64,000 bases of DNA from Myotis daubentonii (lineage: Eukaryota > Chordata > Mammalia > Chiroptera > Vespertilionidae). Shown piece after piece: positions 1 to 64,000 of the stretch (positions are counted from its first letter, which is position 1; each line of letters begins with the position of its first letter). The stretch is from positions 25,064,294-25,128,293 of the forward strand of contig NC_081844.1 in assembly GCF_963259705.1 (NCBI RefSeq), in the 5' to 3' direction. A program made the translations under genes and the position numbers. Under the pieces are notes generated by a model. It saw only the letters and a program-made list of their open reading frames with translations. It was not told the DNA's origin and made no database searches.

Positions 1-1044
1 TTGATCTTTTGTATTGTTTTTTTGGTCTCTATGTCATTCATTTCTGCTCTGATCTTTATTATCCTCTTCCTTCTGCTCACTCTGGGCTTTTCTTGTTGCT
101 CTCTTTCTAAACCTTTAAGTTGTAGAGCTAGATGATTTATTACCATTTTTCTTGTTTTTTGAGGTAGGTTTGCAGAGCTCTAAACTTCCCTCTCAGGATT
201 GCTTTCATTGTGTTCCAAAGATTTGGGGTTGTTGTGTTTTCATTGTCATTCATTTCCAGGATGTTTTTAATTTCTTTGTTGATCACTTAGGTAACCCAAT
301 CATTGTTTAATAACATGCTATTCAGCTTTGTTTAAATTTTTTTATTGTTTTAAATGTTGTTTATTTCTAACTTTATGCCATTGTGATCTAAGAAGATGCC
401 TGATATGATTTCAATCTTCTTGAATATGGAGAGACTTTGCCTGTGACCCAATATTGGTCTATCTTTGAAAATGTCCCATGTGCACTTGAGAAGAATGTAT
501 AGTCTGTGGCTTTGGGGTGAAATGTTCTGAAGATGTCAATTAAGTCCACCTGAACTAGTGAGTCATTTAGGATTGCTGTTTCTTTGCTGATTTTTTTGTC
601 TAGATGATTTATCCAGTGATGTCAGTGGGGCATTAAAGTCCCCTACTATGATTGTATTGTGTCAATTTCCCCTTGATATCTTCCAGGAGTTTTTTTAATG
701 TATTAGGTGCTCCTTCATTGGATTTATATATGTTTACCAGGATTATATCCTCTTATTGTATCAATACCTTTAGTATTATCAAGTGGCCTTCCTTATCTCT
801 TGTTATGGCCTTCACTTTGAGGTCAATTTTTTCACATATATGTATTGCTACCCCAGCTTTTTTTTCATTTCCATTTGCCTGAGAGATATTTTTCTATCAT
901 GCACTTTCAGTAGGTGTGAGTTCCTTGTTCTGAGTTGGGTCTCTTGTAGACAGCATATATATGGGTCATTTTTTTTATCCATTCAGCCACTCAATGTCCT
1001 TTGATTGGAGCATTTAGTCCATTTACGTTTAAAGTTATTATTGA

Positions 1045-1780
1045 CTAGAGGCCCATCCATGAAATTCGTGCATGGGGGCGGGGGACTGGTGTCCCTCAGC
1101 CCAGCCTGCACCCTGTCCAATCTGGGATCCCTCTCCAATCGGGGATTCCTCTCCCAATCTGGGACCGCTTGCTCCTAACATCTCTCCTGCCCACCTGCCT
1201 GCCTGATTGCCCCTAACCACTTCTGCCTACCAGCCTGATCGCCCCCTAACTGCTCCTCTGCTGGCATTATTGATGCCTAACTTCTCCCCTGACAGCCTGA
1301 TGACCCCCAACTGCCCTCTCCTGCCAGCCCTATGGCCCACAACTGCCCTCCCTTGCCAGCCTGATCGCCCCAACTGCCCTCCCCTGCTGGCTCAATTGCC
1401 CACAACTGCCCTCCCCTGCAGGCCCGATCACCCACATCTGCCCTCCGCTGCCAGCCCAATCACCCCAACTGCCCTCCCCTGCCAGCCTGATCGCCCCAAC
1501 TGCCCTCCCCTGCTGCGACCCACCTCCTCCACCAGGAAACGCCTCCTATGCGTGAGGCGGTGGAGATGTCTGGACTGGCCTCCTCCTTGTCACACAGAGC
1601 TGTGGGACCCCCAGGCCTCACCACGTGGAGCGGCCGCCGGGCCCCACCTCCACTGTGCATGTGGCCGTCTTGTAGTGACCATCTTTGTGGAGTCATCTTG
1701 TGGTGCCATCTTCTAGTGGCCATCTTGTGATGATGTTGCATGTGAGGGCGTGATGCCACCTAGGCTTTTATTAGTATAGA
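1045..1780 (-). mobile_element. HeliBat Helitron
   Basis: On the minus strand it runs TCTATACTAATAAAAG to GGCCTCTAG, with a hairpin (catgaaattcgtgcatg) near the 3' end. It sits between A and T. The same L1 site without insertion is seen at about 46888-46905, so both ends can be fixed to the base. Confidence 0.93.
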
Positions 1781-1855
1781 TAGGTACTTATTTGTAGCCA
1801 TTTTGTGTGTGTGTGTCTATGTCTGTGTTTCTTCTTCCCTTTTTATTTCTTCTTT

Positions 1856-2560
1856 TTATAACAGTCCCTTTAGCATTTCTTGCATTGCTGGCTTGGTAGT
1901 GATAAACTCCCTTAGCCTTTTTTTGTCTGTGAAGCTTCTTATTTCTCCTTCAATTTTGAATGATAGCATTGATGGATAGAGTATTCTTGCATTCATTCCC
2001 TTGCTTTGCATCACTTTGTAAATTTCCTTCCATTCCTTTCTGGCCTGATGTGTTTCTGTTGGGAAATCAATTGATAATCTAATGCCGTGGTTCTCAACCT
2101 TCTGGCCCTTAAAACAGTTCCTCATGTTGTGACCCCCAACTATAAAATTATTTTCGTTGCTACTTCATAACTGTAATTTTGCTACTGTTATGGATCATAA
2201 TGTAAATATCTGATATGCAGGATGGTCTTAGGCGACCCTATAAAAGGGTCGTTCAACTGCCATAGGGGTTGCGACCCACAAGTTGAGAACTGCTGAATTC
2301 TAATGGGAGTTCCCTTGTACTTAACTTTCTGTCTCTCTCTCTCTTGCAGCCATTAAGATTCTCTTTTTGTCCTGAATGTTTGCCATCACAGTTATGATGT
2401 GTCTTGGTGTGGTTCTTTTCGGGTTCATCTTGTTTGGGACTGTCTGTGCTTGTGTGACTTTTTTCTTCGCCACATCAAGGAAGTTTTCTGACATTATTTC
2501 TTTAAATAGGTTTTCTAACCCTTTTCCTCTTCCAGTCATTCTGGAACCCTATTATTTGTA
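1856..2560 (-). pseudogene. L1 ORF1 remnant (copy 1)
   Basis: The C-terminal part ([20 protein letters not shown]) lies at 1856-2050 and the RNA-binding part (PRHIITVMANIQDKKRIL) at about 2321-2539. A SPIN insertion at 2085-2295 splits them. Confidence 0.75.
2085..2295 (-). mobile_element. SPIN-type hAT
   Basis: It opens cgtggttctcaaccttctgg and ends gttgagaactgctg. The flanks (aatctaat and attctaat) fit an 8-bp duplication with one change. It splits L1 ORF1. Confidence 0.88.
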
Positions 2561-3239
2561 TGTTGCCTTGTTTCATGTTGTCCCAAAGCTCCCTTAGGCT
2601 CTCCTCCTGTCTTTTAATTTTTTCTCCAATTGCAGTTCAGTTTGGGTGTGTTTTGCTTCCCTGTCTTCTAATTCGCTAATTCAGTCCTCCGCTTCTCCTA
2701 GTCTACTGCTGAAACTTCCCATGGTGTTTTTTTTTTTTATTGCAGCTATATCACTCTTTATGTCTTCTTAATTCTTAATCAACATAAGTTGTTGATTTTT
2801 TCATCCATCCAGTTTATGAACTGTATGACGCTTTTTCTGAATTCTCTCTCTGACATAGTGCATGCCTCTATTTCACTTAGCTGCTTTTCTGGCAATTCTT
2901 CCTTTTCTTTCCTTTGGTCGTTTCTTTGTCTCCCCATTTTTGCTCTCACCACAGGATGTAGGTGTCGAGTCATGTGGGGGTTGTGCCTCAGTTGGCTGTG
3001 GCTCCTCTGGTGGGCTATGCTCACAGCAGTGGTGGTTCCTCTGGCTTCTGAAGGCGGGCTGCCTAAGAAGCTGTTGCTCCTCAGATGGAGTCAGGCTGCT
3101 CACGAGGCTGCTCCTACTTGGACTGGGGCAGGTTGCTCACAGGGCTGCTGCTCCTCATACAGAGGAGGGCTGCTTGCATGGCTGCTGCTCCTTGGATAGT
3201 TGTGGGCTGCTCGCAGGGCGGCTGCTTCTCGGATGGGGG

Positions 3240-3351
3240 CGGGACTAAACCATCAGGTGGTCATCCCCCGAGGGATCCCAGGCTGCAAGAGGGCACAGGC
3301 CTGGCTGAGGGACCCCCCGAGTGCACAAATTTTTGTGCACCGGGCCTCTAG
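3240..3351 (+). mobile_element. HeliBat 3' end
   Basis: Ends gtgcaccgggcctctag before a T, with a hairpin (gtgcacaaatttttgtgcac). The left boundary is not clear; the repeat-rich stretch 2955-3240 could belong to it or to the L1 5' region. Confidence 0.75.
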
Positions 3352-4730
3352 TAGAAAATAAAGAAACAAACTAAAAAAGAAAAATAAAGAATAAAGAAAA
3401 AAGAATAAAAAAATAATGAAATAAAATAACAATGAAAAAGTGAACTGTCATTCCTTTCCACTGAGTTGTATTTCCCCATGAGGGCTGGTTTAAGGTCCCA
3501 CTCATCTGTACTGTCTGCCACTTCTCAGTTTCCTATTGCTGGGACTGAGCCTCTCTTTAGACCAGGTCTGAGGACTCTCAAGGGCTATTCAGATATTTTT
3601 TTGTATCTTTTGTGCCACTCAGGGTGTAGTCTGGGTGTGGCTGTATTGGTTGCCTGGAGACTTCAGGGAGGGGCTATCTCTTCAGGAGAAAATGGCTGCC
3701 TAGGTCTGGCATGTCAGTTGTGACTCAGCACCAGACTTGTGGTCACCACTCCCTGACCTTCTCCTCTCCCCAGCCTCTCCCCAGATTTCACAAGTCTGCA
3801 CCTCCAGCTACACCCCAGTCACGGGTGAGTGTTTATATTTGAAAGGTCCTATGAACTAGGTTTAGTGAATAAAAACAAAGACCAAAAATAGGGTAAAGAG
3901 CTGCTCCACTGCAAGCCTCTCTCCCCCTGGCATGGCATGGCTTGGGAAGCCATCCAGGCTGTCCCTCTGGGCTCAGTCTCTTGTGACCGTGGACCCAGAT
4001 CTAGAACCCCCTGCTGCCAGCAGTGCTTCAGACCTTCTTTCCACAGTCAGACGCTAAGCTTGTCCAAAAGGATGCAGCCTCGATGCCATGTGGCTTCCTT
4101 CTGACCCTCTGGGCTCAGGGGTCTTGCAATTCTTTCCAGCCCAGATCCCTCATTTTACCAACCTCCAGGCATCCTCTGCCCTTCCTAGTTGAGGATTGTC
4201 TCATCAGCTGTGTCTACTTCACCAATTTGGGGTGGATATTATTTGATTTAGTTGCTCGTTCCATCTGCTCCAGGACAAGGCTTGGGACACATTCGCCTAT
4301 TCCACTGCCATTTTCCAGCACTTCCTCTTTGCTAATTTTTTGTTTAGAGGATTTTTTCAGTGGTATCAGTGGGATATTAAAGTCCCCTACTATGATTATA
4401 TTGCTGTCCATTTCTCCCTTGATATCTTCCAGAAGTTTTTTTTTATGTATTTGAGTGCTCCTGTATTGGGTACATATATGTTTACCAGAGTTATATCCTC
4501 TTGTTGAATTTTTCCCTTTAGTATTATGAAGTGGTCCTCCTTATCTCTTGTTATGACCTGTACTTTGAGGCCTATTTTGTCAGATATAAGTATTGCTACA
4601 CTTATCAGTATTGCTATCCTTATCAGTGTGTGTGAATCCTTTGTTCTGGGTCATATTTTCTTATCCACTCAGCTACCCTATGTCTTTTGATAGGAGCATT
4701 TAATCCATTTATGTTTAATGTTATTTTTGA

Positions 4731-5126
4731 CTAGAGGCCCAGTGCACAAAATTCATGCACTCGGGTGGGGTCCCTCTGCCTGGCCTGTGCCCTCTTGTAG
4801 TCTGGGACTCCTTGGGGGATGTCTACCTGCCGGCTTAGGCCTAAGCTGGCAGTCAGACATCCCTCTTGTAGTCCAGGGCTTTCACAGTCCCGGACCCCTC
4901 ACTACTTACCGCCCACCTGCAGTGGAGGCAGGAGCGCCACCATTGCTGCACTTGCCAGCCGTGAGCCCAGCTTCTGGTTGAGTGGTGATCCTCCTGTGGG
5001 AGCACACTGACCACCAGGAGGCAGCTCCTGCATTGATAATCTGCCCCTGGCTGGTCAATGCATGTCATAGTGACTGGTCGTTCCACCATTTGGTTGATTT
5101 GCATATTAGGGTTTTATTATATATCA
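4731..5126 (-). mobile_element. Short HeliBat Helitron
   Basis: Starts ctagaggcccagtgcacaaa; the far end, ttttattatatatca, is close to the reverse of TCCTATATAATAAAA. It sits at the same L1 position class as the 1045 copy (atttttga then taagcactt), only 1.3 kb of L1 apart in two different L1 copies. Confidence 0.88.
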
Positions 5127-5189
5127 TAAGCACTTGTTTGTTGCAATTTTTATTCTTTATGCTTGTGTTCCTTCTTGCCTTTCTATTTC

Positions 5190-5900
5190 TTCTTTTTACA
5201 GCAGTCCCTTTAGCATTTCTTACATTGCGAGCTTGGTGGTAATAAACTCTCTTAGCCCTTTTTTGTCTGTGTAGCTCCTGATTCCACTTTCAATTTTGAA
5301 TGATAGCCTTGCTGGGTATAGTATTCTTGGATTCAGTACCTTGTTTTGCATCACTTTGTATATTTCATTCCATTCCCTTCTAGCCTGATGTGTTTCTGTT
5401 GAGAAATCAGTTGATATTCTGATGTGAGATCCCTTGTAGGTAACTCTGTCTCTCCCTGGCAGCCTTTAAAATTCTTACTTTGTCATTGATGTTTGCCAAT
5501 TTAATTATGATGTGTCTTGGTGTCGGTCTTTTTGAGTTCATCTCTTTTGGGACACTATGTGCTTCTTAGACTAGTGTGGTATTTTTCTTCCCAACATCAG
5601 GGAAGTTTTCTGTCATTATTTCTTCAAACAGGTTTTCTATTTCTTGCTCTGCTTCCTCTCCTTCTGGTACCCCTATTATGCAGATGTCGTTTCGTTTCAT
5701 GTTGTCCCAAAGCTCCCTTAAGCTCTCCTGCTTTTTAAGTGTTTTTTCTAGTTGCCACTGTGTTTGTGTGTTTTTTCCTACCTTGTCTTCTAATTCACTG
5801 ATGCGGTCCTCAGCCTCTTCTAGTCTACTGTTTAAGCCTTCCATTGTGTTCTTTATTGCAGTTAGGTCATTCTTCACTTCTTCTTGGTTCCTTTTCATGT
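5190..5900 (-). pseudogene. L1 ORF1 remnant (copy 2)
   Basis: An open minus-strand stretch at 5566-5898 shows the coiled coil (MEGLNSRLEEAEDRISELED) and start of the RNA-binding part (ICIIGVPEGEEAEQEIENLF). The rest is frameshifted. Confidence 0.75.
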
Positions 5901-7570
5901 TGATGATATTTTTATTCAGCTCCTTATAATTCTCATTGAGTTGTGTGTATCTTGGATCTAGCTATTTGAGCATCCTTACAACCATTACTCTGAATTCTTT
6001 CTCTGACATGTTACTTGCCTCCGTTTCATTTAATTCCCTTTCTTGTGATCCTCTTTTCTTTCATTTGGGGATTGGTTTTTTTTTGTTTTCCCATTTATTG
6101 CGTTTTAATTGTTTCTGTCTTAGATCCAACTGCTTTGCTACCGAGGTTCTTTTGGAGGTGGTGCTATGTAGTTGGTGATCCAGTGGTGTGTTCTCTCAGG
6201 TCTCCTGGGCTTGTTGATCTAGCAGAGCTCCCTACTTGAGCTATTTGGGTTCTCTTGGTGTAGTTGGGTCTTGAATCTTAGTTTCTTATTTGTGGATGAA
6301 GTCTTGTCATAGATAGGTAATGTGACTCACCCCCTGCTTCATTGTGCAAGCTGTTTTGGATGTGATCGTGATTCCAGCTCTTGTGGAAATGGTTGCCTGA
6401 GGTCTTACTGGTATATGCTCACTGTGGGTTCCCAGAGTCCACGGCCTGGGAGGAAGGAGTCCTGGGGCCTGACACTCAGGTACTGTGACATTGGCTGGTG
6501 TTGTGTGATTCTTGCGGGAGTAGCATCACTCTGCAAATCATTATGAGGGTCTTGGAGCCCATGACAGTAGGGGACAGGTGTCTCATAGTCTGTGGTTGAG
6601 GCAGTGGGACTCTGGCCAAAGTGATTTCCCTCTCTGATTCACAAAGGGGTTCAGGAGCCAGCAGCTGGGGATGTGGGAATCTTGGAGTCCGTGGCTCAAA
6701 CAATGTGACCTTGTATAGGGAGGCAAATCCTCAGTAACTCAACAAGGTGTCCAGAGGTAGGTAGCCAGGAGGGGGATGTCATGGATCCTGCTGAGGGAGC
6801 AGTGTGCCCTTGGTTGGAGAGGCACATGCCCAGTGGCAGCTCACAGAGGGGCCCAGGAGCTGTCTGCCAGGGGTGTGCTCGTGGGGCCCACACGCTGAAT
6901 CAGAGTGATTATGGTGTGCCATCAGTCTCATGGAGGAAGAAGTCCCAGTTTCTTCTTTAGGAGATGTGCACCCTTGGTTAGATATGCATGCCCAGCAGCT
7001 GCTTACCAAGGTGCCCAAGAGCCATCTTCCGGGGTGGTGGTCTCAGGGGAGACCCATGCACTGAAGCCACATGATCACAGTGTCTGTGTGCAGGCAGGTG
7101 GGGAAGGGAAGATCAAGTTTCTGTTGCCGGGGCCATGCGTCCTTGTTTGGATATGAGCGCACCTATCAGGGGCTCACAGAGGCACCCAGGAGCCACCTAT
7201 GGAGCAGTGGGGTCAGGAAGCCTGTGCACTGGAAGGCCTCAGGAGGCTTGTGCTCTGAGGTGTCTGGGGGTCAGCATCCAGGGAGGGGGAAGTCACACTT
7301 ACTGCTGCGGGAGCCATGCACCCTTGGATGTGGATGACCTAGGGTCTGCATGTCTGTGGGTGGGGAAGCAGGATTTGGGCTGGTGTGGCTGCAAGGTCAC
7401 AGGCAATGTCCAAGGCCAGTCTGGCTGGTGGTGCTGATGAGCTCCTAGAGGAGGCTGCTCTCCCCTTCAAGATGGTGTGGGCTCCGTGCCCAAGCCCCAC
7501 AGCCCAGGGAGCTCCCACAGCAGTGGTAGGTGCTCTCTATCCAGGAGAGCCTGGTCTTCCAGCCCCTGAT

Positions 7571-8182
7571 ACTCCTTCCATATTTAACTGTCTCACTCAC
7601 ACACACACCACACACTTCCACACATTCCCCTTTCACACCCTCACTCACTCACATCCACTCCCTCACCTCCATCATGCTAGCCACCATCTTCAGAATCCCA
7701 CATTAGCACTCTTATTGAATACTTGCTGTGTGCCATGCATGTTTAACTAAATAAGCAAGAATCAATCATCTGAAGCAGGGATTTACATTTCACTCAGACC
7801 CACATATCTTACTTTCCATTCACCTCTATCTCATGGTCACTCAGCACCACACAACAAAAAGACAAAAATGGGGGGAAATGATGTACATATTTAAGAATTA
7901 AATGGAAGTAAGTATGAGCTAGTATTTTAGACTTAAGGAGGCTGCCTGATATGTTCAGCACCCTCCACCAACTGTAAAAACAGGGATGAAAAGCCATCAT
8001 TGCATGGGATAATTCATGGCAATGATTACTAAAAATTACCAGTGGTTTAGATTTACCAAGGTCTTTTTAATTTTTTTTAGACATAGAAAGTTCTCTTACT
8101 TATACTAGTAGTTTCGCACCTCTTCTTCCATCTTCCATTAAACCTTTTGAGTGTCCTTTCCCATTTAAAGGATCCTACTGTG
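7571..8182. other. Non-coding stretch
   Basis: There is a CA/CTCA-rich low-complexity tract at about 7590-7680. Nothing else is recognised. Confidence 0.4.
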
Positions 8183-8342
8183 CCTGCCTACTGTGGCTCT
8201 GTGGTTGAGCATTGACCCATGAACCAAGAGGTCCTGGGTTCAATTCTTGGTCAGGGTACACTCCTGAGTTGAGGGTCCAATCCCCAGTAGGGGCCAGCCA
8301 GGAGGCTGTCCACTGATGTTTCTATTTCTCTATCTTTCTTTC

Positions 8343-8377
<35 letters not shown>

Positions 8378-8400
8378 TCAATAAAACATATTTTAAAATA
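8183..8400 (+). mobile_element. VES SINE
   Basis: A tRNA-like head (gtggttgagcattgacccat, gttcaattcttggtcaggg) is followed by a long CT tract (about 8343-8375) and an A-rich end. Confidence 0.85.
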
Positions 8401-9227
8401 ACTTAATAAATAAATAAGGAACCTACTATACTCCCAGGAAGTCCTATATATCTTTCACCTGTTCACCCATCCTCCACAAGCACTAGTTTCACTGTTGAAT
8501 CTTTTATCCCATTTCCCTTTCTCAGCAAATATTCTTACCATATATTCACAGAGAAAATCCGAGTGATCATAATGACTCTGTGAACTTTACACTCTCAACC
8601 ACACATAAATTAGCATGCATCTTGTCCACATTGCTGTATCATTGACACTATTCCCTTCTCTCTAAAGACAACTTTCATCTTCACTTTGAATCCCATCATT
8701 CTTGCCTTATCAATTATCCTTACATTATTGTTCACACATTCTCTCTCCCTCCTCTCTCCTTGTCTTTCTCCCAATCTTATACCCTTCATTCTTCCCTCAC
8801 TTTCTCAAAAGTTTATTCCCAATTTTGTAGCAACATGTTTAATTTTTTTTCTATCTTACAAACATGTACCACTTGGCCTACCATTTTCTTCTAGCTACCA
8901 GCCAAGAATTGACTTTTCTCTGTCTCCCTTTCCTTGCCTTAAATTTATTCCCTCAATTCGTGTATTTTGGCTTCTTTCCCCCATCATTCTACCAAAGCAA
9001 ATATCTTTTAGGTATGCAATGATCTCTGTGCCCCTAATATCCTTCCAGAAACTTCTTACACTATTTATCAGTCTTTCTCGTGAAACACTCCATCTTTATC
9101 CTGTCTAGAATCTACTTACATGCCCCTCTTCCATGTTTTTCTCCAGTATTTCTAGTTTTTTTTCTGTTTCTTGTATAGCTTCAACCAATGGATTTGGTCC
9201 AGAAAAACTGCAATTCTCATTAAATTC
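8401..9227. other. Non-coding, CT-rich stretch
   Basis: The plus-strand frame at 8686-9108 is pyrimidine-driven (Leu, Ser, Pro-rich) and resembles no family. No exon or complete repeat is recognised. Confidence 0.4.
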
Positions 9228-9598
9228 TGTTATGGGTTGGCTCAGGGAGATAGACCAGAATTTAAATTTAAGAGCCTTTATTAAACTGGCCAGCTGACCA
9301 CAGCACCTATCTCCGCCTCTGGGAGCTTTGGAGCATGTGGCAAAGATCAAGGGTGCAGTATGATCCTTTATAGCAAAACAGTGTTAAAAAAATACAAAGC
9401 ATTTCATTAGCTGTTCCTTAGAAGTTCACAGAAAGTTCATAAGCACAAAGGGGGGGGGGTAAACAGAGTCACGCCTGGCTGGAGCATATCATAACATATT
9501 GTTTTTCTAAGACAATCTAGCAATTTTTCTCTGCCACAGCTCCTGACCCTAATACAATCGGTAACCTTTTCCAGGCCACAGTCCCTCACCCTAGCACA
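9228..9598 (-). mobile_element. Solo LTR
   Basis: Starts TGTTATGGG and ends CTAGCACA, with attc on both sides (9224-9227, 9599-9602). An antisense AATAAA (cctttattaaac) lies at about 9270. It contains a run of nine or more G at about 9451. Confidence 0.7.
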
Positions 9599-9602
9599 AT
9601 TC

Positions 9603-10190
9603 TTTCTTCCTAAGCAATAGATTCAGTCACCATATAGATGCAAATGATGACTACATTTCTTTTTCTAGCTCTGACCTCTCTGCTGAGAACTATTTCTAGT
9701 TACTTGACATCCTTGATGTCATCAAGACACCTTAAACTCAGTCTTCCAATTTATAACTCACCTTCTTCTCCCTAATCCTATCCTTTCCCATGGTGTCTTT
9801 CCCTCTCTGAATGGCACTACATCCCTTCCCTTGCACAAGTTTGAAACCTGAATGTTATTCCACACTTATCATATTTCCCACTACAACCTATCCATTATAC
9901 AGCCCTACTGTTCTTATCTTCTCAGTATGTCCCTCATGTGCCCAGATGGCTCAGTCTCCATCACCCCCCCCCCCCCCCCGAGCCAGGCTGCCATCTTCAC
10001 ATCTGAACCACTACTATTCCCTCCTGACTGACTAACACTTCCTACTCTTGTCACTTTCCAATCCCTCTTTACACAGAAGTCAGAGGGATTCTTTCAAAAC
10101 ACAAATGAAATCATGCCACTCCTGTGTTAAACCTGTTACATGTACTTTCTCTTATGTTCAGTTCTGAGTAATTTCCTGAGTGCAGTATTT
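9603..10190. other. Non-coding stretch with a poly-C tract
   Basis: A C run lies at about 9964-9979. The rest is unrecognised. Confidence 0.4.
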
Positions 10191-10194
10191 ATAA

Positions 10195-10885
10195 ATTTTT
10201 CTTGTTGAATTTTGGGTGATATTGGTTTAAAGAAACAGACGGGTTTCAAGTGTACAACTCAATAAAACATCATCTGCACACTGCGTTATGTGCTCACCAC
10301 CCAAAGCAAATTCTCTTTGCATCCATTTATCCCCCTTTGCCCACCTCCACCTCTACCCACCCACCTTTTACTTTTGCTATCACCATACTTTTGTCTATGT
10401 TTTTTTATTAATCCCTTCACTGTTTTGTACCCAGCTTCCCAAAACCCCTCCCATCTGACAGCTGTCAGTCTGTTCTATGTATCTATGCTTCCGTTTCTAT
10501 TTTGTTAAATTTATTTGTTCACTTGATTCCACATATAAGTGAGTTCATATAGTATTTGTCTTTCTCTGACTGGCTTATTTCATTTTGCATAATAATCTCC
10601 AGTTATTCATGCTATTGTAAAGAATCATATTTCCTTCTTTTTTATAGCCACATAGTACTCCATTGTGTAAATGTACCAATAGCTTTATATCCTCACATCT
10701 CACATCTCACTCATGTACGGACAGACACTTAGGCTCCTGCCAAATTTTGACTACTGTAAATAATGCTGCAATCAATGAACATAGGGATGCACATATTCTT
10801 TTGAATTAGTATTTCGGGTTTCTTCAGATATATTCCCAGAAGTGGAATCTTTGGGTCATATGGTAGTTCCATTTTTAATTTTTTA
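10195..10885 (-). mobile_element. Older L1 3' fragment
   Basis: Text such as cacatagtactccattgtgta and gggtcatatggtagttcc on the plus strand is the reverse of common mammalian L1 3' sequence. No open frame. Confidence 0.7.
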
Positions 10886-11000
10886 AAATATTTTTCTAAT
10901 ACTCAAGACGAGAGAGAGAGAGAGAGAGAAATGTGAGGGAGAAAAACAATTGGCTGCCAACATGTGGCACCTTCTCATTAGTGCCCATTCTCGGCATGAA
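10886..11000 (-). mobile_element. VES SINE remnant
   Basis: An AG-rich tract followed by gagggagaaaaacaattggctgcc recalls the reversed tail and body of a VES SINE. The tRNA-like head is missing. 11000-11358 is unrecognised. Confidence 0.5.
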
Positions 11001-11358
11001 AAAATCCAGTTCCTCAGGCAGACCCTCAAAATGTTAGAATGTTGGTGGTACAATTCATCTCCTGTGGCAAGATGGTGCCATGAATTTTCCTACTGGCTTC
11101 AATGCAGCTGATGTCATACTCAATTGGGTGCAGGATCTTCTCAAGCGATCTCTGGATTTTTCACAAAGGAAATGGATTCATGTATTGTTGGTGAATTGAT
11201 GTGTCCATGAGGGGAAGGAAGTCTGGAGCTTCCTATTCTGCCATCTTGCTGACATTACCCCTAATTTCCCTTCTTTGAGTAAGGACACAAGTCATGTTGG
11301 GTTAGAGCTCCCCCTAATGTCCTTATTTTAACTTAAAACCTCTTTTTAAAACCCTTTG

Positions 11359-11518
11359 TCCTAGTTGGTTTGGTTCAGTGGATAGAGCATCACCTGTGGA
11401 CCAATTCCCATCAAAGACATAAAATCGATGTGTTTTTCTCACATCTCACATCAATGTTTCTCTCTGTCTTTCACTCTCTCTTCCAATCTTCCTAAAAATC
11501 AATGGAAAAATATCCTTG
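11359..11518 (+). mobile_element. VES SINE, diverged
   Basis: Head ctagttggtttggttcagtg, then catcaatgtttctctctgtc. Much of the middle is deleted. Confidence 0.75.
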
Positions 11519-11619
11519 GGTGAGGATTAACAACAATGAAGTCATAAAACAATGTAAAAATGCTTTGTCTAAATATAGTCATCTTCTGAGGTCCTGAGAG
11601 TTAGGATTTCAACATATGC

Positions 11620-11990
11620 ATTTTGAGGGGATATAATTCAGCCAATAAAATGCTATAACATCGATGAACCTCAAAAACATGCTAAGTAAAGAATTCAGAC
11701 ACAGTGGTTATATATTGGAAAATTCTATTTATATGAAATATCCAGTATAGGTAAATCTGTGGAGACAGACAGTAGGTTGGTGGTTGCCAGGATTGGGAGA
11801 GGGTAATGGGAAATGACTACCTAATGAGCATGGAGTCTTCTTTGAGTTGATGCAAATGTTTTAGAACTAGTTAGAAGGATAAATGTATATCACAAATGTA
11901 CTAAATGCCACTAAATTGTACACCTAAAAATGATTTAATTTATGCTATGTGAATTTCATATATTACATAGTTTGTAAATTTGATATTAAG
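11620..11990 (+). mobile_element. Old L1 3' UTR fragment
   Basis: The order ggttggtggttgccaggatt, gagggtaatgggaa and aaattgtacacctaaaaatg is typical of old mammalian L1 3' UTRs. Confidence 0.65.
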
Positions 11991-12284
11991 TGAAAGTGGG
12001 TGTTTATGTGTGCACAAAGAGATAAATCAATGTGGCAACAGAATAATTGGTTAAAGGTACATGGATGTTCCTCAAATTTCCATAGGTCTAAAATTTTTCA
12101 AGTGAAAAATTTAGAAAAACTAAGAAAAGACTCGATGTTTTTATTATTAGTTGTTTATTTTTAGCCATTTCCATCATTTTAGTTTTATCTCTTTCCCAGG
12201 TAAAAGGTGATGATTGACAGCATAAAAGAGGAAATTAAGTCAATTCTAAGAAAACTAAAAGTGGGTGACTAAAGAAAAACAGGT

Positions 12285-12570
12285 GAAATCATATGATTTT
12301 TGTCCTTTTCTCTCTGACTTATTTCACTTAACATAGTACTCTCCAGATTGATGTTGTTGCAAATGGCAATATTTAATCCTTCTTATGACTGAGTAGTATT
12401 GCATTGTATATATGTACCACTTCTTCATTGTTGATTCATCCATCAATGGACACATCGGTTGTTTACATATCTTGGCTATTGGAAATAGTGCTAAAATGAA
12501 CATAAGGGTATATATATCTTTTTTAATTGTTTTTTTATATTCATCAGATACTCAGAATAAAAATTGCTAA
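12285..12570 (-). mobile_element. Old L1 3' fragment
   Basis: Text ctctgacttatttcacttaa and gtagtattgcattgtata is reversed L1 3' sequence. It is followed by an AAAT tract. Confidence 0.65.
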
Positions 12571-12637
12571 ATTATGTCAAATTAAATATTAAAGTTAACA
12601 TTATAACCTATAATGTTATTAACCAATGCTACCCCAA

Positions 12638-12639
12638 TA

Positions 12640-12679
<40 letters not shown>

Positions 12680-12681
12680 AA
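12638..12681. repeat. (AAAT)n microsatellite
   Basis: About eleven tandem AAAT-type units. Confidence 0.9.
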
Positions 12682-12840
12682 GAAAAATATGGGTATATTC
12701 CACAGACTGTCTTCCTGGTTAAACTTTTCCCAGTAGAATACACTTTTCTGGTGATAATGCTTAAATTTCTATATCTCAATATAATATTTTCTGCCCCATG
12801 ATAACACAGGAAAAGTTTATACCTCAAGCTAAATACACTA

Positions 12841-13404
12841 TCCTATCTAATAAAGAGGGAATATGCTAATTTACCCTCACACTGTCACAAAGATGGTGGC
12901 TCCCACAGCCAATAAAGAGGGAATATGCTAATTGACTGTCCCACCCTCAAAGATTGCAGCCCCCACAGCCAATAAGGAGAGAATATGCTAATTGACCTCC
13001 CCACCCTAAAAAATGGTGTTGCACACAGACACAACATGGCGGTGCCATTCCCCTCAACCCCACCAGGGCCTTGCTGCATGCCTGCCTCTGGAGTCCACCA
13101 GTCTCCTCAGCCCCCCAGCCACCCAGGGCCGGCCTGAGTTGCAGGCAAGCCTCATATAGCAGCTGCCCAGCCATTCAGGGCTGCCCGAGGCTCAGGTAAC
13201 CAGGACAGGCCAAGGCTTGCGCTGCCGGCAGTGGCAGCAGAAGAAGTGTAATGGGGGTGTCACCTTCCCCTGATCACCGGGTCCCCTCCTGCCCTTGAGG
13301 GCTCCCAGACTGTGAGAGGGGGCAGGTTGGCTGAGGCACCCCCCTCCCCACCCCCTTCCAGTAAATGAATTTTCCCAGTGAATTTTCATGCACTGGGTCT
13401 CTAG
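12841..13404 (+). mobile_element. HeliBat Helitron
   Basis: Starts TCCTATCTAATAAAGAGG after an A and ends ACTGGGTCTCTAG before a T. The 5' portion has three copies of an about 60-base unit around ccaataa(a/g)gagggaatatgc, so its start looks partly reiterated. Confidence 0.9.
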
Positions 13405-14781
13405 TTTCAAATAAAAATGTTTTATAGAAAAAGTGCCCCACGTGAAAACAAAGGAAAGTGTGTGTCTCAGATATTGCTGGTGCTAAGAGAGATCATCATA
13501 ACATCACACTCAAAGTCAGTCATTCCTTCCTATTGTGTGCTCATCCTGAACTTGTTTCCTTAGGACCTTCTACATTTTGCCAAAAGCAAAGGTTATTTTC
13601 TACGAGTCAGTCCTCCAAAAGTTGAGGGAAGAAAAAGAAAATCTTGGAAATGTAAGCAATGGAGTAGAAATATGACTTCTTACCAAACACCTATTAACAA
13701 CTATGTTTATTTTGCAGTCAATAGGAAGCAATGTTTTAAGTATTTTATATCCTAACATGATATTTTATTACTGAAACATAAATCTTTAATTGGTTTTGGT
13801 TATATTTCAAGAAATTGGTGAAGATATATAATACAATCTTTCCCATTTAAAATAATGGACTATAGAGTCAAAACGGACAGTTTTGTGTGCATCTGCTTTT
13901 TAGGAATAACTGGCATTAAGCAGTAGATACCTGAATTAATAAATGTTAGTGTGAATAGCATATGGAAAAGGCAAAAATATGAAGGTGTATGCAAAGAATT
14001 AGTAATTGATGCACACATCTAGAGTACTAACAATTTCTTTGCCCTCTTTGTCTCTTACCCTGCTCTTTAGAACAACATGACTCAGTCACAAATAAGTTTA
14101 ATCATACTTATTTCATCCATCCATCCACCCATCCATCATCTTTGAAGCAAGTTAACATGCCAGGTGTTGAGAATCACTACTGCCCACTTCTCCATATCTT
14201 AATTTTTCTTTCCAAATTTCTGCCTGCTCCAGCCCTTCCTGTGCAATACACATTGCTATGTCCAAGTGCTTTGGCTACCGGTTACACAAAAATGAATATA
14301 GCAGGTTCCTTGCCATCAAGGTGCTCATAGTCCATGGCAGTGTTACTCAAAATGTGGTGCATGAACTGTTATTGGCCCTTGAGGAAAAAAGAACCTTGGG
14401 ATAGACTGTAAATCAACAACATCACTAAGCTTTAGTTCAACTGACATTTATTCCATAACAAGATTTTATCAATAAAGGAAGCAGTGTGTTGTGTAACTTT
14501 CTGGTGCAAGCTCCTGCTCTCCATGCAGACTGTCACCACTGCTGAGAACTGGTCTAGAGTCTTCTTGCAAAGTAGATTGCACGACAAATGTCAAAACCAA
14601 TCGATAAGGCCTAGCTGTATGGTTCTGTTAACATTGAAGAGAGAGACAACGAAGTTGGTCTCAGAGATATTTTGAAATGCTATACATCTGGCTTTGAAGA
14701 TGGAAGAAGGAACATGAACCAAGATATGCAGGTGGCCAGCAACACTAACAGGATTAGATAGAAACAGATCCTCCCCTGAGC
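13405..14781. other. Non-coding, mostly unique stretch
   Basis: A short CATC repeat lies at about 14116-14141. No exon or mobile element is recognised. Confidence 0.4.
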
Positions 14782-14789
14782 CTCTAGAA

Positions 14790-15100
14790 CAGCGCTTCTC
14801 AACCTGTGGGTCGCGACCCCTTTGGGGGTCAAACGACCCTTTCACAGGGGTCGCCTAAGACCATCGGAAAACACATCTATAATTACATATTGTTTTTGTG
14901 ATTAATCACTATGCTTTAATTATGGTCAATTTGTGACAATGAAAATACATCCTGCATATCAGATATTTACATTACGATTCATAACAGTAGCAAAATTACA
15001 GTTATGAAGTAGCAAGGAATATAATTTTATGGGTGGGGGTCACCACAACATGAGGAACTGTATTAAAGGGTCACGGCATTAGGAAGGTTGGGAACCACTG
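14790..15100 (+). mobile_element. SPIN-type hAT, near full length non-autonomous
   Basis: Starts cagcgcttctcaacctgtgg and ends ggttgggaaccactg. It is bounded by a perfect 8-bp duplication, ctctagaa (14782-14789, 15101-15108). It is the longest of the four SPIN copies in the window. Confidence 0.94.
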
Positions 15101-15177
15101 CTCTAGAAGGACCCCAGCCTGCACAACCCTGGATATTAGCCACTGAGACTCAATTCAAGCTTCTATAAGAGTATACG

Positions 15178-15222
15178 TTTGTTTGTTTGTTTGTTTGTTT
15201 GTTTGTTTGTTTGTTTGTTTGT
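15178..15222. repeat. (GTTT)n microsatellite
   Basis: About eleven tandem GTTT units. Confidence 0.9.
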
Positions 15223-15830
15223 CTGTTTTAAAAAAACTAGCGTGGGAATACTTACAGCAGCTATAGGATTCTAATAAGACATTTATTCAATAAAATTTGT
15301 CTGAGGAAACTGAGTTTAAGCCTCTTCATTCATTAGGTTCCTTGGGTACGGGAATTTTATATTAAAGACACACATAAAGTAGAAAATAAATTTTAAATAG
15401 ATTTTCAGTTGGTACAGTGAAGGCCTCACTGCATAAATGTAAATGGACTGTGCTGCCTCTGTGGCATTAAGATTTAAGGTACAACAGGTGACCTCTATTT
15501 CTCCATCTACATAACTATAGTGACTTTTTTCTCAGCACCCTGTATCTTTGCCTGGAAGTTGGCCAGTCCTCAATTTATATTCTGCAAGAACATGACAGAA
15601 TTTCTCATTAAAAGTAGAGAACGCATGACCACTGGGGGAAAAGGCTGAGTGTGGGATAGGAATTCCTACTAGTTGTTAAAATAAAGAAAGGATATGGATA
15701 AATAGTCCAAGAATATATGCATTCTAGCCAATAATAAAATAATTCAAAGCAAAACTATTTAGTATTCCTCTTTAGCCTTATTAAATAATATTTTCTCATA
15801 TGAATACCCAGCATAAGAGGAGATACTGTG
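15223..15830. other. Non-coding stretch
   Basis: AT-rich, with no exon, RNA gene or repeat that I recognise. Confidence 0.4.
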
Positions 15831-15834
15831 CTGG

Positions 15835-16200
15835 GGTTCTTGTTCCAGCATTAAGAAGGGTTCAGCAATCTGGAGAAGTCTGTGCATAGATTAAATAACA
15901 GTCCAGTGAGGAAAGATAATTTTGAAAGGCATTTGGGAGTCCCAGGAGCCTAGTTTAAAGGAAACTAACATCTAAGTTCTAAGGTCTCCTCCTCTCAGGA
16001 CCCCATGCTTTTTATTAACACAACTTGTCCTGAGGCAAGGCAGAGATATACACTTCAAAGGGTATACACAAGCATTGTCAGAATGGAGAATTAGCCTAAG
16101 GCTGTTCAGGTGTTTCCCAGTAGGAGGCAATAACATGTAGATTAAGATGCTCTGAGCTGTCTGGCAGCCAAGCAATCATTTTAATGTATCCTATTCAGGT
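15835..16200 (-). mobile_element. LTR-like repeat
   Basis: Text gggttcagcaatctggagaa and ctttttattaacacaact is shared in order with 63351-63760, which marks both as one LTR family. Ends are not resolved. Confidence 0.5.
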
Positions 16201-16689
16201 CTGGTGAAATGCCATCAGCCATTCCCAACAGGTGACAACATATATATGTGACTCAGCCCTTGTTGAGACCCCAAATTCCATCAACCTTTTGATGAAACTC
16301 TTGAAATTATGACATGCTAGAATGGGCTTCCGGCAATACTGCAATGAATGTCTCAGGAACTGCTCTGCAAGGTGCCATCTACCTCCACTGGTCAGAATTT
16401 TTTCAATAAACATACTCAAATAGACACTGTCATTGAAATTTAATGCAAACACTCTCATTCCACTGCACTGTTCTTCCCACCTAATACCCTATTACCTCCT
16501 TCCTAAAAAAACGAATCTCAGATACATTTTCATTCATTCTACAGTGTCAGTCAACTGTATAGGCATACCCATCACTTAATTGTCAACTATGGCCCTTGTA
16601 GTGCAAATCAATCAAACATATGTGGACGAAAGGGGCCAAATGCTGACCTGACATGCTCAGGGGAGGCCTGCATGGCAGTCTTGCAAACT
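16201..16689. other. Non-coding stretch
   Basis: Nothing recognised beyond the possible tail of the preceding LTR-like repeat. Confidence 0.35.
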
Positions 16690-17255
16690 CAGAGACCTAA
16701 AGTAACCACAAAGGATGGTCTGAAATTAAACTTTAACTAAAGGCAGTTATGGTGGGCAGTTATGTCCTAGGCCAGTATCTTCACTGACAAGATCAACTTT
16801 GATCCTTACTGATCCCATTTGCCTTTTTGCCTCTAAGATAACATACCCTTGAATGTCTGGGTAACTTGTAACTTCCCTTTTTCTGGAGCCCCTGGGGCAC
16901 AACCAAATGTGCTGGGCGCCAGGACAGATACTACAAATTCCTTCATTATCATGTTAATTGATCGTGCACCCACCTAAGTATGTGTCCATCATTTTACTTT
17001 TTATCCAATCCCAGGGGTTTCCCTGCTTTGCTTTATCCCTCCTCCTTAATCTATCACCAATGAATTTAATGTAACCCACCTAAGTCCCTCCTTTGATTGC
17101 AAATGTATAAGTAAAAATGTAACCCTGCCATTCTCCGGAGCACTATCTCAATTCATTGAGGTTCTGCTTCCCAGCATATGTCAACAGTTTGGCTCAAATA
17201 AACTCACAAAAAATTCTTTACAGGTTTCAATGGTTTTTTCACTTTAACACACATC
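16690..17255 (+). mobile_element. LTR, same family as the one before the ADGRE2-like gene
   Basis: Shared blocks with 33225-35775: ctgacaag, tttttgc then ataacatacc, ggggcacaa, tttactttttatc, aaataaactca. The AATAAA is on the plus strand. End positions are approximate. Confidence 0.6.
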
Positions 17256-18060
17256 TTTCTTAATGTGTTCAATAAATTATAGAGGGTTACTTAACTAAGA
17301 ATGCAGACAGAGTGACCTCTTGTCTCTGGGCTAGGCTGTTTGTGCTCCCAGGTGTGTCAGGTAAAGGCTGACAGGTTCCATGCTCTCCGACCCTCTCCTG
17401 ATGTACCTACTGGCCTCCCAGACTCATTGGGTCTCTGAGAGGAAGGTCTCTGTGTGCAAGTCTGAATTGCTTCCTGGATGGTTGATGTTGGAAACTGAAG
17501 CTCTGCCCCACAGGAGACAGCAGGAAGGAGTGAATTATCCATTTCAGAGCCAGTTTAGGAATCAAAAGCAATAGCCATTCCCTGTTGCCCAGAGTTGTAT
17601 AAGCTGAGGACTGCACAGGGGGGATATTTACAGCTTATCGGGCACATTTCCCTCATGTTTTTCCAACATCTAAGCACATGATTTCACTCTGGGCATCTGG
17701 AAAAACAAAGGAAATTTTTCCTAATGATTCTCTGATCCTAAAAGGCCAGGTTGGAAGTCGTTCATCCAAATTTTATGACTCCCTGTCTTAATCTCACATG
17801 CTTTCTATTACCCTATCCCATCCCTGACCACGTTTTCTTCAATGTCTGATTGGGGGGGACACTGGCCTGATATCTCTGGAAAATAGCTATTCTCCTCTTC
17901 AACAAGGCAGAACTGTGCTCCTTTGGTATGCAATCCAGGGCCCCACATTCTTTGGCTTCCTCACACATTTGTCAAAATCATTAGGGATTTTATACTTATA
18001 TCACATGCTAAGAGCTGTCATTTAGTACCTCATGATGTATTCATTACCAAGGCCAGTATG
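17256..18060. other. Non-coding stretch
   Basis: No exon or RNA gene seen. Sequence composition is near average for the window. Confidence 0.35.
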
Positions 18061-18640
18061 GCTTGTGGAATCGGCACCGAAGAAGGGACAGTCGAACACT
18101 CACAGGTTCAGGAAAATAAGCCTTTATTCAAAGCAGCGCTGCTGGTTCAGGGGACTCAAAGATCCAGATCCTAAACAACTTAGACCATGAGATTTTCTCC
18201 TTATATATTTCTGAGTTTCTTTGTTTCCTAACTACCAAGCTTCTGTGGTGGACTTTCACAGCCCCTCCTGGGTCAGTTAGAAAGGCTAATTTAGATGTAT
18301 CTAATGTCTATCCTGGATGGAGCCAGTGACCTCCCTCTAGTTAAGCTGTTATGTCCTTGGTTTATGGCCCTTGTAAATTGGGAGTATATGAGTAAATAGG
18401 TCTTGCAAGACCAGATAATTAAGGAAGGGGCAGTGACTTGATTATGGGCTAAGAGGAATGTGCGTTAGGGATACTGATTAACTAGGTACAGAGTCAGGCT
18501 GCTAGCCTCCTACATGTTAACTAGGTACAGAGTTGGGCTGCTAGCCTCCTGAAATCTTTCACAAATGGAGTTAATTATCAGCTAGCAAGAGTGTGCGTTA
18601 GAAGGCAGGTTACTGGCACAGATTGAGATTCTTAACCTCC
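18061..18640 (-). mobile_element. LTR-like repeat
   Basis: Has an antisense AATAAA (aagcctttattcaaagc, about 18118-18134) and a tandem pair of a roughly 45-base unit (aactaggtacagagt...gctgctagcctcct) at about 18480-18550, like LTR U3 repeats. Ends not resolved. Confidence 0.5.
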
Positions 18641-18671
18641 CCGCCCCCCCTCCCAAAAATGTCTTATGTTC

Positions 18672-18855
18672 CCCATCAGTTCAGTTAGTTGAGCATGATC
18701 CAGAGCACTGAGAAGATGCTGGTTTGATTCCTGTCAGGGCATATGTCCAGGTTGTGGGCTTGATCCCCAGTAGGGGGCATACAGAAAGCAACCAATCGGT
18801 GTTTCTCTATCATCGATGTATCTCTCTCTCAAAAAAAAAAAAAAAAATCAATAAC
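18672..18855 (+). mobile_element. VES SINE, diverged
   Basis: Body text gatccccagtagggggcata and atcggtgtttctctatcatc, then an A run. The head is altered. Confidence 0.75.
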
Positions 18856-19093
18856 AACATATTTTTAAAATATTCATTAATTACAAGAGATTTACTTAGA
18901 TATTGTTATGCCACATGACTTGAGCTAAGCATTTTATAAGAATTGTCTGATTTAATTCTAAGAAAAGTTCATTCTCTATTCCCCATTTCAGGAACAGGTC
19001 TCAAATGAGTTTACTGATCTTCTCAGAGGTAAAACTAATAAGAGATAGGGTTTTGAACGGAATTCTCTCAAGATGCCTCTAGCTTTCACTGTG

Positions 19094-19220
19094 GGGCAGT
19101 GGTTCTCAAGTGGAGATGACTGTGCCTCAGGGGCTATTTGGCAATGTCTGATGGATGCTGCTGGACACCAACAATACCCAACACATAATTATCCTGCCTC
19201 AATTGACAGCATGAAAAGGT
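19094..19220 (+). mobile_element. Old hAT-Charlie fragment (MER20-like)
   Basis: Text gcagtggttctcaagtggag, ctatttggcaatgtctg and ataattatcctgcctcaa recalls MER20-type elements. Divergence is high. Confidence 0.5.
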
Positions 19221-19234
19221 GAGAACACCTAGTA

Positions 19235-19405
19235 GAGACAAGCACTTATCCAACTTCACTGTGCATACGAGTCACCCAAGAGTCTAGTTCAAATGCAGAA
19301 TCTGAATGATCAGGTCCCGGTGGGCTTGAGATTCTGAGAATCGCGTAATCACCCCTGTGATGTTGATGCTGCAGGTTCTGGTCAGAGGACCACTCTTTGA
19401 GTAGA
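19235..19405 (+). mobile_element. Old hAT-Charlie fragment (MER5A-like)
   Basis: The order cttcactgtgcatacgagtc, gcagaatctga, gatgttgatgctgcaggttc and ccactctttgag matches MER5A, an old placental-mammal element. Confidence 0.65.
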
Positions 19406-19557
19406 AGTCTGTGGTTCTCTGTTAGTGTCAGGTGCAGGTAGTTTTAGATTTTCTGAACAACAACGAAATCATAGTTGCATGTAATTTTTTAAAAATAGGT
19501 TATTCAATTATTTGAGAGGCTGTTATTAATTCATTGTTCATTTACTTTATTTAAGGA

Positions 19558-20756
19558 CTAGGGGCCCGGTGCATGAAATTCGTGCACTGGGTGTGTGTGG
19601 AGGGGTGTCCCTCAGCCCAGCCTGCCCCCTCTCACATACTGGGAGCCCTCAGGCATTGACCCCCTTCACCCTCCAATAGCAGGATCGGCCCCTTGCCCAG
19701 GCTTGATGCCTCTGACAGAGGCGTCAGGCCTGGGCAGGGGACCCTCATTTCCCCCCATCACTGGTTCTGCCCCAAGCCCAGGCCTGATGCCTCTGGCCCA
19801 GGCGTCAGGCCTGGGCAGGGGACCCCCAGACCCCTCCGATTGCTGGCTCTGCCCCTTGCCCAGGCCTGATGCCTCGGCCAGAGACATAGACCCCCATCAC
19901 CCTCCGATCGCCTGATCGGCCCCTTGCCCAGGCCTGACACCTCCGCCAGAGGTGTCAGGCTTGGACAGGGGACCCCCATCTCCCCCCGATCACTGGCTCT
20001 GACCCCCACCCAGGCCTGACGCCTCTGACCCAGGCTTCAGGCCTGGGCAAGGGGACCATCATATCCCCCCAACCCCCGGCTCCACCCCCCACCCAGGCCT
20101 GATGCCTCTGGCCCAGGCATCAGGCCTGGGTAGGGGACCCTCAGCTCCCTGCCCAGGCCTGATGCCTCGGCCAGAGGAGTTGACCCTCATCACCCTCCGA
20201 TCACCAATCACTGGATCTGCCCCTTGACCAGGCCTGAGGCCTCCGGTAGAGGTGTCAGGCCTGGGCAGGGGACCCCCAGCTCCCCGTGGTTGCAGGCTCC
20301 GCCCCTGCCCAGGCCTAACGCCTCTGGCTGAGGCGTCCGGCCCAGGCAGCGGGGACCTGCAGTGGCAGCGTCCCCGCGATCGTGGGCTCCACTTTAGGCC
20401 CAGGCAAGGGACCCCTAGCTCCCAGGACTGCCAGCTTCGACTGTGCCCAGCTCCCATTGCTGGCTCCACCCCTACTTCCTGCTATCACTGGCCAGGGCGG
20501 CAAAGGCGCCTGATTCTCTGATCATGGCTGGGGGGCAGGGCAAAGGCGGCCCCAGCTCTTAGCTCCCCCCTGGGTTTCCGATCACTGTCAGTGGCAGGGG
20601 GCTTCTTCCTGCTTTCCCTTTCGCCTCCCTGCATTGTGTCTACATATGCAAATTAATCGCCATCTTGTTGGCAGTTAATTTGCATATAGCCCTGATTAGC
20701 CAATGAAAAGGGTAGCTCATACGCCAATTACCATTTTTCTCTTTTATTAGTGTAGA
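19558..20756 (-). mobile_element. HeliBat Helitron with internal minisatellite
   Basis: Starts ctaggggcccggtgcatgaa after an A and ends cttttattagtgtaga before a T. The middle (about 19680-20350) is a run of eight or more variant units around GCCCAGGCCTGA and GCGTCAGGCCTGGG, which gives misleading Pro/Gly-rich frames. Confidence 0.92.
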
Positions 20757-20959
20757 TTCTTGAAGAATATAATATGATATACTCCTGAAAATGCCTCCTT
20801 TAATTATTTTATATAAGGGTCCTTGTGAGACCAAATAATGTATAGTAGCAGAATGAGCACCTCCAAAACATGCTAGCATCCTAGCCCCAGAAAATTGTAA
20901 TATGTCATTTTTCATAGTAAAGGACAATTAAGGTATTAAATGAGATATGTTTGCTAATC

Positions 20960-21540
20960 AGCTGACTTTAAGATAAAATTGGCCAGACATCAAAAACAAA
21001 AATAAACAAAAGGCAGAGGAGGGTGGGCAGATGAGAAGAGATCAACCAATGAACTTGTATGCATAGATGTATAACCCATGGACACAGACAATAGGGGGTT
21101 GGTGGCCTGGGGTGGGGGACAGGGGCAGACTATACGGGGTCAATGGGGGAAAAATGGAACATATGTAATACTTTCAACAATAAAGGTTTTAAAGAATAAA
21201 TGGGACTAAATCAAACCAAAAAGCTTTGCACAGCACAAAACAGCAATAGCAAAAACAAAAATACCAACAAGCCCAAAAAAAACCTAATAAATGCAAGATA
21301 TTTGCAAATGATATAGCTGGTAAGGGGTTAATGCAAAATATAGAAAACTCATACAACTCAACATAAAAAAACACAATTCAGTTAAAAAATTGACAGCTAC
21401 AAAAGAGACCTTATGCCCCTTTTCTCTGAAAGAATTCAGAGTCAAAAAATCCATAAGGGAAAATACAACAGGACAGGACAAATACAGTTCAACAATAAAA
21501 CACCTTCCATATAAAACTAATTTCACAGATATGAAATGAT
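20960..21540 (+). mobile_element. L1 3' fragments
   Basis: Text tggaacatatgtaatacttt and ccaaaaagctttgcacagca (the ORF2 C-terminal region) is plus-strand L1. The two pieces are out of order, so they are separate insertions or a rearrangement. Confidence 0.6.
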
Positions 21541-21544
21541 AATA

Positions 21545-22570
21545 CTAAATGAGACATGTAGTAAGAATAGGACCACAGTTGTCTAATGATTATTCACCTA
21601 CTAACTATAGACAAAAGGTTTTCTTACAGACCCTGGGAAACAGACGGACATGTTACAAGGAGATCAGGCCCTGGAGACAAGGTATCCTGAGGCCCAGATA
21701 AAGGATGGAACCTATCTGAAGGGAGAGAGCCTTCCAGGGCTAATCTTTGCAAGGACAATGAAAGAAGGCAGACTCTGGGAATTCACTAGCTTTAGATTTT
21801 TCCCCACCCACTAACTCTATGTAAGAGTTTGTTTAAAATCAAATGTTAGAGCAGAATTTCCAGGGTGAGCGACTGCTCTCTCCATACTGCAAGCATGATT
21901 GAAATAAATGCTCATATATCTCTCTCAATAATAAATATATGGCTTCATTTGGCTCAAGTAGTGATAGGCATCCTTGGACCCATTGTATCTGCTATTGTAA
22001 CCAGACAAACAATAGGTTCTTGCTGCCTGTCACTACATGAGCCAATTAAGCAGAGACAGGGTTGAATCATATTTGATCATTTATTCCAATGTTGCTGGCA
22101 GTATGGGAGAGCAGCAGGTTATCCATAAAAATCTGCTCTGCAGCCCACCATAAACCAGCTGCTTATATAGGTAGAACTACAAAGGAAGTCGGCAAAAGGG
22201 CAGTTTACAGATATGCAAAAGGACTAGGGGTCTTCAAAGGCTTAGTGATATGCAAGGACTGGGGTTACATAGGGAAATAGCTAAAGGGAGTGCCAAAATT
22301 AACAGGGAAGCAGGCTGGAGATTTACAAAGGCCTGCAGGTCTGAAAAAAAAAAAAAAAAAAAGGCTGGGATCTTCAAAGGGCTGGAGATTCTGGTTTCTG
22401 TCACAAATCTTTGTTTATCTTTAAATGTAATAGGCAGCTCCAAATGGGGAGGAAGGGCTGCATCTCCAGGTCAGCTCCAGCCAGGGTAGAATGTGCCTTC
22501 TTTAATCAGAATAAAACACTCATGGCTAACAGAGCATGATTACTATTTCTTACAATACTAGCTGGTTCCC
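21545..22570. mobile_element. Two LTR-like blocks in opposite orientation
   Basis: 21545-22010 has plus-strand gattgaaataaatgctc (polyadenylation signal). About 22010-22580 has the reverse signal (atcatttattccaatg) and includes an A run at about 22341-22361. Boundaries are uncertain. Confidence 0.45.
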
Positions 22571-22580
22571 AACATTCTAT

Positions 22581-22957
22581 TGCTGCCCCCTTTCAGTACC
22601 ACAGTCATGTATTTCAGCTAAAATCCAAGCTCTGCTTACCATTTATTAGTTGGCTAATCTAGCAGTTTTAATAGTTCAAGTTCACATGAGGAAGAAAGTA
22701 AATATCTAATGTTATTTTCACAAAATTAGTAATACTAGAGAAATAATTGAAGTTCAAGTGTGTGGATTCCCTAAGACCTTGAACCAGCTCTCGCTGTTTA
22801 CCCTTCATAATCTTTACCATCAAGCACTGCCTCTGGGTAATGCTGCATCCCTTCAGTTTAGCCAGAATGCAATGGCAGCTGTTATGCTAGCTTTTACCAA
22901 TGTCTGGAATATCAGATTTGGTAGCCTGCTTAAAGAAACATGTCTCTTTATACTATA
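22581..22957. other. Non-coding stretch
   Basis: Nothing recognised. Confidence 0.35.
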
Positions 22958-23618
22958 CTAGGGGCCTGGTGCACGAAATTCGTGCACTGGGTGAGGGGAG
23001 GGGGAGTGTCCCTCAGCCCAGCCTGCCCCCTCTCACATACTGGGAGCCCTTAGGCGTTGACCCTCATCACCCTCCAATTGCAGGATCAGCCCCTTGCCCA
23101 GGCCTGATGCCTCTGGCCTAGGCGTCCGGCCCGGGCAGCGGGGACCTGCAGTGGCAGTGGCCCCGCGATCGTGGGCTCCACTTTAGGCCCAGGCAAGGGA
23201 CCCCTAGCTCCCGGGACTGCCAGCTTCGACCGTGCCCAGCTCCCATTGCTGGCTCCACCCCTACTTCCTGCTATCACTGGCCAGGGCGGAAAAGGCACCT
23301 GATTCTCCAATCATGGCTGGGGGGCAGGGCAAAGGCGGCCCCAGGGCCGCCTTTGCCCTGCCCCCCAGCTCTTAGCTCCCCCCTGGGTTTCCAATCACTG
23401 TCAGTGGCAGGGGGCTTCTTCCTGCTTTCCCTTTCGCCTCCCTGCATTGTGCCTACATATGCAAATTAACCGCCATCTTGTTGGCAGTTAACTGCCAATC
23501 TTAGTTGGCAGTTAACTGCCAATCATAGTTGGCAGTTAATTTGCATATAGCCCTGATTAGCCAATGAAAAGGGTATCGTCGTACGCCAATTACCATTTTC
23601 CTCTTTTATTAGTGTAGA
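22958..23618 (-). mobile_element. HeliBat Helitron, short form with palindromes
   Basis: Starts ctaggggcctggtgcacgaa and ends cttttattagtgtaga, between A and T. It has only one minisatellite unit. A large palindrome lies at about 23318-23365 (ggcaaaggcggcccc facing gccgcctttgcc) and a triplet of ttggcagttaactgccaa-type units at about 23482-23540. Confidence 0.93.
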
Positions 23619-24066
23619 TTCTTTTTCAATTTTAAATGAAAGTCTAACTTGCTCTACTCCAGGCTTATGAGCTAAGACTAACTTGCAAAACATTGTTTTG
23701 CTTAAGTTATGATGGACTGAAATTTACATAACAACTGGTGAAACTCTCAGACAACATATAATACCCCTATTTAGGGCAGAATACTGCAGAGCCTCTTAAG
23801 CTCCTCCTCCCCCTCTTCCTCCTCTTCCTCAAGTGTCCTTAACAGTAGAGGAGTGTGAAATCTTCAGGGGCTTGGAGTAGTTTGTCACCAGCTTTCAATA
23901 CCTTTAAGGTGTGTTTTCTAATATTAAAATATCAAGTGTTTTTGCATATGACTTCATGATGTGTTCATGTTTGTTTTGACTTTTCAAAATATTTTACATT
24001 GTCAGGTAAATGATGTAACTTTTCCTTCTAGATATTTTTTTCCTTCTTCAAGTGTTTCTTTTTAAT

Positions 24067-24310
24067 TAATTTTTTATTTTTTTAATATATTTTATTGATA
24101 TTTTACAGAGAGGAGGGGACAGGGATAGAGAGTTAGAAACATTGATGAGAGAGAAAATCGATGAGAGAGAAACATCGATCAGCTGCTCCCTGCACACTCC
24201 ATAATGGGGATGTGCCCGCAACCAAGGCACATGCCCTCGACCAGAATCAAACCTGGGACCCTTCAGTCCGCAGGCCGATGCTCTATCCACTGAGCCAAAC
24301 CAGTCAGGGC
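24067..24310 (-). mobile_element. VES SINE
   Basis: Plus strand ends ccactgagccaaaccagtca. The flanks aagtgtttcttttt and aaatgtttctttttt are a target duplication with one change. Confidence 0.88.
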
Positions 24311-24459
24311 AAATGTTTCTTTTTTAAAATTTATTTTTATTCTTGAGAGTATTACAGATGTCTGCCATTTCTCCCCCCCCCCAACCCCGCCCTCTGTCCC
24401 AGCTTCCACCCCACCACAAGCCTTCATTGCACTATGCCTGAGTCCTTGGCCTCTGCATA

Positions 24460-24640
24460 TCTATAATAATAAAAGCATAATATGCAAATCAACTGAAGAG
24501 CAGAACAACCGTCCGGACCACCAAGGTGGGTGAGATGTGATTGGTCATGGCCCCTGCCATCACCCCATGATCACCCCAAAGAGGGAGGCCCAGACCACAA
24601 CGCCCCCCCCCCATCACCCCCCCCCACTGGCCTGAGATCA
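24460..24640 (+). mobile_element. HeliBat 5' end fragment
   Basis: Starts TCTATAATAATAAAAGC after an A, then atatgcaaatcaactgaag. The CTAG end is missing; L1 sequence resumes near 24640. Confidence 0.75.
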
Positions 24641-25447
24641 CTTTTGTTGTTGTTGTTGCAATGGTAAATGGGAATATTTTTTTTAGTTTCTCTTTCTGAA
24701 AGTTCATTATTGATGTCTAAAACTGCCATTGATTTCTGCATGTTAATTTTGTATCCTACTGCTTTGATGAATTCATTTATTTAATCTATTAGTTTTTTTG
24801 GTGGTGTTTTTAGGGTTTTCTATGTACAATATGTAATCTGAAAATGACTACAGTTTTATTTTCTCCTTTCCAATTTGGATCCTATTATTTTTTTCTCCTT
24901 ATCTGATCACTGTGGCTAGGACTTCCAGTACTATGTTGAATAAGAGTTGTGAAAGTGAACATGGTGTCTTGTTCCCAGTTTTAAGTGAAACACTTTTAGT
25001 TTTTGCTAATTTAGCATGATGTTAGCTGTAGATTTGTCATATATGACTTTATTATATTGAGGAATGTTCCCTCTATTCCCATGTTGCTGAGAGTTTTTAT
25101 CAAAAATGTGTACTGGATTTTTGAAATGCTTTTTGTATCTATTTTTATAATCTTGTGATTTTTATGCTTCATTTTATTTATGTAATGTATCACGTTTATT
25201 GATTTGTGAATATTGTACCAGCCTTGCATTCCTGGAATAAATCCCAAGTGGTCATGGTATATTTTCCTCTTAATGTATTATTGGATCTGATTTGCTAAAA
25301 TTTTATTGAGAATTTTAGCATCCATGTTCATCAGGGATATTGACCTATATCTCTCTTTCTTTGTGGTGTCTTTATCTGGTTTTGGAATTAAAATAATGCT
25401 GGCCTCATAAAAAGAGTATGGATTTCTTCCCTCCTCTTGCAATTTTT

Positions 25448-25877
25448 AAAAAAATATATATTTTATTGATTTTTTTACAGAGAGGAAGGGAGAGGGATAG
25501 AGAGTTAGAAACATCAATGAGAGAGAAACATCGATCAGCTGCCTCCTGCACACCCCCTACTGGGGATATGCCCACAACCAAGGTACATGCCCTTGACCGG
25601 AATAGAACCCGGGACCCTTGAGTCTGCAGGCTGATGCTCTATCCCAGGGAGTCCTCAAACTACGGACCGCGGGCCACATGCAAATATAAATATTGTATTT
25701 GTTCCCGTTTTGTTTTTTTACTTCAAAATAAGATATGTGCAGTGTGCATAGGAATTTGTTCATAGTTTTTTTAAAACTATATTCTGCCCCTCCAACGGTC
25801 TGAGGGACAGTGAACTGTCCCCCTGTTTAAAAAGTTTGAGGACCCCTGCTCTATCCACTGAGCCAAACTGGTTAGGG
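25448..25877 (-). mobile_element. VES SINE split by a hAT element
   Basis: Bounded by a perfect 17-bp duplication, ctcctcttgcaattttt (25431-25447, 25878-25894). The SINE is interrupted at ctctatcc by the hAT at 25645. Confidence 0.93.
25645..25848. mobile_element. Non-autonomous hAT inside a VES SINE
   Basis: Inverted ends cagggagtcctcaaact and agtttgaggacccctg, with a perfect 8-bp duplication ctctatcc (25637-25644, 25849-25856). Length 204 bases. Confidence 0.93.
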
Positions 25878-26455
25878 CTCCTCTTGCAATTTTTGAAATA
25901 GTTTGAGGATAGGTTTTAGTTCTTCTTTGAATGTTTGGTAAAACTCGCCTATAAATCCATCTAGTCCAGACTTTCATTTGCTGCGAGTTTTGTGATTACT
26001 GCTTCAATTTCATCAGTTGTTATCAGCCTATTCAGGTTTTGTGATTCTTCCAGATTGAGTTTTGAAAGATTGCATTTTCCAGAAAGTTACCAATTTCACC
26101 CAGTGTTTAGTTTGTTGGCATATAGATATCCACAGCATTTTCTAACAATCCTTTGTGTTTCTGTGGTGTTAGCTGTTACTTCGTCTCTTTCTTTTATGAT
26201 TTTATTTATTTGGGTCCTCTGACTTTGTTTCTTGATGAATCTGGCTGTAGGTTCATCAATCCTGTTTATCTTTTCAAAAACGAGCTCTAGGATACATTGA
26301 TCTTTTATATTGTTGTGGTGTTTTTATTTTTTAGTCTCTATGTCATTTATTTCCACTCAGACCTTTATTATTTCCTTCCTTCTACTTACTCTGAGCCTTA
26401 CTTGTTATTCTCTTTCTGTTTTTCTTTAAGTTATAGGGTTAGATAGTTTAATAGA

Positions 26456-26846
26456 TGTGGAGACCCGCTCCCAAATGGTCCCGTAGGGTAATGGCGGCGT
26501 GGGATGAAAGCACCGGAGACCGGGGTTTAGGAGGACGGGCACAAGGCACCAGCCACTTTATTTTTTACACACACTGTTTTATAGCTAAGCTGTGGCTGGT
26601 CATGCTTCATAGATCACTGCTAGGGCTTGGCCTATCATGGGGAAGTAGCAGATCGTTACAGACTGGACAAGACTGGGCAAGCTTTGTCTAGTTCCATCTA
26701 TGTTTGATAGTTGCTATGACAAACAGTTACTATGACAAAATGTCTGCTTGCCTAGATCACAAGAACTGGGGTGCAAGCCAAGTTCATTTCCTTTACATGA
26801 CTTGGAGTGGGGTCAGGCCATGCCTGCAGCCCCACGGCTTCTTACA
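26456..26846 (-). mobile_element. Solo LTR in L1 copy 3
   Basis: Starts TGTGGAGACC and ends TTCTTACA, with aataga on both sides (26450-26455, 26847-26852). The 6-bp duplication suits a class II type. The antisense polyadenylation signal is ctttattttttac. Confidence 0.85.
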
Positions 26847-27495
26847 AATAGATATATTTCTTGTTCTTGAGGTAGGTCTGTAATGCTCTGTACTTCCCTC
26901 TCAGGACCATTTTTGCTGTGTGCCATAGATTTGGGGTTGTTGCATGTTTATTTTCATTTGTTTCCAGGAAGTTCTTTATTTCTTCCTTGATATCATTAGT
27001 AACCCATTCATTGTTTAATAGAATGCTATTTATCCTCCATGTGTTTAAATGTTATTGAGAGTTTTTATTGATGTTGATTTCTAGTTTTATGCCATTGCGA
27101 TCCAAGAAGATGGCTGGTATGATTTCAATCTTCTTGAAATTGCAGAGACTTGGTTTTTGTCATAACACATGGTATATCTTTGAGAATGTTTCATGTGCAC
27201 TGGAGAAGAATGTATATTCTGCAGCTTTTGGATGAAATGTTCTGTAATATCAATTAAATCCATCTGATGTAGTATGTCTTTAAGGTCACTGTTTCCTTTT
27301 AAATTTTTTGTCTGGAAGATCTATCCAGTGTAGTCAGTGGGGTGTTAAAGTCCCCTACTATGATTGCATTGCTGTCTATCTCTGCCTAAGTCCTGCAAGT
27401 GCTTTTTATATATTTAGGTGTTCCTATGTTGGGTGCATATATGTTTACCAGGGTTATATCCTCTAGTTGGATTGATCCCTTTATTATTACTAGTA

Positions 27496-27822
27496 CAGTA
27501 GGCTCTCGTGTTACATCGGAGATCCGTTCCTACAGCACGACATAACGTGATTTTTACTGTAAGTCAGAACCCACCTACATAAGCCCCTATGTCACTCACA
27601 TGGAGCATATACATCGCAGTAAGGAAGTTAAACAGTAAAACAAAATTAAAAGAAAGATAACAATTCCTGACATTTACTTGTGGTAAATAAATAATAAAAA
27701 ACATAAAGCACATATGTACATACATCAAAATGACGAAAAAAAAATTTTATAAATAAATGGGAGATGGCGATGTAACCACAAAACAACGCACATCAAGTCC
27801 AACGTAACCCAAAGACTGCCTG
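27496..27822. mobile_element. Tc1/mariner-superfamily element (Tigger-like)
   Basis: Ends cagtaggctctcgtgttac and gtaacccaaagactgcctg form imperfect inverted repeats, with TA on each side. No transposase frame. It sits in L1 ORF2. Confidence 0.75.
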
Positions 27823-27831
27823 TATGTAGTA

Positions 27832-28101
27832 TCATTCTCTGTCTCTTGGTATAACTTTGGTTTTGGAGTATAGCTTCTCAGATATAAGTATTGTTTCCCC
27901 TGCTTTTATATTGTATGGAATAGATTTTTCCACCTCTTCACTTTCATCCTGTGAGTCTTTTGTTCTATGTTGAGTCTCTTGTAGACAGCATATATAGGCT
28001 TCATATTTTCTTAACCATTCAGCTACCCTATGTTTTTTGATTGAAGCATGTAATCTATTTACATTTAAGGTTACTATTTCTAGGTACTTATCTATTACCA
28101 C
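27832..28101 (-). pseudogene. L1 ORF2 endonuclease remnant (copy 3)
   Basis: The minus-strand frame reads LEIVTLNVNRLHASIKKHRV, YICCLQETQHRTKD and ISEKLYSKTKVIPRDRE, the start of the L1 endonuclease. It is cut off by the mariner-type element. Confidence 0.8.
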
Positions 28102-28504
28102 TTTTATTCTTTACGCCTATGTTCTTCTCTCTCTCTCTCTTTCTTCATCTTCTCACATTTAACATTTCTTGCAATGCTGGTTTATCTTAATAAACTCCTT
28201 TAGTGTTTGTTTTTTGTTTGTTTGTTTGTTTGTTTGGTGGTGGTGGTGGATTTTTGGTCTGGGAAGCTCTTTATTTCACCTTCAATTTTAAATGATAGCC
28301 TTACTGGATAGAGGAGTCTTGTTTACCATTTCTTTTTTTTCATTATTCGAATACTTCATGCCATTCCCTTCTGGCCTACAGTGTTTCTGTTGAGAAATAA
28401 GCTAACTGTCTTATGGGAACTCCCTTGTGGGTAACTGATTGTCTCTCTCTTGCTGCACTTAAGAATCTCTTTTTGTCTTTAATGTTTGCCATATTAATTA
28501 TCAT

Positions 28505-28830
28505 GTGTCTGGAACATTCTTCCCCAGATATCTTCGTAGCTCTTGCCTCCTCACTTCCTTCATGTCTTTCCTCAAATGTCACTTTCTTAGGGAGGCCTCC
28601 CCAGCACTCTACTTAGTTTGGCAGCCCTGCCCCACCAGCATCCCCCTCCCTCTTCATTAATGTTCCCATTCCTGACATTCTCCACAATATTCTCATGTAT
28701 CACATTCATGATCTCCCACATGGGAATATCAGCCCCATGGGGTAGAGGTTTTGCTCTGGCTTGTTCCCACATGCACCCCCAGAGCCTAGAACAGTGTCTG
28801 TGATGCAACATTTGTTGAGTGAATAAGTGA
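28505..28830 (+). mobile_element. Old L2/MIR-type 3' end
   Basis: Ends cctagaacagtgtctgtgat and aacatttgttgagtgaataa, the typical L2 3' end. Confidence 0.6.
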
Positions 28831-28999
28831 CTGTCAGATCTGTAAAAGGAGGAGGATACCGCCTATTTCATCTCAGACAGTAGAAAGATGAACTAAACAA
28901 CCTGTGAGGTACAAAGAAGAGGCTGTGACAGCACAGATGGTGGGGGACAGTGCCATCACCCACTCAGGACTTTTAAAAATTGGGGTGAGATTCACAATG

Positions 29000-29345
29000 A
29001 GGTGAAATTTACCATTTAAAAGTGAATATTCGGTGGTATTAAACATTTACATGCTGGGTGGCCACCACATCTATCGTTACTTCATTCATTTTGGTGGTTG
29101 AATACTATTCCATTTTGTGGATGGATCACATTTGTTCATCCATTCATTTGTCAATGAACCCTGGCTTGTTTGCACCTTTTGGCGATTGGGAAATCTTGCT
29201 GCAATGAACATGGTGTACAAGTATTTGTTGGAGTCCTTGCTCTCAGTTATTTTAGGTATTTACATAAGAGTTGAGTTGCTAGGTCATAGGGGAACTCTGT
29301 TTAACTTTTTAAGGAAGTGCCAAAATGTTATATACAACTGGTGAA
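29000..29345 (-). mobile_element. Old L1 3' fragment
   Basis: gttgaatactattccatttt, gcaatgaacatggtgtacaa and gttgctaggtcatagggg are reversed old L1 3' text. Confidence 0.65.
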
Positions 29346-29963
29346 GCGAGACCCCAATCTGATAGAGTGCTAGGGATGGGTTTACACTTAATGAAGCCCC
29401 TGGCTCTCAGAATACATCACTTCTTTCTGAGACTGGTCATGACCATCAGCACCATTGCCCAAGACCCCAAATGTCTGTGATGGAGGATGGATTAAGCTGC
29501 AGAAACTAAGGCATGAAGAGAAGTTGACTTGGGCACTCAGCCTACAACCCCCTTCCTTCCACACCCTGGCCCACATTCTGGGACCCTTGCAGGGTCCCTG
29601 GGAGGCAGGAACCCATCATCACTGGGTACTGTCAGCCCTCAGCCCACCACTCCCAGGCGCCCTTGCAGAATGGGGAAGAGGTTGTGAGCTTCGATAAAGA
29701 GACCAAATCATCACTGAGTGTTATCAGCTCTGTACTGCACAGCTTCCTGTTGGCCTCTGTCAGTTCCTCCACTGCCCACCACCCTCCATACCCCTACAGC
29801 TGATCCCTTCCCCACTGGGGCCACCCCCAGCCTGGGCACCTCTTTGAATCTCACATTCCTGTTCTTCCTCTAACCACTTCTCATTAGAAACTTAAACATT
29901 TTTAAAGTTCCAAAAAAAAGTTTTACAGGGTCTCAGGGTCAGAGAATCAATTTCCCATAACCA
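29346..29963. other. Non-coding, GC-richer unique sequence
   Basis: No exon with family resemblance and no repeat recognised. Confidence 0.4.
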
Positions 29964-30180
29964 GTCCTAACCGATTTGGCTCAATGGATAGAGTGTCGTC
30001 CTGTGGACTGAAGGGTCCCAGGTCTGATTTCAGTGAAGAGCACAGGCCCAGGTTGCAGGCTCAATCCCCAGTACGGGGCATGCATGGGGCAGCGAATCAA
30101 TGAGTCTCTCTCATCATTGATGTTTCTATCTCTCTCTCCCTCTCCCTTCCTCTCTGAAATCAATATTCTTTTAAATATAT
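29964..30180 (+). mobile_element. VES SINE
   Basis: Head cctaaccgatttggctcaat and body ggctcaatccccagtacgg, with a CT-rich tail. Confidence 0.88.
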
Positions 30181-30601
30181 TTAAAAGAAAAAAATATTTT
30201 TAAAATATTTCCCATGACCAGCTTTAGTTTACTTTATTTTTAATGCTATGAGGATCCCAAACTTCAGTCCCCCACTAAGAACTGGGATTACCCTGCTCTC
30301 TCCTCCACCACCTCAAATTTTGTTTCTTATTCTCTCATTCATTTTTGCAAACCATTAGGTCATACCTTTTCTATATATTTTAATTTATTTGTCAATTGTA
30401 CCTCAGTAAAGCTGAAAAAATAAGATTCTACTACAAAATCCATTGAGCAAATTAACATGTTTGTATGTAACTCTGTGATTAGAATAGAGAAAGGAGTATG
30501 TTGTTAAGACTCAGCTATTTCATTGCATATCCCTGTGGTTCTTTCTCACAGTTGTGTAATATTCCAATCCACTCTATCCAGTGGCTGAGGAAGCATTAAG
30601 G
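30181..30601. other. Non-coding stretch
   Basis: Nothing recognised. Confidence 0.35.
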
Positions 30602-30616
30602 TTCCATTAAAGTCTT

Positions 30617-30834
30617 TTTTTTTAATATACTCTACTGTTTTTTTACAGAGAGGAAGGGAGAGGGATAGAGAGTTAGAAACATCGATGAGAGAGAAACATC
30701 AAACAGCTGCCTCCTGCACATCTCCTACTGGGGATGTGCCCGCAGCCAAGGTACATGCCCTTGACTGGAATCAAACCCGGGACCCTTCAGTCCGCAGGCC
30801 AACGCACTATCCACTGAGCCAAACCAGTCAGGGC
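30617..30834 (-). mobile_element. VES SINE
   Basis: Perfect 15-bp duplication ttccattaaagtctt (30602-30616, 30835-30849). The plus strand ends gagccaaaccagtcaggg. Confidence 0.93.
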
Positions 30835-30889
30835 TTCCATTAAAGTCTTAATTACCATAATTTTCCTGGGATGCCTTGAGGATCATTGG

Positions 30890-31112
30890 TACGCCCAAAT
30901 GGTGGGACTCAGTGACTGAGCATCAACCTATGAACCAGGGGGTCATGGTTTGATTCCTGGTCTGGGCACATGCCCAGGTTGCTAGCTTGGTCCCCAGTGT
31001 GGGGTGTGAAAGGGGCAGCCGATAGATGATTCTCTCTTATAATTGATGTTTCTATCTCTCTCTCCCTCTCCCTTCCTCTCTGAAATCTATATAAATTTAT
31101 CTTTAAAAAGAT
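30890..31112 (+). mobile_element. VES SINE
   Basis: Head gtgggactcagtgactgagc, body gtccccagtgtggggtgtg, CT-rich tail. It is opposite in direction to the SINE 55 bases upstream. Confidence 0.85.
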
Positions 31113-31795
31113 ATTAAAGATCATTGGTGTTGCCCCTTTTAAATAATTCACCCTTCAGTTGGCTCTTACTTCCCTTTATCTTGTTGATCACTGGGAGGGG
31201 GTGAAGCTGGGGACACTCTGAGGTCCAGCTGCCCCTTTAGGAGCTCTCAATGCTCCACCTGGAGGGGACGGGGGCAAGGCACTCACTGCCCAGAGTCTTG
31301 CAGCTGCTTATAACCCCACTCCACCCCAGCCCATGTCCCAGCCCCCAATCCAGGCCCCAGTGAGCTCAGCATTGATGGGGAAGGGGAAGTGGGTTGCTAG
31401 GAACTGGGGTTGGTTTGGGTTTTGTGGGTGTCCCCGCAGCTTCCTGAGGCCTTCATTTCCTAGAAGCAGAGGGCATGCAAGGGTGACAGCTCACCCCCCA
31501 TTTTCCTACCACAATAGGGACTTGGGGTGAAGGAGACAGAAAGGTGTCCCCCCCACAAGGCATCACAGCCTCTTGCTTCTCTTCTCATCACTTTGGGTTC
31601 CGCCACCCGACCTCCATCTATGTCCACATTCAAGCAGACACACTCCTCACCCTCCAACCCAAGATTCCCCAAGTCCCAATCCCAGAAACTCAGAAGCCTG
31701 GGCTAATCTTGGGGACCCAAGCCCGGAGGCACACATGTGGTCCCCCCACCCACACTCTGCCTCAGGTCAAGGCCCCAAATAGCTGGGCTTCTATA
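31113..31795. other. Non-coding, GC-rich unique sequence
   Basis: No gene model can be supported. The plus-strand frame at 31544-31813 lacks splice-site support and family resemblance. Confidence 0.4.
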
Positions 31796-31927
31796 CAGGG
31801 TGTCCCAAAATAATGTATGCACAATTGAACAGCTGACAACTCAATTTTGAAAATAAAATGTATTTTAATGAACACTGTCTTTATAATTATTCAGAGTGTG
31901 TGTATAAATTTTTGAAGGGACACCCTA
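31796..31927. mobile_element. Short mariner-type MITE
   Basis: Inverted ends cagggtgtccc and gggacaccct, next to TA. About 132 bases with no coding capacity. Confidence 0.75.
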
Positions 31928-32643
31928 TGTTTAGGAGTTCCCTCAGCAGTGCCAGGGAACTATAAACATGGCCCAGCTCAACACGCCTTCCAACTCCCTG
32001 GGCTGGGCTGGGCTGGGTGGGGGTCAGGGCTCAGGAGGATGCCAGCTGGGACTGGGCAGGGTCTGACCAGGAGTATGTGGTCAAGTGGATTCTGAAAACC
32101 TGGCCTGGGGGGAACCCAGGTGTCCAGCCTGCAGGAGGAGACAAAGGGTCCATTGACCCACCTGATCCTGGGTCTGGGGTCAGGGCTGGCCAGCAGCCTC
32201 CCACCTCCTTTCCTCACTCTCTGGTGCTTCCTGCTTGGGGACAGCTGTCTAGCCCCACAATAGCTGTGCCGCCCTCTTATGCCCCCCTTCACCCAGAGAC
32301 CCCAACTGACCCTCACCTCAACTGGGGCTTGGAAGGGTGCTGGACGTGGGCTGGTGGCACAGGAAGGGGCCAGGACATTGAGGTCCCCTCATCTTCCGCA
32401 CAGCGGAGGGCATTGCAGAGAGGACAGTCATCCTAACAGCCACTGCTGGGGGTGATCATCTGGGCAGTTGACCAGGAAGCTACAGTTTCACACTCCTCAG
32501 GGAACCACTGTCCATTCCCTGCAGATCACTCCACTGGGGAAGGGATCGAACAAAGGGGGAGAGAGGCACCTGCGCAGTGAAGTCAGGTGAAGAGGGAAGG
32601 TGGTCACCTGTCAGTCTAGCCTGGGGAACAATGGATTGGCTAG
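31928..32643. other. Non-coding, GC-rich unique sequence
   Basis: Contains a short ggctg run (about 32000-32020). No exon or element recognised. Confidence 0.4.
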
Positions 32644-32826
32644 CAGGGGTGGGGACTCGGGCCCTCAAATTCATTTGGTCTGGCCCTGCCAGGGCATTAG
32701 GGGTGAGGAAATTAAATGTTGGACCAAATAATGCAGGCTAATTTTTAAGTTGCTAATTTTGTATGGCCTGTGAATGATGTTATAAATACCCAAATGGCCC
32801 TTAGCAGGTAAAGGTTCTCAGCCCTG
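32644..32826. mobile_element. hAT-like element
   Basis: Ends caggggtggggactcgg and aaggttctcagccctg resemble hAT termini. The target duplication is not clear. Confidence 0.5.
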
Positions 32827-33224
32827 GGCCAGGGGATGGAAACACACACAATGTGAGAAGGTTCAAATCCCCAGAGTCCTCTCTCTCTTCTTCCTGTGCT
32901 CCCTGTTGGTCTGTGACCGCACTCATCCCTGTGTTCCAGTGCTCCCACCCATAGCATGTGACCTTAAGCAGGCTGACTGGACTGGATTTTAATAGGGAAC
33001 AGAAGTTCTGGGAATGACCTTAACTCTGGCCCTGCAGAAGACAAGCTTGGACTTCTTCCCTGAGGAGATGGACAGAGATGGGGCCTTGGAGGGGAACCCA
33101 CTTAAGTTTTCATCATCAATAAAGCTTTCCGTGAAACCCCATCTTCCCCTGCGGCTTCAGCAAATCTGTTCCTTGCAGCACCCCACAAACTCCACTTCCA
33201 CTGATAACAGTGGGATAGTCTGAA
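32827..33224. other. Non-coding stretch
   Basis: Nothing recognised. Confidence 0.35.
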
Positions 33225-33648
33225 ATAAAAACTTTTAAACTCAAAACTAGTCATGGAAGGAGGTCAAGTCTTAGACTTGTATCTTCCCTGACAAGGGCCA
33301 ATCTTTACCTTAACTGAGCTTGTCTATTGTCTTTTTGCATCTACATAACATACCTTTGCAATGTCAGGGTAATTTCCTTTTTTCCAGACCCATCGGGGCA
33401 CAATCTCCCACCTAGACAAGAGATCACACAACCTCTCACTGTTATTGTTACCATGAGAATTGTGAACTCTTACCTCTCTTGTACCCTCCCATGTAAAGGA
33501 GTCTGTGTCTGTTCCTTTTACTTTTTATCTAATCCCAGAGATTTCTGTGCCTGCCTCCCTGATCTACCACCAGTGGATTTCTTATAACCCCCTTAGGCCT
33601 CTTCCTTTGATTATAATGTATAAAATAATGTGCAAAACTGCCATTCTT

Positions 33649-35647
33649 TTTTTTAAATTAAATCTTTATTGTTCAGATTATTACATTTGTTCCTCTTTTT
33701 TCCCCCCACAACCAACTCCCCTAAACCCAGTTCCCACCCCACCCTCCGCCCTTACTCCCCACCCACTGTCCTCATTCATAGGTGCAGGAATTTTGTCTAG
33801 TCTCTTCCCGCATCCCCCACACCCCTTTCCCCCCCAAGAATAGTCAGTCCATTCTCTTTCTATGCCCCTGATTCTATTATAATCACCAGTTCATTCTGTT
33901 CATCAGATTATTTATTCCCTTGATTCTTAGATTCACTTGTTGATAGATGTGTATTTGTTGTTCATAGTTTGTATCTTTACCTTTTTCTTCTTCTTCCTCT
34001 TCTTAAAGGATACCTTTCAGCATTTCATATAATACTGGTTTGGTGGTGATGAACTCCTTTAGCTTTTCCTTATCTGTGAAGCTCTTTATCTGACCTTCAA
34101 TTCTGAATGATAGCTTTGCTGGATAAAGTAATCTAGGTTGTAGGTTCTTGGTATTCATCACTTTGAATATTTCTTGCCACTCCCATCTGGCCTGCAAAGT
34201 TTCTGTTGAGAAATCAGCTGACAGTCATATGGGTACTCCCTTGTAGGTAACTGCCTGTCTTTCTCTTGCTGCTTTTAAGATCCTCTCTTTGTCTTTTGCT
34301 CTTGGCATTTTAATTATGATGTGTCTTGGTGTTTTTGTCTTTGGATTCCTTTTGTTTGGGGTCCTCTGCACTTCCTGGACTTGTAAGTCTATTTCTTTCA
34401 CCAGGTAGAGGAAGTTTTCTGTCATTATTTCTTCAAATAGGTTTTCAATATCTTGCTCTCTCTCTTCTTGTGGCACCTCTATAATTCGGATGTTGGTATG
34501 CTTGAAGCTGTCCCAGAGGCTCCTTACACTATCTTCATATTTTTGGATTCTTTTTTCATTTTGCCTTTCCTGTTGGGTGTTTTTTGCTTCTTCGCATTTC
34601 AAATCGTTGACTTGATTCTTGTGATCCTCTGGTCTGCTGTTGGGAGTCTGTATAGTATTCTTTATTTCAGTCAGTGTATGCTTAATTTCTAGTTGGTCCT
34701 TTATCACAACATCGAAGTTCTCACTAGATTTCTTGAGGATCTCACTACATTTATCGATGGTCTCACAAGTCTTTTCGAGGATCTTACTAAATTTATCAGC
34801 AGCTTCTAGACAGTTCTTGAAAAACCTTAAAAGTGTGGTTTTGAACTCTATATCCAGCAGTTTGCTTTCCTCCATTTTTGTCATTTGTGTCTTGTTTCTT
34901 TGTCTCCGCATTTTTTATGCTTTCTTGGTGTACCCCCTTGTGGTCTTTGTGCACAGTCTTGTTGTAGTTAAGCCTTGCTTGTTGTAGTAGGTAACACTGG
35001 GGGGGATTTGTCCTCCAGGCCAATTGGCTGTGAGAATCAGCTGTGTCTGCAGTGGGAGAACTTCTGTCCTGGATCTTTAGGGAGGTGCTAATCTAGCCTC
35101 TGCCTGAGGCTATCCAGCAAATGCCTCCGTGCAAGGCTTGGGCGGGGCGGGTCCCAGGGGATCAACAGGGTGGCAGAGCGACCAGTTATGGCTGCTCTCA
35201 GTCCTGCCTTCAGAGGCTCTGCTTATCAGTGTCCTAGCAATTGCTGCAAGTACCTCAGAGAGAAAGCTGCCCTCGAGTTCCTACCAATGCCAGACAGTCC
35301 TGCTTCTCCCGTTTGAATCTGGGTCCCCAGAGACTCGCCCGGAACTGGAGCTCAGAGCCTGAGACTACCTCCTGATTGAAAACAACAACTGTGCCCTCAG
35401 CCGCTAGCCCGTTCCGCATGCACCTCCACACCTTTGTATTTTACTTCCGCACTGCGCCTCCTCTGAGTCTCAGTATGCTTTTCTCTTTCCTTCCAGTTAT
35501 AGAATTTCCACTCAGCCAGCCTTCCTGTGGTTCTGGGTGATGTCCGTTCCGTCTTTTAGTTGTATTTTTGAAGTGGTTGTGCGAGGCAGCAAACTCCGGT
35601 GTTTACCTGTGCCGCCATCTTGGTTTTTCTCCTCCATTGAATTTTTT
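33649..35647 (-). mobile_element. Complete HAL1 (half-L1) retrotransposon
   Basis: About 2.0 kb on the minus strand, flanked by a perfect 16-bp duplication, caaaactgccattctt (33633-33648, 35648-35663). The 5' end has the L1-like ccaagatggcggc (a YY1-type site). One ORF1-type frame follows, then a 3' UTR and a poly-A tail. There is no ORF2, which defines HAL1. It sits inside an older LTR. Confidence 0.88.
34003..34911 (-). pseudogene. HAL1 ORF1, interrupted by one stop
   Basis: The minus-strand frame starts MRRQRNKTQMTK at 34911, shows a coiled-coil-like middle, the RNA-binding part (IRIIEVPQEER, PRHIIIKMPRAKDKERIL) and VTYKGVPI. A TGA follows at about 34225-34230, where related copies have an Arg codon, so it looks like a CpG decay. 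The same frame continues to ARLLYP-like text and ends MLKGIL at 34003. Confidence 0.8.
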
Positions 35648-35775
35648 CAAAACTGCCATTCTTGAGATAATTTTCTCAATCTGTTGGGATTTTGCTTCTA
35701 GGCAATTGCTGTCAGTTTATCTTAAATAAACTCATAAAAATTCTCTACAGATTTGAATGTTTCTTCGGTTGACAG

Positions 35776-35969
35776 AGGGGAACAGAGTGTGGGGACAGGA
35801 GCCAGGGTGAAGAAGTCAAAACAATAGATGATTCTATGGAGGGTGTGGAGACAACGCCCTGGGGCAGTGCCCACACCCCCCCCCCTTCACACACAGTATA
35901 AGGGCCAGGAGGCCTCAGAAGGATGCCCAGCTGCCCAGCCTGGTGACACAGAACCACCCTGCACAGATC
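35776..35969 (+). promoter_or_regulatory. Putative promoter and 5' UTR of the ADGRE2-like gene
   Basis: The stretch between the end of an LTR (about 35775) and the start codon is the likely core promoter. It holds a TATA-like GTATAAGG at about 35896-35903, some 70 bases before the ATG. The ATG has a strong context: A at -3 and G at +4. No transcription start can be fixed from sequence alone. Confidence 0.4.
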
Positions 35970-36009
35970 ATGGGAGGCTCCCACCTCATCGTCTTTCACA
36001 TCCTACAAG
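35970..36009 (+). CDS. ADGRE2: ADGRE2-like exon 1, start of signal peptide
   Basis: This exon opens with ATG GGA GGC, giving MGG as in human ADGRE2 and ADGRE5, and continues with a short hydrophobic run (LIVFHIL). It ends in CAAG followed by gtgaga, a good donor, and leaves phase 1. I chose this start because the MGG opening is conserved and the Kozak context is strong. It joins exon 2 to complete the signal peptide. Confidence 0.8.
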
Positions 36010-39000
36010 GTGAGAAATTGGGGGCCCCTATGGGAGGAGCAAGGGAACCCCTGGCAGCACCCCTTCCATGCCTCTGCTTCCTTGTCTGCCCACCCCCCAC
36101 CAAGGAGAAATAGGAGGCACCGCTGGCAGCTCTGGGCCTGACATGGAGGAAGCCGCATGGTTAGGCGGGAGCCGCGGCACATGGGAGAGCAGCTGGCAGT
36201 GCTCGGGAACCCCCCACGGCCAGCAGGAAGCCCTCGGGTGCTCTAAGGGTCTGTTCCCCACCCCAGAGGGATCTCCACGCTCCTTCCAGATCCACTTTGG
36301 AAGCTGCTCCCTAAGAGGGGAAACTGAAGCAGGTGGAAGAGAGGGGGTGAATGAGTGCTGTGACCCCCTCAGGAAGTCACTCTTAACAGATGGCAGAGTG
36401 GGGGCTACAGAGCTAAGGGGGACCCTTCCACAGCAGGGTGACCCCCACACTTCTCCCATTGTGTGGTAGAGGATGCCCCAGAGACTCCCCATTTTTGCTC
36501 CCAGAGACCCAGCTGGGCCTCAGCTGTGCCTTGAAGGGCTTTGCTGCTGTGGGTTTAACCTGAGCTCTGCCGTGACTTCCCCTTTGCCTCCCTTCCCGCC
36601 CCACCCAGGGTGGCTCTAGCAGTGGTTCTCAATCTGTGGGTCGCGACCCCTTAACTACATCCTGCATATCAGGTATTTACATTACAATTCATAACAGTAG
36701 CAAAATTACAGTTATGAAGTGGCAACGAAAATAATTTTATGGTTGGGGGTCACCACAACATGAGGAACTGCATTAAAGGGTCGCGGCATTAGGAAGGTTG
36801 AGAACCACTTTGCAAGGATTATCAGGTTATCAGGGCAGCTCATTGCCTGGGCAACCAGGCAACAAAGAGAGTTAAGAAATAACATTTGGCTTCCCTAACT
36901 GGTTTGGCTCAGTGGACAGAGCGTCGGCCTGCGGACTGAAAGGTCCCAGGTTCCATTCCGGTCAAGGGCATGTACCTTGGTTGCAGGCAAATCCCCAGTT
37001 GGGGGTGTGCGGAAGGCAGCTGATCGATGTTTCTCTCTCATCGATGTTTCTAACTCTCTAGCCCTCTCCCTTCCTCTCTGTAAAAAATCAATAAAATATA
37101 TTTAAAAAAGAAAAAAAAGAAATGACATTTGGGGTGCCACTCAGAACTTCCAAAGGCCACAGGGATGGGGCTGCCTGTGCTGGCCCAGGGTGCCAGGTGT
37201 GAACTGTTTTTTATTTTGTTGTTGTTTGTTTGTTTTTATCAAGGTGAGGTGTAATTTACATAGCATGTAATTCGCCTGTTGCAGGATTACAATTAGATGA
37301 TTTTTAGTGAATTTGCCGAGTCCATGCGGAGCACAGCTGAAGGCGGCGATGTGTCAGGGGCAAAGTCACAGAGCCCCTGATCCTCACTTTCCACATCTGT
37401 GAAATGGGGCAGAGCAAGGCTGGTCTTCACTTTACAGGCTTGTGTTAAGGGTTGAGTCCTGGTTCACAGTAAGAATTAAGTAACATTATTGTTGTTGTTG
37501 TTGTTAACGTTACTATTATTATTATTTCACTGGTAGGTCTTGGGTATGGGCTGCAGGAGGGGGATCCTTAGCAGGAGGAGCAAGGAGAGAATGATTGCCC
37601 CACCCCTGCCACAGGGGCCCCAGGCAGGAATCTGACTGCCCAGGGCTCAGCTAGGGGAATGCAAACCAGATGGGCCTGGGAGTAGCAACCAGCCATCCCT
37701 CTCCAGGCTCCTGTTTGGGTGACCTGCTGGGCCCCAGGTGGAGGTCTGGCCCAGCAGCCTCGGTGGTGGGGCAGGAAAGCCCAGCTCAGAACAAATACCC
37801 CCTCCTTGCAGGGTCTGGAGAACTTGACCCCTCACTTCCATCTTCCCCAGCCCCCTCTTCACCAGTTTCTCCATAAGCCTTTTTGGGGCTCTGAGCCACA
37901 GTTTGTCCATCTGCAGAGTGGGCATAAACAGAGCCTCTGTCTCATAGGGCAGCTGTGAGTATAAATGTTGCTACTGGGGCTTTGGGAGCTGGGGACGAAT
38001 TGGCCCAGGACCCACCAGGGAAGGTCATTTTTGGTCTGTCCTACAAAGAGGAAGTGGGTTCCACCAAAGGGAGAACTCACCAAACCCTGTGGCCAGAGAG
38101 GAGGAAGACAGGAGTTCCAGCCTGTTCACCGCATCTGCGAGGCCTCGGGAGGGTGTGGGGGTCTTTGCCCTCTGCTGGCCTGAGGGTATCAAGTTTGAAT
38201 ATTGGGACTGAGTGCGCAAGAGACCCTCCAGTCTGTACCCTCTACAGCTCCTCAAGTTGTGCTCACAATGACCGAGCCCAAAATTCCCCTGGGAGCCCCT
38301 CTATGCGCTACTGGGAGCCCCTCCATGGGTGACTGGGAGCCATGAGTTATCTCTTCATTTGGCCCAGGAAGTGACTCACTCCTGCCCTGTCTCCCTGGCC
38401 CCCATCCCTCCACCTGCTGCCTCCAATCTGGCCTCCCTGGATTATCTGGGTCTGGCTGCCACCACAGCATCTCTAGATCTGCAGGGACTGGATAGATGCC
38501 TCAAGCCCTCTCCATAACCCACCTGCTGCCCAGGTGCCCGCACTCACTCCTGCCATCCCTCCCTCCCGCCCTTTCCCTTCTCTGTTTCTCTATCTGGCTC
38601 TCCATCTCTCTATCTCTCCATGTATCTCTGGCATCTGTGTCTCTCTCTTTCTAGGAGTTCCCTATTTCTCTGTCCATCTCTCTAGATCACTGTCTTCTTA
38701 ACTCTGCCTCTCTGTTTCTCTCCAGTCTCTCTGTCTCTATGTCTCTCTATGTCTTCTGTCTCTCTCTCATCCATTCATTTTCCCTCATCTCTGTCTCCCT
38801 CTTTCTCCTCCAAGTCTCTAGTGCCTTCTCTATCTTTCTGTCTCTCTCTCTGTTTCTCTGTCTCCTCTTTATTTTCTCTCCATCTCTCTCTCCTTGTCTG
38901 TCCCTCTGATGCACAGGTCCTCGTCTCTAGATCCCCTGCTGACTTAAGGAGAACCCCCAGGACATGCCCTGGGATGGGGTGCCCTGAGCAGCAGCCAGAG

Positions 39001-42000
39001 CAAGATTGGGAGGCCCGTGCAGCACCACCCCTAACATGAGCCCCCATCATCTTCCTGTGTGCAGGAAGCCAGGGGGTGAAATGTCACTACCGGGTCCCAA
39101 GCTGGTCATTGTGGTGGACAGATGTGGGCGCAGTGGGCTTGAACCTGTGTCCCTGAGAAAGGGTGTGGGCTGGAGCACCTTAGATTTGGGAGTTCTGAGA
39201 GGACACCTTCACTTTTACATAAAGAAAGGACGACAGTAAGCACTCTGACACACCAGGCAGTACTTGTCTGCTTAACCCTCACACTCTAGGAAACAGGTCT
39301 CCTCTTCATCCCCATTCTACAGAAGGGGAAACTGAGGAACTGAGGCCCCTGACCAAGGTCTGGGAGTAGAACCAAGGCAAATTGGCTCCAGTATGTTTCC
39401 TGAATTGCTTCCCACAGGTCAGCAAAAGCCAAGAAACCTGCTAGGCTCAGGCCCCTCCCCATCCTTCAGTTCCTGAAAGCCACCTTCAGGCGATGGGTGC
39501 AGACCCTCTGGTCATGGGCATTGGAGGCCAGGGAGGTGCCACCTGCCCACTCTCTCCTTGTGTAGTAGATAGAGCCTGAGCCTGGGAGGGGTGAGCCGCC
39601 CCATCTCTCAGATGTGTCACCCTCAGGGCGCCCTTCCCTGTTCTGTGTCCTCCTGACCCTCCATCTCTCTGTTCCAGCGCTGTGTGTCCTGCTGATTCTG
39701 TTGGAAGATGGACCCCAGAACACCAGGGGTGAGTCTGCTGGGAGTAACTCAGTCCCCAGCCAGAGTCCCAACCCCCATCTCACCTCTCAGCCCAGGCAGA
39801 GAAAGGCCTCTTGCAGGAGGAAGCTCAGGGTTGCCCCTCCCAACACCCCTCCCCAGCCTCTGGCTCAGCCCTCATCTTCTTATCATGGTCTCTGGCCCAC
39901 AGCCTCTGCCTGTCCCCAGCAGTGCCCTCCAGACTCCTCATGTGTCAGTGGCACTGCCTGTCGCTGTGATCCAGGATTCCAAACTCCATTTGGAAAGAAC
40001 AAAGTCAACCAAGGGGAGACTTGTGAAGGTACAGAGGCTTGGGGTGGTGGAGGGCTACATGGAGACGGAATGATGGTTGGTGGCCTCAGCCTTTGTTCTC
40101 AGACCATCATGAAGGACAGAGAAAAGAGAAAGAAAAAGATATGAAGGTGGAAAATGAGAAGTGAATAAACATGGCTTCATACAGAGAGAGGAGCTGGGTT
40201 TCCAGGACCCTGGAACTGTTGTATCACTAATCAGCGAGCTGGACAAGACGCCTTAATGAGCCAATTAGTTAGGAGTCATCTTTATTGTGCGCAGGTTCAG
40301 AGCAGATTACCTCTGTCAAATTCTGAACACACACACACACAAAAAAAAATCCTGAACACCCAAGAGAGGAAGCATTCTCTTTTTATATTTTCTCAGGTCC
40401 TTGTGTAAGTTATTTTTGCAGACAGCTTGTGACCTTGAGTATATCTCATATCTAGCAAACACCTGTCATATCTATACAGACACCTGTAATCCTGGGTACA
40501 TATCTATACCATACCTGGCATCAGTATTAGCGTATCAGTCCTTTATGTTAGATTGTTAACTTATAAGGTTAGACTATTAAGTTTATCTTTTCTATTATTC
40601 AAACTAAATTAGTTATTTTTACAGAATAAGAGACCATCTAAAAATAACATAGTTGACTTACAGAGCAAGGGACTATCTAAAAATTGCAGAAAACTTCAAA
40701 TAACAGTTTTTCCAAAGAAGGGATCATTGCTATGCTTCAGAACCTATGCCTCAGTTTACCCTTCCAGGACTGGGGAGGGGGATGCTGAGCTTCCACCCAC
40801 CCACCACTTGAGCACCTCCTCCTGTATCCAAATCCAGGTGACAGACAGAAAGCTGAGCAGGGCAGAGCTGATTTAGTGGGTTTCAGGAATGGCTTGCTCC
40901 AGCCACATCAGGGCTGCCTGAGAGTCTGAATATTTCCTAAAAGACACTGATTGAGCATCAGGCTCCATGCTAGGTATGGAACCTGGCTCTCTGCCCTGAG
41001 GGCACACATGGCTTTGGCAGGTGACCCTTTACCCCATTTTATTCCAGACATTGACGAATGTAAACAACGGGTGAACGAGACCTGTGGAAAAGACGCACAC
41101 TGCCATAACACGAAGGGGAGCTACTACTGCACATGCAGACCAGGATACAGGCCTGGTTTGGGGGCAACAAAGTTTAATAATCCAAGTGAGAACACGTGTC
41201 AAGGTAAGAATGTCCTGCATCTTCCATCTCCCCGTCTATGAGGTTTGGAGTCACCAGAGCCATTCCTGCAGCATACAGGGTGCCAGGCCCTGGGTATAGG
41301 TGCAGCCCCAGGTCTGAGTGGGACAAGTGTGCCTGTGCCTATCCCACTAAAACAGAGAGGTGGGGTGGCCTTTGAGCCAGGACCCAGGTCCTGGTTTTGC
41401 ACTTTGACAGCTGGTATGCAACACCAGCCAAGACACTTATTCAGAAACTAGAGGCCTAGTGCATGAATTTGTGCACCAGTGGGGTAGCTCGGCCTAGCCT
41501 TAGGATCGTGCCAAAACCAGCTCTCCAATATCCCTGAGGGGTCCCGGATTATGAGAAAGTGCAGGCCAGACCGAGGGACTCCACCAGTCCACTATCGGGG
41601 TCGGGGAGGACACAGAAGGTTGGCCAGCTGGGAAGGGAACAAAGGAGGGCTGTGTAAATCAAGCATGTCAAACTCAAAGGCTAAGAGGGGCAAAATAAAC
41701 GAGACAATGCAGCTTGCAGGCCACAAATTTGACAAGATTGGTGTTAATTTACCAAAGTTTTTTTATCCACTCATCTGTTGATGGGCACTTAAGCTGTTTT
41801 CACATCTTAATTATTGTCAATTGCACTGCTATGAACATAGGAGTGCATATATTCTTTCTGATGTGTGTTTTGATTTTCTTAGGATATTTTCCTAGAAGTG
41901 GGATCACTGGGTCAAATGGGAGTTCCATTTTTAATTTTTTGAGGAAGCTCCATGCTGTTTTCCACAATGGCTGCAGCAGTCTGCATTCCCCTGAGCAGTA

Positions 42001-45000
42001 TACTAAGGTTTCCTTTTTTCCTCATCCTCACCAACACTTGGACATTTGTTGATTTGTTGATAATAGCCATTCTGCCAGGTGTGAGGTGATATCTCGTTGT
42101 CATTTTGATTAGCATCTCTCTGATGATTAGTGATTTTAAGCATTTTTTCATATGTTCTTTGGATTTCTGTATGTCCACTTCGGAGAAGTATTAATTTAGG
42201 TCCTTTGGCCAATTTAATTGAATTTTTTATCTCCCTTTTGTTAAGTTGTATGAGTTCTCTATATATTTTGGATATTAACATCTTATCAGATGTGTCATTG
42301 GCAAATGTGTTCTCCCATGCAGTGGGTTCTCTTGTTGTTTTGTTGATGGTTTCTTTTGCTCTGCAGAAGCTTTGCATTTTGATATAGTCCCATTTGTTTA
42401 TTTTCTCCTTAGTCTCCATTGTCCTAGGAGATATCTTGGCAAACATATTGCTACAAGAGATATCTGAGATTTTGGCGCCTATAGTTTCTTCTAGGATTTT
42501 TATGGTTTCACATCTTGCATGTAAGTATTTTATCCATTTTGAGTTTATTCTTGTGTATGGTATAAGTTGGTGGTCTAGTTTCCTTTATTGCAAGTAGCTA
42601 TTCAGTTTTCCCAACACTATTTTTTTTATTTGATTTGATATATTTTTATTGATTTCAGAGAGGAAGGAAGAGGTAGAGAGAGAAAGAGACATCCATGATG
42701 AGAGAGAATCATAGATTGGCTGCTTCCTTCAAGTCCCCCACTGGGAATTGAGCCCACAACCCAGGCATGTGCCCTCGATCAGAATCGAACCTGGGACTTT
42801 TCAGTTTGCAGGCCAATGCTCCATCCACTGAGCCAAACTGGTTAGGGCCCAACACTATTTATGAAAGAGACAGTCTTTCCTCCATTGTATTTTCTTACCT
42901 CCTCTGTCAAATATTAATTGAGCATAATGGCTTGCGTTGACTTCTGGGTTCTCTGTTCTGTTCCATTGATCTATATGCCTGTTCTTGTGCCAGGAACAGG
43001 CTGTTTTGAGAACAGTGGCTTTGTAGTATAACCTGATATCTGGTCTTGTGATCCCTCCAACGTTGCTCTTCTTTCTCAATATTGCTGCAGCTATATGGGG
43101 TATTTTTTGGTTTCATATAAATTTTTGGAGTGTTTGTCCTAGGTCTGTGAAATATGCTGTTGGTATTTTAATACACATTGCATTAAATATATAGACTGCC
43201 TTGGTTAGCATGGACATTTTTATGATGATTATTCTACCAATCCATGAGCATGGTATATTCTTCCAGTTGTTTATATCTTTCCCTAGCTCTTTTCTCAACA
43301 TCCTGTACTTTTCTGAGTACAGGTCTTTTACCTCCTTGGTTAAGTTTATTTCTAAGTATTTTAATGCTTTTTTTGCAGTGGTAAATTGGTTTATTTTTTT
43401 AGTTTCTCTTTATGAGAGTTCATTGTTGGTGACTAAAAATGCCATGGATTTTTGGGTGTTAATTTAGTATCCTGCTACTTTTCCGAATTCATTTATTAAA
43501 TCCAGTAGTATTTTGGTGGAGGCTTTAGGGTTTTCTATGTACAGTATCATGTCATTTGTGAATAATCAGAGTTTTACTACCTCCTTTCCAATTTGGATGC
43601 CTTTTATTTCTTCTTCTTGTCTAATCACTATGGCTAGGACTTCCACTATTATGTTGATCAACAGTGGTGAAAGCAGATATCCCTGTCTTGTTCCTATTCT
43701 TAGGGGAAATGTTTTTAGTTTTTGCCCATTGAATATGATATTGGCTGTAAGTTTGTCAGACATGGGTTTTATTATCTTGAGTTATGATACCCCATTCCCA
43801 TATTGCTGAAAGTTTTTATCAAAAAAGTGTGTTGTATTTTGTCAAATGCTTTTTCTGCACCAATTGATATGATCATGTGATTTTTGTCTTACAATCTGTT
43901 TATGTGCTGTATCACATTTATATATTTATGAATATTGTACCAGCCTTGCATTACTGAAATAAATCTCACTGGGTCATTGTGCATGATCTTTTCAATGTAC
44001 TGCTGGATCTGATTTCCAAAAATTTTGTTGAGGATTTTAGCCTCTATGTTCATCAGTGATATTGGCCTGTAATTCTCTTTCTTTGTAGTGTCTTTATCTG
44101 GTTTTGGTATTAGGATAATGCTAGCCACATAGAAAGAACTTGGAAGTGTTCCTTCCTCTTTGATTGTTTGAAAAAATTTGAGGAGGATAGATGTTATTTT
44201 TGTTTTGATAAATAACCAAATAAATATTTGGTAAAACTCCCCTATGAAACTGTCTGGACTGGTGCTTTTGTTTGCTGGAAGTTTGTTGTTTTCTGATTCT
44301 TTCTGATTGAGTTTTGGAAGGTTGTATTTTTCTAGGAATATGTCCATTTCTTCTAGGTTGTCCAGTTTGTTGGAATAAAGTTGTTCATAGTATTTCTTTT
44401 TATGATCCTTTGTATTTCTGTGGGGTCAGTTGTTACTTCACCTCTTTTCTTTCTGATTTTCAGTCCTCTTTGTTTCCTAGTGAGTGTGGCTAGAAGTTCA
44501 TTAATCTTGTTTATTCTTTCAAAAAACCACCTCTTGGTTTTATTGATCTTTTGTATTGTTTGTTTGTTTGTTTTGGTTTTTGTGGTTTGTTTGTTTGTTT
44601 GTTTGTTTTTGGACTCTGTGTCATATATTTCCTACTTTCTACTTACTCTCAACTTTTCTTGATGTTCTCTTTCTAATTCTTTAAGTTGTAGTGTTAGATA
44701 ACTTATGAGCTTTTCTTGTTTTTTGAGATAGGCCTATAGTGCTATGAATTTTCCACTGGGACTGCTTTCACTGTGCCCCATAGATTTTGGATTTTTGTGT
44801 GTTCATTTTCATTTGTTTCCAGGATGTTTTTTATTTCTTCTTTGGTAACCCACGCATCCTATCTAATAAAAGAGAAAAATGGTAATTGGCGTACGACGAT
44901 ACCCTTTTCATTGGCTAATCAGGGCTATATGCAAATTAACTGCCAACTAAAATTGGCAGTTAACTGCCAACTAAGATTGGCAGTTAACTGCCAACAGAAT

Positions 45001-48000
45001 GGCGGTTAATTTGCATATGTAGGCACAATGCAGGGAGGCGAAAGGGAAAGCAGGAAGAAGCCCCCTGCCACTGACAGTGATCGGAAACCCAGGGAGGAGC
45101 GAAGAGCTGGGGGGCAGGGAAAAGGCAGCCCTGGGGCTGCCTTTTCCCTGCCCCCCAGCCATGATCGGAGAATCAGGTGCCTTTGCCGCCCTGGCCAGTG
45201 ATAGCAGGAAGTAGGGGTAGAGCCAGCGATGGGAGCTGGGCATGGTTGAAGCTGGCAGTCCCAGGAGCTAGGGGTCCCTTGCCTGGGCCTAAAGCGTAGC
45301 CCACGATTGCGGGGCCGCTGCAGCTGTGGGTCCCCGCTGCCCGGGCCGGACACCTAGGCCAGAGGTGTTAGGCCTGGGCAGGGGCGGAGCCTGCAACCGC
45401 GGGGAGCTGGGGGTCCCCTGCCCAGGCCTGACACCTCTGCTGGAGGCCTCAGGCCTGGTCAAGGGGCCAATCCGGTGATTGGTGATCGGAGGGTGATGAG
45501 GGTCAACTCCTCTGGCTGAGGCATCAGGCCTGGGCTGGGGGCTGAGCCGGGGATTGGGGGGATATGATGGTCCCCTTGCCCAGGCCTGAAGCCTGGGTCA
45601 GAGGCATCAGGCTTGGGCCGGGGGTGGAGCAAGCGATCAGAGGGAGATGGGGGTCCCCTGCCCAGGCATGATTCCTGGGCCAGAGGCCTCAGGCCTGGGC
45701 GGGGGCCAGAGCCAGTGATCGGGGGGAGATGGGAGTCCCCTGTCCAAGCCTGACACCTCTGGCGGAGGCGTCAGGCCTGGGCAAGGGGCCGATCAGGCGA
45801 TTGGAGGGTGATGGGGGTCTACGCCTCTGGCCGAGGCATCAGGCCTGGGCAAGGGGCAGAGCCAGCAATCGGAGGGTGATGGGGGTCCCCTGCCCAGGCC
45901 TGACACCTGGGCCAGAGGCATCAGGCCTGGGCTTGGGGCAGAACCAGTGATGGGGAAAATGAGGGTCCCCTGCCCAGGCCTGACGCCTCTGTCTGAGGCG
46001 TCAGGCCTGGGCAAGGGGCCGATCCTGCGATTGGAGGGTGATGGGGGTCAACGCCTGAGGGCTCCCAGTATGTGAGAGGGGGCAGGCTGGGCTGAGGGAC
46101 ACTCCCCCCCACACACACACCCAGTGCACGAATTTCATGCACCGGGCCCCTAGTTGTTTAATAACATGCTATGTAGCCCGCATATGTTTTATTGTTTTTG
46201 GGTGCTTTTATTAGAAATTAGATTTCTAATTTCATGTCATTGTGGTCTGAGAAGATACTTGATATGATTTCAATCTTCTTGAATTTGTAGAGACTTAGCA
46301 TGTGTCCTAACATGTGGTCTGTCTTTGAAAATGCCCCTTGTGCACTTGGGAAGAAAGTATATGCTGTAGCTTTGAGGTGGAATATTCTGAAGATGTCAAT
46401 TAGTTTCATCTGCTCGAGTGTGTATCTTAGGATTGCTGTTTCATTGTTGATTTTTTTGTCTAGAAGATTTATCAAGTTTTGTCAGTTGGATATTAAAGTT
46501 CCCTATTATGGTTGTATTGCTGTGATATCTCCCTTGGTATTCTCCAGAAGTACTTTTTATATGTTTGGATGCTCATGTTTGGGTATATATATCTTTACCA
46601 GAATTATATCCTGTTGTTGTATTGATCCTTTTAGTATTATGAGGTGGCTTTCCTTATCTCCTTCACTTTGAGGTCTCTTTTGTCAGATATAAGTATAGCT
46701 ACCACTGAGTTTTTAAAATTTCCATTTGCCTGAAAAATACTTTTCCATCCCTTCATTTTCAGATTTCATGAGTCCTTTGTTCTGAGGTGGATCTCTTGTA
46801 AACAGCGTATATATGGGTCATGTTTTCTTATCCATTCAGCTACCCTTTGCCTTCTGATTGGAACATTTAATCCATTTACAGTTAAGGTTATTATTGATAG
46901 GTACTCGTTTTTTGCCATTTTTATTCTTTATGCCTGTGTTCCTCCCTCCCTTTCTATTTCTTCTTTTTACAACAGTCCCTTTAGCATTTCTTCCATTGCT
47001 GGTTTGGTGGAAATAAACTCCTTCAGCCTTTATTTTCTGAAAGTTCCTGACTTCACCTTCAATTTTGAATGATAGTCTTGCTGGATAGAGTATTCTTGGA
47101 TTCAGTACCTTGATTTTCATCACTTTGTATATACTTCATGCCATTACCTTCTGGCCTGATGTGTTTCTTTTGAGAAATACATTGATAGTCTAATGGGAGA
47201 TCCCTTGTAGGTAACTTTCTGTCTCTCTCTTGCAGTCTTTAAGATTCTTTTTCTGTCTTTTATATTTGCCCATTTAATTATGGTGTATCTTGGTGTGGGT
47301 CCTTTTGGGTCCATCTTGATAGGGACTCTCTGTGCTTCATGGACTTGTGTGACGTTTTTCTTCCCCAAGTAAGAGATCATTTCTTTGAACAGGTTTAATA
47401 TTCTATGCTCAGCTTTCTCTCCTTCTGGCATACCTATTATGCAGATATTGTTTTGTTTCATGTTGTCCCTAAGCTGGCCTAAAGTTTTCTGCTTTTTAGT
47501 GTTTGTTTTTTTCCAGTTGTTGGTCTGTTTGGGTATTTTTTTCTACCTTGTCTTTTACCTCACTGATTCCATCCACAGCTTCTTCTAGTTTACTGTTGAA
47601 ACCATCCAGGGTGTTCTTTATTGTAGCTATGTCATTCTTCATTTCCTCTTGATTCTTATTCAAGTTTATGTACTTCTCATTCAGCTCATTATATTTCTCA
47701 TTGAGTTTCTGTAATTCTCATTCAGATGTTTGAGCATCCTTATAACCATTACTTTGAATTCTTTATCTGAAAAATTGCTTTCCTCCATTTCATTTAGTTC
47801 CTTTTCTGGTGATTCCTCCTTTTATTTCATTTGTGGATTTTTTCTTTGTCTCCCCAGGTTTGCTGTTCCTTTATTTGTTTCTATGTATTAAGTCAAATTG
47901 CTATACCACCTAGATTATTTGGGTTGGTCTTATGTAATAGGTGTTTTATGGAACCCAGTAGTGCAGTTTCTCAGATCTCCTGGGCTGGGTGTTCTAGGAA

Positions 48001-51000
48001 GACACCCTACTTTAGTCATTTGGATTCTCCTGTTTTTGTTGGGTCTTGAGTGTTATTGTACCATTTGTGGATGGAGTCTCGTTTCAGGGTGTCTGATTAT
48101 GTGACTCACCTCTGACCCTGTTGTGCTAGCTTTTGAGGAGTTGCTGATTGAACAGCGCAGAATACAAAAAAAACAAAAAATAAAAATGAAGAAACAGAAC
48201 AAGAATGTACACAAGACCCTCATAGCCAAGACAAAAGTGACCACCAGAGAAAAGAGAATTAGGAAAGAGAAAACAGAGCAAGAATGATAGAAAGAAAAGG
48301 AAAGAAAAAATATGGAAAGAAAACATAACACAAAAAACAAATAAACAAAAAGCACAAACCAAAAACACCAAATAATAGGGGGAAGAACCGGTAAATACAG
48401 AACTTAAATAAAGAAAATAAGAACAAAGAATTAGAGGAATAGGATAAGGAACATGGTTTAGAATTAATGAGGGTGAAAAGAAATGAGAAGATAAGAAAAA
48501 AATTGAAAAGAAGAAGAGAGCAGATAGACCTAAATTAAGGAACTGAAATAAGAAAATAGGAGAAAGAGAGGAGAGAATAAAATTGAGTAGTCCAAAAAAA
48601 CGAGAAAAGAATATTGAATAGGAACAGGGAAGAGGAAAATTATATATATGAACAAAACAACAGAGACTAGAGTAATTACAAATCAGATGTGGATGAAAGC
48701 ACCTCTGGGCAGAACTCCTGCCACAAATCCACCCAATGTCACAACACCAAGGGCAGCTATGAGTGCCGCTGCAAGCCTGGCTGGAAGCCTATTCCTAGGT
48801 CCCCCAATGGCCCAAACAACATCGTTTGTGAAGGTTTGGAGTTCAGATTCTATAAGTATACATCTTCTTTACTTGGCTGAGCCATCTGAAAGGAAGCTGC
48901 CATAAGGGTTTTGGCAGAGAATGGGGCAGCATTATCAGCAATAGTGCATGCCCAGTGCAGGCAGTGAGGAGAGGGTGAACTGAGCCGGGCAGGGCTGAGT
49001 TTCAGATTCTGTTCTAATAAGGGCAGAAGTACAGCTCTGGGCGCAGCGATGCCACAGCCCACAGTCTCAACGCATGGGAGCTGTCAGTGTGGCAGCCACC
49101 CTGGTTAGAAGTCCATCGCAGGTCCTCCCCTAGTCCATCGTGACCTACAGTGTGGGACATATCTTTGTGATGACACTTGCACACACTGTCCTTTCCTCGT
49201 CCACCTTGCAGGGGCCCTCAGAGCTTAATGTGCTTTTAAGGTAGAAAATGTCACCACAAATTTGTATATGTTGGGCTAGGTGGCTTTTAGGCAGGGTTTT
49301 GTGGGGTCTCCAGAGTGTAATTTAAGAGAAAGGGGAGGAGCTTTGGGGTCAGGGAGTGGAGGGAGGCCTGACACTATCTCTGCTTTGTCCTCAGAGGTGG
49401 ATGAATGTACCTCGGGACAAAACTCCTGCCACAAATCCACCCGATGCCACAACACCGAGGGCAGCTATGAGTGCCGCTGCCGCCCTGGATGGAAGCTGAT
49501 GCCTGGGTCCCGAAACGGCCCACACAACACCGTCTGTGAAGGTTCGGAGTTCAGATCCCATAAATGGACCACACCTTCTTTATGTTGCTGAGCCATCTGA
49601 AAGGAAGCTGCCCTAATGGGCTTTGGTCGAGACGGGAGGCACCGTCAGCAATGGTGTGTGCCCAGTGCAGCAGTGAGGAGAGCGCACCTGGGCCAGGCGG
49701 GGCTGAGCTTCAGATTCTGTTCTAATAAGGGCAGGAGTGCAGCTCTGGGCCCAGCGGTGCCACAGCCCACAGCCCGCAGCCGCAGCACATGGGGAGCTAT
49801 CAGTGTGGCAGCCTCCCTGATTGGAAGTCTATCACAGGTCCTCCCCCAGTCCATCCTGCCCCACAGTTAGGGGACACAGCTTTGGAATGACAATGGCACA
49901 CACACACATAGCCCTGCCCTGTCCACCTTGCAGGGGTGCTATGAGCTTAATGTCCTTTTAAGGTTGGAAAATGTCACCACAACTTTGACTATGTCGGGCT
50001 AGGTGGCTATCAGGCAAGGTTTAGTGGAGTGTCCAAAGTGTACTCTAAGAGAAGGGGCAGGAGGGCTTATGTGCAGGGAATGCAGGGAGGGCCTGACACT
50101 CTCTCTGGTTTGTCCTCAGATGTGGATGAATGTACCTCAGGACAAAACTCCTGCCACAAATCCGCCCAATGCCACAACACCGAGGGCAGCTACATGTGCC
50201 GCTGCCGCCCTGGCTGGAAGCCGGTTCCTGGGTCCCCCAATGGCCCAAACAACACCATCTGTGAAGGTTCGGAGTTCAGATCCCATAAATGTACCACATC
50301 TTCTTTACTTTGCTGAGCCATCTGAAAGGCAGCTGCCATAACGGGCTTTGGTAGAGAGGAGGCAGCACTTTCAGCAACGGTGTGTGCCCAGTGTAGACAG
50401 TGAGAATAGGGGGACCTGGCCAGGCAGGGCTGAGCTCTGATTCTGCTCTAATAAGGGCAGAAATACAGCTCTGGACACAGTGCTGCCAGAGCCCACAGCC
50501 CACAGCCTCAGTGCATGGGAGCTATCAGTGTGGCAGCCATCAGAGGTTAGAAGGCCACTACAGGACCTCCCACAATCCATCCTGCCCCACAGAGTGGGTC
50601 ACATCTTTGGGATGAAACTTGCACACACACAGTCCTGCCTCATCCACCATGCAGGGGCGCTTTGAGCTTAATGTGCTTTTATGGTGGAAAACGTCATCAC
50701 AAATTAGTATGTGTCGGGCTAGGTGGCTTTTAGGCAGGGTTTAGTGGGGTGTCCGGAGTGTAATTCCAGAGAACTGGCAGGAGCTTTGCATGCAGGGAAT
50801 GCAGGTGGGCCTGACACTCTCTCCGGTTTGTCCTCAGATGTGAATGAATGTACCTCGGGGCAACACTCCTGCCGCCAATTAGCCATATGCCACAACACCG
50901 AGGGCAGCCATGAGTGCCACTGTCCCCCTGGCTGGAATCCGACTCCTAAATCCTCCCACGGCAAACAATACATCCTCTGTGAAGGTTCGGAGTTCAGATC

Positions 51001-51329
51001 CCATAAATGAAACACATCTTCTTTACTTGGCTGAGTCTTCTTAAAGGCAGCTGCCATAAGGAGCTCTGGCAGGAAGGGGCAGCACCATCAGCAATGGGGT
51101 GTGCCCAGTGCAGGCAGTGAGGAGAGGGCACTTGGGCCTGCAGGGCTGAGCTTCGGATTCTGTTCTAATAAGGACATGAGTGTCACTCTGGGCACAACGG
51201 TGCCACAGCCCACAGCCTCAGCACGTTGCAGCTATCAGTGTGTCAGCCTCCCTGGTTAGAAGAACATCACAGGTTCTCCCACAGTCCACCCTGCCCCACA
51301 GGTTGGGGTCCAGCTTTGGGATGACACTG

Positions 51330-51369
<40 letters not shown>

Positions 51370-52089
51370 CACACAACACAGTCCTGCCCTGTCCACCTTG
51401 CAGGGGTGCTCTGAGCTTATGGTGCTTCTACAGTAGAAAATGTCACCACAAGTTTGTATACTGTAGGACTAGGTGGCTGTTAGCAGGTTGTACTGGGGGT
51501 GTCCTCGGTGTACTTTGAGAGAAGGGGCAGGAGGGATGTGTGCAGAGAGTGGAGGGAGGGTCTGAAACTCTCTCTGATTTGTCCTCAGATGTGGATGAAT
51601 GCACCTCCGGGCAAAACTCCTGCCACAAATCTGCCCAATGCCACAACACGGAGGGCAGCTATGAGTGCCGCTGCCACCCTGGCTGGAAGCCGGTGCCTGG
51701 GTCCCCCAATGGTCCAAACAACACCATCTGTGAAGGTTCGGAGTTCAGATCCCATAAACGTACCTAGTCTTATTTATTTTCTCAGGCATCTTAAAGGAAG
51801 CTGCCAAAAGGCGCTTTGGCAGTGAAGGGGGCGCACTTTCAGCAATAGTTTGTGCCCAGCAGGCAGTGAGGAGAGGGGACCTGGGCTGAGCGGGCTGAGC
51901 TTCAGATTCTGTTCCAATAAGGGCAGGAGTGCAGCTCTGGATGAAGTGGTGCCAAGCCCACAGCCCACAGCCCACCACCTCAGCACGTGGGAGCTATTAG
52001 TGTGGCAGCCTCCCGGTTAGAAGTCCAAAACAGGTCCTCCCTCACTGCATCCTGCCCTACAGTAGGGGGAACCAGCTCTGGGATGACAC

Positions 52090-52132
<43 letters not shown>

Positions 52133-55100
52133 CCTGCCCTGTCCGCCTTACAGGGGCGCTCTGAGCTTATGGTGCTTTTACAGTGGGGAACGTCACCACA
52201 AGTTTGTATATGTTGGGCTAGGTGGGCTTTACACAAGGCTTAGTGGGGTGTCCAGAGTGTAATTTCAGAAAATGGGCAGGAGCTTTGCATGCACCGAGTT
52301 GAGATATCACCTGACGCTATCTCTGCTTTGTCCTCAGATGAGGATGAATGCACCTCCAGACAAATCTCCTGCCACAAATCCGCCCAATGCCACAACACCA
52401 AGGGCAGCTATGAGTGCCGCTGCCGCCCCGGCTGGAAGCCGATTCCTGGGTCCCCCAGTGGCCCACACAACACCGTCTGTGAAGGTTCGGAGTTCAGATC
52501 CCATAAATGAACCACATCTTCTTTACTTGGCTGAGCCATCTGAAAGGCAGCTGCCATAGGACTTTGGCAGAGAAAGGGCAACACTTTCAGCAATGATGTG
52601 TGCCCGGTGCAGACAGTGAGGAGATGGTGGGCTGGGTTTGGCAGGGCTAAGCTTAGATTCTGTTCTAATAAGGGCAGGAGTGCAGCTCTAGGCGCAGGGG
52701 TGCCACAGCCCACAGCCTCAGCACATGGGAGCTGCCAGTGTGGCAACCTCCCTGGTTACAAATTCATCACAGGTCCTCGCCCAGTCCCTCCTGCCCAACA
52801 GGTTAGGGCACATCTTAGGGATGACACTTGCACACACTCACACACAGTCCTGTCCTGTCCAACTTGGAGAGGCGCTCTAAGCTTATGGTGCTTCTACAGT
52901 GGAAAACGTCACAACAACTTTGTATACAGTTCCAACTAAGTAACTCTTAAGCAGGTTTTAGTGGGTGTCCAGAGTGTAATTTGAGAGAAGTGACAAGAGT
53001 TTTGCATGCAGGGAATGGAGGATGGACCTGACACTCTCTCTGGTTTGTCCACAGATGTGAATGAATGTACCTCAGGGCAAAATTCCTGCCACAAATCCAC
53101 CCAATGCCACAACACCGAGGGCAGCTATGAGTGCCGCTGCCGCCCTGGATGGAAGCTGATTCCTGGGTCCCCCAGTGGTCCACACAACACCACCTGTGAA
53201 GGTTCGAAGTTCGGTACCCATAAATGGACCACATCTTCTTTATGTTGCTGAGCCATCTGAAAGGAAGCTTCCCTAATGGGCTTTGGTTGAGACGGGCAGC
53301 ACCGTCAGCAATGGTGTGTGCCCAGTGCAGCAGTGAGGAGAGGGCACCTGGGCCAGGCGAGGCTGAGCTTCAGATTCTGTTCTAATAACAGGAGTGCAGC
53401 TCTGGGCCCAGCGGGGCCACAGCCCACAGCCCGCAGCCGCAGCACATGGGGAGCTATCAGTGTGGCAGCCTCCCTGATTGGAAGTCTAGCACAGGTCCTC
53501 CCCCAGTCCATCCTGCCCCACAGTTAGGGGACACAGCTTTGCGATGACACTGGCACACACACACATAGCCCTGCCCTGTCCCACTTGCAGGGGTGCTATG
53601 AGCTTAATGTCCTTTTAAGGTTGGAAAATGTCACCACAACTTTGAATATGTCGGGCTAGGTGGCTATCAGGCCCAGTTTAGTGGACTGTCCCAAGTGTAC
53701 TCTAAGAGAAGGGGCAGGAGGGCTTATGTGCAGGGAATGCAGGGAAGGCCTGACACTCTCTCTGGATTGTCTTCAGATGTGGATGAATGCACCTCCAGAC
53801 AAAACTCCTGCCACTATTCCGCCCAATGCCACAACACCGAGGGCAGCTATGAGTGCCGCTGCCGCCCTGGCTGGAAGCCGATACCTGGGTCCCCCAATGG
53901 CCCAAACTACACCGTCTGTGAAGGTTCAGAGCTCAGATCCCATAAATGTACCACATCTTCTTTACTTTGCTGAGCCACCTGAAAGGCAGGTGCCATAAGG
54001 AGCTTTGGCAGAGAAGGGGCAGCACTTTCAGCAACAGTGTGTGCCCAGTGCAGACAGTGAGGAGAGAGCACCTAGGCCAGGCAGGGCTGAGCTCTGATTC
54101 TGTTCTAATAAGGGCATGAGTGTCGCAACCTCCCTTGTTAGAAGTCCATCACAGGCCCTCCCATAGACTATCATGCCCCACAGTAGCGGTCAAGGGTTTG
54201 GGATGACATTCAGCCCTGCCCTGTCAACCTTACAGAGGTGCTCTGAACTTATGGAGCTTTTACAGTGGAATATGTATCCACCACTTTGTATATGTCGGGT
54301 TAGGTGGCTTTTAGGTAGGGATTAGCATTGTGTCCTTGGGGTAATTTGAAAGAATGTGCCAGAGCTTTGAGATCAGGGAGTGGAGAGAGGGCCCTACACT
54401 CTCTCTGGTTTGTCCTGAGATGTGAATGAATGTTCCTCGGGAGAAAACTCCTGCCACTTATCCACCCGATGCCACAACACCGAGGGCAGCTATGAGTGCC
54501 GCTGCCGCCCTGGCTGGAAGCCGATGCCTGGGTCCCCCAATGGTCCAAACAACACCATCTGTGAAGGTTCGGAGTTCAGATCCCATAAACGTACCTGGTC
54601 TTATTTATTTTCTCAGACATCTTAAAGGAAGCTGCCAAAAGGCACTTTGGCAGTGAAGGGGACGCACTTTCAGCAATAGTGTGTGCCCAGCAGGCAGTGA
54701 GGAGAGGGCACCTGGGCTGAGCAGGCTGAGCTTCAGATTCTGTTCCAATAAGGGCAGGAGTGCAGCTCTGGATGAAGTGGTGCCAAGCCAACAGCCCACA
54801 GCCCACCACCTCAGCACGTGGGAGCTATCAGTGTGGCAGCCTCCCCGGTTAAGAGGCCAACACAGGTCCTCCCACACTGCATCCTGCCCTACAGTAGGGG
54901 GAACCAGCTCTGGGATGACACTTACACACACACACACACACACACACAGTCCTGCCCTGTCCGCCTTACAGGGGTGCTCTGAGCGTATGGTGCTTTTACA
55001 GTGGAACATGTCACCACAAGTTTGTATATGTTGGGCTAGGTGGGCTTTAGGCAAGGTTTAGTGGGGTGTCCAGAGTTTAATTTCAGAAAATGGGCAGGAG

Positions 55101-56376
55101 CTATGCATGCAGTGAGTTGAGATATCGCCTGACACTTTCTGTGGTTTGTCCTCAGATGTGGATGAATGCACCTTTGGGCAAAACTCCTGCCACCAATCTG
55201 CCCAATGCCACAACACCGAGAGCAGCTATGAGTGCCGCTGCCGCCCTGGCTGGAAGCCGGTTCCTGGGTCCCCCAATGGCCTACACAACACCGTCTGTGA
55301 AGGTTCAGAGTTCAGATCCCATAAATGAACCACATCTTCTTTACTTGGCTGAGCCACCTTAAAGGGAGCTGCCATAAGGAGCTTTGGCAGAGAAAGGGCA
55401 ACACTTTCAGCAATGACGTGTGCCCAGTGCAGACAGTGAGGAGATGGTGGGCTGGGCTTGGCAGGGCTAAGCTTAGATTCTGTTCTAATAAGGGCAGGAG
55501 TGCAGCTCTAGGTGCAGGGGTGCCACAGCCCACAGCCTCAGCACATGGGAGCTGCCAGTGTGGCAACCTCCCTGGTTACAAATTCATCACAGGTCCTCGC
55601 GCAGTCCCTCCTGCCCAACAGGTTAGGGCACATCTTAGGGTTGACACTTGCACACACTCACACACAGTCCTGCCCTGTCCACCTTGCAGGGGCGCTCTAA
55701 GCTTATGGTGCTTCTACAGTGGCAAATGTCACAACAACTTTCTATACTGTTGGACTAGGTGGCTTTTAGGCAGGGTTTGGAGGGTGTCCAGAGTGTAATT
55801 TGAGAGACCTGGCAGGAGCTTTGTGTGCTGGCAATTCAGGGTGGTCCTCACAATCTCTCTGGTTTGTTCTCAGATGTGGATGAATGTACCTCAGGGCAAA
55901 ACTCCTGCCACAAATCCACCCAATGCCACAACACCGAGGGCAGCTATGAGTGCCGCTGCCGCCCTGGCTGGAAGCCGGTTCCTGTGACCCCCAATGGCCC
56001 GAACAACACTGTTTGTGAAGGTTCGGAGTTCAGATCCCATAAATGTACATCTTCTTTACTTGACTGAGTCTTCTTAAAGGCAGCTGCCATAAGGAGCTCT
56101 GGCAGGGAAGGGGCAGCACTTTCAGCAATGGTGTATGCCCAGCGCAGGCAGTGAGGAGAAGGCACCTGGGCCTGCAGGGCTGAGCTTCAGATTCTGTTCC
56201 AATAAGGGCATGAGCACAGCTCTGGATGAAGTGGTGCCAAGCCCACAGCCCACAGCCCACCACCTCAGCACGTGGGAGCTATCAGAGTGGCAGCCTCCAT
56301 GGTTAGAAGTCCATCACAGGTCCTGCTACAGTCCATCCTGTCCTAGACATAGAAGTACAGCTTTGGGATGACACTG

Positions 56377-56408
<32 letters not shown>

Positions 56409-57119
56409 CACACAACACAGTCCTGCCCTGTCCACCTTGCAGGGGTGCTCTGAGCTTATGGTGCTTCTACAGTGGAAAATGTTACCACAAGCTTGTATAC
56501 TGTAGGGCTAGGTGGCTGTTAAGCAGGTTGTACTGGGGGTGTCCTCGGTGTACTTTAAGAGAAAGGGCAGGAGGGTTGTGTGCAGAGAGTGGAGGGAGGG
56601 TCTGAAACTCTCTCTGATTTGTCCTCAGATGTGGATGAATGCACCTCCGGGCAAAACTCCTGCCACAAATCCACCCAATGCCACAACACGGAGGGCAGCT
56701 ATGAGTGCCACTGCAGCCCAGGCTGGAAGCCGATTCCTGGGTCCCCCAATGACCCACACAACACCGTCTGTGAAGGTTCGGAGTTCAGATCCCATAAATG
56801 AACCTCGAATTCTCTATGTTTCTGGGCCATCTGAAAGGAAGCTGCCATAGGACTTTGGCAGAGAAAGGGCAACACTTTCAGCAATGGCGTGTGCCCGGCG
56901 CAGGCAGTGAGGAGATGGTGGGCTGGGCTGGGCAGGGCTGAGCTTAGATTCTGTTCTAATTAGGGCATGAGCGCAGCTCTGGGCACAGCGATGTCACAGC
57001 CCACAGCCTCAGCACGTGGGAGCTCTCAGAGTGGAAGCCTCCCTGCTTAGAAGTCCATCACAGGTCCTCCCCCAATCCATCCTCCCCACAAATGGAGGCA
57101 CAGCTTTGGGATGACACTG

Positions 57120-57160
<41 letters not shown>

Positions 57161-59437
57161 TTTGCCCTCTCCACCTTGCAGGGGTGCTCTAAGCTTATGG
57201 TGCTTCTATAGTGGAAAATGTCACCACAACTTTGCATACTGTCAGGCCTGGTGGATTTAAGCAGGGAGTAGTGGGGGTGTCATCGGTGTCTGTTTTCAGA
57301 AGGGGAAGGAAGCTTTATGTGCAGGGAGTAGAGGGAGGGCCTGACACTCTCTCTGGTTTGTCCTCAGATGTGGATGAATGTACCTCGAGGCAATACTCCT
57401 GCCACCCATCCACCCAATGCCACAACACCGAGGGCAGCTATGAGTGCCGCTGCCGCCCTGGCTGGAAGCCGGTTCCTGGGTCCCCCAATGGCCCAAACAA
57501 CACTGTCTGTGAAGGTTCGCAGTTCAGATCCCATAAATCAGTGATTCTCAACCTTCTGGCTTTTTAAATACAGTTCCTCATGTTGTGACGCAACCATAAA
57601 ATTTTCATTGCTACTTCATAACTGTCATGTTGCTACTGTTATGAATCATAATGTAAATATCTGATATGCAGGATGGTCTTAGGCGACCCCTGTGAAAGGG
57701 TTGTTTGACCGCCAAAGGGGTCGTGACCCACAGGTTGAGAACCGCTGCCATAAATGAACCACATTTATTTACTGGGCTGAGCCATCTTAAAGGTAGCTGC
57801 CAGTAGGATCCTTGGTAGAGAAGGGGCAGCACTTCCAGCAATGGTGTGTGCCCAGTGCAGGCAGTGAGGAGAGGGCACCTGGCCCAGGCAGGGCTGAGCT
57901 TCAGAAATGTTCTAATAAGGGGATGAGTGTGGCTACCTCCCTTGTTAGAAGTCCATCACAGGCCCTCCCATAGACTATCCTACCCCACAGTAGGGGTCAA
58001 GGGTTTGGGATGACATTCAGCCCTGCCCTGTCCACCTTGCTGGGGTGCTCTGACTTTATGGAGCTTTTACAGTGGAATATGTAACCACAAGTTTGTATAT
58101 GTCGGGCTAGGTGGGTTTTAGGTAGGGTTTATCATTGTGTCCTGGGTGTAATTTGAAAGAATGTGTCGGAGCTTTGAGATCAGGGAGTGGAGAGAGAGCC
58201 TGACACTCTCTCTGGTTTGTCCTCAGATGTGGATGAATGTACCTCGGGGCAACACTCCTGCCACAAATCCACCCGATGCCACAACACCGAGGGCAGCTAT
58301 GAGTGCCGCTGCCGCCCTGGCTGGAAGCCGGTTCCTGGGACCCCCAATGGTCCAAACAACACCGTCTGTGAAGGTTTGGAGTTCAGATCCCATAAAAGAA
58401 CCACATCTTCTTTACTTGGCTGAGCCATCTGAAAGGCAGCTGCCATAAGGAGCTTTGGCAGAAAAGGGGCAGCACTTTCAGCAATGGTGTGTGCCCAGTG
58501 CAGGCAGTGAGGAGAGGGGACCGGGGCCGGGCAGGGCTGAGCTGAGATTCTGTTCTAATAAGGGCAGGAGTGCAGCTCTAGGTGCAGGGGTGCCACAGCC
58601 CACAGCCTCAGCACACGGTAGCTATGAGTGTGGCAGCCTTTCTGTTTATAAGTCCATCACAGATCCTCCCCAGTCAATCCTGCCCCACAGGTGGGGACAC
58701 AGCTTTGGAATGACACTGGCACACACAGTCCTGCCCTGTTCACCTTGCAAGGGTGCTCTGAGCTTGTGGTCCTCTTACAGTGGAAAAGGTCACCCAACTT
58801 TGTATACTGTCCGGGTTGGTGGCTGTTAAGCAGGGTGTTGTGGGGGTGTCCTCGGTTTACTTTGAGAGAAGAGGCAGAAGGGTTGTGTGCAGGGAGTAGA
58901 AGGAGAGCCTGACACTCTCTCTGGTTTGTCCTCAGATGTGGATGAATGCACCTCTGGGCGAAACTCCTGCCACAAATCCACCCGATGCCACAACACCGAG
59001 GGCAGCTATGAGTGCCGCTGCCGCCCTGGCTGGATGCCAATTCCTGGGTCCCCCAATGGCCCACACAACACCGTCTGTGAAGGTTCGGAGTTCAGATCCC
59101 ATAAACGTACCTTGTCTTATTTATTTTCTCAGGCGTCTTAAAGGAAGCTGCCAAAAGGCGCTTTGGCAGTGAAGGGGGCGCACTTTCAGCAATAGTGTGT
59201 GCCCAGCAGGCAGTGAGGAGAGGGCACCTGGGCTGAGCGGGCTGAGCTTCAGATTCTGTTCCAATAAGGGCAGGAGTGCAGCTCTGGATGAAGTGGTGCC
59301 AAGCCAACAGCACACAGCCCACCACCTCAGCACGTGGGAGCTATCAGTGTGGCAGCCTCCCCGGTTAGAAGTCCAACACAGGTCCTCCCTCACTGCATCC
59401 TGCCCTACAGTAGGGGGAACCACCTCTGGGATGACAC

Positions 59438-59489
<52 letters not shown>

Positions 59490-62281
59490 TCCTGCCCTGT
59501 CACCCTTAGAGGCGCCCTGAGCTCATGGGGCTTTTACAGTGTAAAATGTCACCACAACTTTGTATATGTGGGGCCAGGTGGGTTATAGGCAGGATTTAGT
59601 GGGGTGTCTTAAGTGTAATTTGAAAAAATGGGCAGGAGCATTACATGCAGGGAGCGGGGGGAGGGCCTGACACTCTCTCTGGTTTCTTCTCAGACGTTGA
59701 TGAATGTACCTCAGGGCAAAACTCCTGCCACAAATCCGCCCAATGCCACAACACGGAGGGCAGCTATGAGTGCCACTGCCGCCCTGGCTGGAAGTCGGTT
59801 CCTGGGTCCTCCAGTGGCCCACACCACACCGTCTGTGAAGGTTCGGAGTTCAGATCCCATAAACTTACCACATCTTCTTTACTTTGCTGAGCCACCTTAA
59901 ATGCAGCTGCCATAAGGGGCTTTGGCAGAAAAGGGGCAGCACTTTCTGCAATGGTGGTGCCCAGTGCAGGCAGTGAGGAGAGGAGACCCTGGGCCAGGCA
60001 GGGCTGTGCTTTGGAATCTGTTCTAATAAGGGCATGAGCGCAGCTCTGGGCACAGTGGTGCCACATCCCACTGCCACAGCACGTGGGAACTATCAGTGTG
60101 TCAGCCTCCCTGGTTAGAAATCCATCACAGGTCCTCCCTTACTCTCGCACCCCACAGTTGGGGAACACAGCTTTGGGATGACACAAAGCCCTGCCCTGTC
60201 ACCCTTAGAGGCGCCCTGAGCTCATGGGGCTTTTACAGTGTAAAATGTCACCACAACTTTGTATATGTGGGGCTAGGTGGGTTATAGGCAGGATTTAGTG
60301 GGGTGTCTTAAGTGTAATTTGAAAAAACGGGCAGGAGCATTACATGCAGGGAGCGGGAGGGAGGGCCTGACACTCTCTCTGGTTTCTCCTCAGACGTGGA
60401 TGAATGTACTTCATGGCAAAACTCCTGCCACAAATCCGCCCAATGCCACAACACGGAGGGCAGCTATGAGTGCCGCTGCTGCCCTGGCTGGAAGCCGGTT
60501 CCTGGGTCCCCCAGTGGCCCACATCACACCGTCTGTGAAGGTTCAGAGTTCAGATCCCATAAATGTACCACACCTTCTTTATGCTGCTGGGTCATCCTAA
60601 AGGCAGCTGCCATAAGGCGCTTTGGCAGAGACGAGGCAGCCCTTTCAGCAATGGTGTGTGCCCAGTGCAGGCAGTGAGGAGAGGGCACCGGGGCCAGGCA
60701 GGGATGAGCCTCTGAATCTGTTCTAATAAGGGCATGAGTGCAGCTCTGTACCAGTGGTAACACAGCCCACAGCCCGCAGCTCACAGCCTCAGCACGTGGG
60801 AGCTATCCGTGTGGTATCCTTCCTCGTTAGATGTCCATCACAGGTCCTGTCACAGTCCATCCTAGCGCACAGGTGAACAGTTTTTGAAAGGTTGGGGATT
60901 GGGCCAGGTCACACAGAACAGACTCAAGGTTTAGTGTAGTCAAAATAATATTTATTCATGGCACCTGGGTGCAGGTGGACCGATCTCGAGAAAGAGTCAG
61001 TGCTGCATGGAAAGGGGGCAGGCTTTTTATGCAGGTGGGGAGAGCTGCAGGCCTTGGTGGACACTCATGTCTATACGGCACTACAGGCGGCTTCTGTTTA
61101 TACAATATCAGGGAGGGCCATGGCAGCTTCTGCTGGTGCATATCTGGAGCGTGCTGCCAGTGGTTGTTTTATGGCCTTGCTCTTTGCCCTTCTGTCAGGC
61201 GTCCTTCCTCCTAGGGGCTGTGCAAGGGTTATGGTCTCGGAAGTTCCTGTAATATATTCATTCAAAGGGGGCATGTTTCTGCAACTCTTGGGCTTGCCGA
61301 ATGAGTTTTCCTTTAACATTTGTTCGATTTTGTAAGGTCAAGCCTTGTGCTCTCCAGTTAGCTGTTTCAGCTTTAGCATGTCACTTGCACACACACAGTC
61401 CTGTCCTGTCCATCTTGTAGGGGCACTCTGAGTTTATGGTGCTTTCACAGTGGAAAATGGCACCACTATTATGTATCCTGTTGGGCTAGGTGGCTGGTGA
61501 GTGGGGCGTAGTGGGGTGTCCTCGGTGTGAATTGCTAAGGGATTTGAGAGAAGGAGCAGGAAGGATGTGAGCAAGGATTGGAGGGAGGGCCTCACATTGT
61601 CTCTGGCTTTGTCCTCAGATGTGAATGAATGTACCTCAGGGAAAAACTCCTGCCACAAATCCACCCAATGCCACAACACCAAGGGCAGCCATGAGTGCCG
61701 CTGCAGGTCTGGCTGGAAGCCGGTTCCTGGGTCCCCCAATGGCCCAAACAACACCGTCTGTGAAGAAGGTTCGGAGTTCAGATCCCACATTCCCAAAGAC
61801 CCACAGCTCAAACCACCTGATCACATATTCACCAGCAGCCACAGGAACTCAGCACATTGAATGCTGTGGGTGCCCTGCTGGGCCAGGCTTCCATTCTTTG
61901 AGACTAAATGGGAAAAGATCTGGGGGTCCTGCAGAAGGAGCTGGGGTACCAAGGGGAAGGCTCCTGGGGACCCCAGGCAACAGCTAATTACTAACTGGGT
62001 CAAAGGTATCTAATATCTCACAACCTGTACCTCTGTGGGGGCTGACCTGCTGTGGGTCAGGCCTCTGCACACTTCCCATAACCCCGTGACCGCCACTCAG
62101 GGATGTGCAGTCAGCCCGGGTCATCACCTCCAGCCAAGGCGTTGGCGGGGGGGGGGGGGGGGGGGGGGGGGGACTGGACACAGGAAGGGGGTGGGGCACA
62201 GAGAGGGGAGGGGCCCAGATTCCTGAATAAACAAAGGACTACTCAGTGTGAAAGTAGGACCTGACCCTAGATCCTGCCTCC

Positions 62282-62366
<85 letters not shown>

Positions 62367-63236
62367 TCACACACCTAATGAACTGCTGTTCTGTCCCCTG
62401 CAGAGATTTCCTTCCTTACCTGGAACCCGCCCCCTGGAATCAAGAGCCAGGTGAGTGACTCCAGCTGGGACCAGAAGGCAAGGTCCCTCCATTCATCCCA
62501 CCATCCACCCATTTCCCCACGCTCCCTGACCCATGCATGAAGCTCTCTAAGGCCTCATCTCCTTTCCCCAGAGTCTCTCCCACTTCTTTGAAAGAATTCA
62601 GGACCTGCTCAGAAACTTCAAGTCTGCCTCGGCCCAGGACACCATCCAGGTAAGGACAGGACCCAGGGGAGGCAGGTGGAGGCATCCCATAGAGACCAGA
62701 GGAAGCCTTGGTCTGAAAGGAGACCGACCCCAACACAATGGCGCCCTGTTCTGAGGCCCCGCTGTCCCAGGGTGGGTGGGAAGAGCAGTCCAAGTATTTG
62801 TACTCACTCTTAGACGCACTAACTAACACCTTTCCTCTTGTTCTGGCCGCTGAACTTGCATTGTCCTTGGTAGTCTTGACCAGGGATTGAACTCTGAGTG
62901 GCGGATTTCACTAGCAAAGACCCAGGGAATCCTATCAGTACCACCTTTGTCCCCAAATAGACAGGCTCTAGGGTCTGTTCTCAGAAGCTGAGTGGGCAGA
63001 ATCTTCCTGAAGCTTCTCTGGCACAAGATCCACTGGTTCTGTGTCCCCATCCCCCCAGGACATCATACAGGAGGTGGATAATCTGCTGGAGAACCCGGGG
63101 GACCTGGATACTCTGCCCCATTCAGAGCAGCACTGTGTGGCCACTAACCTGCTCACTGGCCAGGAGCACGTCCTGAGAGAGCTGAGCAAGGCCTTGCCCA
63201 ATGGGCCACTGACCTTCAGGACAGCTGCAGGAACAG
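35970..63236 (+). CDS. ADGRE2: Adhesion GPCR, EGF-TM7 family (ADGRE2/EMR2-like) with expanded EGF array; 3' part outside window
   Basis: This is the visible part of an adhesion GPCR: signal peptide, EGF1, calcium-binding EGF2, a tandem run of 17 intact EGF4-like exons, then the first three stalk exons. Joined exons total 3178 bases (1059 codons plus one base) with every junction phase-compatible and no stop. The N-terminal MGG start, the EGF1 order of cysteines and the stalk text ([20 protein letters not shown]) match ADGRE2 better than ADGRE5, recalled from the human proteins. Known family role: myeloid surface receptors that bind matrix glycosaminoglycans and sense mechanical pull through an autocleaved GAIN domain; that domain and the 7TM helices are not in the window. 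Human-type EGF3 and EGF5 exons are not seen. Exons are listed separately. The orthologue name is an inference; a bat-specific ADGRE paralogue is possible. Confidence 0.88.
36620..36810 (+). mobile_element. SPIN-type hAT, internally deleted, in intron 1
   Basis: It opens cagtggttctcaatctgtgg and closes gttgagaaccact. It lacks the central part found in the 14790 copy. A clean 8-bp duplication is not visible, so it may be older. Confidence 0.82.
36890..37116 (+). mobile_element. VES SINE in intron 1
   Basis: tRNA-like head (ggtttggctcagtggacaga, gttccattccggtcaag) with a CT-rich and A-rich tail. A 16-bp duplication flanks it: aagaaat(a/g)acatttgg at 36874-36889 and 37117-37132. Confidence 0.92.
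37133..39677 (+). other. Intron 1, largely unique sequence
   Basis: No exon or recognised complete mobile element is seen. There is a short (TTG)n/(ATT)n tract at about 37488-37528 and a long CT-rich stretch at about 38560-38910. Open frames here lack any family resemblance. Confidence 0.5.
39678..39728 (+). CDS. ADGRE2: ADGRE2-like exon 2, signal peptide core
   Basis: The exon lies between a ctctgttccag acceptor and a gtgagt donor and is 51 bases, phase 1 to phase 1. It encodes [18 protein letters not shown], a hydrophobic core followed by a polar stretch that should carry the signal-peptidase site. The layout matches the second half of the human signal peptide. Confidence 0.8.
39903..40028 (+). 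CDS. ADGRE2: ADGRE2-like exon 3, EGF-like domain 1
   Basis: A 126-base phase 1-1 exon behind a cccacag acceptor and before a gtacag donor. It encodes an atypical EGF domain with six cysteines: [11 protein letters not shown], then ACRCDPGF, then ETCE. The order and spacing equal human EGF1, which has no calcium-binding D-x-D-E start. In ADGRE5 this domain helps contact CD55. It is single copy, unlike the array exons. Confidence 0.85.
40217..40739 (-). mobile_element. Solo LTR in intron 3 of the ADGRE2-like gene
   Basis: The block starts TGTTGTATC and ends TGCTTCA, with gaac on both sides (40213-40216, 40740-40743), consistent with a 4-bp duplication. It holds tctttattgtg, an antisense polyadenylation signal. 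Confidence 0.6.
41048..41203 (+). CDS. ADGRE2: ADGRE2-like exon 4, calcium-binding EGF domain 2
   Basis: A 156-base phase 1-1 exon (52 codons) between attccag and gtaaga. It starts DIDEC, the calcium-binding EGF signature, has [10 protein letters not shown] (the Asp/Asn beta-hydroxylation pattern), and ends SENTCQ exactly as human EGF2 does. The next coding exon is 7.5 kb away, behind the Helitron and L1 insertions, and is an EGF4-type exon, so the human EGF3 exon has no counterpart here. Confidence 0.85.
41448..41655 (-). mobile_element. HeliBat Helitron 3' end fragment in intron 4
   Basis: It starts ctagaggcctagtgcatgaa, the reverse complement of a HeliBat 3' end with its terminal hairpin. 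The 5' part is missing. Sequence at about 41664-41740 resembles a degraded hAT-type repeat. Confidence 0.75.
42623..42847 (-). mobile_element. VES SINE inside the L1
   Basis: The minus-strand head has tRNA-like boxes and the plus strand ends ccactgagccaaactggtta. It is flanked by a perfect 13-bp duplication, cccaacactattt (42610-42622, 42848-42860). Confidence 0.92.
44857..46153 (+). mobile_element. HeliBat Helitron with internal minisatellite
   Basis: It starts TCCTATCTAATAAAAG after an A and ends GGGCCCCTAG before a T, with a hairpin just before the end. The interior (about 45340-46040) is a run of variant units built on GGCCTGGGCAGGGG. Same family as 19558-20756 and 22958-23618. It sits in L1 sequence, and no target duplication is seen, as expected for Helitrons. 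Confidence 0.92.
46836..47620 (-). pseudogene. L1 ORF1 remnant (intron 4 copy)
   Basis: Two minus-strand frames carry ORF1 text: the RNA-binding part with [10 protein letters not shown] and [13 protein letters not shown] (47144-47461), and the C-terminal part with [13 protein letters not shown] (about 47030-47123). Frameshifts separate them, so no ORF1 protein can be made. Confidence 0.75.
48687..48833 (+). pseudogene. Array unit 1: broken EGF exon
   Basis: This is a 147-base copy of the array exon with its reading frame open, but the first cysteine codon is serine (DVDESTSG), so one disulfide cannot form. Homology to the repeat unit starts only at the CAG just before it. The pyrimidine-rich acceptor tract is replaced by A-rich sequence next to the antisense L1. 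The donor is gtttgg. It is probably an exon remnant that is skipped; weak use cannot be ruled out. Confidence 0.7.
49395..49541 (+). CDS. ADGRE2: Array unit 2: calcium-binding EGF exon
   Basis: First intact exon of the array, 49 codons, phase 1-1, acceptor gtcctcag. The first base changes the usual D to E (EVDEC). Cysteines are all present. It has [14 protein letters not shown] rather than the usual [14 protein letters not shown], so the Asn-Asn-Thr glycosylation site is absent. The exon and its downstream intron resemble unit 7, which suggests a block duplication. Confidence 0.85.
50120..50266 (+). CDS. ADGRE2: Array unit 3: calcium-binding EGF exon
   Basis: An intact 49-codon exon with DVDEC, six cysteines and a PNNT sequon. 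It is unusual in having M for E before the fourth cysteine (SYMC). Its upstream intron is very close to that of unit 8, including GAGGGCTTATGTGCAGGGAA, so units 2-3 and 7-8 look like copies of one block. Confidence 0.86.
50838..50984 (+). CDS. ADGRE2: Array unit 4: divergent calcium-binding EGF exon
   Basis: This is the most diverged intact member. It begins DVNEC and has six cysteines, but carries [25 protein letters not shown] and YILC in place of the shared text. The sequon is lost. The frame and both splice sites are kept, so it is probably functional and older than, or less homogenised than, its neighbours. Downstream flank resembles that of unit 11. Confidence 0.84.
51589..51735 (+). 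CDS. ADGRE2: Array unit 5: calcium-binding EGF exon
   Basis: An intact exon with DVDEC, PNNT sequon and H for R in CRCHPGW. The upstream intron, with tgtactgggggtgtcctcgg, is nearly the same as that of unit 12. The downstream flank (tcttatttattttctcagg) is shared with units 9 and 15 only. Confidence 0.86.
52338..52484 (+). CDS. ADGRE2: Array unit 6: calcium-binding EGF exon
   Basis: An intact 49-codon exon starting DEDEC (V to E at the second residue) with SRQISC in the first loop and NTKGSYEC. It belongs to the PHNT class without the sequon. Its upstream and downstream introns resemble those around unit 10. Confidence 0.85.
53055..53201 (+). CDS. ADGRE2: Array unit 7: calcium-binding EGF exon
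   Basis: An intact exon with DVNEC and acceptor gtccacag. It ends PHNTTCE, so the sequon is re-created one residue later as N-T-T. The donor is gttcga, a variant of the array's usual gttcgg. Like unit 2 it has WKL, supporting shared ancestry. Confidence 0.85.
53777..53923 (+). CDS. ADGRE2: Array unit 8: calcium-binding EGF exon
   Basis: An intact exon with [14 protein letters not shown] and NYT in place of NNT, which still makes a sequon. Acceptor is gtcttcag and donor gttcag. The intron that follows is the shortest in the array because roughly 80 bases are missing from its middle; unit 13's intron lacks the same part. Confidence 0.85.
54420..54566 (+). CDS. ADGRE2: Array unit 9: calcium-binding EGF exon with weak acceptor
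   Basis: The exon is intact ([15 protein letters not shown], six cysteines, PNNT), but its acceptor reads gtcctgag rather than gtcctcag: position -3 is G, the least favoured base. The AG itself remains. Skipping of this exon would be expected more often than for its neighbours. Confidence 0.82.
55156..55302 (+). CDS. ADGRE2: Array unit 10: calcium-binding EGF exon
   Basis: An intact exon with DVDECTFGQ and NTESSYEC, where the usual glycine before SYEC is serine. It is PNGLHNT, so the sequon is absent. Its downstream intron is almost the same as that of unit 6. Confidence 0.85.
55874..56020 (+). CDS. ADGRE2: Array unit 11: calcium-binding EGF exon
   Basis: An intact exon with DVDEC and [12 protein letters not shown], where GS is VT. 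The sequon is present. Acceptor is gttctcag. The flank after the donor (tgagtcttcttaaaggcagc) is shared with unit 4, pairing blocks 4-5 and 11-12. Confidence 0.86.
56629..56775 (+). CDS. ADGRE2: Array unit 12: calcium-binding EGF exon
   Basis: An intact exon with DVDEC, CHCSPGW and PNDPHNT, so no sequon. Upstream sequence matches unit 5 and downstream sequence matches unit 6, so the unit looks like a crossover product between two array types. Confidence 0.85.
57368..57514 (+). CDS. ADGRE2: Array unit 13: calcium-binding EGF exon next to a SPIN insertion
   Basis: An intact exon with [15 protein letters not shown] and PNNT. Donor is gttcgc. A SPIN-type element sits only 24 bases after the exon end, beginning at 57539, so the intron's first bases are kept but its proximal part is displaced. 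Confidence 0.85.
57539..57747 (-). mobile_element. SPIN-type hAT element inside the EGF array
   Basis: Ends are cagtgattctcaacc and gttgagaaccgctg, the SPIN inverted repeats. It is flanked by a perfect 8-bp target duplication, ccataaat (57531-57538 and 57748-57755), which is also the array consensus at this site. The element is non-autonomous and shorter than the copy at 14790. Confidence 0.92.
58227..58373 (+). CDS. ADGRE2: Array unit 14: calcium-binding EGF exon
   Basis: An intact exon with [12 protein letters not shown] and [12 protein letters not shown], sequon present. Donor is gtttgg. The upstream intron matches that of unit 9, so 13-14 and 8-9 form another pair of blocks. Confidence 0.86.
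58936..59082 (+). CDS. ADGRE2: Array unit 15: calcium-binding EGF exon
   Basis: An intact exon with [12 protein letters not shown] and GWMPIPG (K to M). PHNT class. The flank after the donor matches units 5 and 9 and includes a long CA tract further on (about 59438-59487). Confidence 0.86.
59694..59840 (+). CDS. ADGRE2: Array unit 16: calcium-binding EGF exon
   Basis: An intact exon with [21 protein letters not shown] and PHHT, so no sequon. The acceptor is tttcttctcag. About 190 bases before this exon are almost identical to those before unit 17, marking the youngest duplication in the array. Confidence 0.86.
60394..60540 (+). CDS. ADGRE2: Array unit 17: EGF exon with an extra cysteine
   Basis: The exon is open and spliceable, with [12 protein letters not shown] and PHHT. 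CRCRPGW has become CRCCPGW, giving seven cysteines. An unpaired thiol could misfold the domain or pair with another chain. It is a near copy of unit 16. Confidence 0.82.
60885..61369 (-). mobile_element. Solo LTR between array units 17 and 18
   Basis: A 485-base block begins TG and ends CA, is absent from all other units, and has an antisense AATAAA-like site near 60948. The flanks gtttt and gcttt suit a 5-bp duplication with one change. No retroviral coding sequence is present. Confidence 0.65.
61619..61768 (+). CDS. ADGRE2: Array unit 18: last EGF exon, one codon longer
   Basis: The last array exon is 150 bases because GAA is duplicated before the donor (TGTGAAGAAG then gttcgg), giving VCEE. 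It reads [20 protein letters not shown] and CRSGW, with a PNNT sequon. The unit is 1.2 kb from unit 17 because a solo LTR lies between them. It joins the stalk exon at 62404 in phase 1. Confidence 0.85.
62147..62172 (+). repeat. 26-base poly-G run
   Basis: It lies in the intron between array unit 18 and stalk exon a. Runs this long can form quadruplexes and are also prone to sequencing error. Confidence 0.85.
62284..62363. repeat. (TC)n(AC)n microsatellite
   Basis: About 22 TC units run into about 17 AC units, ending 40 bases before the acceptor of stalk exon a. Confidence 0.9.
62404..62450 (+). CDS. ADGRE2: ADGRE2-like stalk exon a
   Basis: A 47-base exon, phase 1 to 0, between cccctgcag and gtgagt. 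It encodes [16 protein letters not shown], matching the human DMTFSTWTPPPGVHSQ that follows the last EGF of ADGRE2 and ADGRE5. It opens the serine- and threonine-rich stalk. Confidence 0.88.
62572..62649 (+). CDS. ADGRE2: ADGRE2-like stalk exon b
   Basis: A 78-base phase 0-0 exon between tttccccag and gtaagg. It encodes [20 protein letters not shown] and a further QDTIQ, matching human TLSRFFDKVQDLGRD and NTIQ in the same place. Confidence 0.88.
63059..63236 (+). CDS. ADGRE2: ADGRE2-like stalk exon c, GC donor
   Basis: A 178-base exon, phase 0 to 1, behind cccccccag-type sequence. It encodes [20 protein letters not shown] and continues QHCVATNLL and [11 protein letters not shown] to AAGT. 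The text agrees with human ADGRE2 (GDLETLP, QHCVASHLL, PAGTE) and less with ADGRE5. The expected end after ACAG meets gcaagt, a classic GC-AG donor; a GT donor four bases later would shift the phase. Confidence 0.86.
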
Positions 63237-63344
63237 GCAAGTAACACCGCCTGCCCCCAGGCTCTGCTCTGCCTGCTCCTCACCTCATTCCTCTTCCCAT
63301 CGCACTAGAGCTGAGTGATCACACTTGTACTGCTGCAACCTGTT

Positions 63345-63760
63345 GCAGCAAGGGTTCAGGAATCTGGAGAAGGGGCTGCAACGTAAATGGATAAACTAGA
63401 CAGGAAATATAGATTTGGAAAGCATTGGGGAAGCCAGCCGGAGACATCACCCTCTAGGGGAGCGGGTTCCTTCCCCGCCCCCCCACTCTGGACCCACAGC
63501 TTTTTATTCACACATTTTACCCTTTAGCAAAGTAGATATACATATCAAAGGTAAGGTTTGGTAAACAATAAAGGATTATCAGGTTAGGGGAATTGACCTC
63601 AACTGTTTGGCAGCAGGTAATAATATGCAGATCTTCAGCCCTGCTGAAGATGTCCATCAGCCTTCTGAACTTCTCCCATTTATTATGCTAACTACTGTTC
63701 TTAGCCTCCAGCATTGTACCTCCCTGTTATGCTCATAAACATATTAAAATATAAGATTAA
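63345..63760 (-). mobile_element. LTR-like repeat in the last visible intron
   Basis: Shares gggttcaggaatctggagaa and ctttttattcacacattt with 15835-16200. It follows the GC donor. 63760-64000 is AT-rich, and ends in old L1-like text (tttattgtggtaaatttcac). Confidence 0.5.
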
Positions 63761-64000
63761 AAGAAAATGAAAAAAATTATCAATACTACACATTTTCATT
63801 GTAATATAAATTATCAGCAGATGAAATAATTATAATAAATAATTTAAGATAAAATAGAAATGGCTTCAAAAGAAAACAAGTTATTAAATTTGGAAGAATA
63901 CAATTTAATATTACCTGATATTTAAGTTATTTGTTTTATTGTGGTAAATTTCACATAACATAAAATCCACCATTTTAATCAAAGTGTACAATTCAGTGAC

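Follow-up and report, generated by a model that had tools for sequence, protein, structure and literature searches.

The window studied here, a 64,000-nucleotide stretch of Myotis daubentonii DNA (NC_081844.1), contains a long tandem series of EGF exons, which raises the question of whether these exons belong to a working receptor gene and, if so, how so many of them came to stand in a row. Our main reading, to which we give a probability of roughly 0.6, is that the locus is an open ADGRE2-type gene, present in the assembly as two near-identical tandem copies (A, which begins in the window, and B), whose array would have arisen by EGF4/EGF5 crossing-over and would form a long, splice-adjustable, glycosaminoglycan (GAG)-binding stalk.

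Eighteen tandem EGF-exon copies lie between 48676 and 61765 on the plus strand, spaced 643 to 859 b start to start, with 1,225 b ahead of the last unit. The exon measures 147 b in units 1 to 17 and 150 b in unit 18, and AG and GT ends and phase 1-1 are found in 18/18. At least six cysteines are present in 17 of the 18 units, with seven in unit 17, as an initial annotation of the window had stated; unit 1 has five, with Ser in place of Cys1, and no pyrimidine tract is present at its acceptor. That annotation had placed seventeen units at 48687..61768. Our survey of splice sites and cysteines confirmed seventeen sound array exons there and 19 EGF domains in all, but the units number 18, the first being degenerate. 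A PROSITE-like calcium-binding EGF pattern is fitted by 15/18; the exceptions are units 1, 4 and 18, and in units 4 and 18 the conserved aromatic residue of the pattern is missing. When unit 1 is left out, the exons joined within the window sum to 3,178 b, which gives the annotated 1,059 codons, but the start given for the array, 48687, is that of unit 1. Each EGF of copies A and B occupies its own phase 1-1 exon. We are highly confident of the following anatomy, that of an ADGRE2-type gene with an EGF array (window coordinates).

35970..36009, +, exon 1, signal peptide start, phase-1 end; ATG, GT donor; identical in copy B
39678..39728, +, exon 2, remainder of signal peptide; AG/GT, in frame
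39903..40028, +, EGF1 exon; six-Cys pattern, AG/GT, phase 1-1; aligns to EMR2/ADGRE5 EGF1 (PDB 2bo2, 9mqr)
41048..41203, +, EGF2 exon, calcium-binding type; aligns to EMR2/ADGRE5
48687..48833, +, array unit 1, degenerate, likely remnant of the original EGF4; Cys1 to Ser, poor acceptor
49395..49541, +, array unit 2, EGF5/EGF4 hybrid exon
50120..50266, +, array unit 3, hybrid exon
50838..50984, +, array unit 4, hybrid exon of a divergent type common to M. yumanensis P0003
51589..51735, +, array unit 5, hybrid exon
52338..52484, +, array unit 6, hybrid exon
53055..53201, +, array unit 7, hybrid exon
53777..53923, +, array unit 8, hybrid exon
54420..54566, +, array unit 9, hybrid exon
55156..55302, +, array unit 10, hybrid exon
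55874..56020, +, array unit 11, hybrid exon
56629..56775, +, array unit 12, hybrid exon
57368..57514, +, array unit 13, hybrid exon; short (55 b) EGF4-type match in the downstream intron
58227..58373, +, array unit 14, hybrid exon
58936..59082, +, array unit 15, hybrid exon
59694..59840, +, array unit 16, hybrid exon
60394..60540, +, array unit 17, hybrid exon, seven cysteines
61619..61768, +, array unit 18, 150 b, original EGF5 exon by both flanking introns
62404..62450, +, stalk exon 1; AG/GT, in frame; common to copy B and M-prime
62572..62649, +, stalk exon 2; AG/GT, in frame
63059..63236, +, stalk exon 3; GC donor (gcaagt), likewise in copy B and M-prime

Exon 1 was compared with the N-terminus of the Myotis yumanensis protein P0003, MGGSHLSAFHILQ, and exon 2 matches ALCVLLTLLEDGPQNTR of the same protein with one change. 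No EGF3 exon was found between 41203 and 48700. The GPS and 7TM exons of copy A lie downstream, beyond the window, and are present and open; joined with this DNA, the copy is stop-free to the GPS site and a full 7TM domain, and its predicted product is ∼1,530 aa long with 19 EGF domains. Copy B, once joined, likewise stays open across GPS and 7TM. The last coding exon was not found by a search of 80000-90000 with one short word.

Ten Pfam families were reported for copy A (E of 1e-3 or below), among them EGF_CA in 18 stretches and 7tm_2 in a single stretch covering profile positions 3-250 of 250 (E, 1e-60). GAIN PF16489 is absent from these ten and likewise from the Pfam matches of M. yumanensis P0003 and P0004. 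GPS PF01825 scores above cut-off, without a stop, at contig positions 25133054 (A; E, 3e-14) and 25300287 (B), in a frame that contains CSHLSS with the cleavage motif HL/S, and the best PDB chains for the 7TM part are ADGRE1 and ADGRE5. In a 27-row tree of the stalk-to-C-tail part, A and B cluster with E2-like proteins of M. yumanensis and M. lucifugus (100/98), a group from which the E1 and E3 rows are excluded. The four E5 rows sit on a long branch that arises inside the non-bat E2 part, which leaves the separation of E2 from E5 not cleanly resolved. By these comparisons, A and B are classed as ADGRE2-type EGF-TM7 receptor genes, grouping with ADGRE2 and not with ADGRE1 or ADGRE3; the annotated ADGRE2-like receptor gene is thus upheld by the tree grouping, the GPS and the 7TM domain.

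The array exons have been under past purifying selection. Neutral evolution of the 16 hybrid units was simulated 2,000 times on the tree given by their flanking introns. A mean of 0.16/16 units (maximum, 7) stayed open with six cysteines, compared with 16/16 observed; the soundness of the array exons is therefore not due to chance. For openness alone, all 16 units were kept in 1/2,000 runs. A second neutral simulation covered 15/16 hybrid units, unit 13 being left out because its downstream intron is mostly not alignable and its branch is long. The nonsynonymous/synonymous ratio was 1.66 observed versus 3.30 ± 0.68 simulated, with 0/1,000 runs as low. Both simulations started from the consensus of the present-day exons. 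The dN/dS on the array exons, a calculation that the initial annotation had proposed, is ∼0.51 among units 2-18 of array A and 0.57 among units 2-22 of B.

A pseudogene in decay or under relaxed constraint, its array driven by repeats, is a very improbable reading of the gene. Such decay could account for the degenerate unit 1, the one GC donor and a dN/dS of 0.5 that is not near zero, but the 34 joined exons of A and 38 of B run without a stop or frameshift ahead of the C-tail exon, none of the 2,000 simulations left more than 7/16 exons sound, and the low nonsynonymous/synonymous ratio was never reproduced. Simple decay was rejected on both neutral simulations, and these, together with the open joined frame, bear out the earlier view of selection rather than decay. 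An accompanying caution that the array might be an assembly artefact is answered in part: the units are too different, with introns ∼22% apart between them, for simple read collapse.

The flanking introns point to how the array was built. Upstream introns of units 2-17 are EGF5-type in 16/16 (97 to 235 bits; EGF4-type, at most 38 bits), downstream introns are EGF4-type in 16/16 (56 to 242 bits; EGF5-type, at most 36 bits), and unit 18 matches EGF5 introns on both sides, a pattern that repeated unequal crossing-over would explain. We consider growth of the array through such EGF4/EGF5 exon exchange highly probable. Judged by its introns, unit 18 is the original EGF5 exon, and unit 1 is likely a remnant of the original EGF4 exon. 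An array built from EGF4 alone was ruled out, since the introns are those of a hybrid with an EGF5 start and an EGF4 end. The array consensus is identical to human ADGRE5 EGF4 at 39/49 residues and to its EGF5 at 33/49; with the bat modules the counts are 42/49 for EGF5 and 37/49 for EGF4. The locus holds a clear sequence record of domain-number change in EGF-TM7 receptors, in which one intron-exon unit, with the upstream intron of EGF5 and the downstream intron of EGF4 as its bounds, would have been repeated via exchange between two similar exons.

Approximately 167 kb further on lies copy B, which is near-identical and has 22 array units, 21 of them sound, giving 23 sound EGF domains in total versus 19 in A. 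This copy is missing from the initial annotation. Units 3-6 of A are a recombinant of two four-unit blocks of B, matching B3-6 as far as column 1228 and B7-10 beginning at column 1384; a single informative site, 2690, departs from this pattern. Unit number has therefore changed recently, and a gain or loss step of EGF units is visible between the copies. A count of 50/2,924 bases for the divergence of the two B blocks makes them look too old, its first 212 columns being an alignment of two different introns, and the site-by-site table was used in its place. The pre-array coding sequence (head) is the divergent part between the copies, with 9 differences in 372 b, 7 of them nonsynonymous, versus 10 in 2,646 b of array. 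No donor for the divergent EGF1 patch was found among L003, L006, L007, L029 and the M-prime stretch, because the only match, M-prime, stands at 82-85%. The coding sequences of A and B differ by 6 synonymous and 18 nonsynonymous changes when B3-6 is omitted, and by 9 and 20 when B7-10 is; these numbers are too small to reveal present-day constraint.

A and B could instead be two haplotypes of one gene set in series by the assembler, 18 versus 22 units being an allelic length polymorphism, and this has an appreciable, though minority, chance of being right. In window positions 1-30 kb, 13/15 two-kb bins differ by 0-3 bases, and the gene stretches compared show mostly 0-8 differences per kb, divergence that fits heterozygosity as well as recent duplication. 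However, there is no N within the 264 kb examined, divergent patches reach 34/999 and 55/1000, and the neighbor genes M and M-prime are 1-7% apart per 200 columns over 3.1 kb; the M/M-prime and patch divergence exceeds what simple haplotypes usually show.

In the proposed mechanism, transcripts containing the array would encode a long, calcium-stiffened stalk, whose length could be set by in-frame skipping of the phase 1-1 exons. The array donors, of the form GTT(C/T)(A/G)N, are far from the donor consensus GTRAGT. The modules may retain the dermatan/chondroitin sulfate binding of human EGF4, in which case many weak sites would provide avidity and pull would be passed on to the GAIN/7TM part. 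For E2 and E5, dermatan sulfate is given as a ligand of EGF-like domain 4 in a review table (PMC13197933), but the analogy with EGF4 function is weakened because the array consensus is nearer bat EGF5 than bat EGF4. Multivalent GAG binding by the array, proposed by this analogy, is accordingly put forward tentatively, at somewhat less than even odds.

Two other roles were weighed; these and the other alternatives are not mutually exclusive, and the odds given to them do not sum to one. The array might be a spacer that binds no ligand itself and holds the EGF1-EGF2 head, which in ADGRE5 is the part that binds CD55, well above the cell coat. The closeness of the consensus to bat EGF5 and the divergence of the head (9/372 b versus 10/2,646 b) are consistent with a spacer, as are passages on the extended, rod-like EGF structures of EMR2 and CD97, whose joints have calcium and a Gly/aromatic contact (PMC8191316), but human EGF4 of the same family is listed as binding dermatan sulfate (PMC13197933), the consensus has 39/49 residues in common with it, and we think a pure spacer unlikely. 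Somewhat less doubtful is that the array is mostly skipped, so that few EGF exons would reach mature transcripts, as in human ADGRE2, and the surplus would serve as a stock of alternative cassettes. Phase 1-1 and a nonconsensus donor are common to all array exons, and published passages describe EGF-exon skipping of ADGRE1 in every species studied (PMC6174849) and EMR2 isoforms with 2-5 EGF domains (PMC3596701). Against this, 16/16 hybrid exons are sound and constrained, which suggests that each was translated often enough to be kept.

Returning to a translated, GAG-binding stalk, we offer one broader conjecture, which we hold doubtful: in Myotis, the length of this immune receptor may be a fast-evolving, copy-number-variable trait, in which unequal exchange within an ADGRE2 paralogue would keep adding and removing EGF4/5 hybrids, tuning the reach and GAG avidity of a mechanosensitive receptor, and the EGF1 head would diversify separately. 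Sound array units so far number 6, 9, 17 and 21 in Myotis, with 18 versus 22 exons between the A/B copies or alleles. If the array is expressed, it would provide a natural length series for testing reach versus avidity in ligand binding and in force-triggered adhesion-GPCR signaling.

Human ADGRE2 (EMR2) and ADGRE5 (CD97) have EGF1-2, EGF4/5-type modules, GPS and 7TM in common with the genes described here, whose EGFs align with PDB 2bo2, 7do4 and 9mqr and whose 7TM part aligns with ADGRE1 and ADGRE5 chains. Unlike the human receptors, described with five EGF domains at most (PMC3596701), A and B lack EGF3 and carry the EGF4/5 type in sound form 17 or 21 times, which would make their stalk much longer than that of human ADGRE2. 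The human maximum of five is a size range, not a family-defining trait. Also close are the array-bearing M. yumanensis ADGRE2-like NCBI models P0003 (1135 aa) and P0004 (1126 aa), which belong to the same stalk-to-C-tail clade (100/98) and have the same EGF module type; P0003 also carries the odd unit 4-type module (44/49 residues alike). By cysteine pattern they have 11 and 8 EGF domains, a count that undercounts slightly (18 in A and 22 in B, with 19 and 23 sound). It was applied to 120 of 1,024 homologue matches listed, among which 11 was the maximum, and to nine chosen proteins; a second listing gave 120 of 4,671 matches, and candidates in both were 0.55-1.75 times the query length. Four paralogous EMR2/ADGRE2 sequences are described in Myotis lucifugus, in passages that do not mention an EGF array (PMC8584163). 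Among the papers listed on the topic, titles and the starts of abstracts show no bat EGF array, and no paper was found jointly on ADGRE2, bats and EGF.

A large EGF array, each domain on a single exon, is also found in the EGF-TM7 receptor ADGRE1 (EMR1, F4/80) of pig and sheep. Passages of Waddell et al. (2018; PMC6174849) infer 14 EGF domains in ruminants, horse, cat and dog, and predicted ADGRE1 proteins have 27 (pig P0158), 22 (pig P0171) and 20 (sheep P0222) EGF_CA stretches. The earlier claim that no described EGF-TM7 receptor is this large therefore fails, and we rejected "largest EGF-TM7 known" for our genes. That claim had been made by comparison with ADGRE2 and ADGRE5 and omitted ADGRE1. 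ADGRE1 is a different paralogue with different modules; pig P0158 repeats a three-domain block, whereas here a single EGF4/5-type module is repeated. What is new, by sequence comparison, is an EGF4/5-derived expansion in an ADGRE2-type gene, above any other E2/E5-type protein counted. Taken with the separate expansion of ADGRE1 in pig and sheep, this suggests at least two origins of long EGF arrays within the family, and such repeated origin fits selection on myeloid-cell receptors.

With 200 kb downstream of the window added, gene A, the ADGRE2-like receptor, was joined manually and its splice ends were checked. The window covers bases 25064294 to 25128293 of contig C6. In window-based coordinates, which continue past the window's end, the gene is made up as follows.

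From 35970, inside the window: two signal-peptide exons, EGF1, EGF2, 18 array exons and three stalk exons
Past the window, to ~80.1 kb: two further stalk exons, the GPS exon, five 7TM exons and the C-tail exon (end uncertain)

The array of A consists of 18 tandem EGF exons, each of 147 b except the last (150 b), all preceded by AG, followed by GT, and starting and ending in phase 1. Six cysteines are encoded by 17 of the 18 units, counting unit 17 with seven; the degenerate unit 1 has five, and its acceptor is without a pyrimidine tract. The 1,059-codon open frame of the initial annotation is reproduced, as a sum of exon lengths, when unit 1 is omitted. The complete frame stays open until it meets a stop in the C-tail exon and encodes 1,580 aa (1,531 aa if unit 1 is left out). 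Pfam analysis of a 1,510-aa version returned 18 EGF_CA stretches, GPS, and a full 7tm_2 domain; the Pfam GAIN model was not reached in this version. A GC-AG intron at 63236/63237 (donor gcaagt) is common to A, to its near-identical downstream copy B, and to M-prime, an ordinary five-EGF gene located between them. N-glycosylation sequons lie close to the last cysteine in only 9 of the 18 A units (3, 5, 7, 8, 9, 11, 13, 14, and 18), so glycan sites along the stalk appear to be switched on and off by small substitutions.

The flanking introns indicate how the array grew. Upstream introns of all 16 hybrid (EGF5/EGF4) units, 2 to 17, resemble the pre-EGF5 intron of M-prime and of the gene at 24.02 Mb on the same contig, C6 (97 to 235 bits, versus ≤38 bits for the pre-EGF4 intron), whereas their downstream introns match the post-EGF4 intron (56 to 242 bits, versus ≤36 bits for post-EGF5). 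The introns of unit 18, the original EGF5, match EGF5 on both sides, and those of unit 1 show an EGF4 match downstream and no match upstream. Because no EGF3 exon was found between EGF2 and the array of A, these matches give the order EGF1-EGF2-(remnant EGF4)-16 hybrids-EGF5. This intron pattern is what repeated crossing-over between EGF4 and EGF5 exons yields; such crossing-over would have built the array, each event adding one hybrid exon and one copy of the EGF4-EGF5 intron.

Per-site differences among units 2 to 17 were 0.22 to 0.23 in introns and 0.113 in exons. Across units 2 to 18, dS was 0.205, near the intron divergence, and dN was 0.104, for a ratio of 0.51 from 136 nonindependent pairs. 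Neutral simulation on the intron tree left a mean of 0.16 of 16 exons open with six cysteines (maximum of 7 in 2,000 runs), compared with 16 of 16 observed. When the ill-aligned unit 13 was left out, 1.2 of 15 exons remained sound (maximum of 6 in 1,000 runs) versus 15 observed, and the simulated nonsynonymous/synonymous ratio was 3.30 ± 0.68 versus an observed 1.66, which no simulation reached. Judged from these comparisons, the array exons were under constraint in the past, and to that extent the proposal of selection instead of decay is borne out. Coding changes between A and B (6 synonymous and 18 nonsynonymous with B3-6 omitted; 9 and 20 with B7-10 omitted) tell little about present selection.

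In this assembly, B belongs to what is probably a long duplication. In a self-comparison, positions 1 to at least 103.7 kb were repeated 164.3 kb downstream, the match reaching the end of the sequence compared; the offset becomes 167.2 kb past the array and 160.3 kb past a ~7-kb stretch near 94 to 101 kb without a counterpart in the second copy. The array of B counts 22 exons, of which 21 encode at least six cysteines, and the B frame is open over 1,776 aa with unit 1 (1,727 aa without). The copies differ by 0 to 8 differences per kb over 30 to 38 and 52.5 to 74.5 kb, outside a divergent patch, and mostly by 0 to 3 per 2 kb over 1 to 30 kb, the exceptions being two 2-kb bins at 18 to 22 kb with 11 and 13. 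Within the arrays, A7-18 and B11-22 show 16 differences in 9,278 aligned bases, and A3-6 and B3-6 show 33 in 2,927. A units 3 to 6 switch partner at the informative sites: they agree with B3-6 as far as alignment column 1228 and, starting at column 1384, with B7-10, except at a single site (column 2690). The most parsimonious account is a 22-unit ancestor from which A dropped one four-unit block through unequal exchange; a gain of the block in B is possible and would need more steps. The divergent patch (37750-40000; B side, C6 ~25.2664-25.2686 Mb) is bounded; its difference counts are 34 and 55 per kb (4 to 19 per 250 b), and it spans signal-peptide exon 2 together with the EGF1 exon. It would reflect either gene conversion by a paralogue not sampled here or long-standing diversity in the ligand-binding head. 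The EGF3-EGF5 stretches of M-prime and of M, its copy located before A, differ by 1 to 7% per 200 columns over 3.1 kb, in contrast to the long duplication blocks within the window, which are mostly ~99% identical.

GPS matches along C6 at 24.03, 24.20, 24.28, 24.38, 24.44, 24.98, 25.04, 25.13 (A), 25.21 (M-prime), 25.30 (B), and 25.37 Mb are taken as an ADGRE cluster, in which we looked at A, B, M-prime, and parts of the genes at 24.02, 24.98, and 25.03 Mb. GPS and 7TM matches at C6:24438116-24438244 and C6:24427505-24427762 are interrupted by stops (TGA; TAA), possibly marking an ADGRE pseudogene. In a genome-wide search with the array consensus, 40 of 49 candidates were scored, and all 40 lay on C6: 36 inside the two arrays and 4 in neighboring genes, three of which are EGF5 exons by their flanking introns (the fourth is at C6:25363340).

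A tree with 27 rows, built on the stalk-to-C-tail part, gave Myotis proteins as the nearest relatives of this genome's ADGRE genes, so the source is probably a Myotis or a close vespertilionid bat. A and B group with Myotis yumanensis P0003 and P0004 and M. lucifugus P0005 (support, 100/98), and M-prime groups with M. myotis P0006 (99/96). The E2/E5 part of the tree is unreliable, since its four E5 rows fall, on a long branch, inside the nonbat E2 rows. Array units number nine in P0003 and six in P0004; the unusual unit-4 module type is common to A and P0003 (44/49 identical), so the array is likely at least partly older than those species. ADGRE2 paralogues are already known at the gene level, four being reported for M. 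lucifugus in PMC8584163, and literature searches on bats and ADGRE2/EGF found no paper on the array.

What might such a stalk do? Dermatan sulfate is a ligand of EGF4 in human ADGRE2 and ADGRE5, and CD55 is a ligand of EGF1, 2, and 5 in ADGRE5 (PMC13197933, table; PMC8191316). The array consensus is nearer EGF4 among human domains (39/49, versus 33/49 for EGF5) but nearer EGF5 among bat domains (42/49, versus 37/49 for EGF4), which keeps inheritance of a glycosaminoglycan site by the array modules at the level of the plausible. At ~2.7 to 3 nm per EGF domain, the 19 domains of A would reach some 50 to 57 nm, and a pure spacer role is a serious rival to ligand binding. EGF structures of EMR2 are rod-like and extended, and calcium sits at their joints (PMC8191316). 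Because all array exons are symmetric, any set of them could be skipped in frame, and skipping of ADGRE1 EGF exons has been reported in other species (PMC6174849); that the array exons are mostly skipped cassettes is a serious rival as well. Our leading, still tentative reading, at a probability of about 0.4, is a long, splice-adjustable, multivalent glycosaminoglycan-binding stalk.

The initial annotation knew of no EGF-TM7 receptor this large, a view that fails against database predictions of ADGRE1: EGF_CA stretches number 27 in pig isoform X6 (P0158; 1,903 aa), 22 in pig P0171, and 20 in sheep X1 (P0222). P0158 differs in repeating a near-identical three-domain block, which could be a true recent amplification or an assembly effect. 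In published work, RNA-Seq led to an inferred 14 EGF domains for ADGRE1 of ruminants and horse, and mapping led to the same number for cat and dog (PMC6174849). Nonvertebrate predicted proteins carry, by cysteine pattern, 32 (P0135, Rhopilema), 26 (P0154, Ciona), and 27 (P0186, Xenia) EGF-like domains, with a 7tm_2 domain from precomputed annotation that was directly scanned in P0186 only. Among the 120 homologous proteins listed, the maximum was 11 EGF domains by cysteine pattern, and the array is therefore the largest among the E2/E5-type proteins counted here.
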